Shown in pieces: positions 1 through 41,823 of a stretch of 41,823 nucleotides of DNA. The position numbers were made by a program, and so were the translations under genes. The DNA lies in the IMG/VR virus record IMGVR_UViG_3300046007_008906, positions 1-41,823 of that record; one strand, given 5' to 3'. The notes beneath the pieces are model-generated. The model saw only the letters and a program-made list of their open reading frames with translations. It made no database searches and was not told the origin of the DNA. Numbering within the stretch: the first letter of the stretch is position 1; every line of letters starts with the position of its first letter. Source of the stretch: a virus.

Positions 1-244
1 CGGGTGCCTTCGCACCGTCCGTGTGCAGCCATTCCGCATCCGGCGCAGGCTCCTGCGTCCTCTTCGCCTGCCCCTTCAGGCCCACGAAGCGATACAGAAC
101 ACCGTCTTCGGTGATTTCCGGCTCGAAGAGCGCGTTATGCGGGATGAGCCTTGCGAGCCGCGGACGAAGGGAAAACTGCCCCGTGCCCGTGGTTGTGACC
201 TTCTTGCCCTTCTTACGGCGAGGGCGAACCATTACTACCGCCAT
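1..244 (-). CDS. Partial early-operon hypothetical protein, N-terminal part (left copy)
   Basis: The start ATG at 244 is preceded by an AGGAGG ribosome site. The frame runs off the window at base 1, leaving about 81 residues. It matches the first 81 residues of the complete gene at 40588-40914. The product begins MAVVMVRPRRKKGKK and is basic at its N-terminus. The differences from the other copy that I translated are silent, which indicates a functional gene under purifying selection rather than sequencing noise. On a circular map this gene continues at the right end of the window. No family is recognised. Confidence 0.85.
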   Translation of the reverse strand, partial: MAVVMVRPRRKKGKKVTTTGTGQFSLRPRLARLIPHNALFEPEITEDGVLYRFVGLKGQAKRTQEPAPDAEWLHTDGAKAP

Positions 245-285
245 TTCTGCCTCCTGTTTCGGCGGGTTTCCACTTACGCCTATAC

Positions 286-294
286 ATGATAGCA
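286..294 (-). promoter_or_regulatory. Extended -10 promoter, TGCTATCAT (left copy)
   Basis: On the minus strand the sequence reads TGTGCTATCATGTATAGG, a TG-N-TATCAT extended -10 element about 42 nt upstream of the 244 start codon. The same element is found at 27639, 29041, 31711 and, minus strand, at 40957. No clear -35 hexamer is visible, as expected for an extended -10 promoter. It should drive the leftward early operon. Confidence 0.65.
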
Positions 295-334
295 CAGCCT
301 CTGACGGAACCCGGTTTGGCCCCTCAAACACAGC

Positions 335-374
335 GAGGCCGCCCCGGGGGAGACACCAAACCCGGGACGGCCTC
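335..374 (-). terminator. Covarying hairpin, probable terminator of late operon (left copy)
   Basis: The arms GAGGCCG-c-CCCGGG and CCCGGG-a-CGGCCTC pair perfectly except for one internal C/A mismatch, around a 12-nt loop. The matching hairpin at 41006-41041 has CGCGGG paired with CCCGCG, so one base pair has flipped from C:G to G:C. It lies downstream of the last lysis gene and upstream of the early promoter, the expected place for a terminator. No strong U tract follows, so it could be an actinobacterial-type terminator or another structured element. Confidence 0.6.
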
Positions 375-387
375 TGTGACGAAAGGA

Positions 388-407
388 GCCAGCTAACGCC
401 AACTGGC
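388..407. other. Second, sequence-variable hairpin (left copy)
   Basis: GCCAG and CTGGC form a 5-bp stem around a 10-nt loop. At the equivalent place in the right copy (41059-41085) the stem is a different 8-bp sequence, CGGGCTAG/CTAGCCCG. A stem is kept although the bases changed. It sits just after the stop of the last lysis gene and may work with the neighbouring larger hairpin. Confidence 0.4.
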
Positions 408-447
408 AACCTGCTCTACAGGATAGCAAAATGAACAGCCGGAACGG

Positions 448-768
448 CTACTTGCCCTTCAACTCCCGGCTTCGACGCTGGGCGAGCCGATAGATCGCTC
501 GCGCCTGCTGCTCGTTACCCGGCACCCGCATACCCCACGCCCTAGCGGTCAGCGCCGCCCTCGTCGGGCGACCCTTCTCATCCTTCATCGGTGGCAAATT
601 CTTCTGGCCGTAAAAACGAGAAGCCCACGAGATCCAGCGCTTCTTGTCCGCAGGCGAAGCCGACGAGTAATTCTTCACGCCCGGCTTCAGGTTCGCGCCC
701 TCCTTCGCTTTGAAGTGACGGCGACCGGCAGCCGTAAGGCCGCCCTTCGGATCCCTAAGCCGACCCAT
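448..768 (-). CDS. Small basic lysis-region protein, DUF6321-like (left copy)
   Basis: A 106-residue basic protein starting MGRLRDPKGGLTAAGRRHFK, with a conserved-looking LKPGV segment and a C-terminal Arg/Gln-rich helix. The DPKGGLTAxGR and LKPGV pattern is widespread in small phage proteins (DUF6321-type, named from memory and uncertain); the role is unknown. I chose the ATG at 768 because an upstream TTG-initiated extension is not kept in the right copy, while MGRLRDP is. It overlaps the preceding holin-like gene by 14 nt and is the last gene of the late leftward block. The right copy (41115-41441) differs mainly at the extreme C-terminus (RELKGK versus RGMKSRSG). Confidence 0.8.
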   Translation of the reverse strand: MGRLRDPKGGLTAAGRRHFKAKEGANLKPGVKNYSSASPADKKRWISWASRFYGQKNLPPMKDEKGRPTRAALTARAWGMRVPGNEQQARAIYRLAQRRSRELKGK

Positions 769-997
769 CGCTCCACTCCGGATCAACTACGGCCTCTTCA
801 AATTCTTCCACAGGCTCTTCCTCATACTGGATCTTCTGCGGGGGGATTACCCGGAAGCTAGCGTACACAGCCAGAGCCGCAGCGAGAATTCCCGTCACGG
901 TGTTTGAGAGATCCGGTGTAAGAGCCTTCGACGCCACGAGAGCGCTAAGGACAACGGCTACAAAAGCCTTAATGCTTTCAATCTGCTTAATGGTCAT
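755..997 (-). CDS. Holin-like two-helix membrane protein (left copy)
   Basis: An 80-residue protein with two hydrophobic segments (about residues 9-29 and 35-52) joined by a short SKALTPDLSN turn. An acidic tail rich in Glu follows (EEEPVEEFEEAVVDPEW). Size, two helices, charged tail and location beside an amidase and a peptidase fit a class II-type holin that would permeabilise the host membrane. The ATG at 997 has a GGTGGAGGAAAT ribosome site and overlaps the RusA stop as ATGA. The right copy differs only by conservative changes such as I/V. An alternative is a membrane protein of other function, since holins have little sequence signature. Confidence 0.6.
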   Translation of the reverse strand: MTIKQIESIKAFVAVVLSALVASKALTPDLSNTVTGILAAALAVYASFRVIPPQKIQYEEEPVEEFEEAVVDPEWSDGSA

Positions 998-1398
998 ATT
1001 TCCTCCACCCACCCGCGAGTGAGTTCTTTCGGTCCATAAAATTTCTCCGCCTCCAAATGGAGCACGAACTTATCGTCAGCAATCACGGGCGGATTGCTTT
1101 TCTGCGCAGCGTCCAGTAAGGCCCTGCACAATTTATCCAAATCCGCCTGTGGCGGAAAGTCATACTTAGGGTTCTTCGGGCGTTCAAACACAAAGGCGAT
1201 GTGCACCCGGTACGGCGGCTGGAGTTCCAGCCCGCCGGACAACGCTTCCTCCGCCGCCCTCATCCACGGGCCAACACGCTTATTCTGCTCCCGGGTGTAA
1301 ACGCTCCCGTCCTTACGGAAGCCCACGGCTCTACTCCCCTTCGGCGCTGGCCTCCCCGGAATTTCGAATTCTACGCGGCGGCGGTTTCGACGGCTCAT
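994..1398 (-). CDS. rusA: RusA-family Holliday junction resolvase
   Basis: This 134-residue protein has the RusA layout. An N-terminal FEIPGRPAPKGSRAVG strand/loop is followed by a central QADLDKLCRALLDAA motif with D86 and D88, then VIADDK with D108/D109 followed by a lysine. These acidic residues correspond to the metal-binding Asp set of RusA dimers, which cut four-way junctions symmetrically. A phage would use it to resolve branched concatemers before packaging. The start overlaps the upstream HNH gene by 68 nt; the ATG at 1398 has only a weak ribosome site, so the exact start is less certain. It ends in an ATGA overlap with the holin-like gene, so the two are coupled. A second, partial copy lies at 41667-41823. 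Confidence 0.85.
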   Translation of the reverse strand: MSRRNRRRVEFEIPGRPAPKGSRAVGFRKDGSVYTREQNKRVGPWMRAAEEALSGGLELQPPYRVHIAFVFERPKNPKYDFPPQADLDKLCRALLDAAQKSNPPVIADDKFVLHLEAEKFYGPKELTRGWVEEI

Positions 1399-1684
1399 TA
1401 CTTATCCGGCGATCCGCGCGAGCGCTCGTCCCAGCGTGGTCAATAGCGTGTCCGTATTCATCTGGGAAATACATTTGGACAGTTCGGAGTAGGCTGAGTC
1501 GGCCTTCGTCGTACATACGATGGCAGGGCCTACAAAGAGGGACGACACAGAGCGGATGCGCGCATCCTCCCATGCTTCGCGGCCACAGGTGAGCAGGATC
1601 AACGCCGCCGTCGAACCCACAAAACGCGCAAGGTTGTCCGCGGACTTTAGATCGCTGCGCATTAGAAACAGAAAACCCGGTCAA
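1331..1684 (-). CDS. HNH/zinc-finger nuclease-like protein
   Basis: A 117-residue protein with C19-x2-C22, then AHLWPR (H32) and C51-x2-C54-H55. This is the zinc-ribbon plus HNH-like arrangement seen in small phage nucleases and NinG-like recombination proteins. The DPAHLWPRSMGG segment is typical of the catalytic His region. The start is a TTG that overlaps the stop of the upstream M15 peptidase gene as TTGA. No ATG or GTG lies in frame before the first Cys pair. The C-terminal 40 residues are basic and lie inside the overlap with rusA. Next to RusA, a role in DNA processing or recombination is plausible. Confidence 0.7.
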   Translation of the reverse strand: MTGFSVSNAQRSKVRGQPCAFCGFDGGVDPAHLWPRSMGGCAHPLCVVPLCRPCHRMYDEGRLSLLRTVQMYFPDEYGHAIDHAGTSARADRRISNEPSKPPPRRIRNSGEASAEGE

Positions 1685-2073
1685 GGCCGGTAATTCTTAG
1701 GGCAGCGGAACTGCCTCACGGCCTCAACGTGCCACGGCTCGTGAGGATACGGGCGATGCAAACGCACACCCATATTTTCCGCTATGCGAATAAGCTGCTC
1801 CGCGCCGGTCACATCCACAGCCATACTCCACTGGCCCTTCTTCTTCACGTTCCTGATTAGGTGGCGCGAGGGACCGTTAGGCGGGAACGCCGGGGCACCG
1901 CGACCAGCGCGATAAAGAGCGTAAAGCTGCGCCTGCTGGAGATAAGTACGCAAGCCGCCACGCGGACCATTTACGTAACCCTGCCATCCGCGCCTACGAG
2001 CGCCGTGCAGAAGCCAGTACCACGTACGATTAACTGACGCCTGCCCGAATTTGTAGCGCTTCATGCGGGCCAT
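1681..2073 (-). CDS. M15/VanY-type peptidoglycan peptidase (endolysin component)
   Basis: A 130-residue single-domain enzyme. Zinc-site residues of the M15 fold are visible: SRH at 69-71, AVD at 85-87 and HEPWHVE at 111-117 (the ExxWHxE element with H115). M15 enzymes cleave stem peptides in peptidoglycan. It lies directly after an amidase gene with a 1-nt TGATG overlap, so the two wall hydrolases are made together, and no separate wall-binding domain is present. The GTG at 2097 would extend the N-terminus by eight residues, but the coupled ATG at 2073 is preferred. Bond specificity (L-Ala-D-Glu or D-Ala-D-Ala) cannot be read from sequence. Confidence 0.85.
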   Translation of the reverse strand: MARMKRYKFGQASVNRTWYWLLHGARRRGWQGYVNGPRGGLRTYLQQAQLYALYRAGRGAPAFPPNGPSRHLIRNVKKKGQWSMAVDVTGAEQLIRIAENMGVRLHRPYPHEPWHVEAVRQFRCPKNYRP

Positions 2074-2624
2074 CAGAAGCCCCGCACCTTGTACCACTTC
2101 GCGTACCGAATCACGCGACCCATGTTAAAACCAGCGCCGGGGTCGCCATGATTACCGCCAAAAGCACCCAAGTCAGAATGACGGACAACGCCAGAAGCAA
2201 AAATCCTTCCTGTGCTTCCGTCCACGCGCCCTGAGCGAAGCGGGATACCATACTTCTTGGACCAGTAAGCGAGATACTTAGCAACTTTTTTCTCCTGCCT
2301 AGAGGGCCACCATTTCTGCGAAGAGAAACCAATCATTTCAATATTCAGTGAAGCTGAGTTAAAACCAGCGCAGGTCCACGCCTTCCGCGAATCCTTCACG
2401 TACTGCGCGGAATACCCCTCCGCGTCCACTCCCACATGGCTAGAAGCCTCCACCGAAGGGTTATTGAAATACTCGCCAAGATTCACTAGATCCTGAATGC
2501 CCTTGCGGTTATGCCCCTCAGTAGAGTGAAGGACTATTAGCACCGGGCGAGGGATATTCCTAGCGCTCTGGTTAAACACATTCATCTTCACCCGCTCATA
2601 GGGGCGACGAAGCCTACGCGCCAT
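2073..2624 (-). CDS. N-acetylmuramoyl-L-alanine amidase (Amidase_2/PGRP fold)
   Basis: A 183-residue protein with Amidase_2 hallmarks: VLHSTEG (H33), ASSHVGVD, LNIEMIGF (E96), and RHSDLG...HGDPG (H149, D161). H33, H149 and an Asp in place of the usual Cys/His form a plausible zinc site. The enzyme would cut the bond between MurNAc and L-Ala. The start ATG at 2624 has an AAGGAGAA ribosome site inside the end of the upstream membrane-protein gene, and the stop overlaps the M15 peptidase start. A basic N-terminus (MARRLRRPYERVK) precedes the domain, with no signal peptide, so release depends on a holin-type membrane protein. Confidence 0.9.
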   Translation of the reverse strand: MARRLRRPYERVKMNVFNQSARNIPRPVLIVLHSTEGHNRKGIQDLVNLGEYFNNPSVEASSHVGVDAEGYSAQYVKDSRKAWTCAGFNSASLNIEMIGFSSQKWWPSRQEKKVAKYLAYWSKKYGIPLRSGRVDGSTGRIFASGVVRHSDLGAFGGNHGDPGAGFNMGRVIRYAKWYKVRGF

Positions 2625-2892
2625 TTAGCTTCTCCTTAATCTCATGGAGATCCTTTTTGATCTCCCGAATTTCCTGTTCTGCAATTGACGCATAATTGTA
2701 AGCGTCGTTAAGGTTCTGGACACTTTTCATCAAAGGCCGCACCACCTTGCCCCACACCACGGCGGCAGCCGTAATCGCGCCCCCAAAGAGGACGACTTTT
2801 TCTGCTGCGGTTTGTAGGTTTGCGCCAAAAATAATCGCTGGCACGATGCACAACCAGCCAACAGCCATTTTGACAATCATTGATTCAAACAT
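2614..2892 (-). CDS. Membrane protein with C-terminal coiled coil, second holin candidate
   Basis: A 92-residue protein with two hydrophobic stretches (about residues 5-23 and 30-49). A long charged helix follows, rich in Glu/Lys and ending HEIKEKL, which looks like a coiled coil. It precedes the amidase gene and shares its operon with an 11-nt overlap, so it is a second holin or holin-regulator candidate besides the protein at 755-997. ATG codons further upstream in the same frame (to 2964) have no ribosome site; ATG 2892 follows a GGGGGGAAG stretch. Which of the two membrane proteins forms the lysis pore cannot be told from sequence. Confidence 0.65.
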   Translation of the reverse strand: MFESMIVKMAVGWLCIVPAIIFGANLQTAAEKVVLFGGAITAAAVVWGKVVRPLMKSVQNLNDAYNYASIAEQEIREIKKDLHEIKEKLNGA

Positions 2893-3007
2893 GAACAAGG
2901 GTCTTCCCCCCGCGCTCATCCACCCCGTACGGAGGCGGGGAGATACGGCGCGGAACATCGGCATAAGCGAACCCGCAGTGGGCGCTGCGAGGGCGCGGGG
3001 AGAAGTT

Positions 3008-3358
3008 TTAATGAGAATCTTTCGATTCCTCTACGACCGACAGCAAATGATACGCTGCGATCACGTGGCCGAGCGCGTTACCCAAGCGCTCCGTATTCTC
3101 TGGCGAGTCGTTGCGATACAGAATTCGCCAAACAATGTAGTTCCGAAAATCAGCGGCTTCCTCGCGGGCCTCAGTAATCCCGTTATCCAGCACCTCCGTG
3201 CGGATAGGGTCCATACCGGCGCGATGATCCGCAAACTCGTTTAGCTCCTGCGTAGGCGGGGCCGTCAAACGATCATGCCCGTTATCCGTGACCTTCACCC
3301 GAACCGTCTTAGCGGCGGCCTCCACCAGCCCCCACTCCATTTCCTTATCCCGCTCCAT
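3008..3358 (-). CDS. Hypothetical protein, 116 aa
   Basis: An acidic soluble protein without a recognised domain, mostly helical by appearance, with a central EEAADFRNYIVWRIL segment. The start ATG at 3358 has a strong AAGGAGGGGCG ribosome site. It lies 11 nt downstream of the metallophosphoesterase stop and upstream of the lysis cassette. The 115-nt gap after it (2893-3007) holds GC-rich inverted segments but no convincing U-tract terminator. Confidence 0.7.
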   Translation of the reverse strand: MERDKEMEWGLVEAAAKTVRVKVTDNGHDRLTAPPTQELNEFADHRAGMDPIRTEVLDNGITEAREEAADFRNYIVWRILYRNDSPENTERLGNALGHVIAAYHLLSVVEESKDSH

Positions 3359-3369
3359 TTCGCCCCTCC

Positions 3370-4278
3370 TTACAGGCTTACATGAACATCATGCCGCCGA
3401 CCATCCAAAAAAATACGTGGAGCACCAATCCGAGTCGGGGCGTAGCCCCGCTGCGCAGCGTAGTTCTCCAGCCCAATGAACGATCCGCTATTTACAAAAT
3501 ACCGATGGCGGCGGCTACAGACGCCCCCATCCCGATAGAAATAATCATCCGCCGTCACCGCCTGCCTATGCGTATGGCCGGTGACGTACACATCCGCAGA
3601 AATCGTAAACGCCGACTTCTGCAACGTCGCCAAAGACTGACCGTTCCCGGTCCCGTGGCGAACGTAAAGCTCGTACTCCTGATCGCCAATGCGGTACACC
3701 AGCAGCGCCGAAGCACGAACGTAAGGAATCCCCAGAAATTCCGCCACATCCCAGACAGGGCAATCACCAACCGCACGAGTAATCCGGTCCTCGTGATTAC
3801 CCGGCATCATTAAGTCAACCCGGCCCTGCTCCGCCAAAGGACGAAGCTCTTCCCGAAGCTCACGCTTGGCTTCGCCAACGCGCATCACCTCATCGTAAAC
3901 ATCGCTCTTTGAACCAATAATGGCAGAATTAAAATTATCGCCAGTATTCAGCAGCGAACGATCCGGCTCCGAAACCAGATAATCCACCCACTGCCGCCAA
4001 CGGCGACCCTGATGCTTGGCCGATCCCTTATGAAGATCACCAAGCGGATAAACATAATGATGAGGCTGGTCCGGGTACTCGCGGATAACAACCGGGATTT
4101 CCTCCGGGTCGCTCACCGCCGACCGCAAGGTATCCGGAGCACCGGGGCCACGCCCGTTATAGCGCCTACGAAGCGTGGACTCGTTCACGCCCAGCTTCGC
4201 AGCCGCCTGACGGATGCTCTTGCCAGCGTCCACTTCCGCGAACGCTTCAAGGTACGCCGCTTCGGAGACTTTCAACAT
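3370..4278 (-). CDS. Metallophosphoesterase with N-terminal helix-turn-helix
   Basis: A 302-residue protein. Residues about 11-42 form a resolvase-like helix-turn-helix (KSIRQAAAKLGVNESTLRRR). The rest is a calcineurin-like phosphoesterase with all metal-site motifs: GDLHKG (D81, H83), NTGDN (D114, N115), PGNHED (N161, H162), RHG (H208) and GHTH (H235, H237). Such enzymes hydrolyse phosphomono- or phosphodiesters with two metal ions; the substrate is unknown. The fusion to a DNA-binding helix-turn-helix suggests it acts on or near DNA. It has a structured 140-nt leader of its own, unlike most genes in this block. Confidence 0.85.
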   Translation of the reverse strand: MLKVSEAAYLEAFAEVDAGKSIRQAAAKLGVNESTLRRRYNGRGPGAPDTLRSAVSDPEEIPVVIREYPDQPHHYVYPLGDLHKGSAKHQGRRWRQWVDYLVSEPDRSLLNTGDNFNSAIIGSKSDVYDEVMRVGEAKRELREELRPLAEQGRVDLMMPGNHEDRITRAVGDCPVWDVAEFLGIPYVRASALLVYRIGDQEYELYVRHGTGNGQSLATLQKSAFTISADVYVTGHTHRQAVTADDYFYRDGGVCSRRHRYFVNSGSFIGLENYAAQRGYAPTRIGAPRIFLDGRRHDVHVSL

Positions 4279-4422
4279 AGCCCCCGCGTCCCGCCGGGCG
4301 GGCTGGTCAGGGCCTTTCGGCCCCTCCCCTCTTCGGGGCAGGCCACGAGCCTAGCATGCTTGTCAAGCGCCATCCGGGTTGCCTCCCCCATTTGCGGTAA
4401 AGTACCGCGCTATCCGGACGGG
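4279..4422 (-). promoter_or_regulatory. Structured leader with possible promoter before the phosphoesterase gene
   Basis: This 144-nt gap carries consecutive small hairpins: a CCCG/CGGG stem near 4290-4302, GGGCC-TTTC-GGCCC at 4310-4323 (a GAAA tetraloop in the transcript sense), and CCCC-N4-GGGG near 4326-4337. Upstream on the minus strand is TTGACA (4361-4366) and TGCTAGGCT (4348-4356). These are too close for a -35/-10 pair, though TGCTAGGCT resembles the extended -10 elements elsewhere. Terminator or promoter function is possible but unproven. Confidence 0.35.
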
Positions 4423-4581
4423 CTAGCGCCCGCCGCGAGCTTTCAGCTTCGGCTCGCCGGATCTCTTCAGCGCCCTATAGAGAGGGCGGGAAGATCCCTT
4501 CTTACCGCTCTTCTTCCAGACCGTGCGCGCAAACTCGCGTACGGCTTTGTCCGAATAGCGACGGACGGTAGGGCCGGGCAT
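4423..4581 (-). CDS. Small basic protein, 52 aa
   Basis: Reading the minus strand from the ATG at 4581 gives MPGPTVRRYSDKAVREFART and so on to a TAG at 4423, 52 residues in all. The start overlaps the stop of the preceding gene as TAATG, a strong sign of translational coupling. It is very basic (Lys/Arg, especially KKSGKKG and the C-terminus). Lys/Arg-rich small proteins cluster here beside the internal virion genes, so a virion or DNA-associated role is possible. No family recognised. Confidence 0.7.
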   Translation of the reverse strand: MPGPTVRRYSDKAVREFARTVWKKSGKKGSSRPLYRALKRSGEPKLKARGGR

Positions 4582-4829
4582 TACGGACGCGGCTTCTTCG
4601 GACGCGGACGATAATCGTTCGGCATCTGGTCGTAGCGCGGCATACGGACCGGCTTCTTGCCACCCCGCTTCGGAGGATTAATCGTGGCGAGCGGCCCACG
4701 CTTCTTGCCGCCCGGGAACTTCTTTTCGTTCATCTTCCGACGCTTCGCAAATTCCTTAAACGCCTTGCCTTTGATTTCGTACATCGGCGTGTCGGTCTTG
4801 CCGGTCATATCGGCACCCTTCTTAAACAT
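4581..4829 (-). CDS. Small basic protein, 82 aa
   Basis: An 82-residue protein rich in Lys, Arg and Pro (GGKKRGP, PPKRGGKKP, RPRPKKPRP), probably unstructured in its second half. The start ATG at 4829 has an AAGGAAA ribosome site; a later Met at position 8 is an alternative. It follows the virion hydrolase gene by 11 nt and is coupled to the 52-aa gene after it. No family recognised; the composition suggests nucleic-acid or virion-interior association, which is inference. Confidence 0.7.
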   Translation of the reverse strand: MFKKGADMTGKTDTPMYEIKGKAFKEFAKRRKMNEKKFPGGKKRGPLATINPPKRGGKKPVRMPRYDQMPNDYRPRPKKPRP

Positions 4830-4840
4830 AATTTCCTTTC

Positions 4841-5824
4841 TTACTTCAAGCCATAAAGCCGACGCACATACCTCGTAAACGCGGCCATCTTTTGAGGGCT
4901 ACCAGAAACATCAATAGCCCGATTTTTGTAATGCCAAGAGGTCGGCGTATGCACCGGATCCACTTTGTCGAACGCGGGATTTTCACCAACGCGCAGCCCC
5001 ATCCTCTGAGCAACCTTGCCCAGCCGCACAACAGTCTTCTGCCCAGCCGCCACGTGCACGTGATTGCTGTGGCCGCCAATAGCGGGAATTCGCGTAGTGC
5101 CCTTCCACGCCCCCTGCGGATCGTAAAACAATTCCTTAATGCCGCTGCCCTTACCCCCGCCCGCGTCAGGCGTGCGAACACTTGTTTGCTTCGGGGCAGG
5201 GTCTGCGGCTGGGGTCGTATCCACTGCTGGCGTCGAACTCGCCAAAGCACTAGCAAGATCCGCGACAGACGCGCGGCCCTGCCGCTTCATCTTCGCGTAA
5301 TTCAAAATAGCGGTCATAGCCTCCGTGTTATCCGCCATCGAAGCAGGGGCTTTGACGCCCCCGGTCGTCGCATCCGACTTCGGGGCGCGCGAAGGCTGAC
5401 CGGAAAAACTGCCGCCTAGCCCACCATAAATAGAACGCAAAGTATTGCCTTTTTCGTAGCTACTCGTAGCCCAGCCACTGTTGGCAATCGCGCTCATCTG
5501 CTTCTCCGGGCTTTGCCCAGCGTACCGAATAATTTTCTTAATGCCAGCGCTCGGGCCGTACCGCTTCCCGCGCAAGAAATCAGCAGTAGCAGCGGCAGCA
5601 CTCTCCGGAGAACGCCAAGTCTTATCCCCAGTCAGGCTCAAATTACCGCTATCGGTATGGCCGATATTCAGCCAGTTATTGTACCCGCGCTTCTCGTAGC
5701 CGCGAGCAGCGCCCCCGTTCATTTCTGAAAACACCCACGCAGCAACCACGCGCTGATTCAGCCCAGTACGGGCCGACAAACTCTTAATGAACTTCTTCTG
5801 GTTATTGGTGAATGAATATGCCAT
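4841..5824 (-). CDS. Virion-associated peptidoglycan hydrolase (glucosaminidase-like + M15-like)
   Basis: A 327-residue two-domain protein. Residues 1-125 look like a lysozyme/glucosaminidase fold: AAWVFSEMNGG with putative catalytic E34, and NWLNIG at 50-55. A Pro/Ala/Thr-rich linker (about 145-225) follows. The C-terminus has GGHSNHVHVA (251-259), then VHTPTSWHYKNRAIDVSG with H298 and D305, the SxH(x)nAxD pattern of M15-like peptidases common in actinophage virion proteins. It sits among internal virion genes rather than with the lysis enzymes. It is therefore probably carried in the particle to open the wall during DNA entry. The start ATG 5824 is preferred over upstream codons because it follows the stop of the 40-aa gene by one base. 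Confidence 0.75.
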   Translation of the reverse strand: MAYSFTNNQKKFIKSLSARTGLNQRVVAAWVFSEMNGGAARGYEKRGYNNWLNIGHTDSGNLSLTGDKTWRSPESAAAATADFLRGKRYGPSAGIKKIIRYAGQSPEKQMSAIANSGWATSSYEKGNTLRSIYGGLGGSFSGQPSRAPKSDATTGGVKAPASMADNTEAMTAILNYAKMKRQGRASVADLASALASSTPAVDTTPAADPAPKQTSVRTPDAGGGKGSGIKELFYDPQGAWKGTTRIPAIGGHSNHVHVAAGQKTVVRLGKVAQRMGLRVGENPAFDKVDPVHTPTSWHYKNRAIDVSGSPQKMAAFTRYVRRLYGLK

Positions 5825-5825
5825 T

Positions 5826-5948
5826 TTAGTTACCCCGACGCCCGGTAAAAGCGTTAAGCTCGTCAGCAAGAGTACGCTTATGCATGCCGCGCTTCTTCTT
5901 AGAATTCTTCGACACCACTTTCACAGGTTGCTTACGTTTCGCCCGCAT
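5826..5948 (-). CDS. Basic microprotein, 40 aa
   Basis: The minus-strand ATG at 5948, with a GTGAGGAAC ribosome site, opens a 40-codon frame starting MRAKRKQPVKVVSKNSKKKR and ending FTGRRGN with TAA at 5826. It fits exactly between the giant virion gene (5 nt away) and the hydrolase gene (1 nt away), which argues that it is real. Strongly basic, with no recognised family. Confidence 0.65.
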   Translation of the reverse strand: MRAKRKQPVKVVSKNSKKKRGMHKRTLADELNAFTGRRGN

Positions 5949-5953
5949 GTTCC

Positions 5954-8900
5954 TCACTTCTTCAGAGATTCAGTAGTCAAAAGGCCCTTCTTCCGGCGAG
6001 CCTTCTTCTTTTTCTTCTGGCCGGGGCGCTCCTTCTCAAAGTCCTGCGCCGATTCGATGCGCGGCTTGCCCGGGGTACCAATCCACACAGGCCCCAGCAA
6101 TTCGCCAACGTCCTGCTTGGCCGACTTCTGCTGCTCGCGGATGATTTTCTGATTCTTGCGTGCCTTCCGGCGGCTACGAACGTCACGCTGACTATATTTC
6201 ACCGGGTTGGGCGCAAAGAAACTAGAATCGCTTGTCTGCTTGCCGCGCAAGGGACCAAACGGCGTGTTTGGCTCTTTACCCGGAAGGCCGGTCTTTTCCA
6301 GCGCCCGGTAATACGGAGACAAACGGAACATCTGGTTAATTAAAATTTGCAGACGGTCAGCGGCACCGATCTTGGAATCAGTGGGCTTATCCCACGCTGG
6401 GCTACCATCAGAAGTCCACGGCTTCCCGCCAAGCGCGTTACTGCTTTTAGTGATTTGATCCGCAAGTATCGTGAGATACGGCGGGACAAACGTGAACATG
6501 CTACGCGGGTCTAGGCCCTGAAACTCAGGATTAAGGTCATACACGATTTTCTCATTTGTCGGGCCAAGAGCCGCAAATGAAGTAGGATCTTCAGCGTTCG
6601 TAAGCTGCTCACGGCTCGTGCCAAGAAAAGCGCTGTAAAGGTTAAAGAAAGGATTGATACGCGCAACCTCAATGCGAGTATTATCCCCACCAGCCTTGTA
6701 GTAATTTCCAATCTCCCAGTACGGGATATCGGCACCGAAAATCCGACGAAGCTCGTCACGCTGCATTTCGCCCAGCTTCAGCATAATGGCTGAAGTAATC
6801 GGATGCTGCACGGGCATCGTGTAGAACGTCAGCTTCGTGGAGAAACGCAGGAAGCCGTAGAACATCACAAACCTACCTAGAACTCGGCGTTCCCAGTTAG
6901 TGTACGTATTCCAATTTCCCAGAATCGAATCTACGTACTGGGCGTGCTCTTCGATTTTATCCTGCTGCGACAGGAGCTTACGCATCGCTTCTTCAGGCCC
7001 AAGCCCGGTCAGGCTGTCCATTATCTGCGTCTGGATGCGCATGGCCTGCCCCATATCTTCGCCCATCTGGCGGTACGTTTCACGCTTCACGGAGTTATAG
7101 AGAACCGCGCGACGGAACCAGTTATTTTGCGCGTTATCGCCCTTCAGGATCAGCGTCAGCGGATTAGCGTTCGCTCCCTTCCGCCAAAATTCCGTGGTCT
7201 TCAAGCCGCGATAGCCGTTGCTGAGATCATTCAGCGGCTTGGCAAACATGCCGGAATACTGCGCAGCGCCAAGCTTATTCTGCGGGTCGTACCAGCGATG
7301 GATACCGACGTACGGGGAGACCGCTTGCTTGACTTCTTCAGGCAGTTTGTTCCACCAAATCTGCGCCTTAATAATTGACACAGGCCCGGTACCCGACACC
7401 AAAGCGGTAAGCAGGGCATTAGAAGCAAACTGGAACTGGAGCCAAACCGGGTTCGCCAGCAGGATACGCGACACCTTGCCCTGCGCGATTGCAAGCGTAC
7501 GCATCTTCGCGCCGCTAGGCTTCGTAGCCGCGAAGATTTCTTCGTAAGCTGCCTTCGGGATCACCATGAACCCGGAGCGCTCATAATCAGCCGCCGGGGT
7601 ATTACGACCCGGGCCAAGCGCGCGCTCCGCCTCGTACCTAGCAAGATCATCAGGCGTCCACGCAGAATCCGTAAGTGCCGTGTGGACACGAGCCTGCCCG
7701 TCCGGCGTATCCAAATCACTAACCGCGTCGTCCGCAAGCATATTCGCTTCGCGCGTAAGCTTCCGCTTACCGGCCGTAGTCTTCGGATCAATATTGCGCG
7801 TAAACGGATTAGCGGTAATCCCACGCTCTTCAATGAGCGCGTCCTGCACAGCCTTGCGCTCCGCCTCCGCAATCACCTGATCCATTTCCTCTAGCCTGCG
7901 GTTGTAAACCCGCGGATTCCAAATAACAGAATCGTTCGGGTTAACGTCCCCAGCTTCAATCGCGTCAAGAATCTGGGTGGCGGTCATGTTTCGGTAAGTC
8001 CGCGAACCAACCATATCCGCAACATCCGCAACCTTATTGTAATTGTAACGACGCTTAATGTTCCCCATCACGCCACGAAGGAACACCTCCGGATCCGTGT
8101 CCGAAGCACCGTAATCAATCAGCCGGAATTTAAGCTGCTTATCGGGAAGTACCGCCTGCGTGCCACCAACCGCACGATCAGCATTCGGGCGACGAGGACG
8201 ACGCTCACCACGGAAAAATCCTGCCTGCGCCAGCCCAAGCTCACCACGCTTCTCTTCAACCGCCTTAATGTACGCTTCCTTTTCCCCGCGAGTAGGCTTC
8301 AGCGGATCCTCAGCGAAATCTTCAAGATGCACGCCAACCATCCGGCCTTGCGCGCCAATCTCTGCCATGCGCATCTTCAAGCGATCCCCATTAAGGGTCG
8401 GGTCCATCAAACCCTTCTCGCGCGCAAGCCCGCGCATGCGCTCCGAAAATTCTGCTAGCCGGGGAGTAAACGCATTATCAGCATCCCGCAGCAGGCGCTC
8501 AATGTTCGGGATTTCATCGAACACATGCCACATATCGCCGCTAATATCGCCAAATTCACTCTTGCCCTGCACCATTTCCTCGCGCATATTCAGGATGCGA
8601 GTGCGCCACTCCGGCAGCAACGTGCGGGCCTGCTCCGGGGTTCGGATACCAAAACGCAGCGAGTAGAAAAATGCTTCGCGCTCAGTCTCAGAAAGCTCCG
8701 CCAGTTCCCTGCGGAACTTTCTCTCAATTTCACCCTGCTCAATACGCATCGCCATAAACGCAGCGCCACTAGCTCGCGCGATATTTCTGCGCACCTGACC
8801 ATCGAACCCAAACCAGCGATTGCTGAACAGCATCGGGACGACCTGCTCCTGCAAGCCGCGCCTACCAGCGCTCATCAGCTTAGGCGGGTTAGCTTCAAGC

Positions 8901-11900
8901 GCGTCTGCCTCAGCGTCAAGACGAGCCTCTGCCCTGACCGCGCGTGTCTGCGCCCGACCCTGAGCTTCCGTAAACCGACCCGGAAGCCCCTCAGCCCTAA
9001 TCTTTGGCCGCACCGTTTTTGGTGAAGTAACTCGGAAAACCGGAACGCCATCCCATGTAGCGTTATCGCGCTGAGTACGGGTCAGCTTGCCCTCAGCGTA
9101 AGCGTTGCGAACCTGCCGATTGTGATTTTCTATAGCTTCATCGTAAAAGCGCCGGAATTCTATCTCTTCATCTGGACGCAGTTCTCGGAAACGACGATCA
9201 CCATTAAATTCATCTACGAGACTGTCAACGCTCTGGAATCCCCGAAGCTCCAAAACGCTATCCGGGGCAAGCACAACCTCGTTCTCAGCGGTCGCCTCTC
9301 CGCGAAAAGCACGCTGATCCGTTGGGCTGCCGCGCATCGTATCGCCGTTACCCTCGTCAACGCTAACTTTCTGCGCAGCCCTAGTCAGCAATAGCTTCGT
9401 ATCGGAAGGCACCTCAATAATGATCGCGGTCCCCTGCTCCTTCGTGACCCGACCCTTAATAAATCCGTTAAACTCAGCACCCGCCCTGCCCTCCCCAAGA
9501 GAAGCGCTGATAAATCCTTCGTCTTGCAGGCGCACAGAACCCGTCTTCCTCGCAAACGTACTCGCGTCTATCTCGCTAAGTAGTACCTTTTCCCCGGTAG
9601 CGGGATCAATAAACTGAGCATTCGCAGGCAGAGTACGCTTGACAAAAATAGACTCCCCCGGCTTAGACAGGGGAACATCGTCACCGACAACGAACGATTC
9701 TGTCCCGCGGAATTTCTTAAGATTGAACAGCCCAGCGAGCCTTGCCCACTGCTGCGCGATCTCGCGCCCAGTCAGCAGGCCACTCAGGTACCGGCGATCA
9801 AACTGCACAATAAATTCGGGGTCAATATCGCGCAATTGGCGAGCGTGAAGGTTCACCGCACCGTAAAACGGCCAATCATCTTGATAATCCTTAAATGCCT
9901 GCCTACTAAGTCGCTTCGGCCCAAACTCCCCGCCCGTGCTCCCAACAATTGCGTTAAAATCGTCCGAAAATCCACGAGTGTTATTGCTGCGTGGGGACGG
10001 TTCCTCCGGATTAAAACGAGCGCCCGGACCAATCTGATCCCCAAGCGCAGTACGCCGACCAACATCCGCCACCTGCTGATCCGTCAGAGCATCCGCCAAC
10101 TCACGCTGACCTTCGGGCAACGCATCCTGCGCGGCCTTACGCTGCCCCTGCACCCGAAGCTGCTCATCAAGATCAGCGTCAATCCCCCGAAGCGCGTCAA
10201 GCGTCACCTGATTACGACGAGCATCCTTACGCTTTGTATTAAGCGCGCTGCCACTACTTAAACTGTCAGGGTCTAGCAGCGTGTCGAAAACAAGTTTCGC
10301 GTCCGAAATTGCGCCCTTCTTCGGATAAAGCGCGCGCTGCCTCCTAGCGGCACGCTCCAGCAAATAAAGCTCATTGACGCCAACCCGAAGATCGTCAATG
10401 AGACTCAAATCTTCGTTGCTGGTTTCAATAATGTTACGCTCACGCGCCAGCTTCTTCGCTGCCGCGCGCGCTTCAGGATCCTTACTTTTACGGCCAAGCT
10501 TGATAGCCTGATCCAAAACCTCTTCAACTTGCTTCTCATAAATTGGGAGAAGCTGGTCGGATCGGTCCAGCAAATCAGCTTGTTTGAGGCGGGTAAGAAA
10601 CTTTGCAGTATCTGCAAAAGGAGTTTGCCCAGCCGCTTGAAACTGTTCCTGCTGGTAAAAGCCTCTACGGCCCCGCAGAAACTCTTGCATAATTTCTGCC
10701 TGCCGGACAGGAAGCTCTACTTCAATAGACTTACGCCCAGCGGCTACTTGCTGCGCCTTGCGACCGCCAGAGCGAATGGTTTTTTCGGTAAATGGCCTGC
10801 GACCCAAAGGTGCCATCCCAGAGCGAGCCATTTCTACTTCAATGGTGTCCAGCATCTGAGCCACCGCTTCAGCGCGCGGATCCCCAGAAGCGCGATAAAC
10901 ATTCACTATTTCGGTGTTAAGGCCGTCGCCAGCAGCAGCGGGACGCCGAACGCCAAGCTCTTCCCACGCCCGATGCGTCGTGTTAAATTCTCTGGAAATT
11001 CGATTAGCGGCAGCGGGGGAGATTTTCACGCGCACCGTGCCCTCACGCGGCTTAATATCCTCCGGGCGTACTCCACGAACAGGAGCGTTAATATCCATCG
11101 TGTCGCCAAGCTGCGCGCCACGTTCTTCCGCCATGCGAATCCGAACAGGGGCATCCGGGGTGCGCTTAATCGCTTCACTCTCAGCGTACCTGCGTAGATC
11201 CTCTCCCGTGCGACCATCGCGGCGGCCCTGCTCCATCGCCTCCGCCTTCGCCTTATCGTAGGCTTCTTTTCGCGCGCGCTGCGACTTAATCTTCAAACGA
11301 CCACGAGCATAATCAACGCCAAACTTCGCGGTGTTACTGAAAATATTGTTGGTTGGGCGAAGACGAACCTGCTTGCCGCCCTTATTAATGAAACGTTCGC
11401 CACCAGCGTCCCTTCCGCCTACGGTCGTACGCCGCGCCACACCAGACACAAGCTGCGCCGTGCGCCCAGCACGAGCAGGAGTCCCACCAGCGCGAGAAAT
11501 TTCATTAGCTGCTGCCGCCGCCCTAGCAACCCTGCCGCTAGTCGCCGCAGCCTGAAGACCAGCACCAACGCCCTTACCGGCCACAGTAAGCACAGCGAAC
11601 GAATCCAGCACCTCCGCAGCAACGCCCTCCCTCTCCAGACGCTTACGGAACTCCTTGTCCTTACCCTGCATGAGCGCGCCATAACGACGCGAGTAATCCT
11701 TCTTGATCTGCTCCCAAACCGTTTCCGGACCCTGATCGGCGGCCATGTAAATACCAGCAGGCACGCTCTTAATCATTTCCGCGTAATCCTTCACAAGACG
11801 CGGAATCTGTTCACCCGGATTATTCGCAACCGCCTCAGCCGAATACGCCGGAACCTTGTAAACCAGCGACACGCCCCGGTCCAGCTTGTCCGCGCTCGGG

Positions 11901-13324
11901 CCGCTAGTGCGCACACCACTGCTCCCAATCTCTATGCGGCTCTTAGGCGAAGCCCCAAGCTGCTCCTTCTTAGCTTCATAAAGAAACTTGCCAGCGCCAG
12001 CGGCCACCTTCCCAGCACCAGCCAGCGCTTTCCCGGTATTACTAAAGCCCTTCGCAACACCCTTCGGAAGCTTACCGGGCGCACCAAAATCACCAATTTT
12101 AGCAGGATCACTAGCATCCCGCACATTTTTGGTAAGCAGGCCCCCCACCGCCTTGCCTGCATTAAGGATATCTTTACTGTCCAGCTTTACATCAATTAGA
12201 GGCTTACGGTCCGCGCGCTTCTTCGCAAGCGCACGCTCACGCCTAAGCCGCGCCTCATACTGAGTGCGAGTCTCACCAGAAAGCACCCCCTGCCGGGTCA
12301 GCCTGTCCGCAGCACGAGCACGACGCTCCAACGAAACCTTCCGGCTCCGCAGAATTTTCACATCCTTAGCGGCCTTCTTCTGCTCCTGCTTGGCCGCATA
12401 CTTCATCTGGCGAGCCTGCTGCTTATACGCATACGGCTTCCGCCCCCGCGGCTTCGGAAGCGAAGCAGAAGGACGAAGAACCTTCGGAGTCTTCAGCGGC
12501 TTTTTCTCAGCGGCTTTAGCGCGCTCTTCAATCGTAGGCTTCGGCTTGTAGCCCTTGCGAGTCGGAAGAATTTGCGGATTAAGAAGATTATTGGCCTGCT
12601 TGACCTTCGCCTGCGTAACCGGGCGAGTAACCTCATCCAAACGCTTCTGCGCAGCGCGAATCTGAGGATCGCTAGATTTACGATTAAGAGTCGAAAGAGT
12701 AGGCGTAGCGGCACCCGGCACCTTAATCTGATTCCCGCTCTTCTTCCCGGTCTTACGATCAAACCCGGGGGCCAAAAGCTGCGGCTTCGTCTTGTCCCTA
12801 GCCGCTGGCTCCGCGCCCAGCGCAGCCTTACTCCGCTTCTCCGAAACACCCCGACGAATACCAGCCTTAGTATTCTGAAGCTCAACATTAACCTTCTTAC
12901 CCGTCACCGAACGGATAAGCCGCTCCTGCCGCTTCTCTTCCTTCTGAAGCGCCCGGTAAACCTCACCACCAAGCGAACGCGACTTCAGCCGCGCCTTTTC
13001 GTACTCAATCGTGCCCGGCTTATAGCGCCCCACACGATACGCCTGCCCTGAAGGAGAAAGCTTCCGCGGATTAGGTGAACTACGAATTACGGTACGGCGA
13101 GACTCCTTCGACTTGCCCGGCAGCAAAGCCTTAGACTTCGCGGACGGCAGAGGCTTGAAAACAGGGGAACGCTTCGGCCTAGACCGGCTCGGGACAACCT
13201 TCCCGCCCTTGCGGACAGGACGAAACCCCGGAGCGACAACGCCGCGCCCCGGAGTCCTCTTAGGAGTCTGAATTTTCTGCGCGCCAACCTTCTTAGCGCG
13301 AGGCTGCGACCGATAACGAGGCAT
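5954..13324 (-). CDS. Giant 2456-aa virion/ejection protein with apparent ADP-ribosyltransferase domain
   Basis: The longest gene, running without interruption. Residues 1-400 are extremely Lys/Arg-rich and probably bind DNA. Glycine/alanine-rich amphipathic stretches (about 415-450, 570-600) follow. Around 1140-1365 the motifs of an R-S-E ADP-ribosyltransferase appear in order: FRGTESF (R1206), EGFISASL (S1273, S1275), a GTAIIIEVP strand, and ENEVVLAP (E1347-x-E1349). Residues 1950-2200 contain semi-hydrophobic segments and an ERRVLGRFVMFYGF motif like the C-terminal parts of large phage polyvalent proteins. The C-terminus is a KKKKKARRKK tail. It follows two coiled-coil internal proteins and precedes a wall hydrolase, the T7 gp14-15-16-like order of ejected proteins. 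Injection into the host with the genome is inferred, not shown. Confidence 0.85.
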   Translation of the reverse strand: MPRYRSQPRAKKVGAQKIQTPKRTPGRGVVAPGFRPVRKGGKVVPSRSRPKRSPVFKPLPSAKSKALLPGKSKESRRTVIRSSPNPRKLSPSGQAYRVGRYKPGTIEYEKARLKSRSLGGEVYRALQKEEKRQERLIRSVTGKKVNVELQNTKAGIRRGVSEKRSKAALGAEPAARDKTKPQLLAPGFDRKTGKKSGNQIKVPGAATPTLSTLNRKSSDPQIRAAQKRLDEVTRPVTQAKVKQANNLLNPQILPTRKGYKPKPTIEERAKAAEKKPLKTPKVLRPSASLPKPRGRKPYAYKQQARQMKYAAKQEQKKAAKDVKILRSRKVSLERRARAADRLTRQGVLSGETRTQYEARLRRERALAKKRADRKPLIDVKLDSKDILNAGKAVGGLLTKNVRDASDPAKIGDFGAPGKLPKGVAKGFSNTGKALAGAGKVAAGAGKFLYEAKKEQLGASPKSRIEIGSSGVRTSGPSADKLDRGVSLVYKVPAYSAEAVANNPGEQIPRLVKDYAEMIKSVPAGIYMAADQGPETVWEQIKKDYSRRYGALMQGKDKEFRKRLEREGVAAEVLDSFAVLTVAGKGVGAGLQAAATSGRVARAAAAANEISRAGGTPARAGRTAQLVSGVARRTTVGGRDAGGERFINKGGKQVRLRPTNNIFSNTAKFGVDYARGRLKIKSQRARKEAYDKAKAEAMEQGRRDGRTGEDLRRYAESEAIKRTPDAPVRIRMAEERGAQLGDTMDINAPVRGVRPEDIKPREGTVRVKISPAAANRISREFNTTHRAWEELGVRRPAAAGDGLNTEIVNVYRASGDPRAEAVAQMLDTIEVEMARSGMAPLGRRPFTEKTIRSGGRKAQQVAAGRKSIEVELPVRQAEIMQEFLRGRRGFYQQEQFQAAGQTPFADTAKFLTRLKQADLLDRSDQLLPIYEKQVEEVLDQAIKLGRKSKDPEARAAAKKLARERNIIETSNEDLSLIDDLRVGVNELYLLERAARRQRALYPKKGAISDAKLVFDTLLDPDSLSSGSALNTKRKDARRNQVTLDALRGIDADLDEQLRVQGQRKAAQDALPEGQRELADALTDQQVADVGRRTALGDQIGPGARFNPEEPSPRSNNTRGFSDDFNAIVGSTGGEFGPKRLSRQAFKDYQDDWPFYGAVNLHARQLRDIDPEFIVQFDRRYLSGLLTGREIAQQWARLAGLFNLKKFRGTESFVVGDDVPLSKPGESIFVKRTLPANAQFIDPATGEKVLLSEIDASTFARKTGSVRLQDEGFISASLGEGRAGAEFNGFIKGRVTKEQGTAIIIEVPSDTKLLLTRAAQKVSVDEGNGDTMRGSPTDQRAFRGEATAENEVVLAPDSVLELRGFQSVDSLVDEFNGDRRFRELRPDEEIEFRRFYDEAIENHNRQVRNAYAEGKLTRTQRDNATWDGVPVFRVTSPKTVRPKIRAEGLPGRFTEAQGRAQTRAVRAEARLDAEADALEANPPKLMSAGRRGLQEQVVPMLFSNRWFGFDGQVRRNIARASGAAFMAMRIEQGEIERKFRRELAELSETEREAFFYSLRFGIRTPEQARTLLPEWRTRILNMREEMVQGKSEFGDISGDMWHVFDEIPNIERLLRDADNAFTPRLAEFSERMRGLAREKGLMDPTLNGDRLKMRMAEIGAQGRMVGVHLEDFAEDPLKPTRGEKEAYIKAVEEKRGELGLAQAGFFRGERRPRRPNADRAVGGTQAVLPDKQLKFRLIDYGASDTDPEVFLRGVMGNIKRRYNYNKVADVADMVGSRTYRNMTATQILDAIEAGDVNPNDSVIWNPRVYNRRLEEMDQVIAEAERKAVQDALIEERGITANPFTRNIDPKTTAGKRKLTREANMLADDAVSDLDTPDGQARVHTALTDSAWTPDDLARYEAERALGPGRNTPAADYERSGFMVIPKAAYEEIFAATKPSGAKMRTLAIAQGKVSRILLANPVWLQFQFASNALLTALVSGTGPVSIIKAQIWWNKLPEEVKQAVSPYVGIHRWYDPQNKLGAAQYSGMFAKPLNDLSNGYRGLKTTEFWRKGANANPLTLILKGDNAQNNWFRRAVLYNSVKRETYRQMGEDMGQAMRIQTQIMDSLTGLGPEEAMRKLLSQQDKIEEHAQYVDSILGNWNTYTNWERRVLGRFVMFYGFLRFSTKLTFYTMPVQHPITSAIMLKLGEMQRDELRRIFGADIPYWEIGNYYKAGGDNTRIEVARINPFFNLYSAFLGTSREQLTNAEDPTSFAALGPTNEKIVYDLNPEFQGLDPRSMFTFVPPYLTILADQITKSSNALGGKPWTSDGSPAWDKPTDSKIGAADRLQILINQMFRLSPYYRALEKTGLPGKEPNTPFGPLRGKQTSDSSFFAPNPVKYSQRDVRSRRKARKNQKIIREQQKSAKQDVGELLGPVWIGTPGKPRIESAQDFEKERPGQKKKKKARRKKGLLTTESLKK

Positions 13325-14572
13325 CTACTTCAACCGCGGGAAATCGCTCATCTTGTAACCCTGAGCACGAAGTCTCCTGCGATTAGTAGCACTCACCTTT
13401 CCACGGTAAATAAGGTCATTAATAATATCAATCGCTAGCGGCTCGTAAGCCCCATCGCGGAGATAACGCTGCCGAACCTTGCCATGCGACCAGCCCTGCT
13501 TCTTCTTATCCCTAATCTTGCCGACCAGCGTATCCAGCCGAAGGCTGAAATCCTGAATATCGGACGCTGAAGCGCGCGGACGTTTACTCTTACTAGACCC
13601 GCCGCCCCCGCCATTGGCAGCCTTAGAAGCGCGAGTATTTGCGTCCTGCTGCTTAATTCCAAGCTCCTGAAGCGCAAGCTGATACATACGATCCTTCTGC
13701 TTCGCATCCTGACTAAGCTTCGACTTCGCCAAAGCATTTGCAGAAAGCGTTCTCTGAAGAGCCGCCTCAACCGTAGCCTTCTCAATAACCTGACTCTGAG
13801 CGTTCGCAACCGCCTTATCCAAAATCTTCTGGCGGAAATCAGCCTTATTCCTATTCAGATCATTAGACTTACGATTAAGGTCCACATTTGCAGACAAATA
13901 ACGAGCAAGGGCATCGGCCTGCTGCGCGCCAGCACCAGCCTCATTCGCGCCCATCATCGTAGAAGCACTACGCGCACGCTCCTGCGCCGCCAGAGCCTGA
14001 GAACGAAGCACCGCCTCACGAGAATTTGCGGCCTGATCGGCAGCCGTCTTATACGCTGCCCCAGCATCAGGGCCACCAAGCCCAAGATCACTAGCGCGCT
14101 TAGAAAGCGCATCAGCCTGAGCCTGATCCTGCGAATTAGAAGCCTGACGCTGCGCGTCAATCTGCCCCACATTAGCCGTATTAAAAGTACGGTTCTGCTC
14201 ATCAATGCGGGCCTGCGCGTCACGAATACCCTGCTGATAACGCCCAAACCACTGGGTGTCGCGCTCCTGATTAGCTTGAAGCTGCGTTCGCTGACGCGCC
14301 ATTTCCGCATCAGTATCCCGATACTGAAGGCCCTCTTCATAGGCCATCATGTTCTTCAGCTTCCCAAGCGTCATGCCGGAATCCGGCACAATCTCCATCG
14401 CGTCAAGGGCCGCCCTCGCCTTATTCTCAGTGTTCTTCTTACGGGTAGCCTGCATTTCAGCAGGAAGAAAACGGGTAGGCAACTGCGCCCGCAAACGCGG
14501 GTTAGCGAGATACCGATTAAGCTGGGCCTGCGAAAATTTTTGAACCTTGCTGGCCGGAAGACGCTTCGCCAT
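13325..14572 (-). CDS. Internal virion (ejection) protein, coiled-coil, 415 aa
   Basis: A 415-residue Gln/Ala/Arg-rich helical protein with long heptad-like regions (about 90-300), a GGGGGSSKSKRPR linker near 325-340, and a compact basic C-terminal domain ending in RLRAQGYKMSDFPRLK. It starts at an ATG directly after the stop of the gene before it and ends directly before the giant gene. Composition and position match internal core/ejection proteins of short-tailed phages. No sequence family recognised with certainty. Confidence 0.7.
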   Translation of the reverse strand: MAKRLPASKVQKFSQAQLNRYLANPRLRAQLPTRFLPAEMQATRKKNTENKARAALDAMEIVPDSGMTLGKLKNMMAYEEGLQYRDTDAEMARQRTQLQANQERDTQWFGRYQQGIRDAQARIDEQNRTFNTANVGQIDAQRQASNSQDQAQADALSKRASDLGLGGPDAGAAYKTAADQAANSREAVLRSQALAAQERARSASTMMGANEAGAGAQQADALARYLSANVDLNRKSNDLNRNKADFRQKILDKAVANAQSQVIEKATVEAALQRTLSANALAKSKLSQDAKQKDRMYQLALQELGIKQQDANTRASKAANGGGGGSSKSKRPRASASDIQDFSLRLDTLVGKIRDKKKQGWSHGKVRQRYLRDGAYEPLAIDIINDLIYRGKVSATNRRRLRAQGYKMSDFPRLK

Positions 14573-15364
14573 TTACCTTTTCCCCTTCTTCTTCTTGGGC
14601 TTCTTAGCCTTAGGCTTCTGAGCGTCAAGAATAGTTTTCAAGAAATCCTGCATAGCGCTAGGCGGCGGAGTAGGATCAGTCGGGTTATCCTGCTCCCCAA
14701 ACGTAGGAGCATCCTCGGCCATCCGGCGCTGCATAAGCTGATCCTGAAGATCGGCCATTTTTGTTTCGTAATCAAGGTTCGCGGCATTCTCCTGCGCAAG
14801 AAAATCTGCTCTACGAGCAGCAAAATCCTGCTCCAAACCCTTTTTACTTTGATTAAAACTGTTAGCGTCGGACTGCAACGCTGCCAAATAAGCGCCGCTC
14901 GTCAAAGACCCGCGATTAGCGTAACCCTGCGCAGAACCCTTCTGCATCTGCATGTACGACTTATTCAAAAGAGCCGCACGCGAATACGGATTCGTAACAT
15001 CCACGTTCTCCGCAAACGTACCAGTGTTCGGGTCAAACCCATACTGCTCGTTAAGCGCAGTACGCTGGGCAGCAATCGAAGCAAGCTGGTTATCCCTACC
15101 CGTAAGCGCAGCCCCCGAATTAATCGTGTAAGAACGATCTGGGGCAGGATTCCCGTAATCTTTGGGGGGAGGCGGAGCGGCGGGGGGCGTAGCGGGCGGC
15201 GCAGCAGGAGGATTTGCGGCGGCAGCGACAGCAGCCCCCGCATTCGGGGGCATCGTGGAAGAGGTGCCAAAAGGATCTCCGGGGTTAACCCACGAAGCAC
15301 CAGACGGCTTTTTATACTTATTTTTCCAAAGCTGCTTAGACTTCCACTTTGGCACTCTCGCCAT
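14573..15364 (-). CDS. Internal virion protein, Pro/Ala-rich then helical, 263 aa
   Basis: A basic N-terminus (MARVPKWKSKQLWKNKYKK) is followed by a Pro/Ala-rich linker with repeated APPATPP-type runs (about 45-70). A helical region follows, with GYANRGSLTSGAYLAALQSDA and Gln/Ala/Glu heptads, and then a Lys-rich tail ending KPKKKKGKR. The start has a GAGGAT ribosome site. It directly abuts the 415-aa internal protein gene, so the pair with the giant protein probably forms the ejected core. The GSAQGYANRG...SGAYLAAL segment is seen in many phage internal proteins of this type. Confidence 0.65.
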   Translation of the reverse strand: MARVPKWKSKQLWKNKYKKPSGASWVNPGDPFGTSSTMPPNAGAAVAAAANPPAAPPATPPAAPPPPKDYGNPAPDRSYTINSGAALTGRDNQLASIAAQRTALNEQYGFDPNTGTFAENVDVTNPYSRAALLNKSYMQMQKGSAQGYANRGSLTSGAYLAALQSDANSFNQSKKGLEQDFAARRADFLAQENAANLDYETKMADLQDQLMQRRMAEDAPTFGEQDNPTDPTPPPSAMQDFLKTILDAQKPKAKKPKKKKGKR

Positions 15365-15381
15365 AATCTAATCCTCGTAAT

Positions 15382-16062
15382 TTATGTTAAACGCACAGGC
15401 ATAATCCGCCCGTAGAGATTTTGGACAGTTAATGTTGTGTTGTTATGCCAAACCTGTAGGCGAAACTCCAACACATTACCTGCCGTTAACGCCACGCGAA
15501 CTGTTTTATTAAGCTGCGTGTGCATGTAGTAAGCCCCAAAGAAAACCTGCGGAAGCGCCATTTGCTCCACGTTGGCAACGCTCGTAGTCGTGCCGTTAAT
15601 CCACAAACCAACCCAGTTAATTTGCGCAATCGTCTGGGTAGTCTGCGTCATGGAACCGCTAATCGTCACATCGTAAACGCCGGTTGCCGGTACCGTCAGC
15701 GTAGGCGCTCCCGCAATTAAATGTGTCGCAGGGGTGCTGAAAATATTCGTTGCGCAAACGGTCGTGCGATTTGTAACATCCTGTACGACCGCCGGGTTCC
15801 CACCTAAAACCTGCCACTTCTGGGCGGTTGCGGCACCAATAGAGTATCGGCAAGTCCAGACAACGCCATCGTTATCGTTCGACGCCCAGCCAGTAGGGCG
15901 ATAATGAACTACCTGCCCGTCAACCGGAGAGGCAGGAAGTGCCGTGACCAGCGGCACCTTATCGGGAACAATTTGTCCCAGCGCCTCAAAATTAGCTTGA
16001 ACCTTAAAAGGATCAAGTTCGCCAGCCCCGCCACGAACATCCGCATTAGGAAGCGCCGTCAT
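15382..16062 (-). CDS. Tail fibre/appendage protein, 226 aa
   Basis: The N-terminal 80 residues (DPFKVQANFEALGQIVPDK...HYRPTGWASNDNDGVVWTCRY) resemble the anchoring part of phage fibre-tip proteins. The remainder is Thr/Val/Asn-rich beta structure ending RIMPVRLT, like a C1q/TNF-type jelly roll (VPATGVYDVTISGSM, GNVLEFRLQVWHN). It is coupled to the collar gene by a TAATGA overlap. Host-surface binding is likely but inferred from composition and location. Confidence 0.65.
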   Translation of the reverse strand: MTALPNADVRGGAGELDPFKVQANFEALGQIVPDKVPLVTALPASPVDGQVVHYRPTGWASNDNDGVVWTCRYSIGAATAQKWQVLGGNPAVVQDVTNRTTVCATNIFSTPATHLIAGAPTLTVPATGVYDVTISGSMTQTTQTIAQINWVGLWINGTTTSVANVEQMALPQVFFGAYYMHTQLNKTVRVALTAGNVLEFRLQVWHNNTTLTVQNLYGRIMPVRLT

Positions 16063-16832
16063 TACGCGATACGGATAATCTTGTTAATGACCTGATACGG
16101 CTGCCGGTTATCGTGCGAAGAACCGCCACCCGTGTTATTGTCAGTCGCTCCCGAACCAGTCGTGGTGACGGTGTGATTGTGAGCGCCATCTGTAGAAGTA
16201 AACTGACCAACGGACACAACGCTTCCAAAACTTGCGGTAAACACAGCCCCAGTCGCGTTATTCTTTAGCACATCACTGACGGCGTGGCTGTGAGCGCCGC
16301 CAGTAGAAGTCGTGCCGCTCGCGGAAAAATTCGTGATCGTGTGATTGTGAGCCGGAATCTGGGCGGTCGTTAGCGTCGTGCTAGCCGATCCTCCCGTATT
16401 CCCACGTGCATCATTATCCGGCAGGCGGGCAGCATCCCCCTGAGCGGTCCCCATCGTGTCCGGGCCAACAGACACGCGGCCACGGAGATCCGGAACATTA
16501 AACGTGGTCAGGGAATCCCCAGCGCCGTACGTAGTGCCCATGATCGTAAAGAGGCTCGCGTAGGTAGTGCGGCTAATCGCGCGACCATCAGCGAGAATCC
16601 ACTTACCAGCAACCGGATCGCTAGACCCACCATAATCCAGCAAAGCACCAATCGGCGCAAGCAGATCAATAACCGCGCTACTAAGCTCGGCAACGCCAAT
16701 AGACCCGTCCGTAATGTTAGCGGCGTCAATGCTATTGACACCAGTAACCAAAGCGGTCAGGTTAGCGTTAAGGTTATTAACATTTTCTGGCTGCCCAGCG
16801 GTCAGCGTAAAGGGAAGAGAAACAAGTGCCAT
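16062..16832 (-). CDS. Phage tail-collar domain fibre protein with HxH repeats
   Basis: A 256-residue protein. After a helical N-terminus, residues about 60-135 carry the tail-collar signature: YGGSSDP, GKWILADGRAISRTTYASLF and FNVPDLRGRVSVGPD. The C-terminal part has repeated His motifs (AHNHTI, AHSHAV, AHNHTV) in glycine/threonine-rich linkers. Similar HxH motifs bind iron in the trimeric needle of T4 gp37. It would be a trimeric receptor-binding or short-fibre protein. The start overlaps the preceding stop as TAATG. Confidence 0.85.
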   Translation of the reverse strand: MALVSLPFTLTAGQPENVNNLNANLTALVTGVNSIDAANITDGSIGVAELSSAVIDLLAPIGALLDYGGSSDPVAGKWILADGRAISRTTYASLFTIMGTTYGAGDSLTTFNVPDLRGRVSVGPDTMGTAQGDAARLPDNDARGNTGGSASTTLTTAQIPAHNHTITNFSASGTTSTGGAHSHAVSDVLKNNATGAVFTASFGSVVSVGQFTSTDGAHNHTVTTTGSGATDNNTGGGSSHDNRQPYQVINKIIRIA

Positions 16833-18673
16833 TATTTATCCAGTTTTGTTACGCTCGGAACCCGCGATTCCCGAACTCTGTGAACAATACGATTAACGGT
16901 CCATGCGCCCGGCGTGGTGTCGTCACTAGAAGATATTTCAATACTAAAATTGATACCCCGGACGGAATTTCTAGTTAAAGTGAAGTTTGACGCCTGCCCG
17001 GCACTCCACACATCATTCGGGTAATTAGGGTCCGGTCCCCAAGTGTCGGAACCGATATCGCCGCCAGCCCAAACATCCGTTCCCCTACCCAGATCCACGG
17101 TTGCTGCGTTTCTAGCTCCTTCAAGGTTACGAGCAATAGCGTAACGGAATTTTCCAAGCCCCCAAACCTGAGACTCACGAATCGTTTTATCCACAGAAGA
17201 ACCGTAGTCAAGAAACCCGTACTTCACGCGAGCAGTAAACGCAGCGCCAGCATCGGTCGTGGCAGAGGCCAACAGCCTCCCAAAAATCTGGTTGCCGGTA
17301 GCCCTAGCAAACACCAGAGACCCACCAATAGTGGAAAGCTGAATAGGCGACAACGCGGCGCATGGAATATTCCAAATACTCCACCAGCCAAACCGGGGGT
17401 CAAACACCAAAAGCGTATTATTGTCCGAAGAACTCCCGGTAGGAAGAGCAACAAAAATCTGTTGCCGGTAAAACGTCATACGTGCCTTGCTGATCGCACC
17501 GTAATTTACGGCGTTACCGCCATAAAGAAGCGGTAGGTCACCAGTGAACAGGGGATCTAGCAGGCTGGAGACAAGCTGCGGAGGTCCGCCATCCGTGCGG
17601 TAAATGCCTTTCTCCGAAAGAAAATAAACGCCGTCCGGAGCCACGCAAAGAGACTGCGGGGCAGCCAGCCCAACACCCGCGTCAATAGTCCGGAAGTCAA
17701 AGTTTGGGACGCCAAGACTGTTACCGCCAAGCGAAGTCCCATAAAAGACAAAAAAGCGTGTTTTCTTAAACACAAAAACATATGAACCCCAAGTAACCAT
17801 TCCCATGATCTCTTCGCCATCGCCGGGCGTAAGATCTACGTACTCGTAGCCGTCCCAAGCCAACGGGTTTGTCGCGCTGGAAAACCGAACCGTGTTTTTG
17901 TTTTGCCCACCCTGATTAGGGTTCACAGCCGGAGCGTAACGAGCGTTAACAAGGCGACTGTCCCACGGCGTAACTGCGCAAAACATTCCTGTAGGGTTTG
18001 GCGCGCTGTTCGTAATAGACCACGTAGGGGTGCTCCACGATGGGGACGCGCCCGTGTTATTCCACACGCGAAGCGGATCCGTGCCGTTCGACGCCCAAAG
18101 CGTCGGGACCGCCCTCGTGTTCCCCGAAGTGGTACCACCACCAAACCTAGTGAAAAAATTCGGAGAAGCGCTAATCCCAGAAGTCAGCGGGGTTCCAACA
18201 ACCGCCCCGGCAGAATTACGAACTTCAAGCCTACGGTTTGTGCCGTCCGTCATAGACACGGCCATTTGCCACGCCGACCCATCAGTGTACGAAGCCATAT
18301 TGTCCGCACGATAGGCAGCGAGGGCGTACACGGCAGTATCGTCAGCCGCAGCGGGAGCGCCCGTGCAGCCAGTGAAGGTAGTGGCCGTTTTCCCAGTGTA
18401 CGCGACCACCGAAGAGCCAATCTGGAGCGAACCAGCCGACTCAAAAGAAGAAGTCGAATCTACGGTAATCGTAGAAGCCCCGGCAGTAATAGCGCCATTC
18501 AAAGCCGTAGAAACATTAAAAATATCGTAGCCGGGGCGAGACTTAACTGCCCCGCGCTCCGTAAACGTCACATTAAGAAGATCGTACGCCTGACCGGGTT
18601 CAAGTTCATCCGCCTGATCGCGGAGATTAATACCACCACCAAAACCCGTGACAGGAACGCTCCCGTACGCCAT
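16832..18673 (-). CDS. Tail nozzle / stabilisation protein (T7 gp12 / P22 gp10-like)
   Basis: A 613-residue beta-rich protein. Its start GFGGGINLRDQADELEPGQA, then NVTFTERGAVKSRPGY, is the hallmark of short-tail hub proteins that plug and extend the portal. The remainder is propeller-like, with repeated hydrophobic/Gly/Asp blades (for example DGVYFLSEKGIYRTDGGPPQ) and ends in a VHRVRESRVPSVTKLDK tail. The ATG at 18673 overlaps the adaptor stop as TAATG; an upstream TTG in frame is not needed. With the adaptor before it, this forms the short tail. Confidence 0.8.
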   Translation of the reverse strand: MAYGSVPVTGFGGGINLRDQADELEPGQAYDLLNVTFTERGAVKSRPGYDIFNVSTALNGAITAGASTITVDSTSSFESAGSLQIGSSVVAYTGKTATTFTGCTGAPAAADDTAVYALAAYRADNMASYTDGSAWQMAVSMTDGTNRRLEVRNSAGAVVGTPLTSGISASPNFFTRFGGGTTSGNTRAVPTLWASNGTDPLRVWNNTGASPSWSTPTWSITNSAPNPTGMFCAVTPWDSRLVNARYAPAVNPNQGGQNKNTVRFSSATNPLAWDGYEYVDLTPGDGEEIMGMVTWGSYVFVFKKTRFFVFYGTSLGGNSLGVPNFDFRTIDAGVGLAAPQSLCVAPDGVYFLSEKGIYRTDGGPPQLVSSLLDPLFTGDLPLLYGGNAVNYGAISKARMTFYRQQIFVALPTGSSSDNNTLLVFDPRFGWWSIWNIPCAALSPIQLSTIGGSLVFARATGNQIFGRLLASATTDAGAAFTARVKYGFLDYGSSVDKTIRESQVWGLGKFRYAIARNLEGARNAATVDLGRGTDVWAGGDIGSDTWGPDPNYPNDVWSAGQASNFTLTRNSVRGINFSIEISSSDDTTPGAWTVNRIVHRVRESRVPSVTKLDK

Positions 18674-19296
18674 TAAAGTGACGCCCAATCGTGGCTATAG
18701 CCGTACGCAACAATCGAATCCGGATCCTGATGCTGCTGATACAGGTAATGCTCGCGCATAGACCCAATTAGCGTGTCGGCATCGGCGCGCACCACCTGCG
18801 CCATTTCCGGATTATCAGAATCAATGTACGCTCTACCGCAAGCAAAATCCACAATTGCGTAACGATAACGAGCGGGAATAAGCGGAGTATCCGTACCGTT
18901 GACGAGATCCGTCGGTACTTTAATGTACCTCACCGAAAGCGCGTCAGTGTTCCCCGGATAAGTGTTAATTGTGGTGCCGTCCGAAAGGTAAGCGTAAAGA
19001 GCGTTACCCGCCGCAGACTGGTCCGGGTACGCCTCGTTAAGCGTGCGGCGATCAATAAAACCAAGATTCGTCTGGGTCGTGGTGTCCGTAAGCGACAGAA
19101 TCGTTCGCATATCCGCGATAGTCAGCGGAGAAGCCCCAGTGGCCGTAGCCTCCAGAAACGGCCAATCATCCAGTCCACAAATTTCCTGATACGACTGGTT
19201 GATCCACTGCTTTGCGCGGGTTTCCCCCGCGCCGCTGTCATTTAGGTAATCAAACCCTCGTGCATAAAATTCAGTGAGAAGTTGTTGAAAAGTCAC
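18673..19296 (-). CDS. Head-tail adaptor (T7 gp11 / P22 gp4-like)
   Basis: A 207-residue protein starting with a GTG that overlaps the upstream stop as GTGA. The N-terminal FYARGFDYLNDSGAGETRAKQWINQSYQEICGLDDWPFL pattern (described by its key W-I-N-x-x-Y...W-P-F residues) is typical of adaptors that dock onto the portal ring of podoviruses. The C-terminal part carries an ARYRYAIVDFACGRAY helix. It sits immediately before the nozzle gene, as in T7- and P22-like genomes. Confidence 0.75.
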   Translation of the reverse strand: MTFQQLLTEFYARGFDYLNDSGAGETRAKQWINQSYQEICGLDDWPFLEATATGASPLTIADMRTILSLTDTTTQTNLGFIDRRTLNEAYPDQSAAGNALYAYLSDGTTINTYPGNTDALSVRYIKVPTDLVNGTDTPLIPARYRYAIVDFACGRAYIDSDNPEMAQVVRADADTLIGSMREHYLYQQHQDPDSIVAYGYSHDWASL

Positions 19297-19793
19297 TTAC
19301 GCGCTTTCTTTCCACGAACGCTATTTGTCCACCCGTCGCTCATGCTGACCTTCGGAACGTCCAGATGCGAAATGCGCTCTGCCATTTCAGTTCTACGCTG
19401 CTCTGCCTGATCCGCCTTCCGGCGCTCCATTTCCCTGACACGCTCATCCTGACGACGCTTAAACTCTTCAAACGCGCCGGGACGCTGCAAATCAGCCCTG
19501 CGCAGCATTTCAAGATGATGCGACTGCGGCTCCGCAAACCCACCCTTATCATCCGTCAGCGGAATATAAGTAGGCATTGTCTCCGGATTTTTCCGTTGCA
19601 CATGCCAAAACCCGGGGGTAAGACCGGCCTGATCGGCATTCTCAGAAGCCTTTACCAAAGACAGGTATGGATCAAGGCGCTGAAGCTCCGCGTCAAAATG
19701 GCGCAGCCAATCATGCCGCTTGTTCAAAGTTTCAAGCTGATTTTCAAAGTCTAGTTGGAGCCTAACATGCTCCGGCAAAATAATTCCCGACAC
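19293..19793 (-). CDS. Hypothetical structural-region protein, 166 aa
   Basis: A charged, helical protein with an early FENQLETLNKRHDWLRHFDAE helix and an Arg/Glu-rich coiled coil near residues 105-145. I place the start at the GTG at 19793 because GGGAGA lies six bases before it. The upstream TTG at 19805 has no such site and lies next to the terminator. It is the first gene after the capsid terminator and is coupled to the adaptor gene. No family recognised. Confidence 0.7.
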   Translation of the reverse strand: MSGIILPEHVRLQLDFENQLETLNKRHDWLRHFDAELQRLDPYLSLVKASENADQAGLTPGFWHVQRKNPETMPTYIPLTDDKGGFAEPQSHHLEMLRRADLQRPGAFEEFKRRQDERVREMERRKADQAEQRRTEMAERISHLDVPKVSMSDGWTNSVRGKKARK

Positions 19794-19814
19794 AATTTCT
19801 CCCAAGAATAGAAA

Positions 19815-19844
19815 CTAGCCCCGTGCCATTTGGCACGGGGCTAG
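19815..19844 (-). terminator. Intrinsic terminator after the major capsid gene
   Basis: A perfect 14-bp stem, CTAGCCCCGTGCCA paired with TGGCACGGGGCTAG around a 2-nt loop, lies 12 nt after the capsid stop codon. On the minus strand it is followed by TTTCTATTCTT. This should cut most capsid transcripts here and leave a minority for the tail genes, giving high capsid yield. Confidence 0.9.
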
Positions 19845-19855
19845 AATCATAACTG

Positions 19856-21064
19856 CTAGGTGAGACCCGACAGCTTGGCGTGGCTGTTACGCCTACGGCA
19901 ACCAAGTTGAATTCTCACAGACAGCTTACCAGCGTAGGAGTCGGTACCCTGTACCCACTCCAGCGTCTGTCCGCCGGTTACGCGAGACTGCCAATAGGGA
20001 TCTCCTGCCGAGACAGAGAGAACATCCCCAATGGTGAGGAAGAAAACATCCTCATTCTTGCAGTCCGGAACGGCGTAGAGCTTCACGCCGTTAATATCAA
20101 CGCCGTCAACGGAACCAACCGTCAGCGGAGCGTCGTTAGCGAACCGGACCTGAGCCTGAGCCAGAGTGTACGCGACACGCTGCTGCTTCAGACCAGTGAC
20201 CACGAAATCCGCGGCCTTGCCAGTCTTCTGGGCAATCTTCTGGTTCTGCTGATAAAGCAGAGACAGAGTGAGAGCCTGCGAAGTGGAATCCACACCGGCA
20301 GCCTTCCACTGAGACTGCGTGGCGGGATCAATCCCACCCAGCACCTCAGAAGTGCTGACGATCTTGTGGAGTCCGTTCATTTCGTATGAGGTCGAACCAC
20401 TACGGGCACCCTTCAGCGTCACAAAATGCGACGAGGTGGTGCTGACAGCCGAACCCGAAACGGTGATCGTGCTGTTGGCGAGGTCGGTAGCGGTAATCGA
20501 AACACCGGCCGCAACAGCGGTCGGGTTAGCCGAAGTACCGATATCAACCACGGCCCCAACGTCCAGCCAACCGCGCTCAATGGCGTTAAAACCACTGGTC
20601 GTGTTAAGCTGCACGGTAGTGGAGCTAGAGGTGGTACCACACTGAGCGATCTGGCCGGAACCGTCACCGAAAATCTGACGGGACAGGTTGCGGTTGAGAT
20701 CGTTCACAGCGCCAGAGACTTCCTCATCCACGACCGACGCGACCGCCAGCGCGTCACCGCGCGTCTGGTCAATAGCCGAACCCTGAATGCGGATCTGCTG
20801 GTGCTGGTTGGTGTACGACCACTGGGCCTGAGCATATGCCTGCTCGCCAGCGTCGTTAAGTGAGGTCGGGCTAGAAGAAGTAGCAGACCATCCCCAGTTG
20901 CGTCCCACGTGAATGGGAGTCAGGGCATACTCGCCCATCTGGGTATTCTTGAGCTTCTTCGCGCGATCAAGGATAGGGTTATCCTGATACAACTGCTCTG
21001 CGATTCGCTCTTCGGTCCACGTTTCCTTCAGCGCGGCCTGAATCGTACTGACAGTAGCTGCCAT
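19856..21064 (-). CDS. Major capsid protein (HK97-fold)
   Basis: A 402-residue protein in the canonical place after the scaffold gene. The N-terminal EERIAEQLYQDNPILDRAKKL helix and the NWGWSATS...AYAQAQWSYTNQHQQIRIQGSAIDQ region resemble capsid proteins of phages with P22-type portals. A beta insertion near 165-235 contains RGWLDVGAVVDIG. The ATG at 21064 has an AGAAAGGA ribosome site. A strong terminator follows directly, as for a highly expressed gene. The C-terminus ends with a basic GCRRRNSHAK stretch that is somewhat unusual. Confidence 0.85.
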   Translation of the reverse strand: MAATVSTIQAALKETWTEERIAEQLYQDNPILDRAKKLKNTQMGEYALTPIHVGRNWGWSATSSSPTSLNDAGEQAYAQAQWSYTNQHQQIRIQGSAIDQTRGDALAVASVVDEEVSGAVNDLNRNLSRQIFGDGSGQIAQCGTTSSSTTVQLNTTSGFNAIERGWLDVGAVVDIGTSANPTAVAAGVSITATDLANSTITVSGSAVSTTSSHFVTLKGARSGSTSYEMNGLHKIVSTSEVLGGIDPATQSQWKAAGVDSTSQALTLSLLYQQNQKIAQKTGKAADFVVTGLKQQRVAYTLAQAQVRFANDAPLTVGSVDGVDINGVKLYAVPDCKNEDVFFLTIGDVLSVSAGDPYWQSRVTGGQTLEWVQGTDSYAGKLSVRIQLGCRRRNSHAKLSGLT

Positions 21065-21098
21065 GTTAGAAACAGTCCTTTCTTAGGAACTATGGAAT

Positions 21099-21854
21099 TT
21101 ACTCACTATCGTTGGCTTCGATCAGGGCTGCCATCCGACGACGACGCTCATCTTCATTTCTGAAGTCGAACTTCTCATCGGCTGCGGACCCTTGAAGCGG
21201 CTGCCGTGGAGCCTTCTTAGAACCAATCCAATCCTTCTGCCGCTTACCGAAAAGCTCATTGAGCATTTCCTGCGCAGCGGCAATCTGGGGAAGGCCATCG
21301 GGGGTTAGATCCAGAGTCGCGGCAATACTAAGAACTGCCTGTTGCTCTGTCTCATCCTGAATTCCCAGACGATCCATTTCACCTTCGGTGAAAGTTTCGA
21401 TCTCCTGTAGAATTTCCCTCTCCTGCTGGGTCTGCTTATAGCTTTCCCATTCGGCAGTAAGCTGGTCAACACGGGGATCACTGAAGGAAAAATCATCCTC
21501 TTCTTCAGAGAAATCATTTCCGGCAGGGTTGTCCTCTGCGTCGGCCTCAAAACCGGCAGCGGTGAGGTACGTATCCTCACCGACAAACTCGGCAAGCTGG
21601 CGAAGCGCTTGTTCGCGCGTATAGTCGTCCTGAAGCGCACTCACAAACTCCGTTGCCGCCTCTGCTTCCTTACGAAGCTCGGCAAGCTCCTGAGTTTTGC
21701 GCGTATAATCCGCCTGCATAGACTTGTACCGGGCTTCAAGCTCCGGCGGCAAATCATCAGCGGAAGTGAACGACGAATCGCTTGTCCCAACGCCAGTGTC
21801 AGGGGATGCGATATTTTCGTCCGACTGGGCCTCAATGGGCTGTTCGGAATCCAT
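21099..21854 (-). CDS. Scaffolding protein
   Basis: A 251-residue very acidic, helical protein with no Cys. The ELEARYKSMQADYTRKTQELAELR coiled coil lies near residues 37-65, followed by an acidic stretch EEEDDFSF and a basic C-terminus RNEDERRRRMAALIEAND. This build, with a C-terminal helix that contacts capsid, and the location between portal and capsid genes fit a scaffold that directs procapsid assembly and then leaves. The start has a TAAGGAG ribosome site. Confidence 0.8.
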   Translation of the reverse strand: MDSEQPIEAQSDENIASPDTGVGTSDSSFTSADDLPPELEARYKSMQADYTRKTQELAELRKEAEAATEFVSALQDDYTREQALRQLAEFVGEDTYLTAAGFEADAEDNPAGNDFSEEEDDFSFSDPRVDQLTAEWESYKQTQQEREILQEIETFTEGEMDRLGIQDETEQQAVLSIAATLDLTPDGLPQIAAAQEMLNELFGKRQKDWIGSKKAPRQPLQGSAADEKFDFRNEDERRRRMAALIEANDSE

Positions 21855-22047
21855 CTACTACTCCTTAATAACGACGACTGCCCTTTTGGCTTGGTCGCCT
21901 ATTTCCCAACCCCCCAAAAGGGGGAAGTTTTAAGACACGAGCTATCCGGGCTTTTCTCCCGTGTCGGGGGCTATCTGTCACGGGCCACATAGGCTCTTGC
22001 CGCGCGGCGCGGACCCCCACGCGCCCGAAGGCGCGTTGATAAATTTG
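21855..22047 (-). other. Gap between portal and scaffold genes with small hairpins
   Basis: This 193-nt gap is the only sizeable break in the head genes. On the minus strand, just after the portal stop, CGCGCC-TTCG-GGCGCG (22020-22036 region) forms a tight stem followed by TGGGGGT, so it would be a poor terminator. Closer to the scaffold start is CCCCC-TTTT-GGGGG near 21910-21925. A leftward promoter for scaffold and capsid could lie here, but I see no convincing -35/-10 pair. Confidence 0.4.
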
Positions 22048-24024
22048 TTACTGCGCGGGAGGCGCGTCCGGCGTAGGCATATCCGGCATGGGCGTCGGGC
22101 CAGTCGGGCGGGCGGCGTTCGCCATCCCAAGCTGCTGCGCCATCATGCTCTGCTGCTGCGCGGCCTTCATCTGCTCCTGTTCCTCCATCCAGTCCAGACC
22201 CTGAAGGTAAAGAAGCACAGCCTCACGCACCGCTTCCTCCGCAAGCTCAAATTCCTGAGTCTTAGCAAAATCTTGGAAAATACTGCGGTGAACAGCGAGA
22301 TTGTCAATACCCGGACGAGGCATCCACGAAGGAGTCTCAGCCCCCCCGGGGCCAACCTGAAGCGGTTCGCTAAGGAAAGCTTCCGGGCCAGCCATAATTT
22401 TCTGAAGGACACGGTGGCACCGGGCAACATCAAGCTCGTAGGAATCCACCACATCCGCAGCGGTCCCCTGCTCCACGGCAGCCATAGCCTTTTCCGGGCT
22501 AATCCACTGACGATCAGCATACGCAAGCACGCGCTGCTCCAGCGCCTGACGAGTACGCGGCTCAATGCTTTCCGGAAACACAGTCACATCAACCTGAGAG
22601 CGAAGATCCGCACCAACAAAATCTTCAATACTTTCCGGACCAAACCTGCCGTTAATTTTTACTAGGCGAGGCTCAGTGTAATGACGAGCAACCAGCATCA
22701 GGCAGTGGCGCATCACCTGACCGTGGAATTCCGCGAGCCGACCCAAGAAATTAGAACGGGCAGCGGCGTCACGCTCAATGAGCACCTGAAGCGCACGGCC
22801 AGAAGCGTCCACGGGCGTGTCATTCTGCGCCGCCATGCGGTTCATATCCATAAGCGCTTCCTGCTTCAGCGTCGAAAGCTCCGCAGGAATCGGCGGGGTG
22901 GGACGCCACTCCGGCTTCAAGCCAGAAACCGGGTTATACACAAACACTGCGCCCGGCTGATCGGTAAGGCGCTGACGCTTCGGGAACGCGCCCATAGGCG
23001 CAAAAACCTGCGGCATCAGGGCAAGATTCTTCCATTCAAGCTGCTTATTCGTGCAGTCATTAATAGTCCGCTGCGAATCCAGCAGAGAAGCAACCAGACC
23101 AATATCCCGGTCGTTATCCGGATCAAGAATGTAAGAAATTTTGTGCAGCACCGGAGAATCCACAGGATCACCATTCGGATCAATCAGCGGATACTTCTCA
23201 GGCGGCGCGATAAGCTTCCCGTTCGCTATGCACATCCGGCGACCTTCCGGGTATTCCTTACACGGACGCTCCAAATAATCCGTGACCATCACAAGCTTCT
23301 GCGTGTCACGCTTATTTGCGCCCAGCGTGCCGTCCGAACCAGCGTCCGGGGTCAGCTTCGTACCGGGAAGAAAACCGGGGATATGCTTCGCTCGGTCCAT
23401 GCTCATCGCACGGCGCACAATGTACCAGCGGGAATCTTCAAACCTTACGCCCGGCTCCCAACCCACTTCATTCGGACCTAGAACTTCTATGCGCACATCC
23501 CCAAGCCCCACAACCGTGCCATCCTCATCCCTCAAATAAGGAGGAATCGAAGAATCCCAGTAAGGCCAAACAAAACCCTCATCGGCCACCACAGCGTACG
23601 TAACGGCCTGCTCTGTCACCCGGCGCACATCCCAAGCGTCAAATCCGTAATACGCGACCTTCTGCGAAATACGCGCAGCATTCACATCATCCGGGTCACT
23701 GGTGCTGGGGTTAATCTGATACGAAGGAACGCGCTGAGTAGCGGCGGACACCTCCTGCCGAACAATTGGCTGAATAAGGTTACGGGTCGTGCGCACACGA
23801 TGGCGGGGCTTACCGCCCTCACCGAGAAGAACACCCTGCCTGACCAGCCAGTTTTCCTTATTACGGTAAACGTACTGGTTGCCGCGCCAAAACTCTAGGC
23901 ACTCGTTACGACGAGCAGCGCCCATATCAATCTGGTTTTTTCCCTCTTCGATCCGTGCAGCGACCTCACCGGGGATTTTCTGCCCCACACCGAGGGCAGC
24001 TTTTACTTCTTCAACTGTCGGCAC
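22048..24024 (-). CDS. Portal protein (P22 gp1-like)
   Basis: A 658-residue protein with the long-portal signature: an N-terminal helix, then LEFWRGNQY, RVRTTRNLIQPIVRQEVSAATQRVPSY, a DVRRVTEQAVTYAVVADEGFVWPYW block, and a Gln/Met-rich C-terminal tail (residues about 610-640). The dodecameric ring forms the DNA channel at one vertex. The start is a GTG after GGAGGG, overlapping the upstream stop as TAGTG. Its length and C-terminal barrel-like tail match short-tailed phages. Confidence 0.9.
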   Translation of the reverse strand: MPTVEEVKAALGVGQKIPGEVAARIEEGKNQIDMGAARRNECLEFWRGNQYVYRNKENWLVRQGVLLGEGGKPRHRVRTTRNLIQPIVRQEVSAATQRVPSYQINPSTSDPDDVNAARISQKVAYYGFDAWDVRRVTEQAVTYAVVADEGFVWPYWDSSIPPYLRDEDGTVVGLGDVRIEVLGPNEVGWEPGVRFEDSRWYIVRRAMSMDRAKHIPGFLPGTKLTPDAGSDGTLGANKRDTQKLVMVTDYLERPCKEYPEGRRMCIANGKLIAPPEKYPLIDPNGDPVDSPVLHKISYILDPDNDRDIGLVASLLDSQRTINDCTNKQLEWKNLALMPQVFAPMGAFPKRQRLTDQPGAVFVYNPVSGLKPEWRPTPPIPAELSTLKQEALMDMNRMAAQNDTPVDASGRALQVLIERDAAARSNFLGRLAEFHGQVMRHCLMLVARHYTEPRLVKINGRFGPESIEDFVGADLRSQVDVTVFPESIEPRTRQALEQRVLAYADRQWISPEKAMAAVEQGTAADVVDSYELDVARCHRVLQKIMAGPEAFLSEPLQVGPGGAETPSWMPRPGIDNLAVHRSIFQDFAKTQEFELAEEAVREAVLLYLQGLDWMEEQEQMKAAQQQSMMAQQLGMANAARPTGPTPMPDMPTPDAPPAQ

Positions 24025-24284
24025 TAGCCCTCCATCTGGGTACGGTAATTATTAAAATCTTCATCATCGTCAAATTCCACATAATGCTTAGGAATTGACT
24101 GATCCTCCTGTTCACGCTGGGCATGCTGGGCCACCGCGGTCGGGGGATCCTGAATTCTTTGCAGCATTCTTTCGCGCTCCATGCGCTGCTGCTCACGATC
24201 CTTAGCAAGCAGTGAAGTAAAAGCGTACTGCTGATAGGCGATAACCGCGATAGCTACAAAAAGAGCAACCGCTAGAAAAATCAT
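24024..24284 (-). CDS. Single-span membrane protein, 86 aa
   Basis: The start at ATG 24284 overlaps the upstream stop as TGATG, which I prefer to a TTG 18 nt earlier. Residues 1-20 are a strong transmembrane helix (IFLAVALFVAIAVIAY). A charged Arg/Glu/Gln helix and an acidic FDDDEDFNNY tail follow. It resembles a spanin-like or Rz-like layout only in outline. Its position between portal and head-decoration genes, away from the lysis cassette, makes the role unclear. Confidence 0.65.
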   Translation of the reverse strand: MIFLAVALFVAIAVIAYQQYAFTSLLAKDREQQRMERERMLQRIQDPPTAVAQHAQREQEDQSIPKHYVEFDDDEDFNNYRTQMEG

Positions 24285-24742
24285 CAGTACGCGCCGAGCC
24301 AAGCAGCCTTCAAAGAGACAGTCGCGTTAAGATCGCCGCCAGAATTCTGGTACATGGTCACCGATACGTAATCCGAAGTACCGGAAGCGTAATGAATAGC
24401 GGCAGCGCCGTGATTAGGCCCAAAAAATCCGCTAAAGTTGTCGTTTAGCTCGCCGGTAAATGCGGAACCGTTCAAAGCAATAACCAAATTTCGGTAGCCG
24501 GTACCGTTCGCGGCCCAGCTAGAGAAAGCCTGAACAACCCAAACCCCGGAACGCCGGAGAGTAATCCGGTCGTTCGTCAGGTCAGCAAGGGCGCTCCCGC
24601 ACGTGGTTGCGCCATTATCGGCGGTAGTGGAGGTCAGGTTCGCGGTCGTGAAACTGTTATTCGGAATTGCCGTAGCCGACTGCGTAAGATGAGCAAACGG
24701 GACAGGAACACCGCGGGGATTGCGCTCTACTTGAATTTGCAT
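24284..24742 (-). CDS. Beta-sandwich virion protein, 152 aa
   Basis: A 152-residue Asn/Thr/Ser/Gly-rich protein with a C1q/TNF-like jelly-roll pattern (RITLRRSGVWVVQAFSSW, a GYRNLVIALNG strand, and YVSVTMYQNSGGDLNATV ending KAAWLGAY). It is similar in style to the second half of the fibre protein at 15382-16062. Located among head genes, it is probably a capsid decoration or head fibre. It is coupled to its neighbours by TGATG overlaps on both sides. Confidence 0.6.
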   Translation of the reverse strand: MQIQVERNPRGVPVPFAHLTQSATAIPNNSFTTANLTSTTADNGATTCGSALADLTNDRITLRRSGVWVVQAFSSWAANGTGYRNLVIALNGSAFTGELNDNFSGFFGPNHGAAAIHYASGTSDYVSVTMYQNSGGDLNATVSLKAAWLGAY

Positions 24743-25107
24743 CAGGCGACGTAAACGTAGGTGACGCCATCGCCATTCACAGTGGAATCAAGCGAAAGGT
24801 CAGCGAGGTTATCAACATAAAACGTGGCGGAATCACCAGCGTTAAGCGGCAGGCCCCGGCGAGTAGAAAGCGAAGCGACACAAGTAGCGCCACCAACGAC
24901 CACAACGCCAGTGTTGTCGGTCTCAGCGGTCACGCACACGCTCTTCACAGGCGTGGAAGACGCGAGCGCCACGCGAGTACCGGCAGTGGTGACAACCGTG
25001 CGGCCATCCCCAACGCTCGTCACACCGGGCGAGGACGCGACAACCTGACGCCCATCGGCGTCCGTTACGATCCCCTGATTAATTGACTCTCCAGAACTAA
25101 GCGGCAT
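24742..25107 (-). CDS. Small virion decoration-type protein, 121 aa
   Basis: A Val/Thr/Ser/Gly-rich beta protein. The segment VCVTAETDNTGVVVVGG, then LNAGDSATFYVDNLADLSLDS and a terminal YVYVA, recurs in small phage virion proteins that sit on capsids or in tails. The start and the upstream stop overlap as TAATG. Assignment as decoration protein rests on composition and the head-gene neighbourhood. Confidence 0.6.
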   Translation of the reverse strand: MPLSSGESINQGIVTDADGRQVVASSPGVTSVGDGRTVVTTAGTRVALASSTPVKSVCVTAETDNTGVVVVGGATCVASLSTRRGLPLNAGDSATFYVDNLADLSLDSTVNGDGVTYVYVA

Positions 25108-25493
25108 TAACTATCTTTCTTCTTCGTGGTTTTCTTAACGGGGGCCTTCTTAGTGGCACGCTTCGTAGCGGCCTTCTTCTTCGCGGCGAACCCGGCAGAC
25201 TCCAGAATTTCAACAGCGTGAAGCTGCTCATCGCGCTCACGAAGCTGCTCACGTAGCAGTTCGATCTCCGCGCGCAGGTCCGAATCATCGTCCGGATGCA
25301 CCATGCCCAGCTTACGAGCGGTTTCCTCCACCCAAGACACGCTGATATAAACCCGCGGGTCCACAAGCGGCGGGGACAGGAGAGTGTCAACAAACCCCTG
25401 CGGATCCTCCGCAGCCATGCTCGCCATGCAAAAACCGGGAGCCATCGTCGGACGCTCCACAATTGTCAGCTTATTTGAATCAACAGTTTTCAT
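25107..25493 (-). CDS. Head-region protein with coiled coil and histone H1-like Lys/Ala tail
   Basis: A 128-residue protein. The N-terminal part has short strands and a DPRVYISVSWVEETA helix, then an ELLREQLRERDEQLH coiled coil near 75-92. The last 25 residues are Lys/Ala/Thr/Pro repeats (AAKKKAATKRATKKAP) like histone H1 or bacterial nucleoid-protein tails. Such a tail would bind DNA, so it may contact the packaged genome or packaging machinery. The ATG overlaps the upstream stop as ATGA. Confidence 0.65.
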   Translation of the reverse strand: MKTVDSNKLTIVERPTMAPGFCMASMAAEDPQGFVDTLLSPPLVDPRVYISVSWVEETARKLGMVHPDDDSDLRAEIELLREQLRERDEQLHAVEILESAGFAAKKKAATKRATKKAPVKKTTKKKDS

Positions 25494-25729
25494 AAAACCT
25501 CATAGCCTTGATCTTCCGCAAAAAAGCGTGTTTTTCTGCACGCCGTACACGCAAACCCTACAGGATCTTCCCGCGCGTTACGGGCAGCCCGCTCAGTAGC
25601 AGGAGCGAAAATACTCTGAAAAAGCCCAGCAGAGGTAGGCACAAAACATACGTTCGCCCCCTTGTCCAGCGCCCTCAAAACATCATCATAATCCTCATTA
25701 ATGAGAACAGGTCGCTTACGAGAACTCAC
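25490..25729 (-). CDS. Small protein with CxxC motif, 79 aa
   Basis: Starts with a GTG at 25729 that overlaps the terminase stop region by 14 nt. The N-terminal half has RKRPVLINEDYDDVLRALDKGANVCFVP, and the C-terminal half has FACTACRKTRFFAEDQG, a CxxC that may be half of a zinc site. It lies between the large terminase and head genes; no family recognised. Zinc binding would need a partner Cys/His pair or dimerisation. Confidence 0.65.
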   Translation of the reverse strand: MSSRKRPVLINEDYDDVLRALDKGANVCFVPTSAGLFQSIFAPATERAARNAREDPVGFACTACRKTRFFAEDQGYEVL

Positions 25730-27206
25730 CGAGCGGCCCCCCTTCCAAGCCTTCCAAAATTATTTCGGCCTCTTCCCTCGCGTTAAACTGGCCCGGCTGC
25801 CAGCCCAATCGCCGTCCCGGCGCTTGTTCCTCCGCCACTGGATCCCACACGCGGGCCATCAGGGCGTAGCGCATAGCGTCAAGGCGGTGATCGTTACCTT
25901 TAATGGGTTTCACGATGCCGTCTGCGCGGGCCTCCAGAGCGTAATCGTCCGCTTCGTCCCTTAGCCCGCGGCACTCCGGGTTAACGACGAGCCTCTGGCG
26001 CTCACACCGCTGCCTAACCTGCATAACCCCAGCCTCCACATCATTCTGGCCGTTAACGGTCGCCACGCCCTGCCTAAGAAGCTCCGACTGCACAGTGTCA
26101 CTATTTACCTGCGCGCGCTGCCGGGAAGCCGGATCAATCACGTACAGGGCCTCCGTGACCCCCCACTTCGCATTAATTTTCTTAATAATTTCTGCGTAAT
26201 CAACGGGAGTGGCGTCCTGCAAAAGCACCTCATCGAAAATGTAGGCGACGTTCTCATCATCGAACCCGACCCACACAAACGCCGCGTTACGAATTCCCGG
26301 GTCAATCCCAACCACAACATCCCACGCGCCCGCATTACGCTTAGAATCGGTCTGCCAGCGCGTCCAGCCCTTACTAGCGGCGGAAGGGGAATCCTTCACG
26401 CACCGCTCAAAATCCGGGTACGCCAACCCGCCAATATCCACAAAATCCCCGTACTCCACCGCCCTGCGCCAAACATCGGTCTGCGCGTCAAGCGTGCGCT
26501 GCACATCCTTCTCATTAAGCGCTTTGTTATCCCAAATGCTCCCGCGAATAACCGTAATATCCGGATGCTCACGCTTCCGGTAAATCTCCCGCCGAATCCA
26601 CGAAGTATTCACATTAAGCGGCGTCATAGCGAACATTTCAAACCCAGAAAAGTCCGTCAAACGCACCCGGCACTCCCTACGCACCTCCCACGGCGGCGGC
26701 TCATCATAACCCACAAAATGAAGCGCAGCGCCCGCCATACTCTGCGGATCCTGCTGATAAGTCTTAAAATCCAAAAGAGAACCATTCTCAAACTGCAAAA
26801 GCCCAAGCTGCTTATTAAACGACGCCGCCCCCCACTTACCGCCCTTCAAAGCATGCGGAGGCACCCACTCCCTAAACGCAGGAATCATCACCGAATGCAA
26901 AGAATCAAACGTAGGGCAAACCACACGCCCATACGTCCCCGAACGCACCGTATTCTCCCCCGGAAACCAACGCTTAAACTCCAGCATCCACTCCGGAACA
27001 TCCTCAGCATCAAGACAATTAACCAACGACTTCACCACAAGAGCCGTAGTCTTCCCAAACCTATTCCCACAAAACGCCGCCTGAATAGGCGTACTCGCCT
27101 GCAAAAACGCAATCTGCTGCTCATTATCCTTACGAAACCTGTAAAGCGGATTCGCCTCAATCGCACGATCAAGCTCCGCAAGAAGAATCTCCGCCTCAGA
27201 AGCCAC
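25716..27206 (-). CDS. terL: Terminase large subunit
   Basis: A 496-residue DNA-packaging motor with ATPase and nuclease domains. Walker A is GNRFGKTT (47-54) and Walker B LHFVGYDEP with D168/E169; a coupling MFAMTPLN follows near 191-198. The RNase H-like nuclease has GIDPGIRNA (D302), YVIDPASRQR (D358) and NDHRLDAMRYAL (D439, D443), which bind two metals. It translocates DNA into the procapsid and cuts concatemers. The start is a GTG that overlaps the upstream 41-aa gene stop by one base (TAGTG). The putative small terminase is not adjacent; a candidate is at 34766-35287. Confidence 0.95.
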   Translation of the reverse strand: MASEAEILLAELDRAIEANPLYRFRKDNEQQIAFLQASTPIQAAFCGNRFGKTTALVVKSLVNCLDAEDVPEWMLEFKRWFPGENTVRSGTYGRVVCPTFDSLHSVMIPAFREWVPPHALKGGKWGAASFNKQLGLLQFENGSLLDFKTYQQDPQSMAGAALHFVGYDEPPPWEVRRECRVRLTDFSGFEMFAMTPLNVNTSWIRREIYRKREHPDITVIRGSIWDNKALNEKDVQRTLDAQTDVWRRAVEYGDFVDIGGLAYPDFERCVKDSPSAASKGWTRWQTDSKRNAGAWDVVVGIDPGIRNAAFVWVGFDDENVAYIFDEVLLQDATPVDYAEIIKKINAKWGVTEALYVIDPASRQRAQVNSDTVQSELLRQGVATVNGQNDVEAGVMQVRQRCERQRLVVNPECRGLRDEADDYALEARADGIVKPIKGNDHRLDAMRYALMARVWDPVAEEQAPGRRLGWQPGQFNAREEAEIILEGLEGGPLGEFS

Positions 27207-27331
27207 TAACGCCGCCTAGCCTTCTTAACCTTCTTCTTCACCGGCTTCTTCAACTTCCTGCACGAACCCGGAGCACAAGGCTTCACGCCCGGGACACGCC
27301 CATAACCAGCCCAACAATCACACGCCATCAT
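27206..27331 (-). CDS. Cys-rich basic microprotein, 41 aa
   Basis: From ATG 27331 (or the adjacent ATG 27328) the frame reads MMACDCWAGYGRVPGVKPCA and so on, with four Cys (CDC, C19, C24), and ends in a run of Lys/Arg. The TAG overlaps the terminase GTG, so it looks like the first cistron of the late block. The ribosome site AAGGA lies just upstream. The CxC...C...C spacing could be a mini zinc knuckle. Unknown function. Confidence 0.6.
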   Translation of the reverse strand: MMACDCWAGYGRVPGVKPCAPGSCRKLKKPVKKKVKKARRR

Positions 27332-27638
27332 CAATCCTTAATAACAGGGCCTGATAGGAAGGCCGTTTGTTTGAAATAGAACATTGGTGGAGGGTCATAT
27401 ATACACAGCCATGCGCGGATGCGTGGACTCCCCCCTCCCCCTTCACTATAAAAGGGTTTTTGGTGAAGCTCGGTTCACCTAAAAGGGATTTTGGGTTTTA
27501 GAGTGAAGCCCTCACCCCTGAGAATTACTGTCAAAAAAAATGGGGAATTATTGTGGAAGAAATTCCTTGCGCGTTTATCCGTACGGGTCGCGTAGAATGA
27601 TCCCCCCAATCCCTAACAACAGCGGACCTATCCGGGTC
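27332..27638. promoter_or_regulatory. Divergent control region between late leftward and early rightward blocks
   Basis: About 370 nt (27332-27701) without a gene separate the two divergent blocks. It holds alternating TTCAC/GTGAA half-sites at 27442, 27463, 27474 and 27503, two near-repeats of TAAAAGGG plus T-rich sequence (27448 and 27480), an A8 tract at 27533-27540, and a GGAATT...AATTCC inverted repeat (27544-27565). A minus-strand TTTTTTTTGACA suggests an UP-element plus -35 but lacks a -10 at normal spacing. This is where the switch to late transcription would be controlled. Confidence 0.55.
27462..27479. promoter_or_regulatory. Operator-like dyad GGTGAA-N6-TTCACC
   Basis: A perfect inverted repeat with 6-bp arms (GGTGAA, TTCACC) and a 6-bp centre, flanked on both sides by further TTCAC/GTGAA half-sites. 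This is the size and symmetry of a repressor site for a helix-turn-helix dimer such as the XRE-type protein encoded at 40355-40591. The protein-site match is a guess. Confidence 0.5.
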
Positions 27639-27647
27639 TGCTATCAT
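27639..27647 (+). promoter_or_regulatory. Extended -10 promoter TGCTATCAT
   Basis: TCTGCTATCATGCG carries the TG-N-TATCAT element shared by five sites here. It lies about 55 nt before the ATG at 27702 and opens the rightward early block. An additional weaker TAGAAT at 27593-27598 has a poor, distant TTGCGC partner. Confidence 0.65.
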
Positions 27648-27701
27648 GCGTAGCGAAGGTGGGGGATTCACTCTCACCATAAACCGATGTTAGGAGACAC
27701 C

Positions 27702-27896
27702 ATGACCAATAACAGTGACAACAAGAATTCACTCCCGAAGCTGCGCCCGGGCGTACGTTGGAACCCGCCTAAGCCTGCAACGGAACCGCACCCGTTCGAA
27801 GACCTGCCCGATGGCGATTTCGACCCTACCGATGAGGATCGTGAGGCAGCTAGGCTCGCATCGGATATTGGCCCGGAAATCCTGCCGTTCGACTGA
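27702..27896 (+). CDS. Acidic hypothetical protein, 64 aa
   Basis: Starts MTNNSDNKNSLPKLRPGVRW. I chose ATG 27702 because TAGGAG lies between it and the in-frame ATG at 27687. A Pro-rich first half (NPPKPATEPHPFEDLP) is followed by an acidic half (DGDFDPTDEDREAARLASD). It is the first gene of the rightward early block. Its small acidic nature recalls DNA-mimic or inhibitor proteins, which is only a suggestion. Confidence 0.7.
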   Translation: MTNNSDNKNSLPKLRPGVRWNPPKPATEPHPFEDLPDGDFDPTDEDREAARLASDIGPEILPFD

Positions 27897-27926
27897 CAAC
27901 CATACCGAATAAAGGAGAATCGAATT

Positions 27927-28397
27927 ATGGATAATTCACTGAAAATGCAGTCCATGCGCCTCGCGCCCCTCGCTGACGTACAGCGGGGGGTGGACGCCCG
28001 CCTTCGCGCGAAGCGGGTTTCACTGGAAGTGGACGTTCACCGTTATTTGGCGGTCCGCGGTCACGACCTGCGATTTGCGTACGATTCCTACATGGCCGGG
28101 AGGTGCTCGCGCCGCGTGTGGGAGCGGCGCGTACGTGAGGAAATCGAATTTGTGGCAGAAATTCACCTGAATGCCGTGGAAGGTGGCTGCGGGCGTCACT
28201 CATTTGGACTTACCACAAATGACCCGGATTTTTGGTCATGGGATGGTAACGGGATCCCGGCGCTGCGAATTATTTTCGCTGAAATTCCCCCGGCAATTAT
28301 TGACAGTACCTGCCGGGATATTTGGCGCGATCCTAAGACGCGCCGCCCGTGCCCGGATTTCGATAGCCTGCGGGGGTGGCTGAAGCAGACCGCATAG
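27927..28397 (+). CDS. Hypothetical protein, 156 aa
   Basis: A soluble protein with an Arg-rich N-terminal half (RGVDARLRAKRVSLEVDVHRYL, RRVWERRVREEI) and a C-terminal half containing TTNDPDFWSWDGNG. Good AAAGGAG ribosome site. It ends 26 nt before a strong terminator, so with the 64-aa gene it forms a short two-gene transcript. No family recognised. Confidence 0.7.
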   Translation: MDNSLKMQSMRLAPLADVQRGVDARLRAKRVSLEVDVHRYLAVRGHDLRFAYDSYMAGRCSRRVWERRVREEIEFVAEIHLNAVEGGCGRHSFGLTTNDPDFWSWDGNGIPALRIIFAEIPPAIIDSTCRDIWRDPKTRRPCPDFDSLRGWLKQTA

Positions 28398-28423
28398 CCT
28401 TCACTCTAAATATTCACCATTAA

Positions 28424-28452
28424 GGGGCGGCCTTCGGGTCGCCCCTTTTTTT
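28424..28452 (+). terminator. Intrinsic terminator closing the first rightward transcript
   Basis: GGGGCGGCC-TTCG-GGTCGCCCC forms a stem with a stable TTCG loop and one G/T pair, followed by seven T residues. It lies just downstream of the 156-aa gene. Classical Rho-independent terminator. Confidence 0.95.
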
Positions 28453-28462
28453 GTGCACAAAG

Positions 28463-28480
28463 TAGTTGCATGCTCAACTA
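28463..28480. promoter_or_regulatory. Operator-like dyad TAGTTGcatgctCAACTA
   Basis: Perfect 6-bp arms separated by six bases, 11 nt after the T tract of the terminator. The size suits a dimeric regulator. It lies far from any visible promoter, so it may belong to the origin-like region instead. Confidence 0.45.
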
Positions 28481-28617
28481 TGCTCGGGCGTGGGGGGGGA
28501 TCCGGTCCGGTGGCATGGCTGAGAGAGACTATGCAGGCCCTGAGAGGCACGCTAGGGGGCCTCTCACGCCGATTCTGGCCCCGGGAAGGGTACGGGGAGG
28601 GTACGGACCGGGGAGAG

Positions 28618-28647
28618 CCTGAGAGGGCCTGAGAATCCCTGAGAGGG
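28618..28647 (+). repeat. Three tandem 10-bp repeats, CCTGAGAGGG type
   Basis: CCTGAGAGGG, CCTGAGAATC and CCTGAGAGGG follow each other without gaps, so the spacing equals one helical turn. A fourth copy starts at 28539 (CCTGAGAGG) and an inverted CCTCTCA lies at 28560-28566. In-phase direct repeats are typical of initiator (iteron) or regulator binding. Confidence 0.7.
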
Positions 28648-29010
28648 TCGCGCGGTTCCCCTACGTGCGCACGCCTACGTGCGCAGGCCCGACCTCCCTT
28701 TGGGTTTCTTCTTATCCCATAAGAACGCGCGTACACGCGCGCACACGCCTACGCACACACGCGCGCGCGAGCGCACACGCGAGCACGCACGCATACACGA
28801 AAGCGTATATGTGCGGTGAGCAGCAAGCCACGCGAATAAAAATTACAGTGAAAATTCACAGAAAATAATTTCTGAATTATTCTCAGGAAATTTCTCCCTC
28901 GCTCATGCGCGCACATGAAGCGGATCATGCGCCGTGAGCAGCGAGCAGCGCACACGAAGCGAAATCAAAACCCCTCTGGGTTTTATCGGATCCGGCAAAA
29001 TCGCCAATTC

Positions 29011-29032
29011 TATGCCCCCTTCAGGGGGCATA
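29011..29032. promoter_or_regulatory. Palindrome overlapping the -35 zone of the AAA+ promoter
   Basis: TATGCCCCCT and AGGGGGCATA are perfect 10-bp inverted arms with only TC between them. The palindrome ends eight bases before the TGCTATCAT promoter at 29041, so a protein bound here would block RNA polymerase. It could also form an RNA hairpin in transcripts arriving from upstream, but no T run follows. Confidence 0.6.
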
Positions 29033-29040
29033 ACTGCCGC

Positions 29041-29049
29041 TGCTATCAT
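29041..29049 (+). promoter_or_regulatory. Extended -10 promoter TGCTATCAT before the AAA+ gene
   Basis: CTGCTATCATGTATG is identical over 15 bases to the element at 31710-31724. It lies about 65 nt before the ATG at 29116 and should drive the AAA+ ATPase and partner genes. Confidence 0.7.
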
Positions 29050-29115
29050 GTATGCGAAAGCCGGACGGAATTCGGCCCAACTACGTTGAGACAACGACGA
29101 AAGGAACCATCGAAG

Positions 29116-30624
29116 ATGAAGCGCATTTCCAAAAACCGCCGACTGACGGAGGCCCTGACGCTGCACGGCGGAAACGTATCCGCTGCATATGCGGATCTTG
29201 CCCCGTACATCGGCAAGGAGAAGGCCCTAACGTGGACCTTCAACCCCGTCACTAAGGGTGCCCCGAAGGGAACCCCTCGTGAGCCGCTGCCCATCGGAGA
29301 GCAGCAGGACAAGTGCCGTGACCAGCTTGAAAAGCTGGCGAAGCGCATGGATTTTGCGGGGAGCACGGCTGATCCCGTCACCCCGCAGGATTCCAACGGA
29401 CCCGGTGACGGCGACGGCGATTCTGGCCGTGGCGGCGACGGTGACAATTCCGGCGACGGTGGACAGCCCGCCGACCTTGACAGCCTTGTGGACGCAGCGC
29501 AGCAGGCACACGATGCCGCTAACACTGCGCAGCAGAAGACCGAAGATGCTAAGGCGGTCCTTACGGACCGTGAGCAGACTGCTTCGGACGCTGCGGACAA
29601 GGCCGCAAATTCGCTTGACGAATTTATCAAGGCCCGCGAAGGCGGCGCAGATGACGACACCCTTACTGACCTGAAGGGTCAGTGGCAGCAGGACGAGGAT
29701 GATTCCCGTGCCGCACAGGATGCCGTGGATGAGGCTAAGGCCGATGCGCAGCAGGCCGAAGAGGATGCCGCCGCCGCCGCCGATGCCGCCGATGCCGCCG
29801 ATCAGGCCGTGCAGGACGCACAGCCTTCGGCTGAGGATGAAATTCTCCGCTTTTTTGCGGAGGTAGCCCGCCTCCGTGAGTTTGCGGAAGAGCGCGAACT
29901 GGACACGTTTGAGAGCATGCGTGTAGAGTCCGACGGGCTGGACACTATCCTTACCTCCGGTATTCCGGTGGACGGGCTGCTCTACAGCCTTGTCTCTCAG
30001 TGGCAAGATGATACCCGGGAGCAGGCGGGGATCCCTGAGTACGACTACCGGAATTTCGGTAACACTCCGGATGGTGCTCACGCCGCAAGCGAGTATGTTC
30101 TTGCGTTGGTTCGTGCGAACATTCCTGTATGGATGTATGGACCTGCCGGTACCGGCAAGAGCACCTGTGCCCGGTACGCTGCCACCGCTCTGGGGCTGGA
30201 TTACTATGAAGTGAACCTTGCCGGTGCCCTGCCTTCGGCAGTTAAGGGTAAGGATCGCCTTAACGAATTTGTTGAGGCCGAATTCTGCAAGGCGTACGCT
30301 AAGGGCGGCGTCCTCTGCCTAGAGGAATTCGACATGGCTCACCCGCAGACGGCAGGCGCAATTAATAATGCGATTGCCAACGGGCATTTCCATAATGACG
30401 CCTCCGGCGAGGTGATTAAGCGTCACCCGGATTTCCGGATTGTCGCCACCGCGAACACGCTTGGACTCGGAGCTACCCACGAGCATAATGCCCGTGTTAA
30501 GCTCGACGGGGCCACGCTTGACCGCTTCCGTATGGGCCGCGTACACATCGGCAGGGATGATCGCCTTATGCAGCAGATCATTAATGTGAAGCTGGCCGAC
30601 GCCGACCTTGACCTCCGGGTATAA
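29116..30624 (+). CDS. MoxR/CobS-like AAA+ ATPase with long acidic coiled-coil N-terminus
   Basis: A 502-residue protein. The N-terminal 80 residues are a compact basic region. Residues 90-118 are a Gly/Asp linker and 120-240 a very acidic Ala/Asp/Gln coiled coil (EEDAAAAADAADAADQAVQDA). Residues about 310-490 are the AAA+ module: Walker A GPAGTGKST (342-350), Walker B CLEEFD (401-406), sensor ATANT (444-448) and arginine finger DRFR (469-472). MoxR-type ATPases remodel partner proteins, usually one encoded next door. I start at ATG 29116, after GACGAAAGGA; upstream in-frame codons lie before the promoter. The acidic arm is unusual for the family and may carry the target-binding function or mimic DNA. 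Confidence 0.85.
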   Translation: MKRISKNRRLTEALTLHGGNVSAAYADLAPYIGKEKALTWTFNPVTKGAPKGTPREPLPIGEQQDKCRDQLEKLAKRMDFAGSTADPVTPQDSNGPGDGDGDSGRGGDGDNSGDGGQPADLDSLVDAAQQAHDAANTAQQKTEDAKAVLTDREQTASDAADKAANSLDEFIKAREGGADDDTLTDLKGQWQQDEDDSRAAQDAVDEAKADAQQAEEDAAAAADAADAADQAVQDAQPSAEDEILRFFAEVARLREFAEERELDTFESMRVESDGLDTILTSGIPVDGLLYSLVSQWQDDTREQAGIPEYDYRNFGNTPDGAHAASEYVLALVRANIPVWMYGPAGTGKSTCARYAATALGLDYYEVNLAGALPSAVKGKDRLNEFVEAEFCKAYAKGGVLCLEEFDMAHPQTAGAINNAIANGHFHNDASGEVIKRHPDFRIVATANTLGLGATHEHNARVKLDGATLDRFRMGRVHIGRDDRLMQQIINVKLADADLDLRV

Positions 30625-30634
30625 CCCGGAGGTC
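30610..30634 (+). terminator. 11-bp perfect hairpin across the AAA+ stop codon
   Basis: GACCTCCGGGT and ACCCGGAGGTC pair perfectly around a 3-nt loop that contains part of the TAA stop codon. No U tract follows. It may be a U-less terminator/attenuator or an RNA-stability element that lowers expression of the partner gene. A very strong stem in a coding end is unlikely to be chance, although the codons (DLRV) constrain only part of it. Confidence 0.5.
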
Positions 30635-30662
30635 ATAACCCGTGACGAAAGGACCATCTACG

Positions 30663-31493
30663 ATGGAACAGTTCAAAGAATTCACCATTAATCACACCCG
30701 TGTCAGGGACGCATGGCTGACCGCGATGGATCGCGGGGAGTTCCCGTTTCACGTTTATTCCGACCTGACCACACTTATTCGTGAACCAGATTGGCACTCA
30801 CGATTCGTAGGTGATAGCGCGAACGGAATCGCTCACGCCCTACGTCATGGTGTGCAGCCGGATCACAACCCGAAGCTGAACGCTTCCGCCTTCGGCGATC
30901 AGGAAATTCTTGTTCCACAAATTGAGTTGAATGAGGAAGAGGGCGACCTGCTCGTGGATCAGGTGCTCGGGGGCGAGGATATGTTTTACGCAAAATGGGA
31001 TCACGTTCCGGTGAATTCCGGTGCTCGCCTCCGCATTTTGTGGAACACTCTCGCAGACTCATCCGCTGCCTGCATCGGCGCATACATGGACTGGTCACTG
31101 AGCGTAATTGATGCGCTGACCGCGAAGGGCATGGCCCCGTCCGTGGAGCTACGGATGCTCACCCGGCACGTGTACGACTACAACCAGACCGGGGCGGAGG
31201 CCGCGGATATTACGGTGAAGCTCAGTGAAGCTGGCCGAATTACTGACAGCGTGGCATGGCGTGCATTCCTTGCGCCCGGTGCCTTCCGCTCGCTAGGCTT
31301 CCTGACCTATGCGATTGTTGCCGATGATTATGGTTACGACCTAGACGGCGGCTCTTCGATGGGCACCGATTTCGGCGTAGCCTACGACCCCGAAGAGGGC
31401 ATCGTGGATATCATGTGCCCGGCTAGGATGCCCCGCACATTCCCTGCGGACAGCATGGACCGCATGCTAGAAACCGTGCTCAACAAATTCTGA
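30663..31493 (+). CDS. AAA+ partner protein (possibly DUF7192-type), 276 aa
   Basis: A 276-residue acidic protein. Start ATG 30663 follows the same GACGAAAGGA-type leader as the AAA+ gene. The middle part RLRILWNTLADSSAACIGAY, then MDWSLSVIDALTAKGMAPSVELRM, resembles a Rossmann-like or VWA-like strand-helix-strand unit. Phage MoxR-like ATPases are often followed by such a protein (DUF7192-type, remembered and uncertain). An intact MIDAS motif is not evident. Together with the ATPase it should form an ATP-driven complex acting on a host or phage target; the target is unknown. Confidence 0.65.
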   Translation: MEQFKEFTINHTRVRDAWLTAMDRGEFPFHVYSDLTTLIREPDWHSRFVGDSANGIAHALRHGVQPDHNPKLNASAFGDQEILVPQIELNEEEGDLLVDQVLGGEDMFYAKWDHVPVNSGARLRILWNTLADSSAACIGAYMDWSLSVIDALTAKGMAPSVELRMLTRHVYDYNQTGAEAADITVKLSEAGRITDSVAWRAFLAPGAFRSLGFLTYAIVADDYGYDLDGGSSMGTDFGVAYDPEEGIVDIMCPARMPRTFPADSMDRMLETVLNKF

Positions 31494-31516
31494 CACAACA
31501 ATTAAGGAGAATTATC

Positions 31517-31702
31517 ATGGACTGGAAATGCAAAGGCACGCCCGATTTTCACAGGGAAAATCGTAACCCGTATAACGGGGCATGCCCGAAGTGCGTACCT
31601 GACCCCACGGGCACGGCCCGTAGGTATGCGGAGCGTATGCGGAAAGAGCACGGCGACCGGCGACGGTCAAGCCATGAGCCGGAGCCGCCTGAAGCTGCGT
31701 AG
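31517..31702 (+). CDS. Small putative zinc-finger protein, 61 aa
   Basis: MDWKCKGTPDFHRENRNPYN then GACPKC: C5, H12, C24 and C27 could bind one zinc ion. The C-terminal part is basic then acidic. Strong TTAAGGAG ribosome site, 23 nt after the AAA+ partner gene, so it is probably on the same transcript. Confidence 0.65.
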   Translation: MDWKCKGTPDFHRENRNPYNGACPKCVPDPTGTARRYAERMRKEHGDRRRSSHEPEPPEAA

Positions 31703-31710
31703 CCTGACCC

Positions 31711-31719
31711 TGCTATCAT
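31711..31719 (+). promoter_or_regulatory. Extended -10 promoter TGCTATCAT, third rightward unit
   Basis: TGCTATCATGTATG lies about 28 nt before the GTG at 31747. It is identical to the element at 29041 and should start a transcript for the cluster of small genes running to 34215. Confidence 0.65.
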
Positions 31720-31746
31720 GTATGTACCCGAACGAACGGAGACACC

Positions 31747-31980
31747 GTGGACCCCGATGAACTCAACGAAATGACCGACGCCCTCGCCGCCATCTTCAAG
31801 CAGGTAGGCGGGGATGTGGACAGGGATGTGATCCGTAAGGCGCTGGGCGAGCTTGCCGACAGCGTGGATCCCGAAGTCCCCGAAAATTTTGCAGAAATCA
31901 TGGACGCTTGCGAGCGTAATCCCCTGCTCGCTCACAGCCTCATGACCTGCTACCCGCACCCTTCATCGCTCACCAACTGA
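31747..31980 (+). CDS. Acidic hypothetical protein, 77 aa
   Basis: Starts with GTG (GAACGGAGACACC before it): MDPDELNEMTDALAAIFKQV. A helical, acidic small protein with a C-terminal CYPHPSSLTN. First gene of the third rightward transcript. No family recognised. Confidence 0.65.
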   Translation: MDPDELNEMTDALAAIFKQVGGDVDRDVIRKALGELADSVDPEVPENFAEIMDACERNPLLAHSLMTCYPHPSSLTN

Positions 31981-31992
31981 CGAAAGGAAATA

Positions 31993-32295
31993 ATGGTGAA
32001 CCTAGATAACCCAATGAATTACAGTGAAGCCGAAATGGGCAGCGCTGCGACCGCTCACGTGAACCTCGGGCTTACGTTCACGCTGGACGTAAGCGGCATG
32101 ACCCGTGAGGAAATGGCCGAAGCTATGAGTAGCAAGGCTTACGAAATTAATCAGGTGATTACCGTGGCAGCGCAGGCCGCAGCCCCGGAGGTCAACCCCT
32201 ACGCCACCACCCCGAAGCTCGCACACGCTACGGTCTTCGACGGCGACGGACGCCTGATCCGCATGATGGACGTAACCACGGGAGCGGACCTATGA
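31993..32295 (+). CDS. Hypothetical protein, 100 aa
   Basis: An acidic protein with a beta N-terminal half (LGLTFTLDVSGM), a helical middle (TREEMAEAMSSKAYEINQVI) and a beta C-terminus (LAHATVFDGDGRLIRMMDV). GACGAAAGGAAA ribosome site. It is coupled to the next gene by an ATGA overlap. No family recognised. Confidence 0.65.
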   Translation: MVNLDNPMNYSEAEMGSAATAHVNLGLTFTLDVSGMTREEMAEAMSSKAYEINQVITVAAQAAAPEVNPYATTPKLAHATVFDGDGRLIRMMDVTTGADL

Positions 32296-32561
32296 GCACG
32301 TTTGAATACCCGGACTGGAGCGACCACCAAAGGTGCCTCTACGACTACGATGCGGAAATTCTGGAACTCAGAATTATCAAGGCGGGCGGGGTTTTAAGCA
32401 CAAGCCTGCCTAGCCCGCTGACCCGTGCCGCAATCGAACCCGTGCTGCTCGCACTAGCAGAGCTTCCCGCATACGAGGGGCAGAAAATTATCTGCCACGA
32501 CCACAGGTTCAACCCCGTGATTATGCGCGACGGCAGGATTCTCCCTGCCGGTGATGAGTAA
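32292..32561 (+). CDS. Hypothetical protein, 89 aa
   Basis: Starts in an ATGA overlap. MSTFEYPDWSDHQRCLYDYD then alternating strands and one helix (LTRAAIEPVLLALAEL) and a C-terminal HDHRFNPVIMRDGRIL strand pair. The MRDGRI hairpin near the end resembles small DUF-type phage proteins, but no family is claimed. Confidence 0.65.
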   Translation: MSTFEYPDWSDHQRCLYDYDAEILELRIIKAGGVLSTSLPSPLTRAAIEPVLLALAELPAYEGQKIICHDHRFNPVIMRDGRILPAGDE

Positions 32562-32646
32562 CACTAATGCGGTATTGTTTGTGGCTTTAATTATCCCGTG
32601 GATACCGCTCGTCATAGACCACTTTTTCGACAACGATAATTACTGA
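32554..32646 (+). CDS. Membrane microprotein, 30 aa
   Basis: ATG 32554 overlaps the end of the preceding gene by 8 nt; the frame stops with TGA at 32646. The product MSNTNAVLFVALIIPWIPLV plus IDHFFDNDNY is one transmembrane helix with an acidic tail. Without it there would be a gap in an otherwise tightly packed operon. Possibly a membrane effector or regulator. Confidence 0.5.
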   Translation: MSNTNAVLFVALIIPWIPLVIDHFFDNDNY

Positions 32647-32656
32647 AAGGAATGAA

Positions 32657-32971
32657 ATGCCAAAATCAGTCAGGCACACGAACACGCCAAACCTCGTCCG
32701 CATCATGCAGGCCGGGCGAGTAGAGGAATTCAACCGCACCGTAGGTGAAGACTACGAGAACACGCTTGACCCACAGGGCGAGCACGTGGTTTCGTTTGCG
32801 ATGGTGCATGAGCACAAGGGTGGGCAGAGCGTGGACCCCCACATGAGGGTAGCCCTGCTCACAAAAATGGAAGGGACCGACGACCCAAGCGAAGTCCTCG
32901 TGGATATGAGCATGGCCGACTACGATTCCTTCACTGTAAGTGAACTAACCGTGACAAAGGATGGTGACTGA
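32657..32971 (+). CDS. Acidic hypothetical protein, 104 aa
   Basis: MPKSVRHTNTPNLVRIMQAG, then an acidic, mixed helix/strand body with LDPQGEHVVSFAMVHEH and DSFTVSELTVTKDGD at the end. AAAGGA ribosome site. No family recognised. Part of the third rightward transcript. Confidence 0.65.
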   Translation: MPKSVRHTNTPNLVRIMQAGRVEEFNRTVGEDYENTLDPQGEHVVSFAMVHEHKGGQSVDPHMRVALLTKMEGTDDPSEVLVDMSMADYDSFTVSELTVTKDGD

Positions 32972-32973
32972 AA

Positions 32974-33390
32974 TTGTTCGCAGAAATCCGCAGCTTGATT
33001 GACAAGCTGGAAACCCTAACCGATGCCCTGAGTGCGCTGCCCGTACTCACGGCTCTGGACGATCTGGTGGACGACCGTGTTCGTACCGTAATTGCGGAGG
33101 ATCTGGATGTGTCCGACGCCGTAGGCGACGAGCTACAGGACCGGGATATTCCCGACAGGGACGAGGTGAACTCCACCATCGAAGAAAGGGTGGACGAAAT
33201 TATCACGGGCTGGGACAGCCCGGTTGACGGGAAGGTGGAATCCGCCATCGAAGATGCCAAGCCTGACCTGTCCGAAGAGGCGATCACGGAACTGACCGAG
33301 CGCCTAGCAAGCGACGAGGAATTTCGTGCAAGGTTCAACCGGCGGCTACAGGGCCTGACCGATGACGTAGCCGAAGAGGTAGCTAGCTAA
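32974..33390 (+). CDS. Very acidic coiled-coil protein, 138 aa
   Basis: Starts with TTG 32974 right after the upstream stop; no closer ATG or GTG is in frame, and AAAGGA lies 13 nt before. About a third of the residues are Asp or Glu, arranged in helices (DDLVDDRVRTVIAEDLDVSD, EERVDEIITGW). This resembles the character of phage DNA-mimic or anti-host proteins, but also generic phage coiled-coil proteins. The stop overlaps the next ATG as TAATG. Confidence 0.65.
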   Translation: MFAEIRSLIDKLETLTDALSALPVLTALDDLVDDRVRTVIAEDLDVSDAVGDELQDRDIPDRDEVNSTIEERVDEIITGWDSPVDGKVESAIEDAKPDLSEEAITELTERLASDEEFRARFNRRLQGLTDDVAEEVAS

Positions 33391-33722
33391 TGCTAGCCTA
33401 CGTAATCCCGACGGACGCCTCCCCCCAGCTTCAGGCTGTGGGGGAGGACTTGTCCTCCCTGCAAGCAGAGGTAGGCGGATACCTGCAAGCAATTGCGATC
33501 CCAGACGAGCGTTCACCCATAGAGCTAGTCGCCCTGATGAACGAGGAAGGGAAGGTCTATGACCTGCCGCCGAATCCTACCGCTACGCGGCTCATCTACC
33601 CGCTGCTCATCCCGGGCGATTACATCGCCGGGACCATGCTCATCGTCGGGGCTGACGATGAAGGAAACTTCATTAGCCTCCCCGAAGATTTCCACCCCGT
33701 AGAATTTTTCTACCCGCTCTAG
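33390..33722 (+). CDS. DUF3846-family protein
   Basis: A 110-residue protein with the DUF3846 pattern: QAEVGGYLQAIAI, IELVALMNEEGKVYDLPPNP, then GDYIAGTMLIVGADDEGNFISL. The family is frequent in phage accessory regions and its function is unknown. The start overlaps the preceding stop as TAATG. Confidence 0.85.
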   Translation: MLAYVIPTDASPQLQAVGEDLSSLQAEVGGYLQAIAIPDERSPIELVALMNEEGKVYDLPPNPTATRLIYPLLIPGDYIAGTMLIVGADDEGNFISLPEDFHPVEFFYPL

Positions 33723-33731
33723 GAGGCACAC

Positions 33732-33926
33732 ATGACGCAAAGTAATATCACGCTCACGTTCACGAGGGAAGAATTTTTCCTGCTGACCGAATCCCTACGG
33801 GCAGCCTACGCCGCCCTAGCTGCACACCCGCAAGCTACGAGCGAGCACAAGGAGCTAGCCGACGATATCGTGAGGCTAGCCGAGCGCATGCTGGACAAGG
33901 CGCGAACCGAACACAAGGACTGGTAA
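33732..33926 (+). CDS. Small helical protein, 64 aa
   Basis: MTQSNITLTFTREEFFLLTE then two helices ending in LAERMLDKARTEHKDW. Strong TAGGAGG ribosome site. The stop overlaps the next ATG as TAATG. No family recognised. Confidence 0.65.
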   Translation: MTQSNITLTFTREEFFLLTESLRAAYAALAAHPQATSEHKELADDIVRLAERMLDKARTEHKDW

Positions 33927-34075
33927 TGCTGAAATTTGTTTACACCGCAATACTCTTTGCGGTTTGGTACGTAGCCAGCGCTATCGGAATCGCTATTATG
34001 GTTTACCTCGCCATCAAAATGCTAGGCATTGTTGGAGAGGAAATCACATGGATCCTAGACCAATTGAATCTATAG
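33926..34075 (+). CDS. Membrane microprotein, 49 aa
   Basis: Begins in a TAATG overlap and reads MLKFVYTAILFAVWYVASAI, then GIAIMVYLAIKMLGIVGEEI and WILDQLNL. It contains one long or two short transmembrane helices. The 28-nt overlap with the next gene is modest and typical of this operon. Second membrane microprotein of the rightward early block. Confidence 0.6.
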   Translation: MLKFVYTAILFAVWYVASAIGIAIMVYLAIKMLGIVGEEITWILDQLNL

Positions 34076-34215
34076 CCGCCCGCATAGCGGACGACCTACG
34101 AACACGAGCCGACGCTCTGCCGACAGGGGACGCTGACCGCCTTGCCCTGCTCATAGAGAGGCTACCCCTACTCCCACCCCGCAAGACGCCTTACAGGCCG
34201 CGTAAGCGCCTCTAA
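34048..34215 (+). CDS. Small basic hypothetical protein, 55 aa
   Basis: Start ATG 34048 has GGAGAGGAAATC before it. MDPRPIESIAARIADDLRTR, then a C-terminus of LLPPRKTPYRPRKRL. Last gene of the rightward block; its stop overlaps by 3 nt the stop of the opposing HNH gene, so the two blocks converge with no terminator between them. Confidence 0.6.
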   Translation: MDPRPIESIAARIADDLRTRADALPTGDADRLALLIERLPLLPPRKTPYRPRKRL

Positions 34216-34538
34216 GCGCCCTTGTGGCAGCGGGGGCACCGCCACTCCACCGGACCCTTCCGATGGTCAGGGTGGTGCACCTGTGCCAGCGTGCGCCCGT
34301 CCTTACCCCGGCCTACCTTCGCGCCGCAGTGGGGGCAGGTTGAAGGATTTTTCACAACGCCCTTCCGCCGCTGAAGCTCAACCCTCTTCCGGGCCAAACG
34401 CTTCAACGGATTTTTCTCCCGATATTTTTTCTGGTGATCGCGTTCCCGGCCCCGGTTCGCGGACGCCCACGCCCTGCGCGTGGCACGTATGCGCGTACGG
34501 TTACGGGCGCGGTACGCGCGCGCGTAAGATTTCTTCAT
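34212..34538 (-). CDS. HNH endonuclease-like protein, 108 aa
   Basis: An N-terminal half of Arg/Ala-rich helices (YARAYRARNRTRIRATRRAW) is followed by a zinc-ribbon HNH module: C68-x2-C71, VHHPDH (H88, H89), then C101-x2-C104-H105. Free-standing HNH proteins in phages often act as homing nucleases. ATG 34538 is used because the frame further upstream is repeat DNA shared with 28453-29010; its ribosome site is weak. It ends the leftward early block. Confidence 0.7.
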   Translation of the reverse strand: MKKSYARAYRARNRTRIRATRRAWASANRGRERDHQKKYREKNPLKRLARKRVELQRRKGVVKNPSTCPHCGAKVGRGKDGRTLAQVHHPDHRKGPVEWRCPRCHKGA

Positions 34539-34541
34539 AAG

Positions 34542-34588
34542 GTGAGCAGCAAGCCGTGAGCAGCAAGCCGTGGGTTTCTTCTTATCCC
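34542..34588. repeat. Direct repeats shared with the origin-like region
   Basis: GTGAGCAGCAAGCC occurs twice in tandem (34542-34555, 34556-34569) and once at 28816-28829. Immediately after comes TGGGTTTCTTCTTATCCC (34571-34588), identical over 18 bases to 28701-28718. The repeats lie between the HNH gene start and the end of the gene before it. Confidence 0.75.
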
Positions 34589-34788
34589 CTACCGACACGC
34601 CGCCGAGCGCGCGTAGCGATGCGCTGCACAGCAGACGGGGGGGTGACGCCCAGACCATTAGCAATTTTCACTTCAATAGGCATAGCGAACGAAGACCTTT
34701 TCGCCCTGTCCATATACCTGTGACGCAGAGGATGGTCTAAATCCTCCACGGAATAACTATCAATTTCAGCCTGCGTCGGCTTCTTCAT
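34582..34788 (-). CDS. Hypothetical protein, 68 aa
   Basis: MKKPTQAEIDSYSVEDLDHP, then helices with RAKRSSFAMPIEVKIANGLGV and TPPSAVQRIATRARRRVGRG. Start ATG 34788 follows GGGAGCGCGGAAG and overlaps the end of the upstream gene by 23 nt. The second half looks like a small DNA-binding helix bundle. Last residues are encoded inside the shared repeat. Confidence 0.65.
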   Translation of the reverse strand: MKKPTQAEIDSYSVEDLDHPLRHRYMDRAKRSSFAMPIEVKIANGLGVTPPSAVQRIATRARRRVGRG

Positions 34789-35287
34789 CTTCCGCGCTCC
34801 CTTCCACATCCACCTGAAAACCCTTACGCTTCAGGGCCTTCAGAATTTCCTCCGGCTTACGGACCTCCGTAATGCTAGTCGGACGCCCACTTAGCTCTAA
34901 GAGTTTCGTGGTGCTGATCCCAACGACAGTAGCAAGGTTTCTTGCCGTCGCCGCAGCATCTTTTACGTCGCCCCGCCTGATCCTCTCGTGCTCTTCCGCA
35001 ACGGCATCCAGAGCCGCGCTTGTTGCAGCCGCAATTATCTCCCGCTGGGACGCGATAATATCTTTCTCCAGCTTCGCCGCGTTCTCCGTCGCGTGCCATT
35101 GATACCTCTTCGGAAATTTATCTCGCCACTCACGAAGCTGATCCGGGGAAACCTTAATCCCGGCGGCCTTCATTTCCCTCACCGTGCGCGCAAGAGCGCC
35201 ACCATTAAGCGCGAGCGCAAGCAAGCACTTGTCCACCTCATCGGAAGGCAGGGCGAGCTTGTGTTTTTCTATAGGTTCAAGTTCCAC
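34766..35287 (-). CDS. Helix-turn-helix DNA-binding protein; small-terminase candidate
   Basis: About 173 residues. The N-terminal part (KCLLALALNGGALARTVREM, then IKVSPDQLREWRDKFPKRYQ) is a helix-turn-helix that reads like terminase small-subunit or transposase-type N-terminal domains. The C-terminal half is a long helical oligomerisation-type region (AAATARNLATVVGISTTKLLEL) and a basic KALKRKGF end. Small terminases recognise pac/cos DNA, and none is seen next to terL, so this is the best candidate. I start at GTG 35287, overlapping the upstream stop by 11 nt; the ribosome site is poor and the GTG at 35350 is an alternative. Confidence 0.5.
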   Translation of the reverse strand: MELEPIEKHKLALPSDEVDKCLLALALNGGALARTVREMKAAGIKVSPDQLREWRDKFPKRYQWHATENAAKLEKDIIASQREIIAAATSAALDAVAEEHERIRRGDVKDAAATARNLATVVGISTTKLLELSGRPTSITEVRKPEEILKALKRKGFQVDVEGSAEDEEADAG

Positions 35288-35501
35288 GATAAAAGGCGCT
35301 AAACGTAGCAGCAAAGATCCCGTCCCGAGTCTCCGCGTCCACCCACTCACGCTCCCCCGTGGTGAAACCAGTAATTAACGCGCCGTTAACCCGGTCCCCA
35401 ACGTAAAGGATGTTAGGGCTACGGCGGTAGTCTGAAAAAGGGCGCACTACGCCACCCCCTAAACTAGCAGTTCTGTCGGACGGAACGGTTTTTTTATTCA
35501 T
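35277..35501 (-). CDS. Hypothetical protein, 74 aa
   Basis: MNKKTVPSDRTASLGGGVVR then DYRRSPNILYVGDRVNGALI and GFTTGEREWVDAET, a small beta-rich fold with a possible SH3-like barrel. Start ATG 35501 (CCCGGAGCTTT before it) overlaps the previous stop by 8 nt. No family recognised. Confidence 0.65.
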   Translation of the reverse strand: MNKKTVPSDRTASLGGGVVRPFSDYRRSPNILYVGDRVNGALITGFTTGEREWVDAETRDGIFAATFSAFYRGT

Positions 35502-35916
35502 AAAGCTCCGGGTAAAGCTCCCACAGCATCGCAGACCCATCCCTAACCAAAGCCTGATCCACGTTCTCCACGAGAACGCGCTTCTGGTTTTTGTTTAACA
35601 GTTCGTAAATCCTGCGCTCCTGCAAGCCACACACCTCGCAAAACTCACGCAGGCTTTCATAATGGTGAAGGCGACCCTGCACCCACTCACGGAAAGGCTG
35701 CGCAGGAACGAAATTAATCTCTGGTTCAAGTTCACCGTCCTTAATCGCCTTCGCAATCTCGCGCTTCTTACGGTCTTCCTCGCGCTGACAGTCTTTGCAG
35801 CGAGCCGCAAGCTGATCCTTCCTGTCCGCCCGCCGCCGCTTATAGAAAAATTTCGCTGAACGTCGTTTGCCGCATGCCCGGCAAACCTTCGTCTTGGCCG
35901 GGGCTTCACATGGCAA
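35494..35916 (-). CDS. Zinc-ribbon plus helix-turn-helix protein, 140 aa
   Basis: An N-terminal zinc ribbon (C12-x2-C15 ... C40-x2-C43 in KVCRACGKRRSAKFF and RCKDCQREEDRKKR) is followed by a C-terminal region with REWVQGRLHHYESLREFCEV and GLQERRIYELLNKNQ, a probable helix-turn-helix. It may be a transcription regulator. The start is the TTG at 35916, the only start codon upstream of the Cys motif, so it is less certain. Confidence 0.65.
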   Translation of the reverse strand: MPCEAPAKTKVCRACGKRRSAKFFYKRRRADRKDQLAARCKDCQREEDRKKREIAKAIKDGELEPEINFVPAQPFREWVQGRLHHYESLREFCEVCGLQERRIYELLNKNQKRVLVENVDQALVRDGSAMLWELYPELYE

Positions 35917-36112
35917 GGCTCGTCTGCCCCCTCTTCCCGCGCGAAGCTACCTCCACGCAGGTCTTATGCGCATAGCGGTACAGCGGCTTGCGCAGCCGCA
36001 AGGCATTTGTCCCCCCGCCCTTACGATTAATTTCCCAACCCTGCACGTAGGCGTACGTGCCTAGCGCATCAGCATCCACTGGCTCATCGCACATTTCACA
36101 CGGCACCATCAT
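35906..36112 (-). CDS. Small zinc-finger-like protein, 68 aa
   Basis: MMVPCEMCDEPVDADALGTY, then an Arg-rich middle and YRYAHKTCVEVA. CxxC plus H-x2-C is a complete four-ligand set. It overlaps both neighbours. The alternative start is the second ATG. A nucleic-acid-binding role is likely, function unknown. Confidence 0.65.
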   Translation of the reverse strand: MMVPCEMCDEPVDADALGTYAYVQGWEINRKGGGTNALRLRKPLYRYAHKTCVEVASRGKRGQTSLAM

Positions 36113-36566
36113 TTTTTTTCTCGTTCTCCTTTGATTTATCAATCCTTGCGTACGCCTTCAGGATTGCCGCCACACTGCCCTGCGCTGGGTCCAGCAGCAA
36201 GATATCTCGCGGGCCTAGACCTCGCCTGCGGTACTCCAGCAGGCGAGCGTCCCTGTCCTCCATAGACTCCCCATGCGGGCCTCCCGTGAGGGCCGCCCAA
36301 TGGTGAGCGTCAACCTCGCGCTCCAAACTCTCCACAAGCACCCTGAAACGCCACGTGAAGTGATCCGCAAGGGAGTCACCCCCCGGCTCAAAGAGCATGC
36401 CCCGACTGTCGCGCGGGCCTGCATCGTCCGAGTCCGCAGAAGGCGACCTGCGCTCATAATTACTCGCAGGAGCTTCAGCGATAATTTGCGCCCTCCTTAA
36501 CGCCGCATCCAGCCGATGCCCAAGCGTAAGGTTCGCGCGGCGCTGCCGCTCTTCCAAGCGAAGCAA
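36096..36566 (-). CDS. Hypothetical protein, 156 aa (start uncertain)
   Basis: A charged helical protein (Arg/Asp/Glu-rich) with WRFRVLVESLEREVDAHHWA and an ILLLDPAQGSVAAILKAYAR segment. The first conventional start is TTG 36566, with no ribosome site. The frame stays open upstream to near 36604, where GGAGAAGACG precedes a CTG; a CTG start would add LNLLSKQNRTAQF. No family recognised. Confidence 0.6.
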   Translation of the reverse strand: MLRLEERQRRANLTLGHRLDAALRRAQIIAEAPASNYERRSPSADSDDAGPRDSRGMLFEPGGDSLADHFTWRFRVLVESLEREVDAHHWAALTGGPHGESMEDRDARLLEYRRRGLGPRDILLLDPAQGSVAAILKAYARIDKSKENEKKNDGAV

Positions 36567-36588
36567 AAATTGCGCGGTTCGGTTCTGT

Positions 36589-36891
36589 TTACTCAGCAGA
36601 TTCAGCGTCTTCTCCTAGCCACTCGTGGAACATTTCCGTAATGCGGTCGTCCATAAGAATCGAAAGACGGGCCAATCTTTCACCCAAAACCTCCGGCTCA
36701 TCAACCATCGGGATCAACACGCGCAACGACTGGGACACCAGCACCAGAAGGAACATCGCCTTCGCAGCGCACATCAAATCCCAGTTATCAATTTCTTCAA
36801 TCTCCTTACGGAGCCATTCGACCGCCTTGTTTGGCTCCTGCCGAACAAAATTTTCGAACTCCTCCGGCGTGTATTGCTGGAACAAAGTCAC
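36589..36891 (-). CDS. Hypothetical protein, 100 aa
   Basis: An acidic, all-helical protein (TPEEFENFVRQEPNKAVEWL, then a long hydrophobic helix LMCAAKAMFLLVLVSQSLRVL). Start ATG overlaps the SSB stop as ATGA. No family recognised; it is encoded right after SSB, so it may be part of replication. Confidence 0.7.
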   Translation of the reverse strand: MTLFQQYTPEEFENFVRQEPNKAVEWLRKEIEEIDNWDLMCAAKAMFLLVLVSQSLRVLIPMVDEPEVLGERLARLSILMDDRITEMFHEWLGEDAESAE

Positions 36892-37232
36892 CAGTCCACC
36901 TCTGCATCTGCCTTCGGCTTCTTAATGGTCTTGGCGACCGTGTTAGCGACAAGCACGACCTTTGAACGGTTCTCGCCCGACTGCTGATCCTGCCAGCGCT
37001 CCTGCTTAATGCGGCCCGTGACCGTGACTGTTTCACCTTTAGTGAGGCCAGCGCCAATCTCGCGCTCCCACACGACCACATCGAAGAAGCTGGGATCATC
37101 TACCCACTCCCCGGTCATTTTGTCCTTCTTGCGCGCATTCACGGCCACACTTACGCGCACAGGCCCATTACCGCTCTGCTCTGGATCACGGGTGAGGTTT
37201 CCCGTCACCGTGAAATAATTGTCAAATCCCAT
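36888..37232 (-). CDS. ssb: Single-stranded DNA-binding protein
   Basis: A 114-residue OB-fold protein: FTVTGNLTRDPE, VSVAVNARKK, SFFDVVVWEREIGAGLTKGETVTVTGRI match bacterial and phage SSB. The short C-terminus ends EVDW rather than the canonical acidic DDDIPF, which may change which partners it recruits. ATG 37232 has AAGGAGG before it; an upstream extension to 37325 is not needed. It coats single-stranded DNA during phage replication and recombination. Confidence 0.9.
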   Translation of the reverse strand: MGFDNYFTVTGNLTRDPEQSGNGPVRVSVAVNARKKDKMTGEWVDDPSFFDVVVWEREIGAGLTKGETVTVTGRIKQERWQDQQSGENRSKVVLVANTVAKTIKKPKADAEVDW

Positions 37233-37264
37233 CCGTACTGCCTCCTTGCTTTTCTCTGGTTGCC

Positions 37265-37984
37265 TTACTGGTCCTGACCGGGCGACCAGCTTTCCGACAC
37301 CCGGCCATCTTTTAGAGTTACCCATTGTCTTTCAGGTCTAGGCCCAAGCCTAAATTTCTCCCACGTTAGGGTTTTGCGTTGATACTGGTCGTTGAGATCG
37401 CCGTACATTCGGATCACGATTTCCGGCACAGCCGTCATGGCTCCGGACCCGCGAAACTCCCCCGCACGATTCAAGTGGTGGAGCACTACCACGCCCACAT
37501 CACAGTCCCGCGCGAGCCGCTGGACACTGCCCAGCAAAGCCGTGACCTCATCAGAATTATTTTCGTCAATGCCGGGGGCCAGCGTGCGAAGCGAGTCCAG
37601 CACAACCAATCGAACGCTCGCTGGGATCGCAGCATCTGCGATCTGTTCATAATCGTTAATGATGGAGAAGCCGCCGGACACATCCGCGATGCGCGTATTG
37701 TGAAACAATTTCAGCGCGTGGACCCTTCGGTGAATCTCATGCTCGCCGTTCTCCGCGTCGAAGATCACGACCGCACCGGGGCTGCACTTAAAGCCCGCTA
37801 CGGGCATGCCTCCACCAGCCACGCCAGTAGCCAGCCCGGCCATCAGGAAGCTCTTCCCCTGCCCCGGTGCCCCTACCAGCAGCGTTACCGCCCCACGGGC
37901 GGCTACGCCCTCCACAACCCAGTCAACCTTCGGCGGGTCCACATCCCGCAAATCGGTGGTATTAAGCCAATTGACACGCCCCAT
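37265..37984 (-). CDS. RepA-like hexameric helicase / AAA_25 ATPase
   Basis: A 239-residue RecA-fold ATPase: Walker A GAPGQGKS (38-45), catalytic E in FDAENG (about 76-79), Walker B RLVVLDSL (D130), and VVVLHHLNRAGEFRGSGAM, where HH and RGSGA match RepA/AAA_25 motifs. Such proteins act as replicative helicases or annealing-linked ATPases (Sak4-like is another possibility). ATG 37984 follows GACGAAAGGGTG. It is the only replication motor seen, as no DNA polymerase or primase is recognised. Confidence 0.8.
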   Translation of the reverse strand: MGRVNWLNTTDLRDVDPPKVDWVVEGVAARGAVTLLVGAPGQGKSFLMAGLATGVAGGGMPVAGFKCSPGAVVIFDAENGEHEIHRRVHALKLFHNTRIADVSGGFSIINDYEQIADAAIPASVRLVVLDSLRTLAPGIDENNSDEVTALLGSVQRLARDCDVGVVVLHHLNRAGEFRGSGAMTAVPEIVIRMYGDLNDQYQRKTLTWEKFRLGPRPERQWVTLKDGRVSESWSPGQDQ

Positions 37985-37997
37985 TCACACCCTTTCG

Positions 37998-38372
37998 TCA
38001 CGCTATTTGATATTCAGTTCTCAGGAAAGAAAGCTCCGACTGAAGCGCCGAAACCACAGCAGTCTTCACCCGGATAAATTTGTCCAAAGCTTCCACCTCA
38101 GCCTCCGAGATCAACAAAAAATCCCGAAGCTCAGAATCAATGCGGTCATGGCAAATCGCCTTCCGCATTTCTTCACCCGGCAAGCGCTCGCCAGCCGTGC
38201 GGTACTCCGACTGCAAAGAAATAAGCTGCTCCGTCATGGCGCGCTCGTAGTTAACCTGCGACTGGGCGAGCTTCCTCCTTGCCTTCCCGTAGCTATCAGC
38301 CGCATCCGAAAGCTCGCGCATTTCCTCCGCAAGCTCGCGCAACAGGGCTGCTGGACTTCTCTCAGGATCCAT
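37998..38372 (-). CDS. Coiled-coil hypothetical protein, 124 aa
   Basis: A helical protein of Ala/Glu/Arg/Leu-rich heptads (LLRELAEEMRELSDAADSYG ... LRDFLLISEAEVEALDKFI). It overlaps the gene before it by 11 nt and precedes the RepA-like gene. No family recognised. Confidence 0.65.
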   Translation of the reverse strand: MDPERSPAALLRELAEEMRELSDAADSYGKARRKLAQSQVNYERAMTEQLISLQSEYRTAGERLPGEEMRKAICHDRIDSELRDFLLISEAEVEALDKFIRVKTAVVSALQSELSFLRTEYQIA

Positions 38373-38637
38373 CGCGCAAATCCTCCAACTCGTGATCTAT
38401 AAAAAATTCGGCGGTCATATCGCCGTTGCCGCCAGCCCAACGATAATGATATTCCTCGTCGGAATTGTTGACCACAAAAATGTAACGCTCGTCGCCGGGC
38501 CTCTCACGCCGCGACAGCTTCACCCCAAGCCTGCCCTCTCCACCCCTGCGCGCGAAAACATCATCAGGCACAGAGGCCCACTGCCGCAAGTCAAATTCCG
38601 AACCGTCAAACGGACCAAGATGCAGCACGGCAATCAC
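38362..38637 (-). CDS. Hypothetical protein, 91 aa
   Basis: Starts with a GTG overlapping the nuclease stop as GTGA. MIAVLHLGPFDGSEFDLRQW, then a beta body with RYIFVVNNSDEEYHYRWAGG and an acidic end. Small proteins with an LHLGPFDGxE start are frequent in phages; the role is unknown. Confidence 0.7.
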   Translation of the reverse strand: MIAVLHLGPFDGSEFDLRQWASVPDDVFARRGGEGRLGVKLSRRERPGDERYIFVVNNSDEEYHYRWAGGNGDMTAEFFIDHELEDLRDGS

Positions 38638-39386
38638 TTCTTCTTTCGCCCCTGAAGACGGTCATACACCTGAAGCAAGACCCGGAAATCTTCAAACGAG
38701 AAAGTAGAAAGGTGAAGCTTGCACCTACCGCTAGCCGGGATGTGCAGGATCCCGCGGAAATCCGCAGGGAGTTCCCCAAGCTCTACCTCCGCCTGTTCGT
38801 AAGCTTCGATCTGGCAAAAATGCTCGTCCGGATAAACACGCTTGCTCGTTTTAAAATCAATTCGCGCGAGCTTGTTCTTATGGTCGCCCGCCTCAAATTT
38901 CACGAACGCATCCAGCGTGCCCACGTACCTGTGCTCCAGCGAGCAGGTGCGGACCTCCGACCCAATAAATACTGGGCGGTTCTCTTCAAGCCATTTGACG
39001 ACGCCAATTACGCGAGCCTGATCTTCCTCTGGGAAGTCAGCCGGGACCGGGATGTTGCCCGTCTTCGCGTACTGCTCTAGCGCGTCGTGAATGGCGGTCC
39101 CGCGCGCACCCGCCTTGTCCAGCACCCGATTCGGGTTCTCTACGTCCTTAGCGAAGGCATAGAACTCGTCCTCCGGCATCTTCTCCGCGTTCTTGATCTG
39201 GGCTACGCGGTGCCCGGCAGCCACGCCCATCTTGTACCCGTACCAAGCCGCAACGCCGAAGGGCTTGGCTACGGTCGCGTGGATTACGGTCGTTACGGAC
39301 GGGAAGCCCGCATCCCCGTTGACCACGTAGGTGTGCGGCCCCGGGTCGAATTCGATCAGGGGCCGTCCTTCCAGTCTCTCCGCCAT
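38634..39386 (-). CDS. PD-(D/E)XK exonuclease (Cas4/RecB-like)
   Basis: A 250-residue nuclease. GTAIH with H100, EHRYVGTLDA with D159, then ARIDFKTSK with D177 and K179, and CQIEAY with Q192 form the RecB-family active site. This is a probable 5'-3' exonuclease that makes single strands for the annealing protein encoded upstream (39769-40365). The ATG at 39386 is preferred over TTG 39395. A pair of nuclease and annealer is the usual phage recombination set. Confidence 0.8.
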   Translation of the reverse strand: MAERLEGRPLIEFDPGPHTYVVNGDAGFPSVTTVIHATVAKPFGVAAWYGYKMGVAAGHRVAQIKNAEKMPEDEFYAFAKDVENPNRVLDKAGARGTAIHDALEQYAKTGNIPVPADFPEEDQARVIGVVKWLEENRPVFIGSEVRTCSLEHRYVGTLDAFVKFEAGDHKNKLARIDFKTSKRVYPDEHFCQIEAYEQAEVELGELPADFRGILHIPASGRCKLHLSTFSFEDFRVLLQVYDRLQGRKKK

Positions 39387-39438
39387 GTTCGGCAAGCTAC
39401 CATGCCGACCGGCGGAAAGACCGAAGGCGGGACAAACA

Positions 39439-39455
39439 CCCCGCTACTTGCGGGG
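39439..39455 (-). terminator. Small terminator-like hairpin
   Basis: CCCCGC-N5-GCGGGG lies between the 67-aa gene stop and the exonuclease start, followed on the minus strand by TGTTTGTC. A weak terminator or attenuator. Confidence 0.5.
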
Positions 39456-39461
39456 AAACAC

Positions 39462-39665
39462 TTAGCCCTTGCGCTTCCTCCAGTGGCCCGTTACCTGCCG
39501 GGGCTTCACGGAGTAGTAGGTCACGTTCGGCGTGATCGGACCGACCGTGAGCATCTTGCCCTTGCCGTCCGGGTTGTCCACGATCCCTGTCACGAGAGCG
39601 AAGAAGACCTGCCCCCGAACGTCGCACTTCACGATATCGTTTTCCTTGATTGCCGTGATCGTCAT
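39462..39665 (-). CDS. Small beta protein, 67 aa
   Basis: MTITAIKENDIVKCDVRGQV, then FFALVTGIVDNPDGKGKMLT and VTYYSVKPRQVTGHWRKRKG. This KENDIVKCDVRGQxFFA pattern looks like an SH3- or KOW-like barrel. ATG 39665 has GGAGG before it. It lies between two hairpins and may be made from its own short transcript; no promoter was recognised. Confidence 0.7.
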   Translation of the reverse strand: MTITAIKENDIVKCDVRGQVFFALVTGIVDNPDGKGKMLTVGPITPNVTYYSVKPRQVTGHWRKRKG

Positions 39666-39728
39666 AATTTGTGCCTCCACAATTTCATTCGGCGTAACCG
39701 CTAATTCACTGATCTGGGTAAACAAAAA

Positions 39729-39763
39729 CTCCGCCCCCCTCCTGTAAGGAGAGGGGGGCGGAG
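39729..39763 (-). terminator. Strong intrinsic terminator after the Erf-like gene
   Basis: CTCCGCCCCCCTC and GAGGGGGGCGGAG pair around CTGTAAGGA-type loop sequence. On the minus strand the stem is followed by TTTTTGTTT. It lies 5 nt after the stop of the Erf-like gene. This limits expression of the downstream leftward genes. Confidence 0.9.
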
Positions 39764-39768
39764 AATTA

Positions 39769-40365
39769 TTACTCTTGCTCGTTAAACCAACCTTGAAGCT
39801 CTTCCACCGCTTTGCGGTTGGGAAGCTGCCCCAGAATTTCAGGCAGGTCAACGTCCGGCTCCACAACACCAAGCCCGATAATCTTCATGCGAAAATCATC
39901 ACGCTTGTCAGGGTGGGCCTTCAGCCACGAGCGCACCGCAGGTTCCAGCGCCTTTACATCATCCGCTGAAATACCCTCTGGCTTTTTCTTAGCCTTCGGC
40001 TTGCTCTTCGCTTCAGACTCACCCTTGCGTGCCTCCACCTCTTCCTTGCTTGCGATATTACGCGAGGCGAGCAGACCAACGCTCACGATGGCGCGGCCAA
40101 CAGCCGCAGTCTGAGCATTCATAAGCTCAGAATTTTTCGTGTACGGGGTCGGGCCGGGCACAGGTTCCCATGCCCACCCATCCCCCGGGTGTAGGTCGTC
40201 GGGTGTCCGGTACGCTCTTGCATGCACGGCTACAAAATCCTGCTCGCCAAAGCGCATGCCTAGCGGATTCTCGTTACACACGAGCCTTCCCTGCGGATAT
40301 TGTTCGTAGAACAATTTGATCCGTTCGGAGACTTCGATGTAATCATTGTCGGGCTTATACGCCAT
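39769..40365 (-). CDS. Erf-like single-strand annealing protein (putative)
   Basis: A 198-residue protein. YIEVSERIKLFYEQYPQG, then VHARAYRTPDD, GWAWEPVPG, and SELMNAQTAAVGRAIVSVG (79-97) followed by NIASKEEV match the N-terminal annealing core of Erf/Rad52-like phage proteins; the NAxTxAxGRA element is the best marker. A Lys-rich linker (about 115-130) leads to a small C-terminal domain. Context (exonuclease, SSB) supports homologous recombination. ATG 40365 has GGAGGTAAGG before it; a longer upstream frame is unneeded. Confidence 0.7.
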   Translation of the reverse strand: MAYKPDNDYIEVSERIKLFYEQYPQGRLVCNENPLGMRFGEQDFVAVHARAYRTPDDLHPGDGWAWEPVPGPTPYTKNSELMNAQTAAVGRAIVSVGLLASRNIASKEEVEARKGESEAKSKPKAKKKPEGISADDVKALEPAVRSWLKAHPDKRDDFRMKIIGLGVVEPDVDLPEILGQLPNRKAVEELQGWFNEQE

Positions 40366-40591
40366 CCTTACCTCCATGCTCTGCGTAGAACCAATCGGGC
40401 GAACGCCTGAAAACGTCGCTTGCCGAGAGCACGTATTCCCAGTCCGGCACGGTTTTTTCATCGCGCCAGCGGTAAAACGTGATCGGTTCCACCCCAATAC
40501 GGCGGGCAGCGTCAGCCGCCGAAAGCCCAAGCTCCCGGCGGCAACGCTCCATATTCCGCCCCACTGGGGGTACCAGTGGGCGGGCGCTCAT
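40355..40591 (-). CDS. XRE/Cro-type helix-turn-helix regulator, 78 aa
   Basis: RNMERCRRELGLSAADAARR then IGVEPITFYRWRDEKTVP is a typical XRE helix-turn-helix. The C-terminus DVFRRSPDWFYAEHG is compact. It is the second gene of the leftward early operon, coupled by ATGA to the gene before it and overlapping the next. It is the only visible candidate for a phage repressor binding the dyads at 27462 or 29011. Confidence 0.75.
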   Translation of the reverse strand: MSARPLVPPVGRNMERCRRELGLSAADAARRIGVEPITFYRWRDEKTVPDWEYVLSASDVFRRSPDWFYAEHGGKDGV

Positions 40592-40914
40592 CCTACGCGA
40601 GCGTGGTCGCGCCGCATGCGCTGCACGGCCTCTAGCTCGTCGTCCGTGACGGCTACGAGCTTGTCACCTGCGGGTGCCTTCGCACCGTCCGTGTGCAGCC
40701 ATTCCGCATCCGGCGCAGGCTCCTGCGTCCTCTTCGCCTGCCCCTTCAGGCCCACGAAGCGATACAGAACACCGTCTTCGGTGATTTCCGGCTCAAAGAG
40801 CGCGTTATGCGGGATGAGCCTTGCGAGCCGCGGACGCAGGGAAAACTGTCCCGTGCCCGTGGTTGTGACCTTCTTGCCCTTCTTACGGCGAGGGCGAACC
40901 ATGACTACCGCCAT
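40588..40914 (-). CDS. Hypothetical early protein, 108 aa (complete copy)
   Basis: A basic N-terminus (MAVVMVRPRRKKGKKVTTTG), a middle with LIPHNALFEPEITEDGVLYR and an acidic C-terminal half. ATG 40914 has an AGGAGG ribosome site. First gene of the leftward early operon, just downstream of the TGCTATCAT promoter. The N-terminal three quarters recur at 1-244. No family recognised. Confidence 0.7.
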   Translation of the reverse strand: MAVVMVRPRRKKGKKVTTTGTGQFSLRPRLARLIPHNALFEPEITEDGVLYRFVGLKGQAKRTQEPAPDAEWLHTDGAKAPAGDKLVAVTDDELEAVQRMRRDHARVG

Positions 40915-40956
40915 TTAATGCCTCCTGTTTCGGCGGGTTTCCACTTACGCCTACAC

Positions 40957-40965
40957 ATGATAGCA
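40957..40965 (-). promoter_or_regulatory. Extended -10 promoter TGCTATCAT (right copy)
   Basis: On the minus strand: GTGCTATCATGTGTAGG. Same element as at 286, kept although flanking bases changed. It drives the leftward early operon starting at 40914. Confidence 0.65.
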
Positions 40966-41005
40966 CAGCGGCTGACGGAACCCGGTTTGGCCCGTCAAAC
41001 ACAGA

Positions 41006-41041
41006 AGGCCGCCGCGGGGGAGACACATCCCGCGACGGCCT
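41006..41041 (-). terminator. Covarying hairpin (right copy)
   Basis: AGGCCG-c-CGCGGG pairs with CCCGCG-a-CGGCCT around a 10-nt loop. Relative to 335-374, one internal pair is G:C instead of C:G and the C/A mismatch is kept. Supports a selected structure, probably a terminator. Confidence 0.6.
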
Positions 41042-41058
41042 ATAGTGACGAAAGGAAG

Positions 41059-41085
41059 CGGGCTAGCCAAGTCCAAACTAGCCCG
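41059..41085. other. Second, sequence-variable hairpin (right copy)
   Basis: CGGGCTAG and CTAGCCCG form a perfect 8-bp stem with an 11-nt loop at the position of the weaker GCCAG/CTGGC stem at 388-407. Structure kept with different sequence. Confidence 0.45.
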
Positions 41086-41114
41086 ATTGACCTTACGATC
41101 AGTTTAGCAAACGA

Positions 41115-41441
41115 TCAGCCGGAACGGCTTTTCATCCCCCGGCTCCGACGCTGAGCGAGGCGGTAGATCGCCCGGGCCTGCTGCTCGTTACTGGGCACCC
41201 TCATGCCCCACGCCCTAGCAGTCAGCGCCGCCCGGGTCGGGCGACCCTTCTCATCCTTCATCGGCGGCAAATTCTTCTGGCCGTAAAACCGAGAAGCCCA
41301 CGAGATCCAACGCTTCTTGTCCGCAGGCGAAGCCGACGAATAATTCTTCACGCCCGGCTTCAGGTTCGCGCCCTCCTTCGCCTTGAAGTGACGGCGACCG
41401 GCAGCCGTAAGGCCGCCCTTCGGATCCCTAAGCCGACCCAT
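41115..41441 (-). CDS. Small basic lysis-region protein, DUF6321-like (right copy)
   Basis: 108 residues, beginning MGRLRDPKGGLTAAGRRHFK like its counterpart at 448-768. The body is almost identical; the last residues differ (RGMKSRSG). Upstream in-frame extension is possible here but absent from the other copy, so the shared ATG is used. Overlaps the holin-like gene by 14 nt. Confidence 0.8.
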   Translation of the reverse strand: MGRLRDPKGGLTAAGRRHFKAKEGANLKPGVKNYSSASPADKKRWISWASRFYGQKNLPPMKDEKGRPTRAALTARAWGMRVPSNEQQARAIYRLAQRRSRGMKSRSG

Positions 41442-41670
41442 CGCTCCACTCCGGGTCAACCACGGCCTCTTCAAATTCTTCCACAGGCTCTTCCTCATAC
41501 TGGATCTTCTGCGGGGGGATCACCCGGAAGCTAGCGTACACCGCGAGCGCAGCCGCAATAATTCCCGTGATCGTGTTTGAGAGATCAGGCGTGAGAGCCT
41601 TCGACGCAACGAGGGCGCTAAGCGCGACAGCCACAAAAGCCTTAACGCTTTCAATCTGCTTAATGGTCAT
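41428..41670 (-). CDS. Holin-like two-helix membrane protein (right copy)
   Basis: 80 residues with the same two helices and acidic tail as 755-997; the few substitutions (I/V, V/A, L/I) are conservative. ATG 41670 has GGTGGAGGAAAT before it and overlaps the RusA stop. Confidence 0.6.
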   Translation of the reverse strand: MTIKQIESVKAFVAVALSALVASKALTPDLSNTITGIIAAALAVYASFRVIPPQKIQYEEEPVEEFEEAVVDPEWSDGSA

Positions 41671-41823
41671 ATTTCCTCCACCCACCCGCGGGTGAGTTCT
41701 TTCGGTCCGTAAAATTTCTCCGCCTCCAAATGGAGGACGAACTTATCGTCAGCAATCACAGGCGGATCGCTTTTCTGCGCAGCGTCCAACAAAGCCCTGC
41801 ACAATTTATCAAGGTCCGCCTCT
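41667..41823 (-). CDS. rusA: RusA resolvase, C-terminal fragment (right copy)
   Basis: The frame enters from the window end and gives the last 51 or so residues of RusA, including the ADLDKLCRALLDAA and ADDKFVLHLEAEKFYG regions. It is cut by the window, not by mutation. Confidence 0.8.
   Translation of the reverse strand, partial: EADLDKLCRALLDAAQKSDPPVIADDKFVLHLEAEKFYGPKELTRGWVEEI

Follow-up and report, generated by a model that had tools for sequence, protein, structure and literature searches.

In circular contigs with exact k-mer ends, both ends of the contig represent one place of the circle. Two relatives of the DNA studied here, found through the terminase, are of this kind: the complete genomes G009 (44,772 bp) and G010 (47,574 bp) each close on an exact 127-bp repeat at their ends and contain no further duplication. 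Terminal redundancy in headful phages also places direct repeats at the two ends, and their length would be plausible for the case described here, but the redundancy of one molecule is normally identical. A maximum k of 127 is stated for metaSPAdes runs, and de Bruijn assemblers break where multiple paths occur, as described for COBRA (PMC10914622); in another reported case, the assembly came to an end because circle closure was not unique, either of two variant fragments being able to complete it (PMC7111523). We analysed an entire IMG/VR virus record (41,823 bp; hereafter the window). It very probably represents a circularly mapping phage genome of ~40.67 kb that was wrapped around imperfectly in the assembly of a mixed-strain metagenome, the two ends of the record being one segment in two alleles. 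Both ends would thus represent one place of a circle, as in G009 and G010, but the overlap is 1.15 kb long and 10% divergent, since the two passes would use different strain alleles. As in the breaks described earlier (PMC10914622; PMC7111523), strain variants would form alternative paths at which a contig ends, whereas the window holds both alternatives in one contig, one at each end. In contrast to the redundancy of a single headful molecule, the two copies show about 22% synonymous differences.

Self-BLASTN of the window aligns positions 1-1148 with 40671-41821 on the same strand at 90.4% identity (1051/1162 identities, E=0), with 86 substitutions and 25 gap columns, and this bears out the collinearity of 1-1153 and 40671-41823 described in the first-pass annotation. 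The repeated segment lies in direct orientation at both contig ends, and its copies reach both ends of the record: they start at positions 1 and 40671, and the alignment extends to 1148 and 41821, with the record ending at 41823. We therefore refer to 1-1153 as haplotype 1, at the contig start, and to 40671-41823 as haplotype 2, at the contig end, on the basis of the alignment and the record limits. Apart from this alignment, the window matches itself only at a 30-bp palindrome (19815-19844). An exact-run analysis shows that the haplotypes coincide completely over their first 124 bases (1-124, identical to 40671-40794), beyond which the longest exact run common to both is 72 bases. Following the 124-base block there are 4 substitutions in the rest of the first gene of the segment (geneA, to position 244), and differences become dense, with indels, from about 300 to 540. 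Divergence is low in geneA, highest in the noncoding spacer and the 3' end of the DUF6321 gene, low again inside that gene, and high in the small hydrophobic protein gene.

All genes of the overlapped segment lie on the minus strand. In copy 1, geneA (MAVVMVRPRRKK...; 2-244) is truncated by the contig start after 81 codons, and its intact counterpart at 40588-40914 encodes 108 aa; no family was found for geneA. The DUF6321 protein gene (Pfam PF19846, E=5e-25) lies at 448-786 in copy 1 and at 41115-41498 in copy 2, and the gene for a small hydrophobic, putatively holin-like protein, which matches no PHROGs or Pfam family, lies at 755-1012 and 41428-41685. A RusA-like Holliday junction resolvase gene (phrog_140, E=4e-16; PF05866) is complete at 994-1398, while its counterpart at 41667-41823 is truncated by the contig end and retains the C-terminal 51 codons only. 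Thus the gene truncated at either end (geneA at the start, RusA at the end) is found intact at the opposite end, and a single 40,670-bp circle contains one copy of each gene. Alternatively, about 1.15 kb at the late/early junction could have been truly duplicated, in tandem or end to end, with the copies diverging under purifying selection afterwards. Such a duplication would accommodate the selection acting on both copies (see below) and the intact state of the DUF6321 and holin-like genes in both. It is nevertheless improbable, because the copies end at the contig ends, because geneA and RusA are each truncated in one copy, and because self-BLAST finds no diverged kilobase repeat in six relatives (G002, G004, G007, G009, G010, and G011), among which the complete circles G009 and G010 are the two that cover the whole genome. 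The coincidence of the outer limits of the copies with the record ends is required by an end overlap, whereas an independently placed duplication needs no such coincidence.

The differences between the copies carry a strong signature of selection. With the four genes pooled, 51/233 synonymous sites differ compared with 14/739 nonsynonymous sites (P about 3e-20), where neutral change would give about 24% synonymous differences. The dS values are 0.07 for geneA, 0.28 for DUF6321, 0.41 for the holin-like gene, and 0.36 for RusA, while dN over the four genes is 0-0.027 and omega is at most 0.1. Of about 199 aligned bases in the noncoding spacer (245-447 in copy 1 and 40915-41114 in copy 2), 26 are substituted, and 18 of the 25 gap columns fall there, which makes the spacer more divergent per base than the coding DNA. 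At synonymous sites of the DUF6321, holin-like, and RusA genes downstream, divergence is higher still (47/171; Fisher P=0.0006), indicating that the spacer itself is constrained and is not the freest-changing part of the segment. A 13-bp minus-strand stem in the spacer remains paired in either allele through a C-G to G-C double change, and a second stem also pairs in both, as GCCAG/CTGGC in copy 1 and CGGGCTAG/CTAGCCCG in copy 2. Both spacers yield calls of terminator-like hairpins, which exceed the expectation from shuffled sequence only modestly, and a search of the window against Rfam, the spacer hairpin included, gives no known RNA family.

The silent bias in the genes, together with the retained hairpins and their compensatory change, indicates working haplotypes rather than errors; judged from the sequence, the copies are two real, functional versions of the segment under selection. 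The view that the differences are mostly silent within genes and reflect neither sequencing error nor an exact repeat is hence confirmed, while the view that they are concentrated in noncoding DNA, with indels, holds per base against the coding DNA but not against the synonymous sites downstream. A fixed, exact virion terminal repeat of the T7 type in which errors of sequencing or assembly had obscured the identity would share the direct orientation at both ends. Against it stand the 86 substitutions with their strong synonymous bias, the intact frames, and the compensatory hairpin change, none of which resembles error. Moreover, packaging copies a true terminal repeat anew, which keeps its two copies identical. 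A T7-type repeat is thus close to excluded, given that packaging would homogenise it; as a candidate, it fails on identity, with 86 substitutions and 25 gap columns between the ends.

Different alleles at the two ends could also arise in a terminal-redundancy heterozygote, that is, one packaged headful molecule from a mixed infection with a different strain allele at each end. Such a molecule would have been cut from a recombinant concatemer after co-infection, with about 2.8% redundancy, and caught in environmental DNA. Headful phages have terminal redundancies in the range of 1153/40670, and a P22-type portal (PF16510) is present, both of which agree with this possibility. It would require the sequence of a single molecule, however, since a short-read population assembly would lose the ends of one virion, and the terminase profile gave only weak matches against solved structures; we regard this origin as very unlikely.

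The window is best explained by an ordinary, known assembly effect with a real biological cause, namely co-existing strains, and not by a duplicated genome segment. In this wrap-around, the record would span the 40,670-bp repeat unit of a circularly mapping tailed-phage genome once and run on for about 1.15 kb, and the assembler would have entered the segment between the late/lysis and replication genes twice. The first pass would have taken the allele of one strain (1-1153), and the second, after a full circle, that of a co-occurring strain (40671-41823). We infer that separate DNA molecules in the sample carry the two alleles, which this walk round the circle joined. Because the alleles are ~10% different, the ends would not be recognised as the same, and the circle would be neither closed nor trimmed. 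The longest later exact run of 72 bases means that the alleles remain separate paths at k of at least 77. Three observations do not fit easily with a wrap-around. The shared block at the start is 124 bases long rather than a usual k such as 127, so that no clean k-mer signature is claimed. The end copy stops while still divergent, without rejoining the other allele; the simplest closed-bubble picture therefore fails, and a coverage drop or a further fork must be assumed. Finally, searches with the holin-like gene, RusA, the gene at 39769-40530, and an exact 27-mer common to both copies, and blastn against phage records, found no record with a single junction copy or crossing the junction, in a search from which records very close to the window may be absent. 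Single-strain wrap-around would give an exact overlap of k-mer length, but the identity here is 90.4% and no exact terminal repeat was found at either end of the window; we thus file the record as the strain-variant form of the circular-contig effect and not as an ordinary exact circular contig.

Relatives of the record agree with this strain-variant wrap-around. From the equivalent of ~39364 backwards to that of 1868, G002, which is the closest long relative and has 86% terminase identity, follows a single unit collinearly and lacks a second copy, and it breaks in the same variable region as the window. G001 is 99.98% identical to the window over 15,560 bp (11769-27328), after which an abrupt indel of ~170 bp and about 3% substitutions set in; the ~170 bp are extra in G001 (L014; window 27329-27341) and lie between the terminase gene and the early genes. 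This transition from identical to divergent sequence resembles that at the window start. At the sequence level, near-identical sister strains such as G001 do exist, and G001 is not necessarily from the sample of the window. The first-pass annotation had offered either two strains stitched into a wrapped contig or a tandem duplication; the copies at both ends, the complementary cut genes, the circular single-copy relatives, and the sister strains all support the former, and nothing supports the latter.

The DUF6321 gene (448-786) is also common to 36 IMG/VR contigs at about 50-75% identity, most of which have no other gene in common with the window in the flanks that were retrieved. The gene thus resembles a mobile module present in many otherwise unrelated phages, and since these relatives share that module only, they are uninformative on the junction. 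Such mobility would favour a chimera in which one end comes from a different phage sharing just this module. However, collinearity at 90% extends over all four genes in the same order and over the spacer, and the first 124 bases are identical, which makes a chimera highly improbable; a foreign end would in any case still be a variant of the same segment.

In practice, the record is best handled as a near-complete ~40.67-kb circle with an ambiguous kilobase at its closing point, and its gene count is about four too high. Exact-repeat tests are blind to an overlap that is 10% divergent, and a near-complete phage record is consequently missed as circular. Screening for diverged end overlaps could recover further complete genomes from such collections, and the ends of this record preserve within-population variation under purifying selection.

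Elsewhere in the genome, a tyrosine integrase gene (PF00589) adjoins the homologue of 38634-39395 in both G002 and G004, and in G004 a divergent HTH repressor-like gene is present in addition. Neither the integrase nor the HTH gene has a match in the window, and the lineage of the window may therefore have lost or swapped its lysogeny module at 38634-40530. The gene at 28915-30624 encodes an AAA ATPase (PF07728) whose best PHROG, phrog_249, is labelled porphyrin biosynthesis, and its product is probably a cobaltochelatase-like MoxR-type ATPase. A search of bacterial genomes gave as its only match a 3.3-kb contig (JAJTCL010000479.1; L079) that is binned with a Propionibacteriaceae MAG and encodes a portal protein 48% identical to that of the window, and this portal relative weakly hints at an actinobacterial host.

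Follow-up and report, generated by a model that had tools for sequence, protein, structure and literature searches.

The giant late protein encoded in the window (the whole 41,823-nucleotide stretch of virus record IMGVR_UViG_3300046007_008906 that was analyzed) appears to carry, in its variable middle region, a diverged ADP-ribosyltransferase (ART) with the R-S-E motifs of the Alt/VIP2 (PF03496)-like clade, and this domain would be packaged, ejected and act in an NAD+-dependent manner on a host target. We place the probability of this reading, taken as a whole, at about 0.62. That residues ~1138-1375 form an ART domain is in itself highly likely, and that this domain would be an active enzyme delivered at entry is, in our estimate, somewhat better than an even bet.

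An initial annotation of the same DNA had pointed to three ART motifs within this protein, and the ORF, its coordinates and the order of the motifs agree with what we find. The motifs start at residues 1205 (FRGTESF, with R1206), 1270 (GFISAS, with S1273), 1301 (IIIEVP) and 1347 (ENEVVLAP, with E1347/E1349), so that the R-S-E order is kept. The giant and its parts are arranged as follows.

5954..13324 (-): giant protein that hosts the ART, 2456 aa, an uninterrupted ORF
12125..13324 (-): residues 1-400, the N-terminal part, which is strongly basic (net charge ~ +80)
8882..11266 (-): residues 687-1481 (795 aa), the middle region that varies; the equivalent in the nearest relative (L002) is 166 aa
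9200..9913 (-): very probable ART domain, residues ~1138-1375, with the motif blocks, a 13.2-bit profile match and a model matching ARTs only
9839..9898 (-): N-terminal helix block AFKDYQDDWPFYGAVNLHAR, residues 1143-1162, with the Alt/VIP2-type Y..Y..(I/V)N..(L/A)R signature
9707..9709 (-): R1206 of the FRGT motif, probably the catalytic strand-1 Arg, with R1230 as the alternative
9575..9688 (-): additional stretch (1213-1250, ~38 aa) running from strand 1 to the helix before the S motif, absent from typical relatives
9500..9517 (-): GFISAS, S motif (S1273)
9407..9424 (-): IIIEVP, conserved core strand
9263..9286 (-): ENEVVLAP, ExE motif (E1347, E1349)
6029..8881 (-): conserved C-terminal core of the giant, residues 1482-2432, with an ERrvl.RF..FYgF segment common to the giants of L002, L017 and L018

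Moreover, there is a fourth block that the initial annotation did not mention. Alt/VIP2-type ARTs carry an A..Y..Y..IN..LR helix some 40-50 residues before the catalytic arginine, and this helix signature is present in the window domain upstream of strand 1, 44 residues ahead of R1206. Its sequence, AFKDYQDDWPFYGAVNLHAR, aligns gap-free to RLYQEDPNMWVATNYRLR of an ART in another giant phage protein (L087).

Judged from the alignments, S1273 and E1349 are well placed as predicted ART catalytic residues. The arginine named in the initial annotation is the element of the ART reading that turned out to vary with the alignment. FRGTESF, which holds R1206, matches VYRGTESF of L088, and pairwise alignment places R1206 on the YRG of both L088 and L089 with each of the three gap settings tried (3/3); other alignment sets choose R1230 (FVKRTLP) or place the YRG column on an Arg-free stretch, and thus the choice between the two residues depends on the homologues aligned. 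In our judgment, at roughly three to one, the catalytic arginine is probably R1206 rather than R1230. The distance from R1206 to S1273 is 67 residues, compared with 20-30 in the relatives, and its simplest reading would be an additional segment of about 38 residues inserted at 1213-1250.

These same features bear on the possibility that the domain descends from an ART and no longer works as a transferase, being either a degenerate or structural remnant or a module that only binds NAD+ or nucleic acid. The extra 38 aa that follow strand 1 ahead of the S motif, the SAS in place of STS, the uncertain arginine and the extreme divergence would all be in keeping with such a remnant. However, the S, the ExE and a good FRGT have all been retained, and T4 ModA, which is annotated as an active enzyme, likewise has SAS. 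We therefore regard a loss of transferase activity as unlikely.

It could also be argued that the domain is not an ART at all, and that a pattern-seeking reader picked R-S-E-like words that arose by chance in another fold. The database searches, all negative, speak for this view. The ART domain found no match in Pfam, PHROGs, NCBIfam or PDB sequences, and BLAST with the domain, including tblastn, found nothing in phages, plasmids, viral contigs or genomes. The comparison with PF03496, which the initial annotation had proposed as a check, gave no match even at an E value of 10, PF03496 likewise found nothing in the phage's own genome, and because the score lies below the curated Pfam cut-off we do not claim formal membership in this family. 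Similarly, the domain did not rise above decoys with profiles of T4-type Alt or Mod alone, nor when its single-sequence HMM was compared, also by HHalign, with Alt or Mod profiles. If the ART assignment is correct, none of the standard annotation libraries picks the domain up, which suggests that counts of such payloads are too low.

The ordered motifs are, on the other side, unlikely to have a chance origin, as far as can be judged from sequence. When the window's proteins were shuffled 2000 times, the strict ordered R-S-E pattern turned up in none of the shuffles (0/2000) and a wider version in 19. Across 148,003 aa of other phage proteins, the wider pattern matched the Alt proteins of T4 and of phage S16, L052 and L054 and nothing else, all four being ARTs, with L052 and L054 (MuF- or large-protein ARTs) having entered this background through a motif search; the helix-block pattern also matched ARTs only. 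All these patterns were composed after the window had been seen, and the counts are supporting observations rather than clean probabilities. At the DNA level, a three-motif pattern with the window's own spacing gave four matches, all due to chance, and a looser pattern gave 25, two of which were true ARTs.

A DNA pattern typical of R-S-E ARTs retrieved 26 more viral contigs and L052, and both members tested in Pfam were PF03496 ARTs. The clade profile comprises 17 phage R-S-E ARTs, with the window left out, and recovers T4 Alt at 1.9e-18 and both ModA and ModB at ~1e-5, indicating that it represents the clade. Against this profile the window domain scores 13.2 bits, first among 1,067 shuffles and tiles, with an E value of 0.0034 over 1,504 real protein tiles, where the next non-ART tile, L067 aside, scores 5.2; when single members are dropped from the profile, the domain stays at 12.2-14.9 bits. 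The match consists of three collinear pieces: the helix block, the S motif with the core strand, and the ExE strand. However, L067, a non-ART ORF selected for its S motif, reaches 15.4 bits with the same profile, and thus 13 bits alone is not proof. Likewise, the whole 2456-aa protein scores only 6.2 bits, which makes the profile evidence moderate rather than overwhelming.

Structure modeling with AlphaFold, a further check proposed in the initial annotation, pointed to an ART only when ART rows were present in the alignment. From the single sequence, the model has a pLDDT of 36, no ART match and no meaning. With a thin alignment of 12 ART rows, most of which cover the S-to-E part only, it reaches a pLDDT of 52 and a pTM of 0.46, the best-supported elements being the S-motif, IIIEVP and ExE strands. 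All of the top 28 PDB matches of this model are ARTs (best E 0.005, probability 0.97), unrelated folds come up only at E > 1, and the strand order is ART-like; the VIA Z is 7.4 over 155 residues, in the tool's middling range. The extra segment at 1213-1250 is modeled as short strands with low confidence. Because ART rows were supplied to the model, the result means that the sequence is compatible with an ART fold and is no proof of that fold.

Weighing these results together, the negative searches and the equally high score of the motif-selected L067 are set against a fourth block detected without help from the initial annotation, the collinearity of the three profile hits, the absence of chance matches in 148,003 aa and a model that, at low confidence, matches ARTs only. 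A chance assembly of R-S-E-like words in some other fold is in our view quite improbable.

With the ART reading preferred, the next issue is the protein that carries it, for which the surrounding late genes are informative.

4841..5869 (-): gene directly downstream of the giant (342 aa), with a match to a PHROG tape-measure family in its C-terminal part
within 13325..18688 (-): upstream late genes, comprising two putative internal proteins of 415 and 263 aa and a 226-aa protein without match
16062-16832 (-): tail fiber
16832-18688 (-): nozzle/structural protein
19856..27206 (-): head module
19856-21064 (-): major capsid
22048-24024 (-): portal
25716-27206 (-): large terminase

The counterpart of the 342-aa gene in L002 resembles, read by eye, a cell-wall hydrolase. 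The resulting order, terminase-portal-capsid-tail-internal proteins-giant-wall hydrolase, is that of Microbacterium phage Shocker and of Podoviridae sp. ctEqG8, which has a giant at the same gene position and encodes WhiB factors. From this likeness, the phage is probably a podovirus that infects an actinobacterium. In Shocker, a cultured phage, the syntenic giant is gp37 (L102:23449-28680), 1743 aa and annotated as hypothetical, and it could serve as a laboratory model. Outside the late genes, an AAA ATPase part at window 28915-30624 (+) matches a PHROG annotated as porphyrin biosynthesis (CobS-like).

The initial annotation had described the giant as an ejected virion protein of the gp16 kind. 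Its position fits that description, being that of a late gene after the tail genes, with giants at the same place in related podoviruses; by gene order we infer a large internal/ejection protein of an actinobacterial-type podovirus, which would be packaged and ejected. The giant has no Pfam or PHROG match to the T7 gp16 or LPD38-type internal protein families, and a dedicated LPD38 search gave no signal in the giant with the controls equally silent. Polyvalent proteins (Iyer 2017) join two or more unrelated effector domains in one giant that is injected; in the window giant, the ART is the single enzymatic domain that can be recognized, and the remainder is without a family match. The basic N-terminal part also occurs in the giants of L002, L017 and L018, and not in Shocker gp37 or ctEqG8.

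Comparison with L002, the nearest relative (terminase identity 86%), places the ART in the part of the giant that varies. The 1696-aa giant of L002 shares 54% identity with that of the window over the C-terminal 950 aa and 45% over the N-terminal 686 aa, and since both flanks are in frame with L002, misassembly is argued against. Between them, the 795-aa middle of the window and the 166-aa middle of L002, which holds no ART, have no significant similarity, so that the L002 region is not supported as a shortened relative of the window's. Moreover, ART motifs or a profile match were found in none of the five comparable giants (L002, L017, L018, Shocker gp37 and ctEqG8; L017 is cut by the contig end). 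Its absence from the nearest relative and the lack of a match in the four other syntenic giants are as expected of a swappable payload. In the same collection, L013 (contig G002, 16,026 bases) encodes the same terminase and residues 1-518 of the giant at 100% identity, and ends before the ART. It is tempting to speculate, albeit tentatively, that the middle of the giant is an exchangeable payload slot in actinobacterial podoviruses, filled here by an active Alt-like ART that would modify a host protein, perhaps RNA polymerase, during DNA entry.

We envisage the following sequence of events. The giant would enter the particle together with the genome, by way of its basic N-terminus and its conserved C-terminal core, and would leave the virion with the DNA, taking the enzyme along into the host. 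Once inside, R1206, S1273 and E1347/E1349 would bind NAD+ and pass ADP-ribose on to a macromolecule of the host. ExE-motif ARTs often modify arginine, and therefore the acceptor would most likely be an arginine of a host protein, as for T4 Alt, also of the ExE type, and RNA polymerase. This ADP-ribosylation would favor the first steps of infection. A real ART with another role (for instance within the cell that produces the phage, on the phage's own proteins or DNA, or versus nucleotide-based defense) is conceivable, since delivery and target are predicted and ARTs serve many roles in conflicts (PMC9503650), but it is very improbable for a late structural gene located where ejected internal proteins are encoded, a place in which early or defense genes are unusual.

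Injected ARTs are already known, and what is particular to the window is the combination of an R-S-E ART, a giant internal protein and a podovirus, which so far was seen in a single lineage. If true, R-S-E ARTs would gain a carrier not previously described for them, and the injection of ADP-ribosylating enzymes would be extended to a new vehicle, the giant internal protein of actinobacterial podoviruses, and to the ART clade placed by the main survey only outside giants of this kind. Moreover, giants at one locus with and without the ART would offer a natural comparison for the contribution of an ejected enzyme at entry.

Several known systems share part of this arrangement. T4 Alt is packaged and injected, and ADP-ribosylates host RNA polymerase (PMC5512222). 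Together with ModA and ModB (R-S-E, Alt/VIP2 clade, PF03496), it arranges its elements like the window domain, with the helix block first, followed by R, S-x-S, strand and ExE; the window domain has no significant direct sequence match to Alt or Mod. However, T4 Alt stands as a head protein of its own in a myovirus, whereas the window ART is a domain within a giant.

According to the initial annotation, no common instance of an ART within a podovirus ejection protein was known to it; such a case is in fact published, as Roseovarius Plymouth podovirus 1 has an ART in its N4-like virion RNA polymerase (CBX87992.1; PMC5512222), and VIP2-MuF proteins are published for actinophages (PMC7302621). 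The Roseovarius phage protein resembles the case we infer for the window in that its ART is part of a giant multidomain protein which a podovirus ejects; it differs in that its ART has an H-Y-D active site and belongs to another ART clade, and in its carrier, an RNA polymerase that also has peptidase domains. ARTs are the commonest protein-modifying domain of polyvalent proteins, and the main survey reported the clade of the window's ART only outside giant polyvalent proteins (PMC5512222). One giant that we observed, a phage protein with a length of 2795 aa or more (L087:1-8385, minus strand; L100 is a relative), combines a UvrD-type helicase with two R-S-E ARTs (PF03496, 1e-30), a ParB-like stretch and two Nudix domains; it looks like a polyvalent protein with Alt/VIP2-clade ARTs, contrary to that statement. 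Small stand-alone R-S-E ARTs (ORFs of ~150-210 aa), nearly unchanged, were also seen in L078-L083, L086, L091, L092, L096 and L101.

In actinophages, Bogota gene 9 and Marky gene 10 of Streptomyces phages (L071:1-886; L072:1-802) likewise hold an ART in a large protein, of ~1,110-1,190 aa, but there the ART is C-terminal and on a different carrier, whereas that of the window is internal. Fusions between MuF and Alt/VIP2-clade ARTs have been described (PMC9503650), and Microbacterium phages have VIP2-MuF fusions, with a VIP2 part in Percival gene 4 that its homologue in Floof is without (PMC7302621). Beside these, we noted an 869-aa protein (L088:169-2778) with two tandem R-S-E ARTs and a C-terminal part resembling MuF head proteins. 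The VIP2-MuF proteins (Percival gene 4; Goodman and Johann) and the MuF-ART of L052 are like the window in fusing an R-S-E ART to an actinophage virion protein, and they differ in the carrier, which is a MuF minor head protein in the VIP2-MuF fusions and a giant internal podovirus protein in the window.
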